Source: a virus
IMG/VR virus record: IMGVR_UViG_3300037488_001249
Span: 1-39,244 of that record
Length of the DNA stretch: 39,244 nt
Direction: 5' to 3' (one strand)
The notes beneath the pieces are model-generated. The model had not been told where the DNA came from. It was given only the letters and a program-made list of their open reading frames with translations, and ran no database searches. A program made the position numbers and the translations under genes. This document shows positions 1 to 39,244 of the stretch, in pieces. Numbering within the stretch: the first letter of the stretch is position 1; each line of letters opens with the position of its first letter.

Positions 1-123
1 GATGGGTGAGCACCAATACCCACCCCTAGGCTTATTGATGCACTCACTGTTCTTGGGCTTTGGGAACCGAGCGGGGTCGAAAGAAGCCGACCCATAATGA
101 ACGACGTGCACTGTTGTCAACAT
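1..123 (-). CDS. N-terminal fragment of an unrecognised phage protein (runs off the left edge)
   Basis: The minus strand has an ATG at 123-121 and stays open for 41 codons to the window edge. An AGGAGG ribosome-binding site lies seven bases upstream (complement of 131-136). The peptide begins MLTTVHVVHYGSASFDP and includes KPRGGYWCSP. An HYGS..FDP start followed by KP.GG.W.SP resembles a widespread uncharacterised phage/bacterial family; this is from memory and I assign no function. It is transcribed away from the packaging genes, so the 124-322 gap is a divergent control region. The start is well supported by the RBS; the gene's length and stop are unknown. Confidence 0.6.
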   Translation of the reverse strand, partial: MLTTVHVVHYGSASFDPARFPKPKNSECINKPRGGYWCSPI

Positions 124-140
124 AACCGCGCCTCCTGTTA

Positions 141-155
141 GGCCCCCAAGGGGCC
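141..155. other. GC-rich hairpin in the divergent intergenic region
   Basis: GGCCCC (141-146) pairs perfectly with GGGGCC (150-155) around a CAA loop. Read on the minus strand it lies in the leader of the gene starting at 123, a few bases upstream of that gene's ribosome-binding site, so it could act as an attenuator or translational control. Read on the plus strand it is followed, after 13 bases, by a T6 run (169-174), too far for a classical intrinsic terminator. Function is inference. Confidence 0.45.
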
Positions 156-216
156 ACCTCGAAAAAACTTTTTTAGAAAGCAATCCCCCATTTCGATTTT
201 CCCCTAAAATTACTAA

Positions 217-277
217 TTTGCGATTTCAGCCGTATATTTGCAATCTCACCCTAATCTTAGTTATTGCAATCTGACCC
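217..277 (+). repeat. Three iterated 15-bp boxes (operator/iteron candidate)
   Basis: Three related boxes, TTTGCGATTTCAGCC (217-231), TTTGCAATCTCACCC (237-251) and ATTGCAATCTGACCC (263-277), fit the pattern WTTGCRATYTSASCC-like and are spaced 20 and 26 bp start to start. A weaker copy, TTTCGATTTTCCCC, starts at 191, again 26 bp before the first. The third box covers the -35 hexamer of the promoter at 264-292, the position expected of a regulator site. The binding protein is unknown. The alternative is chance similarity in an AT-rich intergenic region. Confidence 0.45.
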
Positions 278-292
278 AGATTTTGTTATAAT
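264..292 (+). promoter_or_regulatory. Sigma70-type promoter for the plus-strand packaging/structural operon
   Basis: TTGCAA (264-269) and a perfect TATAAT (287-292) are separated by exactly 17 bp, with a near-extended GT before the -10. It lies about 30 bp upstream of the first gene (ATG 323), which has its own GGGAGGA ribosome-binding site. It is the best consensus promoter I saw in the window. Its presence suggests transcription by host RNA polymerase. Confidence 0.75.
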
Positions 293-322
293 GTAGCTGG
301 CCCAAGCCAGGGAGGACCCCAT

Positions 323-547
323 ATGAACTCCGGACAGCGCTTAGCGGGATTTTGTTTCGGGCTCGCCTGCATTACTATCGCTCAGGTACTCGGTAAAATG
401 ACGCCTGAGTTTCTGGGTGTCGTTGGGCCATCCATTGTGGGGTGGATCACCCTTAAGACTGTCGAGAATCGGCAGTACATGAAGAAGTCCATAGTCCCGG
501 CCTCTCTATTCTCCACGCCGACTCCCTCTAATGAGGTTCCGAAGTGA
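323..547 (+). CDS. Small membrane protein, possible holin
   Basis: A 74-residue protein. One or two hydrophobic stretches, about residues 8-24 (LAGFCFGLACITIAQVL) and 28-43, are followed by a basic and polar tail. The ATG follows GGGAGGA at suitable spacing and is the first gene after the 264-292 promoter. It overlaps the next gene as GTGA. Small one- or two-TM proteins beside terminase genes are often holins or holin-like in podoviruses, but nothing in the sequence proves that. No endolysin is visible in the window. Function is inferred from size, topology and position only. Confidence 0.55.
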   Translation: MNSGQRLAGFCFGLACITIAQVLGKMTPEFLGVVGPSIVGWITLKTVENRQYMKKSIVPASLFSTPTPSNEVPK

Positions 548-1200
548 CCGAATCTATGTACGGTAACAACGTAATTTCTTTAGACGGTAGGTCCATGGCA
601 CTGGAGGTGTCGAAGCACCTCTCTGCTAGTGACTTCGTTCGACTGGAATTGCAGCGATTGGCTGATACTACGGGGTCGCACGAGTTAGACGACCGCACTT
701 CGCGTTCGCTCATTAAGTTCCAGTCCAGGCTCATGATTAACAAGCTCTTCGAGAAGAGCCACATGGCTCTGGAGAAGCTATCCGACGAAGTCGTGAGCAG
801 CATGTCACCTCGTGACCTCACGTCGACCATTGTGGGACTCATTGGACGCATCTCTACATTAACTGAATCTATTACAAAATTAGAGCAGTTAGAGGCTTCC
901 GAGGAACCCGAGTGGATTCGGACACTTCGCGGGCTACCACGTGACGAGATGCTGGAAAGATTGCGTGAGTCGTTCGCTACTCTTTTCGGTACGTTATTCA
1001 CTGACGAAGAGCGGGAACGGTTATTCCAGGACATAGGACGTCAGAAGACGGATTCCGAGTTTGGATTAACTGGTGAGGAACATGAGTCAGCTGAACGAGA
1101 CGCTGGCGATGCTTCGCGTAGCGAATCAGTTGGATCGTCTCGGTGGCATGCGCGAGAGGGATCCACTGGCATTCTACCGACCGCATCAAAAGCAGGTTGA
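544..1200 (+). CDS. Putative terminase small subunit
   Basis: 218 residues. The GTG start at 544 overlaps the previous stop (GTGA) and has GAGG upstream. The protein is mainly helical and charged, with a run of predicted helices at about residues 25-165. I do not recognise a clear helix-turn-helix. The assignment to TerS rests on its place immediately upstream of the large terminase. The last ~40 residues (rich in S, A, E, G) lie in a 119-bp overlap with TerL in another frame and look like low-complexity out-of-frame sequence. It could instead be another early-position structural or regulatory protein. Confidence 0.5.
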   Translation: MTESMYGNNVISLDGRSMALEVSKHLSASDFVRLELQRLADTTGSHELDDRTSRSLIKFQSRLMINKLFEKSHMALEKLSDEVVSSMSPRDLTSTIVGLIGRISTLTESITKLEQLEASEEPEWIRTLRGLPRDEMLERLRESFATLFGTLFTDEERERLFQDIGRQKTDSEFGLTGEEHESAERDAGDASRSESVGSSRWHAREGSTGILPTASKAG

Positions 1201-2617
1201 TTTTCATCGAAGTCTAGCTGCGTACCGCGCTATTATGGGTGGTAATCGCAGTGGAAAGACTGAGATGGGTATCGTAGAGGATCTCTGGATCGCTACGGGA
1301 CTACACCCTTACGTACGACCTCCTATTCCTAATCGTGGACGCATCGGAGTGACTGATTTCAAGGTCATGGAGCAGGTCACGTGGCCTAAGATTGAAAAAT
1401 GGCTCCCTAAACGTATGATCAAGGATGTTATTAAAGGTTATAAAGGCGCGGTCACCGGGGTACGCCTCTTTAATGACTCCTTCTTTGATATCATGTCTTA
1501 CGAGCAGCCACCGATGAAGTGGGAATCCGTAGATCTTGATTGGATTCACTTCGACGAACCGCCTCCTTATGAGACATTCAAGGCTTCTCGGGCACGTTTG
1601 ATTGATAGAGACGGAAGAATGTGGTTTACACTTACTCCACTCGAAGAACCATGGTTATTCGACGAGATCTGGGAGAAGTGTAGCGAGGGGACGCGCTATT
1701 GGGGCATTGCGGTGGACATGCGAGATAATCCATACCTCAGTCGTACTGCAGTTGAGCATTATATTTCCGAGGTTTCTAGCGATGACTATGAAGCTCGCGT
1801 ACTCGGAAAGTTCCGGCACTTGACTGGGCGCGTCCTCAAAGACTTTACTGACCAGTATCCATATATTATGGGGAAAGATCAGATTGCGATTCAGAAGACT
1901 TGGCCGCGATTAATGGTACTTGACCCACATGAGAAGACGCCGTGGTGCACGCAATGGTACGCATGGGATGAGAAAACTGATACAATATTTCGTATTGACG
2001 AGTTACGATTTGATCCAGCAAGGAGCATCGAAGAGTACGGAGAAGCAGTACGAAATGTAGAGAGATATCACAATGCGTACGTACCTGCCCACGGAAGAAT
2101 CGTCGATACCTACGCGGCCAAGCCTTTATACAACTCTGGAGGATCTTCTCTGGTTGACGAATTACGCGCTATCGCCGGGCTCGATTTTCGAGTTGCTGAT
2201 AAAACTGATCAAGGAAAGCGACTCTGGGATCTGATTTATAGATATCGTATTAATCCTGCTACGCGACTTCCTAGATTGGTTACACTCGAACACTGCACGG
2301 CTGCACGTAAAGAAATTACACAGTACGTCTGGGATAAGCATCGTACTAAAGCAGGGCAGTGGTCGGAAGATAAACAGAACCCGGTAAAGAAGAATGATCA
2401 CGCGTTATCATGTGATATGTACATGGCTGCTGAATGGCCTTCGGTTTATAATCACGCTGATCCCATTAATATCTTTAAGCAGTATGAACCTGCTAGTGAT
2501 GACTTTGTATTTGAGGATGGGCTTCCCATTAATTTTGAGGATGCTGTACGACTCGTTAATTCTGCGGGACGTAGAAGTCGCGCCAGACGCGTAGGTGGAT
2601 TCTTAGAAAGGGGCTGA
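1082..2617 (+). CDS. terL: Terminase large subunit (packaging ATPase/nuclease)
   Basis: 511 residues from the ATG at 1082, with GAGG just upstream; a GTG three codons earlier is possible. It powers DNA translocation into the prohead and cuts the concatemer. The N-terminal ATPase shows Walker A GGNRSGKT (53-60), Walker B WIHFDE with D158/E159, and a coupling motif WFTLTPL near 181-187. The C-terminal RNase H-like nuclease has acidic residues in MVLDPHEK, RIVDTYAAK and NDHALSCDMY. Length is normal for phage TerL. It overlaps the upstream gene by 119 bp and is followed one base later by the next ATG. Confidence 0.93.
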   Translation: MSQLNETLAMLRVANQLDRLGGMRERDPLAFYRPHQKQVDFHRSLAAYRAIMGGNRSGKTEMGIVEDLWIATGLHPYVRPPIPNRGRIGVTDFKVMEQVTWPKIEKWLPKRMIKDVIKGYKGAVTGVRLFNDSFFDIMSYEQPPMKWESVDLDWIHFDEPPPYETFKASRARLIDRDGRMWFTLTPLEEPWLFDEIWEKCSEGTRYWGIAVDMRDNPYLSRTAVEHYISEVSSDDYEARVLGKFRHLTGRVLKDFTDQYPYIMGKDQIAIQKTWPRLMVLDPHEKTPWCTQWYAWDEKTDTIFRIDELRFDPARSIEEYGEAVRNVERYHNAYVPAHGRIVDTYAAKPLYNSGGSSLVDELRAIAGLDFRVADKTDQGKRLWDLIYRYRINPATRLPRLVTLEHCTAARKEITQYVWDKHRTKAGQWSEDKQNPVKKNDHALSCDMYMAAEWPSVYNHADPINIFKQYEPASDDFVFEDGLPINFEDAVRLVNSAGRRSRARRVGGFLERG

Positions 2618-2618
2618 G

Positions 2619-3044
2619 ATGGACATCAGTTTTGATGAGAAAGAGATCGTCTCCACTCTTATGAATTACGCAGAGATTCCAGCATTGAATCTTAAACTCA
2701 GGGCGTTGAAAGGGATTGATTGGAATCCGTTTGATGAAGATGGAGATAAGTACGTAGGAATTTTTGGTGAGCTTCATCATAATTACGACCTTATTTGGGA
2801 TGCTGCTAAGGCCTTTGTGAACACTGCTGAGCGTATGGTAGTCGGTGGTGTGTCTCTTACAAATGTACAGAAACATAAGGTTGTATGTGACGCATTAGAT
2901 CGTGCTATTCGTGTTCCATTCTTCTTAGAACCGTTTGACGATATCTTGATTGGTGTCGTAGTAACTGGTGCGGTTAAGTGGTTTAATTCATTAGGATGGG
3001 GTACGATGGCTGAAGATAAGATTGTGTTGACTCCTAATGCTTAA
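2619..3044 (+). CDS. Unrecognised 141-aa protein between terminase and portal
   Basis: 141 residues, acidic, mixed alpha character. The end of the protein contains a conserved-looking block, PFFLEPFDDILIGVVVTGAV, with a hydrophobic amphipathic helix. The ATG at 2619 is one base after the TerL stop, with AAGGGG upstream, and the stop overlaps the portal start by 8 bp (ATGCTTAA). Position implies a role in packaging or head assembly. I recognise no family. Confidence 0.7.
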   Translation: MDISFDEKEIVSTLMNYAEIPALNLKLRALKGIDWNPFDEDGDKYVGIFGELHHNYDLIWDAAKAFVNTAERMVVGGVSLTNVQKHKVVCDALDRAIRVPFFLEPFDDILIGVVVTGAVKWFNSLGWGTMAEDKIVLTPNA

Positions 3045-5436
3045 CGAGCGGAAAGAGTTTACTGACGAGCTCCATAATCGCATCGTAATGATGATCGATG
3101 CAGACGTGTCTCGTATAGTTTCTGACCGATCAGGGTGGATGGGTACGTTATCAGATATCTATGATAATTACATGGGTGTTCCAGATAGTTCAAGAGCCCT
3201 TCCGTGGGAGAATGCTAGTAATATTCACGTGCCTATGACGATGATCGCATCAGAGACGACTCACCCACGTATTTTAAGCGGTTTAATTGGAATTGATGAG
3301 ATTGTAACGTATATTCCAGGTAGCGCTAAAACGGTTGATTTGTGTCGTGATACTAGTGGGGTTATGAACTGGGCATTCCGTACCCCTACTCAAATCAACG
3401 GATTACCGATATTAGATAAAATTACTCATAAATCAGAGCTGTATGGTAAGGCGATCTCTAAGCTGGTATGGGAGCACCGGGAGCGAGAGACTTGTAAACT
3501 ATACACACGACCAAGATATTCGGAAGGGACTCCGGCTATCCTGCGTTTACTGTCTAAACTTGGCCCCAAGATCGCCAAATCGGTCAAACCACAGCAATTG
3601 GAGGTCCCTTACCAACAGCATATCTCTCAGTTGATTGGCCCTACAATTGTACGATTTTATCCGCTAGAAAATAAATTTGATCGTACAGTAGTGCGATTCA
3701 GGCATTTAATTGATGACGAGTTACGAGAGGGATACGCTGAGATCCCTGTGCCCGGTCCCTTAGATTTGGATATCGATATATTTCTTTACGCAGATACTGT
3801 GATTAAAGATGCACCTACTATTACTAATGTTCCATTAGCGGATTTCTTGTGCCCAGTAGACGCTGGGGATTTACAGGATACTAAGTGTAATATTCATCGT
3901 TACTGGTTGACATTAGACGATTTGAGTTTAATGCGAGATAAGGGACTCGCCTACTTTGATGAAGATCTGTGGGACCGTTTGGTCAAAGATGATGGACGAT
4001 CTCAAACTCAAGGAGATTCAACTGGGGGCGAGTCACGTCCTAAATCGCGGGCTGCTATGGAGGAAGACGGGGTACGCAGTCAGCAGGCGCGGATTTTCAA
4101 TGATAGTCCCGTATCTGATGTGCAGCAGGGATTCGAAGTGTTAGAGTGCTTTTATACATTCAGAATGCCTGGGCAAGCTAATCCCGTTGAGTGGGTATTT
4201 TATGATTTGCCCAGTTATTCATGGATATTCCGTGCGATACGTATGGAAGTATTGTGCCCACATAATCGTCGCCCATTCACGTCGTGGGACTTTATGTACC
4301 CTGACGATGATGACGCGTATTGTTCAATTGGACTAGGGCATATTACTATGGATTTGCAGGCTATTATTAATGATATTTTTAATGATCAAATGGATCGAGA
4401 TGCATTAATCAATATGCCATTTGGATTTTATAAGCCAACGTCACAGTCCGTTAAGGATTTAATTAAGATCGCACCTGGAGTTTTCATTCCATCGTCTAAT
4501 CCGCAGGACTTTGTGATCCCTACGTGGAATCGTCCTCCTGCGGCAGATACTCCGTATATTCAGATGATTCTACAATTTATGGAACGTCTAACAAGTGCAT
4601 CCAATTATTTCCAGGGAGGCGCCCCAAGTACTCCTAATGCTCCGAGAACGTTTGGAGCTACCGCAGCTATTTTACAGGAAGGGCAGATTAATTACGACCT
4701 TCATATCAAACGATATCAGGGTTCATTAATTGAAACATTTGAAATAGCTAAGAATCTTTACGCACACTTTAAACGCGGTAAGATTGAATTTATGGCTCCA
4801 GGAGCCAGTACGCTATCTACTATTGACGTAGATACACTACGTGAAAATTACGGAGTATTGGCTAGGAGCAATGCGCAGAATACTAATAGGGCTATACAGC
4901 AGCAGTTTAACGCTATTTTATTCCAGAGTCTTATACAGTCTCCGTTGTTCATGACTGACATTACAGCCATGTATAACCTCACCCGGCGGTTTGCACTCGC
5001 GCATGACTACCTTGAATTTGATAGGGATGTTCCACGTCCTGCTCAGGCAATGTCTCATGCTCCAATGGACCAGATCGAAGAAATTGAATACATCAGGTTT
5101 GGTACTAATATTGTACCATTACCTATGGATAATCATGAGGAGCACGTACAGGTTATCACTCAGTATATGAAAGGTGAGTTAGGATTAGAACTTCCTCCGG
5201 AAGCTATTCCAGTATTAATTGGTCATTTAACTATGCATCAGCAGATGATGGCTATGATGCAACGTGCTCAGATGGTATCTGGTCAGGGTGGAGCTACTAA
5301 CCCGTCGATGGGAGGACCCGGTGGAGTCGGATCGCCAAATTCAGAGCAGCAAATTCCTGGAGGATCCCCGTCAGCCGGTGCTCAGGCTGTCGGTAATGGA
5401 AATGCAAATGTTAGTGGAGGCGTGCCAGCACCATAA
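3037..5436 (+). CDS. Portal protein (head-tail connector)
   Basis: 799 residues, long for a portal but within the podovirus range. It forms the dodecameric ring at the head vertex. Supporting features are its position directly after TerL, a long alpha/beta body, the internal segment ITMDLQAIINDIFNDQMDRD typical of the portal stem region in P22-like and related families, and a Met/Gln-rich helix followed by a Gly/Pro/Ser-rich disordered tail from about residue 740. The start is an ATG that overlaps the preceding stop. The tail region overlaps the next small gene. Assignment is by context and overall resemblance. Confidence 0.8.
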   Translation: MLNERKEFTDELHNRIVMMIDADVSRIVSDRSGWMGTLSDIYDNYMGVPDSSRALPWENASNIHVPMTMIASETTHPRILSGLIGIDEIVTYIPGSAKTVDLCRDTSGVMNWAFRTPTQINGLPILDKITHKSELYGKAISKLVWEHRERETCKLYTRPRYSEGTPAILRLLSKLGPKIAKSVKPQQLEVPYQQHISQLIGPTIVRFYPLENKFDRTVVRFRHLIDDELREGYAEIPVPGPLDLDIDIFLYADTVIKDAPTITNVPLADFLCPVDAGDLQDTKCNIHRYWLTLDDLSLMRDKGLAYFDEDLWDRLVKDDGRSQTQGDSTGGESRPKSRAAMEEDGVRSQQARIFNDSPVSDVQQGFEVLECFYTFRMPGQANPVEWVFYDLPSYSWIFRAIRMEVLCPHNRRPFTSWDFMYPDDDDAYCSIGLGHITMDLQAIINDIFNDQMDRDALINMPFGFYKPTSQSVKDLIKIAPGVFIPSSNPQDFVIPTWNRPPAADTPYIQMILQFMERLTSASNYFQGGAPSTPNAPRTFGATAAILQEGQINYDLHIKRYQGSLIETFEIAKNLYAHFKRGKIEFMAPGASTLSTIDVDTLRENYGVLARSNAQNTNRAIQQQFNAILFQSLIQSPLFMTDITAMYNLTRRFALAHDYLEFDRDVPRPAQAMSHAPMDQIEEIEYIRFGTNIVPLPMDNHEEHVQVITQYMKGELGLELPPEAIPVLIGHLTMHQQMMAMMQRAQMVSGQGGATNPSMGGPGGVGSPNSEQQIPGGSPSAGAQAVGNGNANVSGGVPAP

Positions 5437-5668
5437 AATAACTATATTTTTGACTGCATGTTTAGATCGATTTAAAGATACAGCATGTGAGGCGTTGATT
5501 GATGACGTACAAGATTCTGAGGATATATATTATCAGCGTGGAATTCTCAGAAATGTACGAGATATGCGCGATCTAGTTACAATGATCGACACCTACAAAG
5601 TATCAGATACAGATTTCACTGCTCTGATGAACTTTGGTGTTATCGTAAAGGGGTCAGATAATGGCTAA
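5408..5668 (+). CDS. Small unrecognised protein before the scaffold gene
   Basis: About 86 residues from the ATG at 5408, in a different frame from the portal tail it overlaps by 29 bp. Upstream in-frame ATGs at 5396 and 5402 are alternatives and none has a strong ribosome-binding site, so the start is uncertain. The body is acidic and helical (CEALIDDVQDSEDIYYQRG, then RDMRDLVTMIDTYK). It overlaps the scaffold start by 8 bp. The 3' two thirds contains no competing frame and is certainly coding. It may be a head-assembly accessory; no family recognised. Confidence 0.6.
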   Translation: MLVEACQHHKITIFLTACLDRFKDTACEALIDDVQDSEDIYYQRGILRNVRDMRDLVTMIDTYKVSDTDFTALMNFGVIVKGSDNG

Positions 5669-6503
5669 GCCGTTAAGTATTTTAGGTGGGGATAGAGAAC
5701 CAGGGGTTAAGGATCTACGTGATGCCGTAGCATCTCCAGTCACTAAATTTGATTTAGAAGATCAGGATTCGACGGATGATTCTGATTCCGATCCTGAAAA
5801 TGGTCCGGATCTTGAGCCTGAAGATGATGAAGAATCAGCTGATTTTGGTGGATTTAGTCCTAAGACTAAAGATACTGATGACCCTATTTTGAGCGAAGTT
5901 CGCGCGTTACGCGAAGAGCTAGCGCAGTTGCGCAGCGCGCAGACGAAGCCCTCTAATGAGTTGTCGCAGGAGCAGTTTGAAGAACTTTCTAAGAAAGATC
6001 CGCGCGCTGCATTAACGTTATTAGTAGCAGATGTGATGCAAAATATGAAACCTGGCAGCGGGAGTACTGCTGAAGTTGCAGCGCAGATTACTAAGGATAT
6101 GTCACGAAAGCAGATGGTTAATGAGTTTCGTAAGTTAATTCAGAGTAAATATAGTCCCAAGGAAAATACTAAATTAGCAGCTGTAGCGTTGAAGCTTTAT
6201 GAACAGCGTGGCTTTGATGTGAGTGCTGATCCTGCTGCGGAATATGTTGCATTTACATTGGCAGCAGAGCGTTATCCTGATCTAGTTCCTCAGCAGACTC
6301 AGCGTGGGAAATCCTCGCGTGCTAGTGATACTCAGCCTAGTAGGGGTAGTGGACGTGGTGGGTCCCTATCATTAGACGGGGATTTAAAGCGATTGGCAGA
6401 TAGATGGGGAGTTAATACTAAAGATCCTAAGGCAATTAAACGATTGGTAACTCTGCGTAGTCATTATGATTCACGTCGTATTGATAACGGAAGGGGTAAA
6501 TAA
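5661..6503 (+). CDS. Scaffolding protein (putative)
   Basis: 280 residues. The N-terminal ~75 residues are extremely acidic and disordered (DSTDDSDSDPENGPDLEPED). A short coiled coil follows (SEVRALREELAQLRSAQ, about 75-92), then helical segments and a basic C-terminus ending RRIDNGRGK. This acid-to-helix-to-basic layout, between portal and major capsid genes, is the usual one for internal scaffolding proteins, whose basic C-terminal helix binds the coat. Good RBS (AAGGGG) before the ATG. The stop shares one base with the next ATG (TAATG). Confidence 0.72.
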   Translation: MAKPLSILGGDREPGVKDLRDAVASPVTKFDLEDQDSTDDSDSDPENGPDLEPEDDEESADFGGFSPKTKDTDDPILSEVRALREELAQLRSAQTKPSNELSQEQFEELSKKDPRAALTLLVADVMQNMKPGSGSTAEVAAQITKDMSRKQMVNEFRKLIQSKYSPKENTKLAAVALKLYEQRGFDVSADPAAEYVAFTLAAERYPDLVPQQTQRGKSSRASDTQPSRGSGRGGSLSLDGDLKRLADRWGVNTKDPKAIKRLVTLRSHYDSRRIDNGRGK

Positions 6504-7036
6504 TGGTACAGCCGTTACATATTACTAGTACGACGCGTGATCTTATTAATGCGCAGGGTGAGATCACAATGGAAGAACTTAATCAATTACGAAACATAGT
6601 AGTTAAAGATTCAGACTATGTTGAACCTTATGATGTATTATTGATTAATGATACTAAGAAATTTCCTGAATTACGTGATTTTGCATTCGCCTGGTTGTCT
6701 CCAGATGGTAGACGTAAAAGTGGTCACGGTATGGGCCATTGGCGTTGGGTTAATGGAGAACTCGCACGTCTTGTTAGAGCGTCTGGGATAGCTAGGGAGG
6801 CTATTGGTGGAGATAGTATCACTAGTGTTATTCAGAATGGCGACTTGATTTTAGCATTTATGCCTAAAAAGTTGCATGAAGCGCGTGAGCATTACATGCA
6901 GAAAAAGAATAGTGAAGCATTACAGTTAGTTAAACGGCAAGATATTGGCCAGGGTCCGGTGGGATCTCATCAGACTCAGAAATCTGAGACGAGGATTCAT
7001 CAGACCTATGAAGGCCATACTTTTAAGGAGGAATGA
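6503..7036 (+). CDS. Unrecognised 177-aa protein in the head cluster
   Basis: 177 residues with GGAAGGGG upstream of the ATG. The middle has an aromatic/His/Gly block (GHGMGHWRWVNGELARL). The C-terminal ~35 residues are polar and rich in Q, H, T and E, probably disordered. Position between scaffold and decoration/capsid genes suggests a minor head or assembly protein. No catalytic motif is evident. Confidence 0.7.
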   Translation: MVQPLHITSTTRDLINAQGEITMEELNQLRNIVVKDSDYVEPYDVLLINDTKKFPELRDFAFAWLSPDGRRKSGHGMGHWRWVNGELARLVRASGIAREAIGGDSITSVIQNGDLILAFMPKKLHEAREHYMQKKNSEALQLVKRQDIGQGPVGSHQTQKSETRIHQTYEGHTFKEE

Positions 7037-7605
7037 TGGCCAATCCACAGTGGTTTACTGGATTAGTTCCTAGAACTGGTACTGGATCTACTGCGCGAGT
7101 TAGTTGGTATCGTGCAGCTGCTTATGCATATTCTATGGGTATTGGGCAGCCGATGATTATTAATACTGCCGGTTATGTGACACCGAATACATTAACGCAT
7201 ACCGGTGATCAGATTGCATTAGCAAATAATATCGGTGCGTTGGCGGGTTATTATCCGACCAGTACTGCGGCTGGTATTTGGGTGCCTATTTGGGACGATC
7301 CTAATCAGGAATTTAGTATTCGTAGTAATGTTGCTGCGGATGATACGTTAGCTGAAATCATGCATTATATTGGTTGTCGCGCATTTGTTGAGCCTGGTGC
7401 GGGGAGTTCGGCGGATATTGATTCAGTTACAGGATTTTTTAAGGGATATATTTATGCGGTGCCTGCGCCAACTACAGCAGGTATGATTACTATTACTGGA
7501 GTTGATCGTGGTATTGACGGAGAAGATACTGCGTATCATAAATTTACTGTGCAGTATACTCGTTCGGGTCATGTTAAGGGTAGTGGAACAACCGGTGTGG
7601 CTTAA
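7036..7605 (+). CDS. Putative capsid decoration/head-stabilising protein
   Basis: 189 residues from the second of two adjacent ATGs. The first (7033) is only one base from the AAGGAGG ribosome-binding site, so 7036 is preferred; it overlaps the previous stop. The protein is rich in G, A, T and short beta strands (IGALAGYYPTSTAAGIWVPI), with a C-terminal beta region. A small beta-rich protein directly before the major capsid gene is typical of trimeric decoration proteins. Function is inferred from context. Confidence 0.6.
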   Translation: MANPQWFTGLVPRTGTGSTARVSWYRAAAYAYSMGIGQPMIINTAGYVTPNTLTHTGDQIALANNIGALAGYYPTSTAAGIWVPIWDDPNQEFSIRSNVAADDTLAEIMHYIGCRAFVEPGAGSSADIDSVTGFFKGYIYAVPAPTTAGMITITGVDRGIDGEDTAYHKFTVQYTRSGHVKGSGTTGVA

Positions 7606-7606
7606 G

Positions 7607-7613
7607 GAGGTGA
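7607..7613 (+). promoter_or_regulatory. Very strong ribosome-binding site of the major capsid gene
   Basis: AAGGAGGTGA, a ten-base match to the 16S rRNA 3' end beginning at about 7604, precedes the capsid ATG at 7620 by a normal spacing. It fits the high expression needed for the coat protein and shows that the host uses canonical Shine-Dalgarno initiation. Confidence 0.7.
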
Positions 7614-7619
7614 CGTACA

Positions 7620-8540
7620 ATGTCTATGATGCTTCGTAATCAGTTTACTGAGCGATTTTTTAATCGCGTTCCTCTAGTTGATTATACTATCTGGGATACG
7701 TACGATCAGTATCCAGAAGAATATTCTCAGTTTTTTAATATGAAGAAAAGTTCTCGTGAGGGTGAAAATGTTCTTGGAATGACTGGACTTGGTTATTTAG
7801 TTGAAAAGGGTGAAGATGAATTAGTGCAGTATGATCGTATTTTCCAGGGTCCGAAGTCTCAGTATATTCATACTGAGTATGCGCTTGCTGTGAGTACGTC
7901 ACAGACGGCTATGGAAGATGATCTTGATGGCATTCTTAAGATGGGTGCGCAGGCGCTGGGACGTTCTGCGCGTTACACGCCCGAGTTAGTAGCGGCAGCT
8001 ATTATTAATAATGGTAAGACCGCGTCTGCTGGATTAGCTGCGGATAAGTTTGTTGCGGCACGTAGTGAGGCATTATTCTCTGCATCACATGCGATGACTA
8101 ATGGTGGTACCTATAGTAATTTGGGAACTGCTGATTTTAGTATCACTTCATTACGTGCGGCGTTAAATAATATCGCGCGTATTCCTGATGAGCGGGGTAA
8201 ATTAGTTCGGTTTACTCCTAGCGTTATTTTCGCTGCGCCTGAGATGCAGTATGTAATGGAAGAGTTACTCAACTCTGCTGGTAAATCTGGCACGGCAGAT
8301 AATGATCTCAATGCGTTTAAAACATTGTTTAACTTAACTGCAGGTCAGTGGCACTATTTAACAGATCTCGACGCATGGTATATGCAGTGCGCAGGTCATG
8401 AAATGAATTTCTACTGGCGTGTTCCGTTCGCTACCGATCATGATACTGATTTTGATACGGGTGGTTCCAAGACTAAGATTCGTGGTCGTTTCTCCTGTGG
8501 ATATTCAGCCTGGCGTGGGATGTACGCCAGCACTCCTTAA
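7620..8540 (+). CDS. Major capsid protein (HK97 fold, putative)
   Basis: 306 residues, the right size for an HK97-type coat protein without a large delta domain. It lies after scaffold and decoration genes and has the best ribosome-binding site in the window. The N-terminal region (about 20-90) is polar with an E-loop-like strand pair. The helical spine region (about 95-160) contains MEDDLDGILKMGAQALGRSA. The C-terminal part, containing FTPSVIFAAPEMQYVMEELL, resembles the A-domain/P-domain strands of phage coats. No cleavage site can be assigned. Family identity is inferred from context and length. Confidence 0.82.
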   Translation: MSMMLRNQFTERFFNRVPLVDYTIWDTYDQYPEEYSQFFNMKKSSREGENVLGMTGLGYLVEKGEDELVQYDRIFQGPKSQYIHTEYALAVSTSQTAMEDDLDGILKMGAQALGRSARYTPELVAAAIINNGKTASAGLAADKFVAARSEALFSASHAMTNGGTYSNLGTADFSITSLRAALNNIARIPDERGKLVRFTPSVIFAAPEMQYVMEELLNSAGKSGTADNDLNAFKTLFNLTAGQWHYLTDLDAWYMQCAGHEMNFYWRVPFATDHDTDFDTGGSKTKIRGRFSCGYSAWRGMYASTP

Positions 8541-8549
8541 GGAGGAATT

Positions 8550-9134
8550 ATGCTGACTAATTTAACTCATTTTAAGGGTGTGACGGGTGATTTTTTACCG
8601 GCAATTAATTTTACTAGTATTGCGTATGCTGATACTGCATTAGCATCCGCTGATGGAGATTTAACATGTTTAAATTCTAATTCACCGACATCTGCTGGTA
8701 CTACACTATCAACGTACGTAGCAGAATTTGATATGTTACTAGTAGCGATGGAATTTAAGATGAGTGCAGGAGGTGGTACTGGTACGGGAGTGTTGAATAT
8801 TACGGGAAATATTCTTGGTACGTGTAATTTAGGTACTTTTCCATCGCTTGCAACTAACACCGCTGGTGCGATTGCATGGAGTCCTTATGTAACGCAGGTT
8901 GGTAGTAGTTTGTGGCGTAAGATTAGTATGTCTGATTACATGGCTGTTCCTTCAGTAGGTAGAACGCATAAAACAGCATTTATTCCCAAGGGCACGACGT
9001 TAATTGACACATTGGCGGTAGAAGTAACTATGTCACCCGGTACTTATTCAGTCTCTAATAAAACTTTGGGTGTGAAATTATATTTTAAGAATGTTCATGG
9101 TCAGGGTTACTCGGTTAGTAATTTTACTGTGTAA
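8550..9134 (+). CDS. Structural protein downstream of the major capsid gene
   Basis: 194 residues, with AAGGAGG before the ATG. The sequence is beta-rich and high in G, T, S and V, without catalytic motifs, like head-fibre, decoration or head-closure proteins of phages. It is the last gene before the hairpin at 9148-9169, so it ends the head module. Function is inferred. Confidence 0.62.
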   Translation: MLTNLTHFKGVTGDFLPAINFTSIAYADTALASADGDLTCLNSNSPTSAGTTLSTYVAEFDMLLVAMEFKMSAGGGTGTGVLNITGNILGTCNLGTFPSLATNTAGAIAWSPYVTQVGSSLWRKISMSDYMAVPSVGRTHKTAFIPKGTTLIDTLAVEVTMSPGTYSVSNKTLGVKLYFKNVHGQGYSVSNFTV

Positions 9135-9147
9135 CTGGGGCGGGTTA

Positions 9148-9169
9148 GGGGGCAGTTTTAACTGCCCCC
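9148..9169 (+). terminator. Hairpin after the capsid module (weak or partial terminator)
   Basis: GGGGGCAGTT (9148-9157) is perfectly complementary to AACTGCCCCC (9160-9169), which in practice gives an eight-base GC-rich stem with a TTTTAA loop. It lies just after the stop at 9134. The following bases (CTCCCTTTGAT) are not a clean T-run, so it may attenuate transcription or protect the mRNA 3' end rather than fully terminate. It separates highly expressed head genes from the exported-protein group. Confidence 0.6.
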
Positions 9170-9191
9170 CTCCCTTTGATAAGGAGGCGTC

Positions 9192-9557
9192 GTGCGTAGA
9201 TACGTATTCATGGCATCACTTATGCTTTCGATAGTTGCCTACGCAAGTGATTACGGAACACGAATTATTCCGCGTGGTATAGCTAGTGTAGGATATCGAT
9301 TAACCACTATCGGTAGCGATTATAGACCGACTAATGTTGACGTATTAGCGCTAGAAGCAGATGCAAGCATTACTTTTTATCGTGTACGTTACGGCGTCGT
9401 TCAGAAGGTCATCCCTAATACGTCAGTATATAGCGGATCTTCTGCATCATTTTCATTACGTGAGAGTGTGCCACGCGCATTTAATTTTAGTAGTTCCGTT
9501 GATTCTGTGTACGTAGTGCGTGCAGATACTACCGCGGTAGATCTGACATGGTGGTAA
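9192..9557 (+). CDS. Small exported beta-rich protein (signal peptide)
   Basis: 121 residues. The GTG start at 9192 is preferred because AAGGAGG lies five bases upstream. A signal peptide is evident: basic MRRY, hydrophobic VFMASLMLSIVAYA and a plausible cut after YAS (about residue 19). The mature ~100 residues are beta-strand-like with no Cys and end in TWW. It overlaps the next gene by 10 bp. It is the first of three consecutive signal-peptide proteins. Virion proteins assembled in the cytoplasm do not normally carry such signals, so export to periplasm or cell surface is inferred. No family recognised. Confidence 0.65.
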   Translation: MRRYVFMASLMLSIVAYASDYGTRIIPRGIASVGYRLTTIGSDYRPTNVDVLALEADASITFYRVRYGVVQKVIPNTSVYSGSSASFSLRESVPRAFNFSSSVDSVYVVRADTTAVDLTWW

Positions 9558-10462
9558 AAAATCGAGTTGAACTATTTCTTGCATTATTTAGCACGTTAGT
9601 TTTAGTTGGTTCATCGACTTATCGTAATCCTGTTCCTGGTACGTATATGGGATCTAGTAAAAATTCTTATCCGTTAGCGAACAAACCGTCTTTTAGTGCT
9701 CCTGTATTTGACTCTACTGCAGTAGTCGCGCAGATAGGTACCCCAGTATGGGCGGATATAGCTGAGACGATTCATTTTCTTACTCCGATTATAGTTACTA
9801 ATGGAACTAATTATGATTATTATTACCGATATCACACACTAACGAGTACGTGGGATACGGATAATCTATGGGCTGCGTGGGTGCATGATAGTGCCGAAAT
9901 TACAGTTGGTGATAGTATATTATTTAGTTCAACCACGGTAACTGCGCGTAGTGCTCGTGAGTGGGCAGTCGCGGGACTAGATGGATACCAAAGTATGGTG
10001 CAGATAAATGACAGTCATTTTTACTACTCTCCATGGTTGGTAGCTCCCGCGTATGTACACCCTGATACGTCTGGTCCCGCTAGTTTGATTGGGGACGTAC
10101 AGTATACGTACGCATGCGGTGATTATCTATCCGCGACTATAGATACAGTTAATGTTTCGTGTACCTATCCATGTTATACTGATGGTGATATGGTCTACAT
10201 TAAATATCGATGGGAGTGCATTGCAGGTTCAAACATAGGCTACACAGATTCTACTGAGTATGAATTACAACCACTAATCTATGAGGAAGAGTATTTACGT
10301 ACATTTGTAATCACTGCGAATACATGTGTGAATATTTGCATGGATTGTACAGAACTTGAAATGTATATTAAAATTAAGACTAGGGATCGTTATACACCAC
10401 TTGAGGCGGTGGAATCATTATGGATATCTTTCGCAGAATTTCAGTTGCCATGTGGAAATTAG
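9548..10462 (+). CDS. Exported cysteine-rich protein (signal peptide)
   Basis: 304 residues starting MVVKNRVELFLALFSTLVLV: basic N-region, hydrophobic core and likely cleavage near residue 25. The mature part is beta-rich and has many cysteines in its C-terminal half (YTYACGDY, VSCTYPCYTDGD, NTCVNICMDCTEL, LPCGN), as expected for a disulfide-bonded protein folded outside the cytoplasm. It overlaps genes on both sides (10 bp before, 43 bp after), so it is probably co-translated with the subtilase. No family is recognised. It could be a partner, receptor or inhibitor of the neighbouring protease; that is speculation. Confidence 0.65.
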   Translation: MVVKNRVELFLALFSTLVLVGSSTYRNPVPGTYMGSSKNSYPLANKPSFSAPVFDSTAVVAQIGTPVWADIAETIHFLTPIIVTNGTNYDYYYRYHTLTSTWDTDNLWAAWVHDSAEITVGDSILFSSTTVTARSAREWAVAGLDGYQSMVQINDSHFYYSPWLVAPAYVHPDTSGPASLIGDVQYTYACGDYLSATIDTVNVSCTYPCYTDGDMVYIKYRWECIAGSNIGYTDSTEYELQPLIYEEEYLRTFVITANTCVNICMDCTELEMYIKIKTRDRYTPLEAVESLWISFAEFQLPCGN

Positions 10463-12381
10463 TACTACTGTTTACCTGCGGCCTAGTAGCGGGGCATACG
10501 TACCCTATCGCCGCCTGGACACAGTCACCCAATGCGATTTCCATCACTCCTAATGATTTTTGGTTCAATAATAGCCTCGGAGATACGTTAGGTAATACCA
10601 TGGTAGATCCGTATCATTTATCTCAGTGGTACCTATTAGATGATTGCTTAAACCTGCCGCGTGCGTGGTCTATTACTACAGGGGACTCAAGTGTTGTCAT
10701 TGTTAGTAAAGATATTGATATCCAAGTGCCTCATCCAGATATGAACTTACGTGCACTTCCTGCGCTAGCTGAGCGAAATGGTACTTCTGGTGTCGATGAC
10801 GATCATGATGGACATATCGATAACGCTTATCTAGCGACAGGAAATCGACTAGATAGTGATATTTACTCTTATCCACCATGGGTAAGTACACGTCCCGGAT
10901 TTGTAGCTGGGAATTCATCGGGTCGTCACGGAACATTCTGCTTGGGACAAGTAGTTGCAGGAACTAACAATGGTACGCACATTGCAGGGATCGATTGGAA
11001 ATGCAAATACTCTCCGATGGATCATACGGCTATGACCGGGTACACAGCATATTCTGTGGTAAATTGGGTCCGGTATCTTAAGTATGATTTAGGTCAGGAT
11101 GTTCGCGTAGTTTCTGCGTCATATACGAACGCGTTTACTGCACATACTACGCACCTACTAATTGAAATGGGCGTACTTCCTATCACGGGTGCAGGCAACA
11201 ATAATAGTTCAGACGTACTACAAAGCTATACTAGTGATAGTTTAGTCGTTGTCGGCGCAGTCAATATAAATTCACTACGTACGATAGCTGGCGGATCTTC
11301 ATATGGACCTAATATTGATTGCGTAGGGTATAGTGCAGAATATAATAACTTCTATCGTTGGACTGATTTTAGTGATATCCCGGATCATTCTGCTTCGTGG
11401 CGTGCGCATCCGTATAATCCAGGAAAAACAGGTGCGGATAAGGTAGCTGCATTTTCAGCATTACGTGCTGATCCACGATCTCCAATTACACTGTACTCGT
11501 ATTGGATGCAGGATGACGGTATTGGTGCAACTCAATTTTGGGATATAGAGAGTACAGTATGGCGTGCAATTGCATTTATCGGTGCTAATAATCGACCTCC
11601 TTACGGCACGTATAATACGCTTGTAGATGGGGTATCATTCCAGACCGTATTGACGTCAGGTGCTACTTCACAAGCAACTGGAATAGCTACTTTAATTGTA
11701 GCCCATAATAAGTCTAATGAAACTCCTATCACGGCGTTAGGATTACGCGCAGCGTTATTACGTGGATGTGTAAATGTAGATAGATTCAATAGTCTTGCTT
11801 CTGGTGGTTATAATCGATGCTGTTCAGATGGTACGGTAGCGACGTGTACAACTGGTGTAGGTGGGACGTACGTTCCTGATGACGACTGCGATTTAAAATT
11901 AGGTGCAGGACGTCTAGATGCGTATCGATCCTTAACTCTCTGGGGACGTGTAGCACAGGATACTACATTTCAGGGTGATGTTTATGTTTCAGGTGATGTG
12001 TTATTTACTAATGATGCCGTGATCACGATTAAAGCAGGTACAAAATTTCATATCATGCCTGAAGATATTACTGACACAGATCCGTGGCAGTCATTAATCC
12101 AGTACGATCCCGATAGAACGATAGATGATACATGCGCGATGACGGATCAAATGTCTGGAGAAGAGGGTAAAATTGAAATCGTAATCGGAGAAGCAACTGT
12201 GCGGTACCAAGGTACTGGGTATGATCCGATCTATTTTCAATCTTATTGTACCGCACCTACTAATGACGACTGGTGTAGACTACGCGTAAGTAATGATGCA
12301 ATCATTACTGGATATGATACAGATAGTGTCCGCGTGTTAAATGCATCTTATGACGTTGTCACGGATCCCCCACCTGAGTAG
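10420..12381 (+). CDS. Secreted subtilisin-like serine protease (S8 family) with C-terminal beta domain
   Basis: 653 residues. Signal peptide: FRR/MWK basic region, then LVLLFTCGLVAG. The S8 triad is complete: Asp98 in KDIDIQVPHPDM (aligned ungapped with DTGxxxxHPDL), His170 in RHGTFCLGQVVAG, oxyanion Asn260 in GAGNNN, and Ser417 in SGATSQATG. The loop GVDDDHDGHIDN (124-135) matches the acidic, probably Ca-binding loop of many subtilases. GAGRLDAYRSL (495-505) ends the catalytic domain. A beta region follows (VYVSGDVLFTNDAVITIKAGT), like the start of secreted beta-helix domains. Clustered cysteines suggest disulfides. No separate I9 propeptide is evident. Its target may be host surface protein, virion protein or lysis; unknown. 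Confidence 0.88.
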   Translation: MDIFRRISVAMWKLVLLFTCGLVAGHTYPIAAWTQSPNAISITPNDFWFNNSLGDTLGNTMVDPYHLSQWYLLDDCLNLPRAWSITTGDSSVVIVSKDIDIQVPHPDMNLRALPALAERNGTSGVDDDHDGHIDNAYLATGNRLDSDIYSYPPWVSTRPGFVAGNSSGRHGTFCLGQVVAGTNNGTHIAGIDWKCKYSPMDHTAMTGYTAYSVVNWVRYLKYDLGQDVRVVSASYTNAFTAHTTHLLIEMGVLPITGAGNNNSSDVLQSYTSDSLVVVGAVNINSLRTIAGGSSYGPNIDCVGYSAEYNNFYRWTDFSDIPDHSASWRAHPYNPGKTGADKVAAFSALRADPRSPITLYSYWMQDDGIGATQFWDIESTVWRAIAFIGANNRPPYGTYNTLVDGVSFQTVLTSGATSQATGIATLIVAHNKSNETPITALGLRAALLRGCVNVDRFNSLASGGYNRCCSDGTVATCTTGVGGTYVPDDDCDLKLGAGRLDAYRSLTLWGRVAQDTTFQGDVYVSGDVLFTNDAVITIKAGTKFHIMPEDITDTDPWQSLIQYDPDRTIDDTCAMTDQMSGEEGKIEIVIGEATVRYQGTGYDPIYFQSYCTAPTNDDWCRLRVSNDAIITGYDTDSVRVLNASYDVVTDPPPE

Positions 12382-12390
12382 GATGTACGC

Positions 12391-12588
12391 ATGGCAAATG
12401 GAATGTCACCTGAAGAAGTCATCGCAGCAGATGAGCCCATTTTTAGGACATATGTAGTGATGAAATTGCAGGCAATATCGCAAACTAATCGATGGACCGA
12501 GATCGTGGCTAAGTCATTACTACAGGCGGCGATCACTGGACTAGTCGCTGTCGGTTTAACGTTACTTACGCTCCATTTAAAGAGGTAA
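12391..12588 (+). CDS. Small one-TM protein, holin-like
   Basis: 65 residues. An amphipathic, charged N-terminal half is followed by one transmembrane segment, about residues 42-61 (SLLQAAITGLVAVGLTLLTL), and a short basic end HLKR. The ATG has AGGA upstream at good spacing. Size and topology suit a class III-type holin or pinholin, and the gene directly follows the secreted protease, so a joint role in lysis or envelope delivery is possible. Equally, it could be a membrane accessory of the exported module. Confidence 0.6.
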   Translation: MANGMSPEEVIAADEPIFRTYVVMKLQAISQTNRWTEIVAKSLLQAAITGLVAVGLTLLTLHLKR

Positions 12589-12592
12589 TATA

Positions 12593-13633
12593 ATGGCGGA
12601 GATGAGGTGGAGTTTATTAGAGCTTGCGCAACGCATTAGTCGTAAAATGGGACTTCCACGTCCTATATCACTTAGTGCAGCAGAGCGCGCTACGGATCGT
12701 ACGTTTGATGACATGGTCGATACTATTGATGAGGTCGTATCGAATCTTATGATCCGGATGTGGCCTGAAGAAATTATTAAAGACGCATTAATAATGACAG
12801 AGGCTCCGCGTGTGCTGACCGGATTTAGTACGGCCAACAATAGTCCGTCATTTACTGCTTTGGTAAGTCCACCATTTCTTACAACTGATGCTGGAAATGG
12901 TACAACAACATTAGGCCGAAAAATTATTACTAATTCATACGATTATCCATATTTAATTATTACTAGTAGTTCTCCGGCGGGGATCACCATAGAAAATGCA
13001 TATGGGGGAGAAACTGTAGGTCTTCAAGGTGAAACTGGAAATATATTCCAAGATACATATTTATTACCAGATGATTTCGCTAGGCCCGTGACTGATATGA
13101 GTAAATTTATTAATAATGGTGTTGTCTCGCTCGTGAGTCCCGAGACTTTTGAGTCACGTAAACGTAATCGTAGTACTCGTTATTACGTGGGTGCCCCTAG
13201 TTGTGCAACATTGATTGTTGACTCTATTTTAGGTAAGCGTTGTTTATGCATTGATCCTATCCCTGATAATATTTATCCACTTAAAATTAAATATTATCGT
13301 GCACTGATTTCGATGGGTAGTCAGTTACGTGCAACATCCCCCGTAGCAGCTACCGCATTATTTACGCCTATTCCAGCGGATAAGCAGAGTATTATTATCG
13401 ATGCAGCAATTCGCGAATTTTATGCGTATCAAAATCAGGATCCGCGATTCCAAACTGCAGATATGGACATGCGTGAAAAGATGCTTATCATGAATTCTCA
13501 AGATGGTACACGAGGTGCACTGCGGTTCGTTCCTACTAAATCGAAAAGTGGGCGTCATTTACATAGTAGTGGAACATCTATTCAACGGTTAGCGAATAAG
13601 TATGATCTTAAAGACTATTGGGATAAGAACTGA
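12593..13633 (+). CDS. Head-tail adaptor / tail tubular A-like protein
   Basis: 346 residues. The N-terminal helices (LLELAQRISRKMGLPRP) resemble those of podovirus adaptor proteins, and the segment YLLPDDFARPVTDMSKF is a recurrent signature of phage tubular A-like connectors. A mixed alpha/beta body ends in a basic tail. RBS AGAGGT before the ATG. The stop overlaps the next start (TGATG). Position before the tail and tailspike genes fits a ring protein between portal and tail tube. Assigned by resemblance, not search. Confidence 0.65.
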   Translation: MAEMRWSLLELAQRISRKMGLPRPISLSAAERATDRTFDDMVDTIDEVVSNLMIRMWPEEIIKDALIMTEAPRVLTGFSTANNSPSFTALVSPPFLTTDAGNGTTTLGRKIITNSYDYPYLIITSSSPAGITIENAYGGETVGLQGETGNIFQDTYLLPDDFARPVTDMSKFINNGVVSLVSPETFESRKRNRSTRYYVGAPSCATLIVDSILGKRCLCIDPIPDNIYPLKIKYYRALISMGSQLRATSPVAATALFTPIPADKQSIIIDAAIREFYAYQNQDPRFQTADMDMREKMLIMNSQDGTRGALRFVPTKSKSGRHLHSSGTSIQRLANKYDLKDYWDKN

Positions 13634-15249
13634 TGGCTGATAATAAAGAATATGTAGTACCTCAGTTCCCCATGCGGGGTGGGGTAGATCAGTCTCAACA
13701 TCCAGTACGATCGGATCCAGGTACGTATCGGTCACTACAGAATATGCATATAAAATCTGATCAGCGTATCGTAATTCGTGGTGGATGCACAAGTTATTTT
13801 TATAGTTCCGGTGGGGCTGCCCATGGTGTTCTTAATACCCCGATTACTATATTAGATTACGCGCAGAGTTTAGGGATTACTGCATTTAGTGATTATCAAT
13901 ATGGTAATCGTAAGTGCACATGGTTTTTGCTTGATAATAATTTGTGCATGTTATCCACAGGAGGCTGGGATCAACATCTTGATACAAGCTATTTATTAAC
14001 TAATTCTACTCACTGGACTGAATTTGGTGAATACGTAATATTTGCTGACAGGACTACTGTACGATCGCTAGCTAAGTGGAATGGAACATTAGATGCACCA
14101 GAAAAACTTACTGGAGCACCTAGAGCGTCGTGCTTATCTACTCATTATGATCGTTTACTAGCTGCAGGCAATCCAGATGCTCCAGACGAGTGGTATGCTT
14201 CAAATGTTGGGAATCCGGATGACTGGGAATCTGCGGCCGACGATGCAGATAGTATTGATGCGGGAGGATTTACTGGAATACTTCCGGGACGGCGTACTAT
14301 TGTATCTATCTCACCGTCTCATTACGACGGTTTTTATATCGGAGCAGTTAATTCGTTGCATCAAATTCGAGGACGTAGTCCATCTGAATATCAATATCGT
14401 TTAATTTCTGGTGGCATCGGTAATATCGGTCATCGTACATTTATTTCGGTAGGAAATGATATTTTAGGTTGGAACGACATTGGTTGTTATTCAATGATAG
14501 ATACTGATCGTGCTGGTGGTATCGTGTCATCGTTAATCAGTAAGCAGATTCAAGATATTTTCAGAACGAAAGTTAGTCGTGATCCAAGTCAGTTTTTTTC
14601 CGTAAATGACACTTCGAATGGGATGTACATCACATTCATGCCATCTCGTGAATCAAGTTCCATTACTTACGCATTATGTTATTATTATTTTTCGGGTCAG
14701 TGGACATGGTGGAAATTTAATCGAAAAATAGTCAGTGCTTCAATGCTTAAAGTTAATAAATCTACTCAATTAATCATCGGAGATAATTATCGTAGTGTTT
14801 ATTATTTAGTTAATGGATTGCGTACTGATTTCGTTAGTAGTGCTATAGATGTATTGATTGAAACGCAGAAAATACCTATTTCAGTTACTCCATTAAACGG
14901 TGGCAATCTTAAAGCGGTAGATATTCATATTCATCCGGCGATGACTAAAACATTTAATGTTAAATTAATAGTAGATGCAGCGAATAATGCAATGCGATCA
15001 ATTCATACTACTATTCCATTGAATACTAATTTAGCATCAAGACCTGCTATGACGTCAGCTGCGGGAGGATTTACACTGAACTCAACTCATGTATTAGGTA
15101 GTGATGATGACTATGATACTATATCATTAAATGCGGGAGGGTTCGGTCGTAGTGCCCAGCTAACTATTGAAAATACGGCGGCTAACTTAGGTAATTTAGA
15201 ATTATTAGGTGTCCAAATGAGAGTTAATCCTTCAGGGAGTACACCATGA
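13633..15249 (+). CDS. Tail hub/tube protein, beta-propeller-like (tubular B or P22 gp10-like)
   Basis: 538 residues, beta-rich. A short N-terminal block (PQFPMRGGVDQSQHPVRS, then RSLQNMH) is like that of many podovirus tail proteins that open with a 'GG.. .....P......N...' pattern. Repeated W- and G-containing strand motifs follow (DEWYASNVGNPDDWESA, GWNDIGCYSM, SGQWTWWKF), consistent with a beta-propeller as in T7 gp12 or P22 gp10. No enzyme motif. It lies between the adaptor gene and two tailspikes, and its stop overlaps the first tailspike start by 4 bp. The exact equivalence is uncertain. Confidence 0.65.
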   Translation: MADNKEYVVPQFPMRGGVDQSQHPVRSDPGTYRSLQNMHIKSDQRIVIRGGCTSYFYSSGGAAHGVLNTPITILDYAQSLGITAFSDYQYGNRKCTWFLLDNNLCMLSTGGWDQHLDTSYLLTNSTHWTEFGEYVIFADRTTVRSLAKWNGTLDAPEKLTGAPRASCLSTHYDRLLAAGNPDAPDEWYASNVGNPDDWESAADDADSIDAGGFTGILPGRRTIVSISPSHYDGFYIGAVNSLHQIRGRSPSEYQYRLISGGIGNIGHRTFISVGNDILGWNDIGCYSMIDTDRAGGIVSSLISKQIQDIFRTKVSRDPSQFFSVNDTSNGMYITFMPSRESSSITYALCYYYFSGQWTWWKFNRKIVSASMLKVNKSTQLIIGDNYRSVYYLVNGLRTDFVSSAIDVLIETQKIPISVTPLNGGNLKAVDIHIHPAMTKTFNVKLIVDAANNAMRSIHTTIPLNTNLASRPAMTSAAGGFTLNSTHVLGSDDDYDTISLNAGGFGRSAQLTIENTAANLGNLELLGVQMRVNPSGSTP

Positions 15250-16676
15250 CGCTATCTCGTGTACATGTGTGGACTACTCCACAACTGACCCCTACGGTGA
15301 TCCTTCCTAATGATTTGGTGGGTTCAACGCTGGAAGCTGAATTTGCTAACATACGGAATAAATTTGGGTCAATAACTTACACTGAATTAAATAATGCGTC
15401 GCTGCTCGGTGTCGATGAATTAGTATATTATACTGAGGATACCTCGATTACTGTAGCGACTCATATCACGGCTGCCGTGGCAGCAGGTCAGCGTTTAGTA
15501 TTGGGGGCCGGAATATTTAATGCTGGTATTAGTGCAGCAAAAATAGAACTCCCACGTAATTTTATACTTTCAGGTGTAGGCGCGTCACGCACATTTATTA
15601 AAGAAGATAGTGGTAGTACTACTACTACTATGTTTGAAGTGATCGATAGTGATGACCCTATACATTTTACATTCAATGATTTAACTATGCAAGTTACTGC
15701 AGCTGATTTAACGCACGATATTACTATAGTTAATATTATAGGCGGTTCAGATACTAGTATTGAATTTAACAATGTGAATTTTTCTTGCGATGGTTTTACT
15801 GGAGAACAAGCAATCAAATGTGTATATCTAGGTGATGATATCGCAGACTCACGTTGCATTAAATTTAATAATTGTTTATTTGATGGGGACGGATATAATT
15901 GGACTGGTGATGGTGCCATTACTAGTGGTACAAAAGTTCAGGATCAGTTAGTGATTACTCGGTGTATATTTAAAGGATTTAAATGTGCGGTAAAACATGG
16001 GCTGCCCGGAAGTTCTATTAGTGCGTATACATCCATTAGTGATTCGCAGTTTCATCAAACATCTATGGGTAGTGGAGTGCTTACCGATGCTTCTATCATG
16101 ATCGGAGGACCTTCATTAATACATAATTGTTATTTTCTACTCGCTGCTGTAGATGTGATATCTGATAATTTTATTTCGATCAATAATTCAAGTGCGGGTT
16201 TCGCAATTATTCGTGCGTGTACATTTGAATCATATTATGATGACCTTCCTTATCGAGCGATAGATGCAATTGGAGATCGGTTATGTATTGAAAATAATAA
16301 TGAAATTAGTACTGAAGGTGGTACGGGAGTTGATACCTATTTTATTCGATTTACTCCCGCGGTCAGTGCATCATTAACTACGTATAAAGATAATTATTCG
16401 ATCGATCCCGCTAAACTTTACGGATATGTGTCTGCTACTCCATCGATGTATCAGTCTGTGTTCGGTAAGGCATTAGGTTATAATAAATTAGCCGGTGAAT
16501 TAGTATTTTATCCCTCATCTCCACGTATCGGATCGGCTACTAATTTGCTTGCTAGTATGGTAATACGCTATACTTCTCCAGTAAATAGATTAGAATTTCG
16601 TCCTGAAATTAGTGGAACCCAATTGGGAATTTACCCATATATTTCATTAGTAGGTGCCACAAATATTGCGGACTAG
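15246..16676 (+). CDS. Tailspike 1, right-handed beta-helix (receptor-binding/depolymerase candidate)
   Basis: 476 residues. The N-terminal ~45 residues (LSRVHVWTTPQL, LEAEFANIRNKFG) form a virion-attachment motif common in phage fibres and shared with the next gene. Residues ~70-350 are a pectate-lyase-like beta-helix: AGQRLVLGAGIFNAG entry, then repeated short strands with N/D turns (IEFNNVNFSC, IKFNNCLFDG). The C-terminal ~100 residues are a separate trimerisation or receptor domain. Such spikes bind or degrade surface polysaccharide. Clear catalytic residues cannot be picked from sequence alone. RBS AGGGAG before the ATG. Confidence 0.8.
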   Translation: MTLSRVHVWTTPQLTPTVILPNDLVGSTLEAEFANIRNKFGSITYTELNNASLLGVDELVYYTEDTSITVATHITAAVAAGQRLVLGAGIFNAGISAAKIELPRNFILSGVGASRTFIKEDSGSTTTTMFEVIDSDDPIHFTFNDLTMQVTAADLTHDITIVNIIGGSDTSIEFNNVNFSCDGFTGEQAIKCVYLGDDIADSRCIKFNNCLFDGDGYNWTGDGAITSGTKVQDQLVITRCIFKGFKCAVKHGLPGSSISAYTSISDSQFHQTSMGSGVLTDASIMIGGPSLIHNCYFLLAAVDVISDNFISINNSSAGFAIIRACTFESYYDDLPYRAIDAIGDRLCIENNNEISTEGGTGVDTYFIRFTPAVSASLTTYKDNYSIDPAKLYGYVSATPSMYQSVFGKALGYNKLAGELVFYPSSPRIGSATNLLASMVIRYTSPVNRLEFRPEISGTQLGIYPYISLVGATNIAD

Positions 16677-16687
16677 AGGAGGTGCTC

Positions 16688-17995
16688 ATGTTAAATAGAG
16701 TACATATTTTTAGTAATGATGAACTACCCACTGCCGCATTATTGAACGATGAATTTAATAATATATGCAGTAAATTTGATGCTGGTATCACCCCCGATGA
16801 TCTTGAGATGAGTACAATTCCAGTATCATCTAAGTATATTAATGCAAAGTTGTACGCATCTATCTCGGGTGCGGTTGCTGCTGCTAGTGAGCTGAACTTA
16901 GATGTGTGGCTACCTGCGGGTACGTACACCAATGATTCCGTACCGATTGTAATTCCTGCTGGTATGAGTATTGAAGGTAGCAACGTTAATACTGTGATCA
17001 TCGCACCTAAAGCTGATTACGCGCATCCAGCGTTTTTCGTTATTAGTGGTGGTCATGTACGATTAGCAAATTTCACCATTAATAGTCCTACTACATGGGC
17101 CACCTCAGTTGTGAATTATACTGCCATAGATATCGCTGCAGCCGATGCTTCGGAATTAAATTTAGGTATTGTAATAAAGAATGTAATAATTAATGTTGAC
17201 TCACCCGTCCCTGCGGCAGTTACTAATTCATGTATCTTGATACATGATAAGGTGAATGGTGTAGAGATAGATAGTTGTACGTTAACTGCAGACGCCAGTA
17301 GTTTATTAATGTATCCCATTCAAATTCATACTGTATCAAATATACTAATAACTAATAGTAAAATTAATTATGGACGGGTATTAATTATGAGTTCACTTAT
17401 AGCAGGATACGTAGGTCAAATTACAATACGTCATTGTGATTTTACTAGCGGTGCAGTTACTACATATTTTATTGATTCAAATTGCGGTGGATTAATTGAA
17501 GGATGCCGATTTTATGTCCACGCAGGCAATACTACACAATTAGCATACATACGTCAATACGGTGTTCCAAGTCAGGTATTAGAGTGGTCGAATTGCGTGT
17601 GTCAGTGTAGTGAAGCACTACATCCTCCATACGTATTTACCGGAGCTAAGTCGTCAGTACTAATCCGTAATATTGCACTGATAGGTACTGGTACGTATAC
17701 TTATGTGGTGCATAGTTTTATGTCCGGTAATGACGCATTAGTATGCACACTATATAATAATACATTCTCACGCGTTTCAAACGTTGACCTTAATGTGGTG
17801 TTAGAGCCTGATCCGATGTTCACAAAATTATGGAATGGACTACGCCCACTAAGATTAGATGATGTTTATGTGTGGTTATATAATGATGGCACATATAATT
17901 ATCTGTGCTTTAAGCAGGGTGCCATACCTACATCAGCTACAGATTACCATGCATATGTACAGATGGCAGGTAATACCAACGATTTAACCGACTAA
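16688..17995 (+). CDS. Tailspike 2, right-handed beta-helix paralogue
   Basis: 435 residues from the ATG at 16688, four to five bases after AGGAGGT; an in-frame GTG at 16682 lies within the RBS and is rejected. N-terminal LNRVHIFSNDELPTAALLND followed by EFNNICSKF repeats the anchor of the upstream spike. VWLPAGTYTNDSVPIVIPAG is a classic pectate-lyase-like beta-helix entry, followed by N-rich coils (VRLANFTINSP, LLIHDK-type, VEIDSCTL). The C-terminus differs from that of spike 1. Two spikes in tandem suggest either two receptor specificities or a branched spike complex. Confidence 0.8.
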   Translation: MLNRVHIFSNDELPTAALLNDEFNNICSKFDAGITPDDLEMSTIPVSSKYINAKLYASISGAVAAASELNLDVWLPAGTYTNDSVPIVIPAGMSIEGSNVNTVIIAPKADYAHPAFFVISGGHVRLANFTINSPTTWATSVVNYTAIDIAAADASELNLGIVIKNVIINVDSPVPAAVTNSCILIHDKVNGVEIDSCTLTADASSLLMYPIQIHTVSNILITNSKINYGRVLIMSSLIAGYVGQITIRHCDFTSGAVTTYFIDSNCGGLIEGCRFYVHAGNTTQLAYIRQYGVPSQVLEWSNCVCQCSEALHPPYVFTGAKSSVLIRNIALIGTGTYTYVVHSFMSGNDALVCTLYNNTFSRVSNVDLNVVLEPDPMFTKLWNGLRPLRLDDVYVWLYNDGTYNYLCFKQGAIPTSATDYHAYVQMAGNTNDLTD

Positions 17996-18005
17996 GGAGG
18001 TTATG

Positions 18006-18470
18006 ATGCCATTTAGTGGTGGTACTAACATTGGACTGAACCGGTTGGGGGTAGAAGATGAAAGAACTACTAATACATTAAATACATTATATGGTGGGGT
18101 GAATACTGATTTACAAAGTATAATGCAAGATTTACTAAAAGGTTACGCTAGTGCAGAACAGGGCGCAACTGAGAATTGGAATCGTGCAATGACTATGGGT
18201 ATAAAAAGTGCTATGGGTACTATGGCTAAATCGGGCATGCGTAGTTCCGCAGGTCCGGCATACGCGGGAATATTAAATTCTAGAAATGCCAGTCAATTAA
18301 TGCAGTTGCTAGTAGGAACCCGTCTTCAAATGCCTTATCAAGCGTATCAAATGAAGGCCCAGTATTATCAATTACTAAATCCACTACTCCAATATGGTAT
18401 GCAAGAACGTGCGGGTAACGCATCACAAATTGGAGTTAGTGGTGGATGGGGACCGGTGAAAACGCCATGA
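18006..18470 (+). CDS. Small virion/ejection-type protein
   Basis: 154 residues from the second of two adjacent ATGs (18003 is only two bases from GGAGG). Helical and Ala/Met/Gln-rich: a helix around 35-100 (LQSIMQDLLKGYASAEQG, MGIKSAMGTMAKSGMRSSAG) and a Gln/Tyr-rich helix around 105-135 (MPYQAYQMKAQYYQLL). It begins the run of genes ending in two giant proteins, mirroring the T7 order gp14-gp15-gp16 of internal core proteins, so it may be the gp14 counterpart. The stop overlaps the next ATG (ATGA). Confidence 0.6.
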   Translation: MPFSGGTNIGLNRLGVEDERTTNTLNTLYGGVNTDLQSIMQDLLKGYASAEQGATENWNRAMTMGIKSAMGTMAKSGMRSSAGPAYAGILNSRNASQLMQLLVGTRLQMPYQAYQMKAQYYQLLNPLLQYGMQERAGNASQIGVSGGWGPVKTP

Positions 18471-20029
18471 CAGCTATATCTTATGATGATGGTACGGAAT
18501 ATCCTAGTCCATTTGATGAAACACCGACTAATGCCACAGTAACTGTAGATGGTAAAGAAACGGATGTAGTTACTAATTCAGTACAGGGTCCTTCTGCAAT
18601 GCTTATGGGTGAATTAGATGATAATATATTTGGTGGGGGCGCGCTCGATGCCAGGCCCTGGAAAAGACCCAGTTCAGTGGCCTTCACGGCCCCTCTACGC
18701 GGTGAGACGGCCTCGGCCGGGGCCACCGGGGCGGCAGCTGAGTCCGCCCCGCCTGACGGTGCTCAGGGGCCTAAACACAAGTTTTTTACATCTGAAAATA
18801 TTCTAGGGCATATCCTTACTGGGGTAGGTGCAGCAGTAACTGCAGCCGCTGCTGCAGCTGGTGGGCCTATTGGTATGATGGGCGGAGCCGCTCTCATGAG
18901 GGCTGGCGGAGATATTAGTAATAAAGAAGAGGCTAATATTGAATATGGCCAGGCTGAACAGATAGCTAGTATTAAAGCTACGCAATCCAGAGGTACTGTG
19001 TATCATCCACCGATTGCTCAGATAATGGAGCAAGGTGGCATAGCCGCATGGCAAGGCCCTGGAGTATATACAAAGTGGCAGGAAGATACTCGAGAGATGA
19101 TACGATCTAACCCGCCTGAATATGCTTACATGGCGCCTACCGTAGAGTTACCTTATGAAGCTCAGTTAGCGGCACGCGGTGCGAAAACGAATAATATGAA
19201 ACAATCAATAGAATTTGCTAAAATGTTAAGAGACACTGGAAACCTTACAATGGCCAACGCACTATTGAAGGCGATATATGGAACTACTCAGGTCGGTGAA
19301 GTTAGATTAAAAGATCAGGCAGATTTTGTATTAGATGAGTTAGCATTACAATCTGTTCCAGAAGATTTTTTAAGTAACCTTATTAATAAAGATGTTTCAT
19401 ACACTGATGCCCTGAAAATGATTGATAATATACGTGAGTTAACGTTACGTGATCCCGCTGCAGGCGAGCGATTAAGTAAGGCACTAATGGACGCGCAGTC
19501 TGGAATGGCTGAGCACGTTTATGAAGATACTATCGCTAGGGAAACTGCACAGATTGATGCTGCGGAGGCCGCACGAAAAGATGATGTATTAGTTATTCCG
19601 GATCTTGTGGCCGATGAAGAAGCAAAATTAAATAAAGATCCAGCACATATAGCGCGACTAAAATCACTTAGGGTAGCATTAGGTGCTGACGACCCCGTAA
19701 AATTACATCGAGATGAAATGTCTATCAGGATTAGAGATGCATGTATGAGAAATAATTGGACACCTACTCAATTTTCTTCATTGAGTTATTGGGCTCAGAT
19801 ATCATATAAATTAGCAGAATTTTCTAATGGTGGTGATGATAAATTAGCTACTTCGGTACGTAATACTTATCCTGAGTGGTTGAGATACATCACAGCGTGG
19901 AACTTTAAGTATGGTTTTTCTTTGAATACAACTGATGAAAATGAATTACATATGTTACATTTACAGGGATATAATGAATATATTAATAGACAACTGGAAC
20001 AGAATACTCAATCAAAGGCGCCTAAGTGA
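18467..20029 (+). CDS. Internal/ejection protein with Gly/Ala-rich membrane-active segment
   Basis: 520 residues from the ATG at 18467 (ATGA overlap). An earlier in-frame ATG at 18446 would give a longer overlap and is less likely. The first ~60 residues are acidic and disordered. Residues ~63-102 come from a GC-rich palindromic patch (P/A/G/S-rich). Residues ~115-150 are a Gly/Ala-rich hydrophobic segment (LTGVGAAVTAAAAAAGGPIG), suggestive of membrane insertion during DNA entry. The remainder is long helical, charged sequence. Position suggests a T7 gp15-like role. No enzyme motif recognised. Confidence 0.62.
   Translation: MTAISYDDGTEYPSPFDETPTNATVTVDGKETDVVTNSVQGPSAMLMGELDDNIFGGGALDARPWKRPSSVAFTAPLRGETASAGATGAAAESAPPDGAQGPKHKFFTSENILGHILTGVGAAVTAAAAAAGGPIGMMGGAALMRAGGDISNKEEANIEYGQAEQIASIKATQSRGTVYHPPIAQIMEQGGIAAWQGPGVYTKWQEDTREMIRSNPPEYAYMAPTVELPYEAQLAARGAKTNNMKQSIEFAKMLRDTGNLTMANALLKAIYGTTQVGEVRLKDQADFVLDELALQSVPEDFLSNLINKDVSYTDALKMIDNIRELTLRDPAAGERLSKALMDAQSGMAEHVYEDTIARETAQIDAAEAARKDDVLVIPDLVADEEAKLNKDPAHIARLKSLRVALGADDPVKLHRDEMSIRIRDACMRNNWTPTQFSSLSYWAQISYKLAEFSNGGDDKLATSVRNTYPEWLRYITAWNFKYGFSLNTTDENELHMLHLQGYNEYINRQLEQNTQSKAPK
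18653..18772. repeat. GC-rich palindromic patch A, inside the 18467-20029 gene
   Basis: About 120 bp of very GC-rich sequence in an AT-rich gene. Outer imperfect inverted ends: AGGCCCTG (18653-18660) and CAGGGGCCT (18764-18772), one-base bulge. Inner stems: GTGGCC (18677-18682) with GGCCAC (18721-18726), GGCCCC (18688-18693) with GGGGCC (18719-18724), and GGGGCGG (18728-18734) with CCGCCCC (18744-18750). The reading frame stays open and yields a Pro/Ala/Gly/Ser-rich linker. Whether it is an inserted element or local drift is undecided; boundaries are approximate. Confidence 0.6.
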
Positions 20030-23000
20030 TGGCTGAACCAACGAAAGATATTTATAGTTCATTAAAAGTAAGTACTAATGCACCTGTGACAGCAGATGCG
20101 CCCGTAGTTAGCTCGACACCGACAGCCGGACGTCTTCTACCCATGGATCCTGCGACACCTCCAGTTGATTGGAGGATAATTGATGGGTCTACGCAACCTT
20201 CAATGGCCACGGGACCTGTCAGTGATTTAGCTGCTCGTGATATGGGAAATGGGCTGACCCGTCCATTAGGTCCAGCAGCTAATTTTATATCCGATGTATT
20301 CACTGGTCAGCCTATCGCTGAAGGTGCTATGCGAGTCATTAGGACTACACCGTCGGCCACTGAAAAATTCTATAATTTATTTACTAATGGAGCATATCCG
20401 ATTAGACGCATGTTAGGATTTGCAGAACAGGGTAAACGTTGGTTAGAAGCGCAGGGAACAAATCTTTGGAATACTATTGATGGTAAGGCATTCGATAGTG
20501 AATTACAGAGGGGGCTAGCGTTATCAGTACTAACTGACGAGATGACTCCAGATGAAGCAATTAAATTAGGAGCATTAGTATATACTGGTGGGGATGTAGA
20601 TTGGACTATATTTGGGCAGGCATTACAATTACTTCGTGGAGAGATACCTAAGAATCGTACAGATGAGCAGCAGAAATTAATCACTACATTAGATCGTGGA
20701 GGATCACTAACAACGGATATTTCTGAGGATACGTGGTGGAGAACTGTAACATCTGAACAGACAATGGATTATCTTGATTCATTAGCTATCGTTGATTTTC
20801 AAGCATTATTAAGTGACGATCAAAAAACTCAGTTACCTCAGTTGGCAAAGATAGCTAAGCAGATGGACGTTTCAGTCGCGGATGTTGCACGTCTAACTAC
20901 ATTCCTCTTTAATGACCCGCTAGCTGCTGATACGTATGTAGATGCGGCACGAGGTATTGCACGTATCGGATCACTGAGAAATAAACTTAAATCTTTATGG
21001 GCTGCTGGCGAAGCGACTGCAGAAATGGTCGATGACGTAGTAAGAAAGAATGTAGTTCCAAAAGGTGAGTCTCCTGAAAAAGCCTATGCACGCGCAGAAA
21101 AAATGAAGCGTACAGAAGCACGCAGACAGGCACTAAGAGAGATTCATGCAGCAGAAATTGCTGATAAATCTCAAGGTGGGATACTAAAAGTATTGAATAA
21201 AGTAGCAGGACATATTGCACCTGACTTACAAGAAAGTGTACATTTATTTCGTCAATATTGGACTGAACGTAGTGCAGCGAAAATTAATTTTTATAATCAT
21301 ATGATGGAAACTGATCCAAAAGCTACTTTACGTAGTGCTGAAGAAAATACACGTTTAGTAGATGACTTTGCTCGTAACACGTTTCCGAATTTTGCTCAGT
21401 GGAATTCGGATATTCGATTTCGAGCAGCGTTATCGAATGCGGGTATCGTACGTACTGACTCTCCTAAGTTGGTGCGTATCTACGGCGAGTTAGCTGACGC
21501 GATTAAATTAGGAGATCAGTCGGCTATTCGTACGAAATGGCTCGAAGCAGATGCGCTTACTAAACAATTAGATCAGGCTGACAACTGGTTGAGTGATGAC
21601 CCACCTATCATGGTTGCATTACATACAATGATTCAAGATTTTGAGGGTGATAAATTCTTACAACATTCATATGCTGAACTTACGGAAGATCCAACACTTA
21701 TTGAATCATTAGCACGTTACTTCGCTACGCTTCCATCCCCGTCTCCTTATGATACGCGTACTGATGTGAGTGATCTTCGTCGTACTGCATTTGCTGAGGC
21801 ATTAAATGCATCAGGATTAAATGAGTGGGCGGCTAATGCAGTACGAAGGGTTGATTTTGATCCAGCAGAGTTTATGAAACGTCTGCGTCGTATGCCACAA
21901 ACTCCTGAGGCATTAGAAGAGTTACGGTTGGTTATGCAAAATGCACAGTTAGTACATACACGATATAGAGCCGTGTGGAGAAGATTACGTCAAGGTACTT
22001 CTGAATATCCTGGAATGTCTGCTGAAGCAGCACGCAAACGTTTAGCGGAATTAAGTGCAGATATGTCTATTGGACTTATGTCTGCGAGGGAAGGATTTCA
22101 ACAGGGTACTCGATCAGTATCGGGTGCATCATCAATAGCTGATTTAGTAGATATTGATGACAATACACTATTTCGTATAAATGTAAAACGAGATCCCCGT
22201 GTACGAGATATGTTAAAAGCTGGTCGTAAGTCAGGGTACGATCCAGATAGTAAAAGTATATTACTTCATCCAGTAGATTGGTTTGTAGGGGATATGTATT
22301 TCAAGAAATTTCTTCGGAAGCAGGGACTACAGATTCGTGCTGCTGAAGTCCTTATGCATGATTGGATGCAGGAAACTAATCAAGTATTGATGCCGATACT
22401 AGAACGTATGCTTCCTCGCGCAAGGGATCGAATATTACGCACGGATGGTGGACGTAGTTCTCGTAGACAATTAATTGGTAAGATGATGTCATGGTCAGAA
22501 ACGTTGACCCCATCTGAAATCATAAAATATTCATCTCCATCGGGAGTAACTTTAAATCCAGAACGTATTAAACTAATTACGTTGGAAGCTAATAAACCCA
22601 GACTAGAAAAGATTAAATTATTAACTCAAACTAGGGATCAAAATATATTATTAGAACAGATGATAAATGCAGACATCTTAAAATGGGATACTGCTCATCC
22701 ATTAGATCCAGAAGCGTGGACTGGTGGTAAGTATAAAATTGGGAATAGAAAAGTCACTATTGGTAGTAGACAGGATTGGCGGCATATTATTCGTGATATG
22801 GGTCAGATCGAATCAGACATTAAAACTGAAAGTGCGCAGATAATAAATTCTCCGCAGGCGGTACGTGACTTTTATGCTGCTCAGCAGATGCCTATGACAT
22901 TTAATTTACAAGCGTATTTAGTTGATCATCCTACTGCATTCGATGAAGTAGATAGTGCTGGTAACGTGATTCATCAGGAAATTACTGATGAAGATATTCA

Positions 23001-25053
23001 GATAGTAGGAAAATTAAACGAGTTTGTTGATAATCTCTGGTCGCAGTATTTATTAGCTCAAGTGGCACGTCGTCAACGTTTCGGGCGTGTCGATGCTAAA
23101 GCGTTGGAGTCTTCGTCGGCACCTTTTAAAGCTATGGTAGAGTCTGGACAGCCTACGTCTAGATCTCTCACGGCACTGATTGCTCAGTTAAGAAATACGA
23201 CAGACTATACTCAAGCAGTAGAAGATATCCCTTATGATAGCGTGTTCTTCGATGCGCGTGGCACTAGTACAGATATTGTTGACGCATTAAAATATGCTAC
23301 TAATCACGTTAATAAAGAAATTCATATGCGTGAACCACTTGATGGATTAGAAGCTATTATTATGGATGCCAAGGGACGTGGAGCTTATGACGAGGCCGCA
23401 TATACACAATTACTTGCGAATCGACTTAATGGAGTACCTAATTTTATAGATGATTCAGTTCGTAGTACACGTGCCGCTAGTATTGCACACTTACCTATAA
23501 AAAATGAGTGGAAGACATGGCTACTTAAACATGCCCCGACAGGATTAGAATTATCCCAGTTACAAACACGTGCAATTTATAATGGTGCATTGATGCTGAA
23601 TACTGGATTTGCATTTAAGAATTTATTTGGTACATTAAATACAGGTGCAAGATTTAATCGTGCGCGTACTATGAGTTCTCTATTTCAATTTTTTGGAGAC
23701 ACTAAATTACTCAGTGGTACTGATATGGCCGGTAGTGCCAATCTTACTGCGGAAGTGGCTGACTATTTTATGTCTGCGACTCCCCGTAGTAAATTATATA
23801 TGAAAATAAATGGTATGACAATGGGCACGGAAACTTTTAATCGCGGCGTATCATTTATGGCTGCAATGGATAGTGAAATTGAACGTTTAGTTGATCTTAA
23901 ATTACTAAAAACTGGATCAATGCAAGAGATACTCGATGCAGGACTGCTTGAACATTTTACTCAATTAGGTATGGATGGTGCATTTGAAACCCAACATATT
24001 TATGGTCCTAGTGCGACACCCCCATTTTTTGCGGGAGGCAAATTAGATCCAGGTGGGTCGAAAATATTAAATCCTCTGGGGCAATTTATTAGTTACGTCC
24101 CTAAACAAATGCATGCAGCTTGGAGAATGATCGCTGACGGTGAATATTCTTCATTTGTACGTATGGTGATGTTAACCGGATGGACTAATAGATGCTTAGA
24201 AGCTCAAGGTATTGACGGGTCAACATTTGTTGGACTCACTACAGGAGTTCCTGCGGGCGGGTCTCCAGCACTAATGGGATATCTAGAAATGATCGGGTTC
24301 TTTGCTAACGTGACTACTAATATGCCTCAGGCTAAAATTCATTTAGATAAATGGGTACGTATTATGGCGCTAACTGCTGCGGGAGCAGTTGGATTAGGTG
24401 CTGTTGAACTTACTCGATTAGCTACTGCAATTAGAAATGAAAATGCGGGTGGTAAGATGACTGCTAGCGGATCATTGGCTAATGTGCGTGGTAAGCGTGA
24501 AAAAGTTTATGATTTAATTGGAATTCCTACTATACAAACAGCTAAATCTCAGGCATTAAATGCACGTGCTCAGGCATATACAGCAGTAAAATTATCTACT
24601 ATCGCAGGTGCTTCACGTGAATTATTAGATTTATTCAAGGAAGCACAGGAGAATGGATTAGAAACTGCAGACATGAAGGAGCGTAGAGATGAATTAATTT
24701 CAATGTTAACTGCTGAGCAGTGGGATCCACGACCAGCTATTAAATCTGCGAGAGAAAGAGAAGCCGTTGATCAACCTACGCGTTCATTACTTGATGGAAG
24801 ATTAGACGGACTAATCGCAGTACGGAAAGAATATGGATTACTACGAGAATGGGTAAACGTTTCAGAACATTTCTTACGTAAATCAATGGGCGATGAAAAA
24901 TATGTTGAATTACGTAAAGCACTCACTGGCGACACACCTTATGCAAATGACGCAGCATTCGCGCTCAGTCAAATTGATTCTACTACTCATGCTGAACGGA
25001 ATAAAATGTGGGAACGTCGCGAGCCTGAACCTACTAATCCGGAGGAAGAATAA
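20029..25053 (+). CDS. Giant internal virion/ejection protein 1 (1674 aa)
   Basis: 1674 residues from the ATG at 20029 (TGATG overlap with the previous stop). The first ~60 residues are a Pro/Thr/Ala-rich disordered leader. The long middle is helical and highly charged. Hydrophobic or amphipathic segments cluster in the last third, notably around residues 1180-1210 (LMLNTGFAFKNLFGTLNTG) and 1444-1463 (IMALTAAGAVGLGAVELT), as in proteins that form a trans-envelope channel. I find no polymerase, transglycosylase or protease motif. Size and place match T7 gp16-like or other podovirus ejection proteins. The stop overlaps the GroES-like start (TAATG). Confidence 0.68.
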   Translation: MAEPTKDIYSSLKVSTNAPVTADAPVVSSTPTAGRLLPMDPATPPVDWRIIDGSTQPSMATGPVSDLAARDMGNGLTRPLGPAANFISDVFTGQPIAEGAMRVIRTTPSATEKFYNLFTNGAYPIRRMLGFAEQGKRWLEAQGTNLWNTIDGKAFDSELQRGLALSVLTDEMTPDEAIKLGALVYTGGDVDWTIFGQALQLLRGEIPKNRTDEQQKLITTLDRGGSLTTDISEDTWWRTVTSEQTMDYLDSLAIVDFQALLSDDQKTQLPQLAKIAKQMDVSVADVARLTTFLFNDPLAADTYVDAARGIARIGSLRNKLKSLWAAGEATAEMVDDVVRKNVVPKGESPEKAYARAEKMKRTEARRQALREIHAAEIADKSQGGILKVLNKVAGHIAPDLQESVHLFRQYWTERSAAKINFYNHMMETDPKATLRSAEENTRLVDDFARNTFPNFAQWNSDIRFRAALSNAGIVRTDSPKLVRIYGELADAIKLGDQSAIRTKWLEADALTKQLDQADNWLSDDPPIMVALHTMIQDFEGDKFLQHSYAELTEDPTLIESLARYFATLPSPSPYDTRTDVSDLRRTAFAEALNASGLNEWAANAVRRVDFDPAEFMKRLRRMPQTPEALEELRLVMQNAQLVHTRYRAVWRRLRQGTSEYPGMSAEAARKRLAELSADMSIGLMSAREGFQQGTRSVSGASSIADLVDIDDNTLFRINVKRDPRVRDMLKAGRKSGYDPDSKSILLHPVDWFVGDMYFKKFLRKQGLQIRAAEVLMHDWMQETNQVLMPILERMLPRARDRILRTDGGRSSRRQLIGKMMSWSETLTPSEIIKYSSPSGVTLNPERIKLITLEANKPRLEKIKLLTQTRDQNILLEQMINADILKWDTAHPLDPEAWTGGKYKIGNRKVTIGSRQDWRHIIRDMGQIESDIKTESAQIINSPQAVRDFYAAQQMPMTFNLQAYLVDHPTAFDEVDSAGNVIHQEITDEDIQIVGKLNEFVDNLWSQYLLAQVARRQRFGRVDAKALESSSAPFKAMVESGQPTSRSLTALIAQLRNTTDYTQAVEDIPYDSVFFDARGTSTDIVDALKYATNHVNKEIHMREPLDGLEAIIMDAKGRGAYDEAAYTQLLANRLNGVPNFIDDSVRSTRAASIAHLPIKNEWKTWLLKHAPTGLELSQLQTRAIYNGALMLNTGFAFKNLFGTLNTGARFNRARTMSSLFQFFGDTKLLSGTDMAGSANLTAEVADYFMSATPRSKLYMKINGMTMGTETFNRGVSFMAAMDSEIERLVDLKLLKTGSMQEILDAGLLEHFTQLGMDGAFETQHIYGPSATPPFFAGGKLDPGGSKILNPLGQFISYVPKQMHAAWRMIADGEYSSFVRMVMLTGWTNRCLEAQGIDGSTFVGLTTGVPAGGSPALMGYLEMIGFFANVTTNMPQAKIHLDKWVRIMALTAAGAVGLGAVELTRLATAIRNENAGGKMTASGSLANVRGKREKVYDLIGIPTIQTAKSQALNARAQAYTAVKLSTIAGASRELLDLFKEAQENGLETADMKERRDELISMLTAEQWDPRPAIKSAREREAVDQPTRSLLDGRLDGLIAVRKEYGLLREWVNVSEHFLRKSMGDEKYVELRKALTGDTPYANDAAFALSQIDSTTHAERNKMWERREPEPTNPEEE

Positions 25054-25448
25054 TGCCCGTCCGTCGTAATCTTACCCATGGTTTAATCGGTGATCGTATT
25101 TTAGTGGATGTGGATAAAAATATTACATTCCAGCCCATGTTTGATAGAATTTTGGTGGAGCCTATTGAGACTAAAACTAAAACAGAGGGTGGAATTATTA
25201 TTCCGGAGACCGCACGTATCGAAGAAACTATGGGTAAGATAGTAGCCACTGGCCGCGGTCATTTTGACGAACAGGGTAATTACATTGATTCTGAATGTCC
25301 ATTCAAAGTTGGGGATACCGTTATCTTTAAGGAGTTCACTGGTACCCATATTACATTAGGACCGCAGCAGAAAAGTTATTTAATTATGTGGTACCGCGAT
25401 GTACTTGGCGTCCTCAAGAAGGAGCCGATCAGTGCCCGAACTGAATAA
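25053..25448 (+). CDS. groES: GroES-type co-chaperonin (Cpn10), phage-encoded
   Basis: 131 residues; typical GroES is about 95. The core begins at residue ~29 (MFDRILVEPIETKTKTEGG). It includes the mobile loop with the hydrophobic tripeptide III in GGIIIP, the ETMGKIVATG strand, KVGDTVIFKEF (the GD.V.F roof/base strand) and the final DVLGVL. It should cap GroEL and change the folding chamber, as T4 gp31 does. The 28-residue N-terminal extension contains GDRILVDV, an apparent partial repeat of the core's DRILVEP strand. The gene is coupled by TAATG to the giant protein upstream and overlaps the next giant gene by 17 bp, implying coordinated production with these proteins. Confidence 0.9.
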   Translation: MPVRRNLTHGLIGDRILVDVDKNITFQPMFDRILVEPIETKTKTEGGIIIPETARIEETMGKIVATGRGHFDEQGNYIDSECPFKVGDTVIFKEFTGTHITLGPQQKSYLIMWYRDVLGVLKKEPISARTE

Positions 25449-28400
25449 TCCTATTCCTGTTGACCAAGAGGTTACGACACCACCTTCCGCTCCTAATGAA
25501 AAAGAGTGGCGGGTACCTATGATGCCGACTACACAGGTGTCTGATCCTATCATGCCTGTTGTAGATAAATTATTAAATAACCTTGTAGTACGTGGTGGAC
25601 AATGGAGTGCGTGGGGATGGTTAGATCCTATTCCAGGGTATTCTAGAGTTGAATCTGCAGTATTGGGTGGTACTGGAAGTGCATTAGCACGAAGAACTTC
25701 ATGGCTCCAAGAAACTGGGATAGGTACTAGAGAAGCTTATTTATCTGAAGGACGGAAATATGCACCAGCTGACGTAGCACAAACTTATCCCATTTCGTGG
25801 GCTCCTAAAGAGCATCGTCCAGATCATTTACCCATGATGATCCCCGACTTCTTTTTACCTACTAAGCGTGGGCATAATGAACGAACAGAGTTTGCGGCGC
25901 AACTATTAGATTTTAATTCATTATTACCAGATTGGTTAAATCCATTAGGTATTGTACATGGAATTTTAGCAACTGGGGCTGGATATTTTGCTAGTCGTGC
26001 ACGACGTGCGTTTTTAGATCCGCAAAATATTCCAGCTGTAGTACGTCAAAGTGAAGGTCGTAGTGTAATGTCTAATCTATATCGTGCACATATCGACGAT
26101 ATGAATGGACAAACACGCCCATTATTCGATTGGAATTTAGCTTCGGGTACTAACGAATGGATGGCAGAGTCATTAACGCGTAGCGCTACGGCTGCAATAT
26201 ACAATCGATATCACGCAGATAAAACAGTTCGTGATGCATTAATGGATAATGCTCCTAGAGAAAGCTCTCACTTAATAGGGCAATCATTAAGTGAAATGGT
26301 TGACGATCCGCGTAGATTTGGATACGCTAAATATTGGGAAAATTTACATAATGTTGGAACAGATGATGCATTACGCGCAGAACATCGACGCATTAGATAT
26401 GAATACTTCGGAGCCCTTGCTCATGATGAACTAGCAATTCCATTTACAAATCCTGCTATTTATGGGCCGTCAAAATCAGTGGTAAGTGATCCTACTAGCG
26501 CGCGGGTTAGTCGGGCTGGGCGCGACCAAGTTGTCCACGCACTCACTACAAAACGTATTAATCAAATTCATGAGTGGGATAAAATTACTAATGCGGGGGA
26601 AGATAAGGTATTAGTAGCTTATTTAGCATTACCATTGAATAGTAAAAAACGTAAGACATTTAATGAACGTCAACTGGCAGCCGGATCATCTGAATGGGTA
26701 GAAACATTTGGTGAATCGTATATACCTATTCCGACACGACGAGAACGTAATGATATGATATCTGAAATGTCTATGCTTGAGTTAGTTTTTGGAAATCATA
26801 TTAAACCTAAGAGTCATTTAATAGATATGATCAAACGCGGAGACACAGATAATCTACCCCGAATTCCTAAAGATGCTAGATATGCTGGTTATCAGGGAGC
26901 GGATGAAGCGTTTTATGTAAATCAGCCTCCTTCTGATCTCATGAAGCAGTTTTATGATATTGCTAGTAGTGAGGGGTGGCTTGGTATTCCGGCTAGTGAG
27001 CGAGCATTTATCGAGAATCATCCTGAATATCGAGATTTATTTTTTAATCCAGAAGATAATGACGGATCAATGCGCTTAGCTTATTTGATGCGTGCAGATA
27101 AGTCTTATATTGCTGCAATTGAAGAGGCTAATCGTAAGGCACGAAGACTACCTTCAGGTCACTATTCGACAGATAGATTACCATATGCTAAGTTTCCTTA
27201 CGGATTAGATATGGGTCCTGTGGTAAGAGTTACAAGTAATGACATATTTGCAGAAACTATTAATGTTGGGGACTACGTTACATTTCCTGAAGGTAATTTA
27301 ACTAGTCCAGATATGTTAACGGGACTAGCTAATTTTACTGCTACATTGGATGAATTTGCTAATCATGGGGCTACTCCAACATTTGGATTGCAAAAGGCAG
27401 CTGCAGCGCATCAAGTTATCAGTGAAAACATACGTCATCGATTCCCCGGTAAAGAGTCCGTCATGGCTTATGATATTCAATCGAATATGTATTATGATCG
27501 TGCTAGCGTACTAGATCGGGCTACGCAAGAATTTACGGATGATCTTCGAGTTAAATTAAATATTGCACCTAACGAAGATATTCCAATACGTGACTATGAA
27601 AAACATTTTAACAGATTAGTAGATAATTATATTACACGTAGTAGTGCAGTGAGCGGAGATGTGCGTGCGGAATCATTAACTCCGTTACAGGGTAAATGGT
27701 ATAATGAAGCAGTTAGACGTACCGGGACTGGTCCAGACTCACGACGTACAATGATAGAAGGTGAGCATAGATTTACTGCATTTATACGTAAGGATCCAGC
27801 ATTAGTAGGAATGGTGCCATTTAGTACTTATATTGATCGCGTACTTACCGGTGCATATAATCGTGAATATCCGGGCCTAAAAATTGCTACACCAAGTGAA
27901 GAAGTATTACTTAATATGGGTAGAGCATCCGAGACAGCTACAAAGGGATTTAAAATTTCGATTCCTACGCTATTAGCTAATGGTGCAGTTATTAATTATC
28001 ATGGTCCACTAACTGCTACTAATGCATATATTACATCTAATGCGCCTTATTGGAGTGGATTTCAGATCGCCGGAATGACTAAATATGGTGCAGAAACTAT
28101 GATGCAGATACTGCAAGAGAATCGTGCATTATTATTACGTAATGAATCATCTGCATTAACTGTAGATGGTACGCTAACTAAAGTGGGTCAATTAGTAGAG
28201 GATAGTCGTACGGCACCTATTTATATTACAGATTATAATTCATTTTTTATGACTAAAGATACCGCATTACCGCAGAAAGGTACTACTGAATATGCAGGTA
28301 AATACGTGCCAGGAGAAAGTTATGGATCAACTATGGCGTCTAAATTAGTTGCTTCCGTAGCTCCCTGGAAACGTCTAGATGAGCTGACATTACAAAATCT

Positions 28401-30144
28401 TCATGAAGTGGCGCAGAAAAAACACTGGACTAAAGTTGAATTTAGTGACGCCATGGTAGCCATTCGTGAAGACGCTGTTCATGAACGTCCTCCATTAGTA
28501 TTCGATGAATTAGGATCGATAAACGATCCAACTTTAGCCCACCCAGCTAATCAAAAAATCATCTCAGATTTAACGGCTACTGATCTACTTCAACGTGATA
28601 ACGTGGTAAAATTAGAACTGCCTAAAGGTGAAGAAGAGTGGTCTGCTAGTTTAATTTATGACGGATATATGCGACATCTCCGTCCTATTATGTTGACACG
28701 TAGTGTAGACGTATTTGAACGACTTCATAAAATGGAGGGACTTAATAGATTAGTACCTACGCCCGATAATATTAATAAATTACGCACCACAGTCGAAGAA
28801 ACCGCAATGTTTCTACCTTACTATACTTCTGTAGTTGGTCAAGATCCTATGGCTGAACACACGTTAACACAATTAAATGACGGACTCATAGATTTAACTA
28901 AGTTAATTGGACATCCCTCATCCACACCTGAATTAATACAGACACGGTTTGATGAAGCTACCCGTGCTTTGCAACTATTAAGTACACATATGCAATCAAA
29001 CTATGGCGCGTACTGGAAGATCCAGGCTGCTGGCATGGGACTATCTCATAGTCGTTTATTTGTAATGCTCGAAGCTAAGGATAATGAAATTTTAGGTAGT
29101 TTAAATTCATTTCTGACTCAAGCTGATGAGTATTATTATTCGCTTCATCAAGCGTTGGGTAACGATCCGAAGCGTGTGCTCACTCCTAATGAGTCCGCGT
29201 TCGTCATGAAAGATTTATTAACTAAAACTACCACGGGTGTGTCCAAGCGAATGACACAGCAGGATGTTGAGTCAGTAATGCCTAATGATTGGTATTATGA
29301 ATTAAATGCATTAGGTGATAGTTTTGTAGGTGAAAATAGTATAATTACACGTTTACGTTATACACGAGCTCAGCAGCAAATTTATCGATTAGGTAGTATG
29401 ATGGATGAGATGGCTGCGTCACGTAAAGTTCCTACGCCAGATCAGTTAAAGTTATTTGATAGTACTTATGACGAAGTACGTAGTATAGTACCTATAGTGC
29501 GTGAACGTATCGTCATTAGTAGACTAGAGCAGTTGGCTGCCAAAGTTGGCACTAATGCAGCAAAAGGCGCTTCAATTTATGCGAAAGCATTGACAGAAAT
29601 ATCAGCATTATCTGCGTTTCCTATTTTAACTGGTATTGCGGAGCAATATTTTAATGAAAATTCAACTGACGATGAGATTACTATAGGTGAACAGAAAATA
29701 CGTGCTGCGTACAGTGTTCGATCGATTGATAAAAATACTATGGAACTTGGACTACGATATGCACGAACATACAAAGCAGCGAATATCACAGATTCATATG
29801 GTGATATGGTAAAGGAACATGCAGCTACAGCCGCACTTCATGCACAGGAAGTTCCTATCATTAGAGCTATGCGTGCTACTGAATACAAAGATTATGAACA
29901 AACTAAGTTATATCAAAAGATGCGTGATAATCCATATTTTACTCAACTTTATGTAGCTAGCGTATTACACGATTATGGAGCTCAGGGTACGGTGGGATAT
30001 CTACGGCAATTAGAACGTAATACTGGGATGAGTTCTATGGAAGCGTGGCACGAACTACGCTTACGTCCAGAGATCGATTTTGGTGGGAAGGTTGAGTTGT
30101 TAGGTGGAATGATCCAACGCTGGCTGGAGAAACTTTCGGATTAA
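25432..30144 (+). CDS. Giant internal virion/ejection protein 2 (1570 aa)
   Basis: 1570 residues. The start is a GTG at 25432, because AAGGAG lies seven bases before it and the sequence 5' of it is GroES-like coding in another frame. A Pro-rich disordered leader is followed by an amphipathic/hydrophobic stretch at ~166-185 (LNPLGIVHGILATGAGYF) and then mostly helical, charged sequence to the end. No catalytic domain that I can name. It is the last gene of the plus-strand arm, ending two bases before the terminator hairpin. Role as second large ejection/core protein is inferred from position and size. Confidence 0.65.
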   Translation: MPELNNPIPVDQEVTTPPSAPNEKEWRVPMMPTTQVSDPIMPVVDKLLNNLVVRGGQWSAWGWLDPIPGYSRVESAVLGGTGSALARRTSWLQETGIGTREAYLSEGRKYAPADVAQTYPISWAPKEHRPDHLPMMIPDFFLPTKRGHNERTEFAAQLLDFNSLLPDWLNPLGIVHGILATGAGYFASRARRAFLDPQNIPAVVRQSEGRSVMSNLYRAHIDDMNGQTRPLFDWNLASGTNEWMAESLTRSATAAIYNRYHADKTVRDALMDNAPRESSHLIGQSLSEMVDDPRRFGYAKYWENLHNVGTDDALRAEHRRIRYEYFGALAHDELAIPFTNPAIYGPSKSVVSDPTSARVSRAGRDQVVHALTTKRINQIHEWDKITNAGEDKVLVAYLALPLNSKKRKTFNERQLAAGSSEWVETFGESYIPIPTRRERNDMISEMSMLELVFGNHIKPKSHLIDMIKRGDTDNLPRIPKDARYAGYQGADEAFYVNQPPSDLMKQFYDIASSEGWLGIPASERAFIENHPEYRDLFFNPEDNDGSMRLAYLMRADKSYIAAIEEANRKARRLPSGHYSTDRLPYAKFPYGLDMGPVVRVTSNDIFAETINVGDYVTFPEGNLTSPDMLTGLANFTATLDEFANHGATPTFGLQKAAAAHQVISENIRHRFPGKESVMAYDIQSNMYYDRASVLDRATQEFTDDLRVKLNIAPNEDIPIRDYEKHFNRLVDNYITRSSAVSGDVRAESLTPLQGKWYNEAVRRTGTGPDSRRTMIEGEHRFTAFIRKDPALVGMVPFSTYIDRVLTGAYNREYPGLKIATPSEEVLLNMGRASETATKGFKISIPTLLANGAVINYHGPLTATNAYITSNAPYWSGFQIAGMTKYGAETMMQILQENRALLLRNESSALTVDGTLTKVGQLVEDSRTAPIYITDYNSFFMTKDTALPQKGTTEYAGKYVPGESYGSTMASKLVASVAPWKRLDELTLQNLHEVAQKKHWTKVEFSDAMVAIREDAVHERPPLVFDELGSINDPTLAHPANQKIISDLTATDLLQRDNVVKLELPKGEEEWSASLIYDGYMRHLRPIMLTRSVDVFERLHKMEGLNRLVPTPDNINKLRTTVEETAMFLPYYTSVVGQDPMAEHTLTQLNDGLIDLTKLIGHPSSTPELIQTRFDEATRALQLLSTHMQSNYGAYWKIQAAGMGLSHSRLFVMLEAKDNEILGSLNSFLTQADEYYYSLHQALGNDPKRVLTPNESAFVMKDLLTKTTTGVSKRMTQQDVESVMPNDWYYELNALGDSFVGENSIITRLRYTRAQQQIYRLGSMMDEMAASRKVPTPDQLKLFDSTYDEVRSIVPIVRERIVISRLEQLAAKVGTNAAKGASIYAKALTEISALSAFPILTGIAEQYFNENSTDDEITIGEQKIRAAYSVRSIDKNTMELGLRYARTYKAANITDSYGDMVKEHAATAALHAQEVPIIRAMRATEYKDYEQTKLYQKMRDNPYFTQLYVASVLHDYGAQGTVGYLRQLERNTGMSSMEAWHELRLRPEIDFGGKVELLGGMIQRWLEKLSD

Positions 30145-30145
30145 A

Positions 30146-30182
30146 AATGGGGGTGGATAGGAAAACCTAATCCACCCCCATT
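30146..30182. terminator. Convergent intrinsic terminator between the two arms
   Basis: A 16-bp stem with one bulged base: AATGGGGGTGGATAGG (30146-30161), loop AAAA, and CCTAATCCACCCCCATT (30166-30182). On the minus strand the stem is followed by TTTTT (complement of 30143-30147), a good intrinsic terminator for the replication operon. On the plus strand there is no T-run, but the same stem sits directly after the last plus-strand stop and may act there too. Confidence 0.85.
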
Positions 30183-30188
30183 AACTAC

Positions 30189-30449
30189 TTACTCATTAAG
30201 ATTACATTCAATTAGTAGTCCTAGTAAAGCTACTACCGCCATATCCAGTAACGTATCCCGACGTCCATCCACTGTTGATTCGACACCGATTAAATTTAGA
30301 TATCGGTGATACTTTTCTCCTAAAGAATTGGCAACACTGGCTCTCCCGAACGGATAATAAACTGAAAGTCCTACCACACTATCATACTCATATGATTTAC
30401 TATAAAATATTCCAATCATATGGTCTACTAATTTATTAAACGAATTCAT
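30189..30449 (-). CDS. DUF1599-like (nucleotide-modification-associated domain 1) small protein
   Basis: 86 residues from the minus-strand ATG at 30449, overlapping the RuvC-like gene by 14 bp. All-alpha. Its end, ESTVDGRRDTLLDMAVVALL, matches the D-T-L-x-D-L-A-x-Y-A-x-x-x-L pattern I know from DUF1599/Nmad1 proteins, together with EKYHRYLNLI upstream. Iyer, Aravind and colleagues linked that family to DNA base-modification and nucleotide-processing gene clusters in phages. Biochemical role unknown; a MazG-like nucleotide-handling helix bundle is a possible alternative. It is the promoter-distal gene of the operon. Moderate confidence in the family. Confidence 0.5.
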   Translation of the reverse strand: MNSFNKLVDHMIGIFYSKSYEYDSVVGLSVYYPFGRASVANSLGEKYHRYLNLIGVESTVDGRRDTLLDMAVVALLGLLIECNLNE

Positions 30450-30924
30450 TAATTCGTCGTGCGTACCAATCGGCAATTCCGAGGGCATCAACAGAGTCGG
30501 TGTCCCATGGTTTCGACCCACTTCTACGGGGGCACTTTTCACCGTAATATTCGACGAGTCGATTCCAGATAACCTGTTTGGGTGCATTACCTTTCCACTT
30601 CCTGACGGTGATAAGTTCATGTTCATAACCTTTCAATGTTAACATTCCACTGAGAGTACCCACTGCAAAAAATAACATATTATTAGAACCTGAGTTACGT
30701 CCCTCCATTCCCATAATTTCAGGTTCTTCTATTACTACAATATCTTTATCCATTAAAGTATCACCAACTGTATCCATAAATTGCATAGCCATCGCTGTAC
30801 ATCGCTGCTTAAAATCTGTATGTTTGAATGTAATTACACCAGTATCTACTACTAGTTTATTCTCAGATAGTATCGCCCATCCTAAGTGGGTTGACGACAT
30901 ATCTACTCCGACTATTAATTTCAT
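30436..30924 (-). CDS. RuvC-like Holliday junction resolvase
   Basis: 162 residues from the ATG at 30924, which overlaps the upstream stop as ATGA; an in-frame ATG six codons earlier lacks an RBS. RNase H-fold nuclease of RuvC type: first strand IVGVDMSSTHLGWA with Asp8, VVIEEPE with Glu66/67, and the C-terminal acidic pair in DTDSVDALGIADWY (Asp143, Asp146). It would cleave branched replication or recombination intermediates before packaging. Length matches RuvC (~170). Located with polymerase, primase and ATPase genes. Confidence 0.85.
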   Translation of the reverse strand: MKLIVGVDMSSTHLGWAILSENKLVVDTGVITFKHTDFKQRCTAMAMQFMDTVGDTLMDKDIVVIEEPEIMGMEGRNSGSNNMLFFAVGTLSGMLTLKGYEHELITVRKWKGNAPKQVIWNRLVEYYGEKCPRRSGSKPWDTDSVDALGIADWYARRINEFV

Positions 30925-31265
30925 CTCCACGGTCTCGCACATGATCCAGGAGGGCCGGGATCATAAGGAGCGCTAGCTACGGAGCGGAGTCCTGTTCTAT
31001 TGGTTGCATCACGAGCGACCACCCTGACATATTCCACACTACGGTTATGCGTAACGTAACCGAATGTGTCCTGCACGGTTGAATACAAATGGCAGGTATT
31101 GGAATCTGGACTGCAGACATAGATGTCATAGCTGGTTGCAATAGATCCAGTCGTTGGGGCGCGCCAATGATAGGTATACCCGACGATCTGACTTCGTACC
31201 GGTACGACGGCGATGGCGATGAGGGTGGCGATTCCGATTCCATATCCAATCCATCCCTTCCGCAT
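30921..31265 (-). CDS. Exported fibronectin-III-like protein inside the replication operon
   Basis: 114 residues. The start ATG at 31265 shares a base with the polymerase stop (TAATG) and has AAGGAGG seven bases upstream. Signal peptide: MRKGW then GYGIGIATLIAIAVV, cleavage likely after VRS (about residue 25). The mature domain has the Fn3 strand pattern: YHWRAPTTGSIATSYDIYV, then VEYVRVVARDATNRTGLRS, then Pro-rich DPGPPG. It is odd among replication genes. Early expression plus export suggests a cell-surface role such as superinfection exclusion, or a decoration; both are inference. Confidence 0.6.
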   Translation of the reverse strand: MRKGWIGYGIGIATLIAIAVVPVRSQIVGYTYHWRAPTTGSIATSYDIYVCSPDSNTCHLYSTVQDTFGYVTHNRSVEYVRVVARDATNRTGLRSVASAPYDPGPPGSCARPWR

Positions 31266-33172
31266 TACCATACCTCCTTGGAATCCGACCAATTACCTAA
31301 ACATTGTTTGCAGCATACTACAATAGGAATGGGAGCGAACATCGACCAGTCCTCCATTAGACGTTTCACCTCCTTATGAAATTCGGGGGTATCATCTTTT
31401 TCACGCACCTCAAACATAATTTCATCGTGCACTGTATTAATCTCATGCGCATCTACATCACGTTCTGTGAACATTTCATCAACACGTACCATACTATATT
31501 TCATGATATCGGCTGCAGTTCCTTGAACCAGATAGTTAAGTCCTTTATAAGCTTTCTGAGGATCGCATCTGAATCTTCTACCGAATGCTGATACCACACC
31601 TCCGGTCGTGACCACGGAGCGTTGACAGTCGTGCATAAGAGTCTTGAGTCCTGGGTAAGTTCCGAAATAGCGACTAAGAATTCCCACGGCTCTGGATTCT
31701 GGAATTCCGTATCCGGTAATAAGTTTTTTGAGACCAACTCCGTAGAGCACACCAAAGTTGACCATCTTACAAAAGGAACGCTTGGCAGGGTCAACTTTGC
31801 CACTTCCGTCCGGATCGATCCAATCGTCTGGGAATACAGCCTTAGTAGTTGCAGTATGGATATCTTCTCCACTATTAAACGCAGCGCACATGTTTTCATC
31901 TCTAGAGTAGAAGGCGGCAACACGAAGTTCGACCTGGCTATAGTCAGGGGCATACATGTTATATCCGGGTCTTGAAATAAGTGCTCGTCGAACATCCGGA
32001 GTTTCATGACGATCGAAATCTAGTAATCTTCCAGATTTGACGCTCGGTATTGTATGAAATGATGGATCACGTGAACTGAATCTCCCTGTTTTAGTACCTG
32101 CTTGCCAGAATGATGGATGTATCGCACCATCTTTTCCGGTAACACGCACAAATTTCTCAAAATAAGTTCCTGCCATCTTATCCAGCATTCGCATATCCAT
32201 GACTAAATGAATTAGCGGATGATCGTAGAGTTTTAATACATTACGTGCTGTTGACCACGCGCCTGATTTAGTTTGTAAAATGTGTCCAAAATGTCTTCGT
32301 TGTTCAACGGTTAAATTATCTTGTAGACGCATTTCATAAAAAAGTGCATGTGCTAGTTGCTTTGATGAGTTAACATTAATTGGATAGCCCACAATTTCAT
32401 TAATTTTAAGTTGTATACGTGCTTGCCATTCTCTACAATTAACGGCCTGAGCTTTTGCATAGGGAATATCACAGAGCATTCCACGTGCTTCCATACGTCC
32501 AACGAGTTCACATAATTTACGTTCATTATAATAAAGATCGCGCTGGTTTTGATCCTGTAATTTTGGAAATAGTCCACGGTAAAGTGCCATAGTATATTTA
32601 GCATCATCTAATGCATATTCTAATAGAAGTTCTTCGGGTACATCTGTGAATAATGAACCGGGATGTTGTTTCATCCACTCTTTTAATTTAAATTCAGATG
32701 AGGTATCTGCCTTTAGTAGCCATCGCGCCAATACTTTTAATCCGATGAGTTTTGCATCTGGAAATACTAATCTAGCTAAGATCATTGTATCGTGACCTAA
32801 TCCTGCAACTGGCCAACCAGCCGCTTTAAGCATTTCCACATCGAATTTAGCATTATGGTATACTTTAGTCATTTCTGGATTACAGATCATATTCCACAGG
32901 TCTTCCATAGTTTGGATGGCCTCTGTTGGCTTTACCAGCCGCCAACTGGCTAGCCAAGGGGGTGGCCGCCCTAGCCCCCATACCGCCCGCACAGCGGGGT
33001 CTGGGCGGCCTAGCTGGGCTTCTACCCCCCCTTCACCGGGGGCCAGGCGGGCTAGACCAGTATTTCCCTGATAGTCACTAAATGTAATTACAAATGGATA
33101 ATCACCATCCCAATAATGAAGTCCTGTAGTTTCCGTATCAACCGCGAATGTGGTTTCCGGTGTCCCATTCAC
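31265..33172 (-). CDS. Family A DNA polymerase (3'-5' exonuclease plus polymerase)
   Basis: 635 residues from a GTG at 33172, weak RBS, overlapping the ThyX-like gene by 35 bp. The exonuclease is intact: FAVDTETTGL (Asp12, Glu14), VYHNAKFDVEML (Asn107, Asp111) and YALDDAKYT (Asp190). Polymerase motifs: A YAPDYSQVELRVAA (Asp410), B RSFCKMVNFGVLYG (Arg465, Lys469, Phe473, Tyr477), C INTVHDEIMFEV (Asp583). No 5'-3' nuclease domain. Residues about 38-80, between exonuclease strands and the next helix, come from a GC-rich palindromic patch, giving a Gly/Pro/Arg/Trp-rich loop. It is the replicative polymerase of the phage and works with the primase-helicase upstream. Confidence 0.95.
   Translation of the reverse strand: MNGTPETTFAVDTETTGLHYWDGDYPFVITFSDYQGNTGLARLAPGEGGVEAQLGRPDPAVRAVWGLGRPPPWLASWRLVKPTEAIQTMEDLWNMICNPEMTKVYHNAKFDVEMLKAAGWPVAGLGHDTMILARLVFPDAKLIGLKVLARWLLKADTSSEFKLKEWMKQHPGSLFTDVPEELLLEYALDDAKYTMALYRGLFPKLQDQNQRDLYYNERKLCELVGRMEARGMLCDIPYAKAQAVNCREWQARIQLKINEIVGYPINVNSSKQLAHALFYEMRLQDNLTVEQRRHFGHILQTKSGAWSTARNVLKLYDHPLIHLVMDMRMLDKMAGTYFEKFVRVTGKDGAIHPSFWQAGTKTGRFSSRDPSFHTIPSVKSGRLLDFDRHETPDVRRALISRPGYNMYAPDYSQVELRVAAFYSRDENMCAAFNSGEDIHTATTKAVFPDDWIDPDGSGKVDPAKRSFCKMVNFGVLYGVGLKKLITGYGIPESRAVGILSRYFGTYPGLKTLMHDCQRSVVTTGGVVSAFGRRFRCDPQKAYKGLNYLVQGTAADIMKYSMVRVDEMFTERDVDAHEINTVHDEIMFEVREKDDTPEFHKEVKRLMEDWSMFAPIPIVVCCKQCLGNWSDSKEVW
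32946..33060. repeat. GC-rich nested palindrome, patch B, inside the DNA polymerase gene
   Basis: About 115 bp. Imperfect inverted ends CTGGCTAGCC (32946-32955) and GGCTAGACCAG (33050-33060). Nested inside: AAGGGGGT (32956-32963) with ACCCCCCCTT (33024-33033), GGCCGCCC (32964-32971) with GGGCGGCC (33003-33010), and an apex hairpin CCCGC-ACA-GCGGG (32986-32998). All arms are in nested order, so the whole segment can fold back on itself. The polymerase frame is kept. Flanking sequence is AT-rich phage-like. Looks like an in-frame palindromic insertion; origin unknown. Confidence 0.65.
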
Positions 33173-33974
33173 GTCCCCACACCCTTTCTAAGTTATTAAG
33201 ATTATCAATGCATCGTTTAGAATGTGCCCAACTATCGGCATCGTCATGAGGAATATGCTCCTCATGTTGCATCCAAATAGGACATGTGGGTTGCGGATCT
33301 ATCCCCTCGTATCTCTCCCTCATGATTTCTCGGACGGTGCATCCTGTGTGTTTCCATAAGTGGTCTTTGCACGGAGGGAGATTGAGTCCGGCAAATGCTC
33401 GGTGCTCATTCGCGAGGATCTTAGCCACTTGAAGAAGGACAGGCGTCCAAAGATCAGTCTGAGCATTCCAACACGTCCGCTTGTGGAACCGGACCATAAG
33501 CGCCTGAAGGTTTGTTGTCCAGATCCCGCGGTGTAGGGTGCCGACAGGTACCAAGTTTCGGTATTCTGAAGGATTGAGACCAAAAGTAGATGCTCTGCGT
33601 GCGAAGGATTTAATGTCTGCAACGATTCTGTCAAAATCCTGTGCGAGTTCAGGTGTTGCTGCCACCTTTGGCGGAACGTCGACTCTGAGTTGAGTAGCGT
33701 AGTCAGTGATTCTTCCACCTTGGATGAAATAATCATCGTACTGTGAGCGCACGAGTTGCTCTCGGAACGATATAGGCATGTCTTCCAAAAGGAACGTGAA
33801 TTTGAGGTGTCGTACAACGGGCACTTCTTCACGGACCAATTTGAAGATAAGATCCTTATCAATGATGGGATCGTCCATGGACACTGGTCCGCAGTCATGA
33901 GCAGTCCTCCAGATTGTTTGGATCAACTCCTCTGGATGCGATGGTGATGCTAATAAGGTTACTTTAATCCCCAT
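33138..33974 (-). CDS. Divergent ThyX-like (flavin-dependent thymidylate synthase family) protein
   Basis: 278 residues from the ATG at 33974, with GAGGAG upstream. The ThyX core is seen in RHLKFTFLLEDMPISFREQ (family E-H-x-x-F-x-F-x-I-E) and in NLQALMVRFHKRTCWNAQ (family N-x-R-x-L-x-x-F-x-x-x-R-x-C-x-x-A-Q). The signature RHRxxSxxxxSxR is replaced by R76-S-Q-Y-D-D-Y-F-I-Q-G-G-R88: the His, the second Arg and the Ser residues are gone. A Cys-containing C-terminal extension (about 200-235) is also seen in some phage ThyX proteins. Normal ThyX methylates dUMP with folate, FAD and NADPH. The altered motif may mean a changed pyrimidine substrate or chemistry, or loss of activity. Confidence 0.65.
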   Translation of the reverse strand: MGIKVTLLASPSHPEELIQTIWRTAHDCGPVSMDDPIIDKDLIFKLVREEVPVVRHLKFTFLLEDMPISFREQLVRSQYDDYFIQGGRITDYATQLRVDVPPKVAATPELAQDFDRIVADIKSFARRASTFGLNPSEYRNLVPVGTLHRGIWTTNLQALMVRFHKRTCWNAQTDLWTPVLLQVAKILANEHRAFAGLNLPPCKDHLWKHTGCTVREIMRERYEGIDPQPTCPIWMQHEEHIPHDDADSWAHSKRCIDNLNNLERVWGREWDTGNHIRG

Positions 33975-34554
33975 TGCGATGCTCCTCAAGAAGTTCAATG
34001 GCCTCACGGATGATCATAACCAGCGTATCATACTCAGCTACTTCAGTGGATACTGTACGTCCATATTCTTCACACTCAGATACAATATCCATAAGATGGT
34101 GATTACCCATACGAAGTTCTTTAATGATATATGCTACTACGGCGAGAAAGTCTGCCACTTTAATGATAGCTCCCTCGAGATCATTTTCTTTTGCATCTTC
34201 CCAGTCACTAAAAACTTCTAATCCGGGGTTGCCAAAGGGCAACATTAATTTTAACATAAAATCATTAGCTGCTTTAGCTATTTCTAGGCGTAAAGATGGA
34301 TTAGCGTATTTAAATGAACGTTGAAAATCTCCAGTTAAAGACTCATCTAAATCGTGTGCTACGGCACGTCCAAGAAGTGTGCCCATTAATACCGGCGTTC
34401 CCATACGGCGACCTATGATCAATGCATAAAGTGCTACGTAGAAACTATGTTCCGCAACCGTCTCCCTTGCAATCACAGGACGACTCGAGTAACGAAAAAC
34501 ATGACTGGCACGCTGAAGGTTCCCACAGAGGAGGGCTTCTGTAAATGCTTTCAT
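33964..34554 (-). CDS. HD-domain 5'-deoxynucleotidase (YfbR/DatZ-like)
   Basis: 196 residues, close to E. coli YfbR (199). HD metal ligands: His36 (VAEHSF), His67-Asp68 (AHDLDE) and Asp135 (KVADFL). Also YfbR-like are FRYSSRP at 20-26 near the substrate phosphate and ESLTGDFQRSFKY at 71-83. YfbR hydrolyses dNMPs to deoxynucleosides; the DatZ branch of this fold in 2-aminoadenine phages destroys dATP. Sequence alone does not choose between them. The start ATG overlaps the deoxyribosyltransferase stop (ATGA), so the two are probably made in equal amounts and linked in function: one releases deoxynucleosides, the other exchanges their bases. Confidence 0.82.
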   Translation of the reverse strand: MKAFTEALLCGNLQRASHVFRYSSRPVIARETVAEHSFYVALYALIIGRRMGTPVLMGTLLGRAVAHDLDESLTGDFQRSFKYANPSLRLEIAKAANDFMLKLMLPFGNPGLEVFSDWEDAKENDLEGAIIKVADFLAVVAYIIKELRMGNHHLMDIVSECEEYGRTVSTEVAEYDTLVMIIREAIELLEEHRNGD

Positions 34555-34994
34555 TCAATGGCTCCTTCATATTCATATCTGATTCTTTCAAGATCTGATT
34601 TGGATTCAATACTATAGAGTATTCGATTGAGTTCAGAGGTGGATCGGATGACAATCGTACCTGACTCAGCGAGCATAAGATTAAATGGTTTATCTCCAAG
34701 AGTTTCTGCAAAATAGATGATTGACTTACCGGATCTATATGCATATCCGCATTCGAAGATAGTTCCAACGTCTTTATGATCCGTGACTGCCACGAGAAAG
34801 TCAGCGGCGCAAATGTGAGTAAGATTTTGAGTAAAGGCGACCCGTCTTCGGTCCTTTGAATCATTTGGGCGTACCTCTAATTCATGTTTAGGTGAAAATA
34901 TCTGATGCCGGGATACCTTGAGAACTGCATGCACACGCTCATGAATATCAGCCTGTTCTGTACTAAACCACGGGGCTGCGTAGTATATCTTCAC
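34551..34994 (-). CDS. Nucleoside 2-deoxyribosyltransferase
   Basis: 147 residues from a GTG at 34994 preceded by GGAAGGAAG. This start gives the canonical N-terminus MKIYYAAPWFSTEQ; it overlaps the primase-helicase end by 32 bp. Family motifs: beta1 Y-Y-A-A-P-W-F, AADFLVAVTDHKDVGTIFE with Asp72, Asp75, GT 77-78 and the catalytic Glu81 (E-x-G-x-A), then GKSIIYFAETLGDKPFNLML. The enzyme transfers 2-deoxyribose between purine or pyrimidine bases. In this operon it could recycle deoxyribose or build unusual deoxynucleosides. Confidence 0.85.
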   Translation of the reverse strand: MKIYYAAPWFSTEQADIHERVHAVLKVSRHQIFSPKHELEVRPNDSKDRRRVAFTQNLTHICAADFLVAVTDHKDVGTIFECGYAYRSGKSIIYFAETLGDKPFNLMLAESGTIVIRSTSELNRILYSIESKSDLERIRYEYEGAIE

Positions 34995-37821
34995 CTTTAA
35001 CTTCCTTCCACCAGTCGGGGTTTTTAATTGCTCTGATACGTGTTTTACGAAGCCACTTAATGAATGGTTCTCGTTTAGTCCACCAACTATGCTCAGCACG
35101 TATGGCTCTTAATGATACTAACTTATTTCGGACGTCTTTAGCAAGCTGCCAGTCTATGTCCAAGCTTGCCTCGATACCTTTTACGGAAATTTTAGGGACT
35201 TCCAACAAATCACCGATCCATTGATTGGATCTCTGCTTGTAACTAGCGAAGAGATTTTCAAGCTCCCGTTCGGATAGCAGTGACGATCTCTCGAACTGTA
35301 GAGCAGAGTAGACGTCGTAGGCCATCGCGTCACTATCGTATAAGTATTGGAGGAAACCGACAGCATAGCTTGCACAGGCTGCGGTAACACGTATACATTC
35401 TCCCGTATCATCCGTTGAAAACACTCGGCCGGCAACGGCCACAGCCACTTTTGCAATTTTTTCCCTCGCATTCTCCGCTTGGATTAACGGAATTGAATGA
35501 TGATATTTCTTACCTAATGCGACAGACGCTTCAAGAATAATATGAGTTGCTTCGTCAGTGAATTGAATTTGACTAGGTTTTCTAGACCAAATCCATAAGA
35601 TTAAATCACGGCAAGCTTGCTGCAATTCTGGGCGTGATTCAACCTCAATACCTCGTCCCGCATTAATAACTTCAGAGTCAACTTCATCTGATGCAATTAC
35701 AATGACGTAGTCGAATCTGGCGATGTCTTCTTTTCGCTCAGCCATAGTGAGTACTGACTCGACACCGTGTTCAAACTCTCTAATCCCCCGTCCGTCTGCA
35801 GGATTAGCATTCCAGATAGTGCGTGTTCTAGCCATAGTACGTTCCGTAACAATCTTAAAGACTTCTGCGACACCTTCGGATCTAACCCTCGACATTCTAG
35901 ATAGTGTGTCTCCCGCGACAGCACTAGCTTCGTCAATGATGACCAGGCGTCGATCATTCCGTGGAATAAATCCCCAAGTAACTGCCCACGATTTTCTGGC
36001 TCCCAACTGCTGGACACCTCCAATGAGTCCAGCAAAAGTACAATTTTCTCCTGATGCCACTTCTCCAACTCCGAAATACCTCGACAATCTTTCAGTAACA
36101 TATCCTTTACCTGTTCGAGTATCACCCATGACAAGGACGTCCAACCACCCCCGCTTAATAGATTCGTTGTTGAAATTAAATCCAAGGGCGGAGTGGAATA
36201 CAAGATCAACTGCCTGATGGAGAGCTCGTCGCTTATAGATTTTGGTAATTCCGATAGCGCAGTATTCATAGAAATCGTCGAGGAAATTATGGATGCTGGT
36301 GAGGGAATTACCGGATGGAAAGATCCGTCGTAATTCATTTTTTCTATCCTCAGTTAAAATGAATCGATCTAGTTGGTCAGCAGCATATTCGTGATCAACA
36401 ATAAGAAACACAGCGTGCTGAGTATCTGGATCAGGATAGATATAGCCCCTAAACACATACGTAGCATTCGCATCCAAATTATAGGTTTGAGCCAATGCTG
36501 TACGCATGACATATTTAAACTCGCAGTCATCAGATACTTCCTCTATTGGAGCGACTAATTTTAATTCCTCCATGTTAACTGATTCTAATACATCAATACG
36601 TACATTACATCGTCCATTACATTTAGCCCACTCTTTGATATGAGAATGTAATTGACCTTCAGTACAATTAGTGAGCCCTAAAGTTCGCTCATCATGGAGG
36701 TCGATATTTAGTACTGTAACATACGGCTCAGGTCCGGAACATACGGAACATTTGCGTTCCGGTTTAGTCATGCATGTTAATTTAACACGCTTAGGTACAA
36801 TGTAAGGCTGCACATCCTTACCTGCAACGTGCGCCTTAAATTGGATTGGTACGCCTCTCATGAGGGAGTGCGCCGCGTCCTGTAGTTTGATCTCCTTAAA
36901 TAATTTTTTCTGGACCACTTGTGGTGTAGTAACGATTATCTGCCCGGAATCTACTATAGCACGTAGTCCTTCGATAGTGCCTTGATGACGAATAATATAG
37001 TCCGTTAAATCTATCCCAGGTGTTTCATACCGAGCGATTTTAAGGGTGCGGGCTTTGGATGTTAAACTGGCTGCGATACGTTGGCTTCCATCCCAACCAG
37101 GTTGATCATTATCGAGAAGTACTATAACACTATGGTCCTCAAGATAATTACTAAATTCCTCGTTCCAATAGCCCGCACCACCGGTACTGCAAATGCAATT
37201 AAGGCCACACTGACGGCCGAGAAGTGTATCTAATTCACCTTCTGTGACTATTACTTCTGGACCATTCAATGCGTTTATGGGAAATAGTGCTGACCGTCCA
37301 TAACCTTCAGCATAACTGATCATTTTGGCTTCGGATTTTCTAGTGATATCATACCGACGCACATTGATGACCATACCAAACTCATTCTCCACAGGGATTG
37401 TCAGTCTCGCCCCGTCAAAGCCGAGTTTGTAGTACTGAATAGTCTCGACGGTTAGGCCACGTTCTTGCAGTAACCATTTCTGTACTATAGGGGTAGCCAT
37501 TAATGTTCTATGCCATTCCAATGCAGTTTCAATAGGCACTGTAGGACGTACATACTTAGAATAAATTTCCTTCATAGCATGTTGGAAAGGAACTTGATGC
37601 TTCTTAACGTAAAATCCAATAAAAGAAGTTCCACGACCGTCACACTCACCACTGTGACAATAATATTCTCCTAGTGCGTCAATATTAATAGATAATGACG
37701 GATTTAAGTCGTCGTGAAATGGACATATTACATTCTGACCTGGAATATAATTATCCAATTCGGACTTATAAAATTCCTCTACATTCACATGACTATGAAG
37801 ATACGCCTGCAGTGTCTGCAT
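34963..37821 (-). CDS. DnaG-type primase fused to MCM-like AAA+ replicative helicase
   Basis: 952 residues. Residues 1-70: zinc ribbon with Cys33, His36, Cys55, Cys60 (CPFHDD, YYCHSGEC). Residues ~100-290: Toprim primase core with Glu194 (VTEGELDTLLG) and Asp237/239 (IVLLDNDQPGWDG). Residues ~300-430: middle region with several Cys (CMTKPERKCSVC, CNGRC), position of an MCM N-terminal OB/zinc domain. Residues ~525-715: AAA+ with GDTRTGKG (566-573), VASGENCTFAGLIGGV, Walker B VIIDEA (627-632), sensor WNANPADGRG (N673) and an ARFD arginine-finger motif (R702), the MCM order. A winged-helix-like C-terminus follows. Phage primase-helicases usually use DnaB or SF3 motors instead. ATG three bases after the previous stop. 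Confidence 0.85.
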   Translation of the reverse strand: MQTLQAYLHSHVNVEEFYKSELDNYIPGQNVICPFHDDLNPSLSINIDALGEYYCHSGECDGRGTSFIGFYVKKHQVPFQHAMKEIYSKYVRPTVPIETALEWHRTLMATPIVQKWLLQERGLTVETIQYYKLGFDGARLTIPVENEFGMVINVRRYDITRKSEAKMISYAEGYGRSALFPINALNGPEVIVTEGELDTLLGRQCGLNCICSTGGAGYWNEEFSNYLEDHSVIVLLDNDQPGWDGSQRIAASLTSKARTLKIARYETPGIDLTDYIIRHQGTIEGLRAIVDSGQIIVTTPQVVQKKLFKEIKLQDAAHSLMRGVPIQFKAHVAGKDVQPYIVPKRVKLTCMTKPERKCSVCSGPEPYVTVLNIDLHDERTLGLTNCTEGQLHSHIKEWAKCNGRCNVRIDVLESVNMEELKLVAPIEEVSDDCEFKYVMRTALAQTYNLDANATYVFRGYIYPDPDTQHAVFLIVDHEYAADQLDRFILTEDRKNELRRIFPSGNSLTSIHNFLDDFYEYCAIGITKIYKRRALHQAVDLVFHSALGFNFNNESIKRGWLDVLVMGDTRTGKGYVTERLSRYFGVGEVASGENCTFAGLIGGVQQLGARKSWAVTWGFIPRNDRRLVIIDEASAVAGDTLSRMSRVRSEGVAEVFKIVTERTMARTRTIWNANPADGRGIREFEHGVESVLTMAERKEDIARFDYVIVIASDEVDSEVINAGRGIEVESRPELQQACRDLILWIWSRKPSQIQFTDEATHIILEASVALGKKYHHSIPLIQAENAREKIAKVAVAVAGRVFSTDDTGECIRVTAACASYAVGFLQYLYDSDAMAYDVYSALQFERSSLLSERELENLFASYKQRSNQWIGDLLEVPKISVKGIEASLDIDWQLAKDVRNKLVSLRAIRAEHSWWTKREPFIKWLRKTRIRAIKNPDWWKEVKGEDILRSPVV

Positions 37822-37823
37822 AA

Positions 37824-38330
37824 TTACCAGCCTGTGTTACGTTTGTCCGTACCTACAGGGCTATCTACTGGACTACCACTAGCTATCCATGCGGGATGAG
37901 ACTCATGAATTAATCTGACTACAGTTAGATTCATGAAATCTCCACTATTCTTAACCCTTCCAATAAAAACACGTAACGGCATAAGACCTACAGCATCACG
38001 AGCCTCCTCCATTCCAGAAGGCTGTCCTAATCCTAATCGCCGGCACGCTAACTTAAAGTATCCCATTGATCGCATATCAGGCTGACCCTGCGCATCAGTA
38101 AAACGTAAGTCATAAGAGCGTACAGGCATGCCCTGGTATTCACCATCAAGGATGACACAATCGAGTTGAATATGAATACGATCAGAAGACTGAGCCTTTT
38201 TAATTTCAGCAGTATTAATCAACATAACATATTCATTATCAGGAATAGCGAATCCGCCCTTATCATTAACCTCTACGCGCTTCATAGACTCATCAAGATT
38301 ACCAAGCATACCCAACAATTCGTCACTCAT
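37824..38330 (-). CDS. ssDNA-binding-like protein (DUF669-type, putative)
   Basis: 168 residues, start TAATG-coupled to the ATPase gene. Beta-barrel-like pattern: EYVMLINTAEIKKAQ, IHIQLDCVILDGEYQGMPV, then a helical MRSMGYFKLACRRLGL and strands LRVFIGRVK, ending in a disordered polar tail (about 150-168). The phrase 'strand... G.YKG..V...Y.L' and the pairing with a Sak4-like ATPase match DUF669/SSB-like phage proteins. Binding of single-stranded DNA is inferred. The tail lacks the acidic tip of bacterial SSB. Confidence 0.55.
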   Translation of the reverse strand: MSDELLGMLGNLDESMKRVEVNDKGGFAIPDNEYVMLINTAEIKKAQSSDRIHIQLDCVILDGEYQGMPVRSYDLRFTDAQGQPDMRSMGYFKLACRRLGLGQPSGMEEARDAVGLMPLRVFIGRVKNSGDFMNLTVVRLIHESHPAWIASGSPVDSPVGTDKRNTGW

Positions 38331-39085
38331 TAGATTCTCTCTTTCATTGCTAATTCGATTGATCTGGCCTGTGTGATGGCATCCATAATACCTGCATAGG
38401 AGACGTCGTCAATCGCATCTGGCATGTTACTCTGTCTTGCACCGGATTCATACTCAAGTGTCGGCTTACAATAAATTCGCCTCACCGCCCTTTCAGGAAT
38501 ATCGTTATCGGAACTTAGGTAGAATTCAAAATCTACCAGTGGAAGGAGAACTCGACGTGCCTGATTAGTTAGATTGGGCACTATCTTCGACTTCTTAATC
38601 CCACGAATAGTGGCTTCGATCTCCTTATGATGAGCGATAAATACTACACCATATCCTTCAGATGTAAGATATCGCATACCATTTTGAAATTCATCGCGCA
38701 CCATCGCCCATCCTTTACCCCAATCCTCCTCTGATGGGTGTTGAATATTACGAGTTAAGCAAATATGATTCTCGCAAGCCATGTAGAGTAAGTCAATAGT
38801 ATCAATCACGATAGTTTTAAATCGTTCTTTAGCCTGAGGCATTCGTAACTGTTTTACTAAATCTTTAAAGTCAATCCAAGTTGCACACGGTTTGCGTACC
38901 ACACTGACAAATCGCTGACCAGCTTCAGTTGCGATAAAGAATGCATCTGGAAAGGTGGCCGCTAATGTTGTTTTACCAATCTTCGGTGGCCCATAAATTA
39001 ATACGAACATCTGGCTAAGATCAGTTACGATAGGTTCCGGCTCCGTGGGGAGCGTGAACTCGTCACCACTCTTCTGAGTCTGCAT
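38330..39085 (-). CDS. Sak4-like RecA-fold ATPase (AAA_24 family)
   Basis: 251 residues from the ATG at 39085, chosen over the TTG two codons upstream because GAGGAG lies seven bases before it. Walker A GPPKIGKTT (32-40), then FFIATEAGQR, Walker B TIVIDTIDLL (91-100), and YGVVFIAHHKE with the sensor Gln/His position, the pattern of phage AAA_24/Sak4 recombinases that anneal ssDNA with an SSB partner. The next gene downstream is an SSB-like protein, which supports this. It overlaps the nuclease gene upstream by 23 bp. Confidence 0.8.
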   Translation of the reverse strand: MQTQKSGDEFTLPTEPEPIVTDLSQMFVLIYGPPKIGKTTLAATFPDAFFIATEAGQRFVSVVRKPCATWIDFKDLVKQLRMPQAKERFKTIVIDTIDLLYMACENHICLTRNIQHPSEEDWGKGWAMVRDEFQNGMRYLTSEGYGVVFIAHHKEIEATIRGIKKSKIVPNLTNQARRVLLPLVDFEFYLSSDNDIPERAVRRIYCKPTLEYESGARQSNMPDAIDDVSYAGIMDAITQARSIELAMKERI

Positions 39086-39244
39086 TTGCAAGCTCCTCGT
39101 GAGATTCGACCTTAAGACGGAAATTTACAGTATCATCTACCACACCAGATCCGCAGATAGAAAGGAATTGACACCCACTGTAAATACTACAGGGCGCCAT
39201 ATTTTTACGCCACGCATCAGTTTTATACGTACGTAGTAAGTCAT
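39063..39244 (-). CDS. C-terminus of a RecB/Cas4-like PD-(D/E)XK nuclease (runs off the right edge)
   Basis: The last 59 codons and a TGA stop at 39065-39063; the frame is open to the window edge. The fragment includes DAWRKNMAPCSIYSGCQF followed by LSIC: W-x-x-N-x3-C-x2-Y-x2-C-x-F-x3-C, the cysteine cluster that ends many phage RecB/Cas4-like nucleases and in some holds an Fe-S cluster. Catalytic residues would lie beyond the edge. Position before Sak4 and SSB-like genes fits a recombination exonuclease. Confidence 0.6.
   Translation of the reverse strand, partial: DLLRTYKTDAWRKNMAPCSIYSGCQFLSICGSGVVDDTVNFRLKVESHEELANADSEEW

Follow-up and report, generated by a model that had tools for sequence, protein, structure and literature searches.

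We interpret two GC-rich islands in a phage genome (patches A and B, Table 1) as having probably arisen when short pieces of foreign GC-rich DNA, each of about 120 bp, were inserted in frame and independently of each other into two unrelated genes. The window analyzed is the entire virus record IMGVR_UViG_3300037488_001249 (39,244 bases, GC 42%), and its gene set marks it as a tailed phage whose portal is of the SU10 type.

Table 1 Positions of the GC-rich patches, their carrier genes, compared segments and other features of the phage genome
Feature	Position	Strand	Remarks
Patch A	18653..18772	+	120 bp, 40 codons by paired ends; GC-defined limits 18632-18771
Patch A carrier ORF	18446..20029	+	527 aa; no family match
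Patch B	32945..33061	-	117 bp, 39 codons, polymerase residues 38-76
Family A DNA polymerase with 3'-5' exonuclease domain	31265..33172	-	carries patch B
Portal tail	5314		amino-acid make-up similar to the patches
Ala/Gly helix	18794		amino-acid make-up similar to the patches
Leader	20080		amino-acid make-up similar to the patches
GC-rich hairpin	126-161		intergenic
Subtilase in the structural gene module	10420-12381		Peptidase_S8
GroES-like co-chaperonin gene	25053-25448		Cpn10, E 1e-24
Two adjoining nucleotide genes	33964-35099		
Primase-helicase	34963-37821		

A maximal-segment scan for GC over the whole record placed patch A first (140 bp, 74% GC, score 29.3) and patch B second (32935-33052, 118 bp, 75% GC, score 26.4); the third-best segment of this genome scores 8.6. 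The highest GC-segment score was 14.2 in 100 simulated genomes and 18.5 in viral or phage-like DNA from 85 loci (1.43 Mb in all), which were mostly gathered via the primase-helicase gene, are only remotely related to this phage and differ in GC, with 23 of the 85 (0.42 Mb) lying at 35%-52% GC. Both patches are composition outliers beyond everything else examined. The edges of patch A are sharp: the G+C count per 10-bp bin climbs from 1-2 to 7-9 and drops to 2-4 again on the right, which confirms the abrupt GC rise reported in the initial annotation. The second patch that it had placed in the polymerase was recovered as an island of similar size and composition within the polymerase ORF, and its view that two such patches make chance drift less likely agrees with the occurrence of two such islands, unmatched in the genome, the simulations and the 85 loci, and with the insertion of B indicated by relatives of the polymerase. 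A weaker GC island was seen on a contig binned as Thermoplasmatota (L110:13168-13271; 104 bp, 66% GC in 37% GC DNA), where one frame of the + strand is open across most of the translated segment.

The base composition at codon positions 1, 2 and 3 (GC1/GC2/GC3) is 0.71/0.80/0.68 in patch A compared to 0.53/0.42/0.28 in the remainder of its ORF, and 0.89/0.68/0.63 in patch B compared to 0.54/0.39/0.32. Alternatively, the low-complexity linker encoded by patch A could be native to the protein, with its GC raised by the Pro, Ala and Gly codons, in which case only B, or neither patch, was inserted. This would fit the disordered look of the N-terminal part of the protein in a low-confidence model and the tendency of linkers to drift fast, there being no homologue to reveal a gap. 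However, G or C occupies 26 of the 39 synonymous third positions of patch A, where 11.1 are expected from the amino acids (z 5.3), and in patch B the corresponding figures are 21 of 37 and 10.4 (z 3.9). Other Ala/Gly/Pro-rich segments of the genome (at 5314, 18794, 20080 and 6261) have a GC3 of only 0.30-0.35, and therefore amino-acid choice is not the driver of patch GC. The GC excess resides in the DNA and not in the protein sequence, and we consider a native linker unlikely. When a piece of an ordinary gene from a high-GC organism is read in its proper frame, GC3 is expected to be the highest of the three positions. GC3 is no higher than GC1 and GC2 in patch A or patch B, and in this respect the patches are unlike such a fragment. 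Windows with nearly as high GC3 exist at 1073-1190 and about 33557, but without high GC1 and GC2.

The evidence for insertion is strong in the case of patch B, for which the motif spacing in relatives and a structure model both point to extra codons added in frame at a loop of the exonuclease domain that tolerates them. The polymerase (Pfam PF00476 and PF01612) has intact exonuclease and polymerase motifs and catalytic residues. In this polymerase 99 residues separate the aspartates of exonuclease motifs I and II, as opposed to 56-75 in those relatives in which the motifs could be reliably located, and taking out the 39 codons delimited by the paired ends of the patch would leave a spacing of 60. 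From these shorter spacings an empty site can be deduced at the protein level, so that the check on empty-site relatives proposed in the initial annotation favours insertion in the case of B; no true empty site was seen at the DNA level for either patch, nor at the protein level for A, as no close relative of the phage was found. A structure model of the polymerase, built from seven sequences, has a mean pLDDT of 82 and resembles Pol I structures; its confidence is lowest at residues 48-67, which lie between the exonuclease-domain strands at 38-43 and 77-81. A profile made from the same number of polymerases was too diverse to serve as a search query. The arrangement resembles the loop insertions of family A DNA polymerases, where a surface loop takes up extra residues and the catalytic motifs stay intact, but patch B far exceeds its gene in GC content, a sign of foreign DNA rather than of a loop that lengthened by degrees. 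Even as a one-off capture, it would clearly illustrate that a DNA polymerase can, in nature, accommodate 39 foreign residues within the exonuclease domain.

For patch A we argue with moderate confidence for an in-frame insertion, on the basis of its composition, size, sharp edges, disordered-looking position and parallel with B. The limits given by the paired ends begin on a codon boundary, and the frame is open through the whole carrier ORF, the patch encoding RPWKRPSSVAFTAPLRGETASAGATGAAAESAPPDGAQGP. The Pro/Ala/Gly-rich make-up described in the initial annotation is confirmed, as is the position of the patch ahead of a segment that is hydrophobic and rich in Ala and Gly (residues about 116-158). 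The likelier start of the ORF is the ATG at 18467, which overlaps the upstream stop as ATGA. A 155-residue ORF precedes it and two giant ORFs (1675 and 1581 residues) follow. Judging by this gene order, the product may be an ejection protein or another protein inside the virion; the earlier label "ejection protein" is a positional guess, since the protein has no match among Pfam or PHROG families. Its single-sequence model (pLDDT 38) has no interpretable fold, although the N-terminal part looks disordered in this low-confidence prediction. Because homologues of the carrier protein were found neither in 50,697 phage records nor in IMG/VR, we infer the insertion of A from composition and from the parallel with B. 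The positional counterpart in the Manatee Spring phage MW202601 (genes of 155 and 494 aa) has no detectable homology.

The likeliest route by which the inserts may have arisen is that GC-rich DNA was captured twice, by illegitimate recombination or template switching. The sites would be flexible ones, namely a loop of the exonuclease domain (B) and a disordered N-terminal region ahead of a hydrophobic helix (A), and the inserts may have been tolerated because each sits in such a place, being translated as presumably disordered Pro/Ala/Gly/Arg-rich linkers that would do no obvious work. GC-rich DNA has few stop codons. By our own calculation, a random 120-bp piece at 75% GC is open in a given frame in about 58% of cases, so that the open frames of the patches need no special explanation; one third of random pieces keep the frame by their length. 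Misassembly, with chimeric GC-rich reads joined into the metagenomic contig, could be imagined for a virus contig in which end repeats were not found and for which no close relative is available for checking, but two internal inserts that are each in frame and stop-free are an unlikely product of it, and we give this explanation hardly any credence.

The palindromic character ascribed to the patches in the initial annotation is weak. The imperfect inverted ends of patch A (AGGCCC-TGG and AGGCCCCTGA) are present, but 20% of shuffles do equally well, which is at chance level; those of patch B (ACTGGTCTAGCC and ACTGGCTAGCC, with a one-base bulge) are equalled by 2.4% of shuffles. With GC-defined limits the folding z score is -0.25 for patch A (with flanks) and -0.34 for patch B, and the modest values of -1.7 and -1.5 obtained with limits set by the pairing ends depend on the choice of boundaries, which had been picked in the initial annotation because the ends pair. 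The nested internal stems described there for patch A are not clearly more than chance would give. Counts of inverted and repeated 6-mers in the patches are ordinary. Target-site duplications or flanking direct repeats are not seen at either patch in the sequence as read, and with hairpins and ends not clearly above composition and no second copy, the description of the patches as palindromic elements is not supported.

Two of several words tested are enriched, GGCC in patch A (7 vs. 2.5 in shuffles, P 0.002) and CTAG in patch B (4 vs. 1.9 in shuffles, P 0.05). Together with the strong composition and the high absolute stability of the stems, this would be compatible with the patches being cis-acting DNA or RNA signals (for packaging, replication, regulation or recoding) that lie inside coding sequence by happenstance. 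The enriched word differs between the two patches, however, as do the sequences at the two sites, the stability is not clearly above that expected from composition, and a scan of the window against Rfam gave no hit reaching the gathering score and, around patch A, none even with E values of up to 1. Cis-acting signals are therefore a very improbable explanation. A short GC-rich intergenic hairpin (TTAGGCCCCCAAGGGGCC) near the start of the record is probably a terminator; it has TTAGGCCCC in common, as the reverse complement, with the right end of patch A.

The similarity between A and B is within that of shuffles and they have no peptide in common, in line with the earlier statement that their ends differ. 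The search for more copies that had been recommended yielded no genuine one: within the genome each query matched only itself, phage and plasmid records contained none at blastn sensitivity, and exact probes, which diverged copies would escape, found none in IMG/VR or GTDB contigs. Partial matches of 25-28 bp in high-GC phages (L106-L108; GC 64-70%) are attributed to chance, the query being a GC-rich 19-mer, and 24-base matches in Pseudomonas phages have an E of 0.4. The source sequence of the patches was not found in the collections searched. No transposase family was matched among the proteins scanned, which were part of the ORFs. Searches with the polymerase, terminase, capsid and primase-helicase recovered only remote relatives of the phage, and the two remote matches among genome contigs (Microbacteriaceae and a Thermoplasmatota bin) are insufficient to name a host.

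These results bear on another explanation, according to which both patches would be copies of coding palindromes that are short and mobile, i.e. non-autonomous hairpin DNA that inserts in frame in the phage and probably its host, similar to the Rickettsia palindromic elements (RPE). As described in a review (PMC10969869, citing Ogata et al. 2000 and 2002), RPE are about 100-150 bp long, lie in frame in unrelated protein genes and are tolerated by the carrier protein. An element of this kind would give much the same picture as the one observed. The patches fall in this size range (117 and 120 bp when delimited by their paired ends, 118 and 140 bp when delimited by GC), are GC-rich relative to the genome, occupy unrelated genes in frame and have phase-0 boundaries with pairing ends, the end pairing of B surpassing 97.6% of shuffles; insertion in frame in an otherwise conserved gene, as in RPE, is indicated for patch B by spacing and model. 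In contrast, RPE form multi-copy families with common sequence and a conserved peptide, whereas A and B are unrelated as DNA and as peptides, and no genuine further copy turned up in the genome, among the phage and plasmid records or with exact probes of IMG/VR and GTDB; their palindromy is weak, their folding is not clearly above shuffles, no target-site duplication is seen, and the carrier is a phage. Since repeated copies with shared sequence and peptide are the defining feature of RPE, the reading as palindromic elements is not established, and we give it a small chance. The Coxiella QMITEs and other intragenic MITEs are likewise short, non-autonomous and able to form in-frame fusions with genes (PMC5896051), and in being short DNA in frame inside genes the patches resemble them, but MITEs are defined by repeated copies and terminal inverted repeats, neither of which was demonstrated for A and B. 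The broader proposal that several families of short GC-rich coding palindromes move among the phage lineage and its host and insert in frame, as a phage-borne counterpart of RPE, is doubtful. If the inserts were mobile, the range of protein-coding selfish DNA, now comprising a few intracellular bacteria, would come to include phages, and phage proteins would have a direct route to acquire new segments.

Some further features of the genome may be mentioned apart from the two independent insertions that we favour. The structural gene module includes a Subtilase, and the GroES-like co-chaperonin gene is flanked by two giant virion-type ORFs. A YfbR-like deoxynucleotidase gene and a nucleoside 2-deoxyribosyltransferase gene adjoin each other, a pairing that suggests nucleotide-pool remodelling. 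The primase-helicase combines a DnaG-type zinc ribbon, a Toprim domain and an MCM-like P-loop domain, and its identity is about 34% with many uncultured phages and about 32% with Microbacterium phages.

Follow-up and report, generated by a model that had tools for sequence, protein, structure and literature searches.

A phage protein combining a DnaG-type Toprim primase and an MCM helicase in one chain, and its recurrence in phage genomes

Known primase-helicases and the layout of the fused protein

The T7 gp4 protein carries a zinc ribbon and a compact Toprim primase before a ring helicase, and its primase serves a motor of the RecA/DnaB type that moves 5′-3′ while riding on the lagging strand. 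A partial precedent for a Toprim primase working with the opposite polarity is provided by Toprim-SF3 proteins (e.g., P4 alpha). MCM helicases in phages and fusions of MCM with an AEP primase have already been described (PMC5862659, PMC4538821); among the latter, BcMCM from a Bacillus cereus prophage is reported in PMC4538821 as a 3′-5′ helicase with primase and polymerase activities, with reference to McGeoch and Bell 2005, Samuels 2009 and Sanchez-Berrondo 2012. The protein considered here (P0001) resembles each of these systems in part. Like T7 gp4, it places a zinc ribbon and a Toprim primase before the helicase, and the primase halves of both proteins are detectably related, but its motor is of the MCM type instead of the RecA/DnaB type. 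With AEP-MCM proteins (BcMCM and that of phage vB_BboS-125) it shares a homologous MCM half and an N-terminal primase, a comparison made, as regards BcMCM, through proteins of the same architecture, whereas their primase comes from the unrelated AEP superfamily. Like archaeal and eukaryotic MCMs, its predicted fold includes an OB/zinc N-tier, an AAA+ domain with a helix-2 insert and a pre-sensor-1 (PS1) hairpin, and a winged helix; it differs from them by having no domain A, a primase being fused instead, and by a very long branch from archaeal MCMs. Toprim-MCM is a variant architecture that stands beside the already known phage MCM and AEP-MCM proteins.

P0001 is a protein of 952 aa encoded on the minus strand at 34963-37821 of the window, i.e., the whole stretch of DNA analyzed, which is a linear IMG/VR virus record of 39,244 bases. 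This is one intact open frame, with an ATG start and without internal stop; within this frame, Pfam places Zn_ribbon_DnaG, Toprim_2 and MCM, all above the curated cut-offs, and PHROGs independently assign DNA primase families to residues 28-281 and a DNA helicase family to residues 528-720. Following the chain from its N terminus (all features being on the minus strand), the CHC2/DnaG zinc ribbon occupies residues 31-90 (37552-37731; PF01807) and the primase RNA-polymerase core residues 97-292 (36946-37533), the latter being recognized by PF13155, by DnaG and T7 gp4 structures and by the acids of its Toprim domain at residues 191-275 (E194, D198, D237, D239, D271 and D274). A linker at about 293-325, whose residues 300-305 have a low pLDDT in the model, leads to the MCM N-terminal OB/zinc domain at residues 326-485 (36367-36846), which is identified by hhalign to archaeal MCM, by model strands and by four cysteines (C350, C358, C361 and C405) conserved in 68 of 69 sequences. 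The AAA+ core covers residues 525-716 (35674-36249; PF00493), with Walker A at 566-573, Walker B at 626-631, the sensor-1 residue N673 and the arginine finger R702 located by residue conservation and alignment to archaeal MCM. It is followed by the AAA+ lid at residues 731-845 (35287-35631), delineated by model helices and hhalign, and by a C-terminal winged helix at residues 851-935 (35017-35271), with an H-H-H-H-E-E pattern in the model and an alignment with the archaeal MCM C-terminus. The OB/zinc domain and the winged helix are additional to the features given in the initial annotation, whose residues (C33, H36, C55, C60, E194, D237 and D239) and motif series (GDTRTGKG at 566-573, VASGENCTFAGL, VIIDEA, WNANPADGRG and ARFD at 701-704) are all present in the protein.

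Assignment of the motor half

Sequence, profile and fold searches with the C-terminal half all give MCM, in agreement with the earlier proposal of an MCM motor as opposed to an SF3, DnaB/RecA or sigma54-activator one. Indeed, the Pfam MCM family (PF00493) matches residues 525-716 with 33.3 bits against a cut-off of 23.3 (E 3.5e-8), and no other AAA+ family in Pfam matches P0001 at E<=1; Pfam MCM_OB gave no score on the protein. A PDB sequence search with P0001 placed MCM2 at the top (E 1.2e-6), the next 40-odd matches being MCMs, and the C-terminal half of a 69-sequence profile reached MCM2 (6u0m) at E 3.7e-11. Against a profile of five MCMs encoded by archaeal viruses and plasmids, hhalign gave a value of 99.3% (E 2e-20) over 528 columns running from the OB domain through the winged helix at 17% identity, with Walker A/B, sensor 1 and the arginine finger of P0001 aligned. 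This alignment starts at archaeal residue 109, past domain A and at the place where P0001 carries its primase and linker; therefore, MCM domain A is absent and the primase stands in its place. Note that domain A is dispensable for assigning the AAA+ motor to MCM. In addition, K572, E631, N673 and R702 are invariant in all 69 aligned full-length sequences and K656 at the pre-sensor-1 hairpin is found in 63 of them, so that, as judged from the aligned sequences, the conservation of P0001 residues and motifs is far above chance.

The predicted structures point to the same family. AlphaFold modeled the full-length protein with a mean pLDDT of 91.7 and a pTM of 0.70, and the MCM half alone with values of 92.0 and 0.89; since the full-length pTM is only 0.70, the model does not fix the arrangement of the primase relative to the MCM half. 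When both models were compared with the PDB by Foldseek, the top 50 matches were all MCM (best E 9.5e-23 and 1.2e-20), without any SF3 fold among them, and these matches span the OB, AAA+ and winged-helix domains with a TM-score of about 0.6 over about 660 columns at ~14% identity. The helix-2 insert (strands 601-606/611-616) and the pre-sensor-1 hairpin (strands 651-655/659-663), singled out beforehand as the decisive structural test, are both found in the AlphaFold model. A motor of another AAA+ type (SF3, Mg-chelatase, sigma54 activator or SCCmec Cch-like), whose MCM match would reflect general AAA+ similarity, could be argued from the low identity to solved MCMs in the fold and hhalign alignments and from relatives that fall just below the Pfam MCM cut-off, but the absence of any competing Pfam AAA+ family in P0001, the extension of the top 50 fold matches over three domains and the presence of both MCM hairpins in the model make such a motor very unlikely. 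From sequence and model together, residues 326-935 are assigned to an MCM helicase composed of an OB/zinc N-tier, an AAA+ domain and a winged helix, without domain A. The expression ‘archaeal-type motor’, used at first, holds as a label of family membership but not as a statement of recent archaeal origin, since the MCM halves of phages group together in a single clade that is very distant from the archaeal proteins.

The primase half and the replication-gene neighborhood

The CHC2 zinc ribbon and the Toprim acids claimed for the N-terminal half were confirmed, both Zn_ribbon_DnaG (residues 31-90, 26.6 bits, E 5.5e-6) and Toprim_2 (residues 191-275, 27.8 bits, E 3.4e-6) exceeding their Pfam cut-offs, and the primase half of the 69-sequence profile matched Aquifex DnaG (2au3, E 1.7e-25) and T7 gp4 (1nui, E 8e-10) in the PDB. 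On these similarities, residues 1-292 are assigned to a DnaG-type primase with a zinc ribbon and a Toprim core. In the aligned full-length sequences, E196 and D237 never change, E194 is found in 61/69 and D239 in 65/69, and at least one of E194, D198, D237 and D239 is changed in 17 of the 69 sequences; as read from this alignment, the primase part is under weaker constraint than the motor across the 69 sequences. These 17 cases, as well as the loss of zinc ligands in some relatives, would fit a primase half that no longer primes, in which the zinc ribbon and Toprim region would persist only to bind DNA or as a regulatory relic, leaving the protein with helicase function alone. However, P0001 itself is intact at all six Toprim acids and at C33/H36/C55/C60, two Toprim positions (E196 and D237) never vary, and the search for the AEP family (DNA_primase_S) detected no other primase anywhere in the record, so that we consider an inactive primase quite improbable and retain a functional DnaG-type primase as the preferred reading.

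Some relatives carry particular changes in this half. D198K within the EGExD Toprim motif was observed in L031, L061, L062, L067, L074, L075, L083, L085, L086 and L088, several of which also carry E194G, and the primase of these D198K relatives may be altered or inactive. In three others (L016, L017 and L018), all four CHC2 ligands are gone (C33S, H36I/V, C55S and C60D) and the Toprim acids are retained.

The fusion gene lies in a series of replication genes ordered as Sak4, DUF669, a 2-base gap, the fusion gene, nucleoside deoxyribosyltransferase, YfbR-like HD phosphohydrolase, ThyX, family A DNA polymerase and RuvC-like resolvase. On the minus strand, the Sak4 recombinase (Sak4-like ATPase/annealing protein) is found at 38330-39091 (phrog_124, E 7e-43), the SSB-like DUF669 protein directly upstream of the fusion gene at 37824-38330 (PF05037, with a weak PHROG SSB match), and the family A DNA polymerase with 3′-5′ exonuclease (PolA) at 31265-33172 (PHROG and Pfam); these three recur near the fusion gene in several relatives. 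Neither DnaB_C (PF03796) nor D5_N (PF08706) has a match anywhere in the record; the record being linear, and either a fragment or unverified at its ends, another helicase or primase might be encoded beyond it. Between PolA and the primase-helicase, ThyX, the YfbR-like HD phosphohydrolase and the nucleoside deoxyribosyltransferase form a nucleotide-pool cassette (33138-35099 of the window, minus strand). On the plus strand, the structural gene region includes a subtilase-family (S8) peptidase of 653 aa (10420-12381; Pfam E 4.7e-12), and the structural module ends with two giant proteins of 1675 and 1581 aa (20026-25053 and 25399-30144), neither of which has a Pfam match, the 1675-aa one being also without a PHROG match.

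The analysis shows which domains the protein contains, the fold predicted for it, the conservation of its active sites, its location among replication genes and its recurrence in many phages. Beyond this, we propose, as the probable reading, that P0001 is a single-polypeptide phage primosome with an MCM ring moving 3′-5′ and a DnaG-type primase on its N-tier; the hexamer, polarity, primase activity and priming geometry of Toprim-MCM are what we infer. Six copies of P0001 would most likely form a homohexameric ring round the leading-strand template, and this ring would move 3′-5′ by analogy with the AEP-MCM protein BcMCM. The primases would be attached at the site that domain A occupies in other MCMs, i.e., the outer collar of the N-tier. 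From there, held by the linker, each zinc ribbon and Toprim core may synthesize primers on the lagging strand, which is excluded from the ring, and the phage’s own family A polymerase would extend them. Since the T7 gp4 primase serves a 5′-3′ motor, a primase of this type would in P0001 be coupled to a motor running in the other direction. Alternatively, the C-terminal winged helix could bind an origin, and many mobile-element helicases are initiators (PMC7581432), in which case P0001 would be mainly an origin initiator or melting factor, comparable to SF3 initiators and to the helicases of SCC elements, and would start replication before host DnaB and DnaG take over. This seems unlikely to us, because the fused primase and the adjacent polymerase of the phage itself favor a fork role and a winged helix is equally a regular part of MCMs that act at forks.

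Recurrence in phages and exchange of the primase

Using the MCM half as the tblastn query, relatives were identified in 52 phage records: 36 Microbacterium, two Arthrobacter and five B. subtilis phages, Weizmannia phage Youna2, two Paenibacillus phages, and two records each for a spring-water siphovirus, vB_BboS-125 and Haloferax tailed virus 1. Pfam found a zinc ribbon and/or Toprim together with MCM in representatives of every bacterial-phage group except vB_BboS-125, the MCM scores of some relatives being slightly below the cut-off. The Toprim-MCM fusion itself is present in about 48 phage records; those of Krampusvirus, Wollypogvirus, Bacillus BSP7/BSTP, Weizmannia Youna2 and Paenibacillus API480/SV21, known as ‘DNA primase/helicase’, have the same architecture over the whole length with 22-30% identity, and the Krampusvirus/Wollypogvirus/BSP7/Youna2/API480 type lies in a replication-gene neighborhood, as does P0001. 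Labels in deposited phages vary (‘DNA primase’, ‘DNA primase/helicase’, ‘DNA primase small subunit’ and ‘DNA directed DNA polymerase’), and the annotations examined for this type do not mention that the motor is an MCM. An IMG/VR scan with a single sequence found no relatives, hence an alignment-based scan was required, which recovered relatives in 346 of 412 candidate stretches. In bacterial genome contigs, no Toprim-MCM was found at the sensitivity of the scan, the three relatives being two AEP-MCM (L093 and L094) and a partial one (L095). One further match, on the fecal contig MT835672, was judged by eye to be a Mg-chelatase-like ATPase of the YifB type and not MCM.

Although P0001 comes from a single metagenomic record, which would leave room for an assembly or gene-calling chimera, this reading is refuted by the isolated phages, whose complete genomes carry the same fusion, as do hundreds of contigs. 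Moreover, mass spectrometry detected gp47 of API480 through 9 peptides (PMC6937236), which means that the protein is made, and the probability of a chimera is practically nil. The initial annotation knew of no described DnaG-Toprim/MCM fusion, and a full-text literature search, outside whose scope lay the survey likeliest to mention one (Kazlauskas et al. 2016), found no published description; however, the fusion is widespread and was already sitting in the deposited records counted above. As a separate observation, genes of the 7-deazaguanine/queuosine type (QueC, QueD-like, QueE-like and GTP cyclohydrolase I) lie right after the primase-helicase in Youna2 (L003, 12042-15205) and BSP7 (L008, 10082-13731), which suggests modified DNA in these two phages.

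In vB_BboS-125, an AEP primase (DNA_primase_S, E 3.9e-10) is located N-terminal to an MCM half that is 26.8% identical to that of P0001 over 614 aa (E 2e-55). AEP-MCM was also found in a B. velezensis linear plasmid and 37 IMG/VR loci, and the AEP-MCM genes of Paenibacillus agilis and a Lachnospiraceae MAG (L093 and L094) adjoin a family A polymerase. As their MCM halves are homologous to that of P0001 while their primase belongs to another superfamily, the primase has been exchanged within the family and the motor retained. In the AAA+ domain tree, Toprim-MCM and AEP-MCM form one clade (support 100/100) on a very long branch from archaeal MCMs, with AEP-MCM as one compact group beside the Toprim-MCM sequences L059 and L060 (support 99/95). 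Constraining all Toprim-MCM to one clade was not rejected (AU p 0.417), and given this result and the extremely long branch to the archaeal root, no direction of the swap is claimed. As a tentative scenario, which we hold to be possible but the weaker bet, Toprim-MCM would be the older and more diverse phage MCM primosome, and AEP-MCM of the BcMCM type would derive from it, the unrelated AEP primase having taken the place of the DnaG-type one while the ring was retained. In such a scheme, either primase could stand in place of domain A and function with a 3′-5′ MCM ring, priming the excluded and not the threaded strand.

Altogether, a single chain joins here a bacterial primase to the archaeal/eukaryotic replicative motor, and this chain is encoded by cultivable phages; a vague annotation in dozens of deposited phages is also corrected. 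Homologous MCM rings with two unrelated primases offer a natural test of the requirements that a helicase imposes on its primase, and of the way the lagging strand is primed while the ring itself moves along the leading strand. MCM is, in this light, a common replicative motor of phages and not a rarity.
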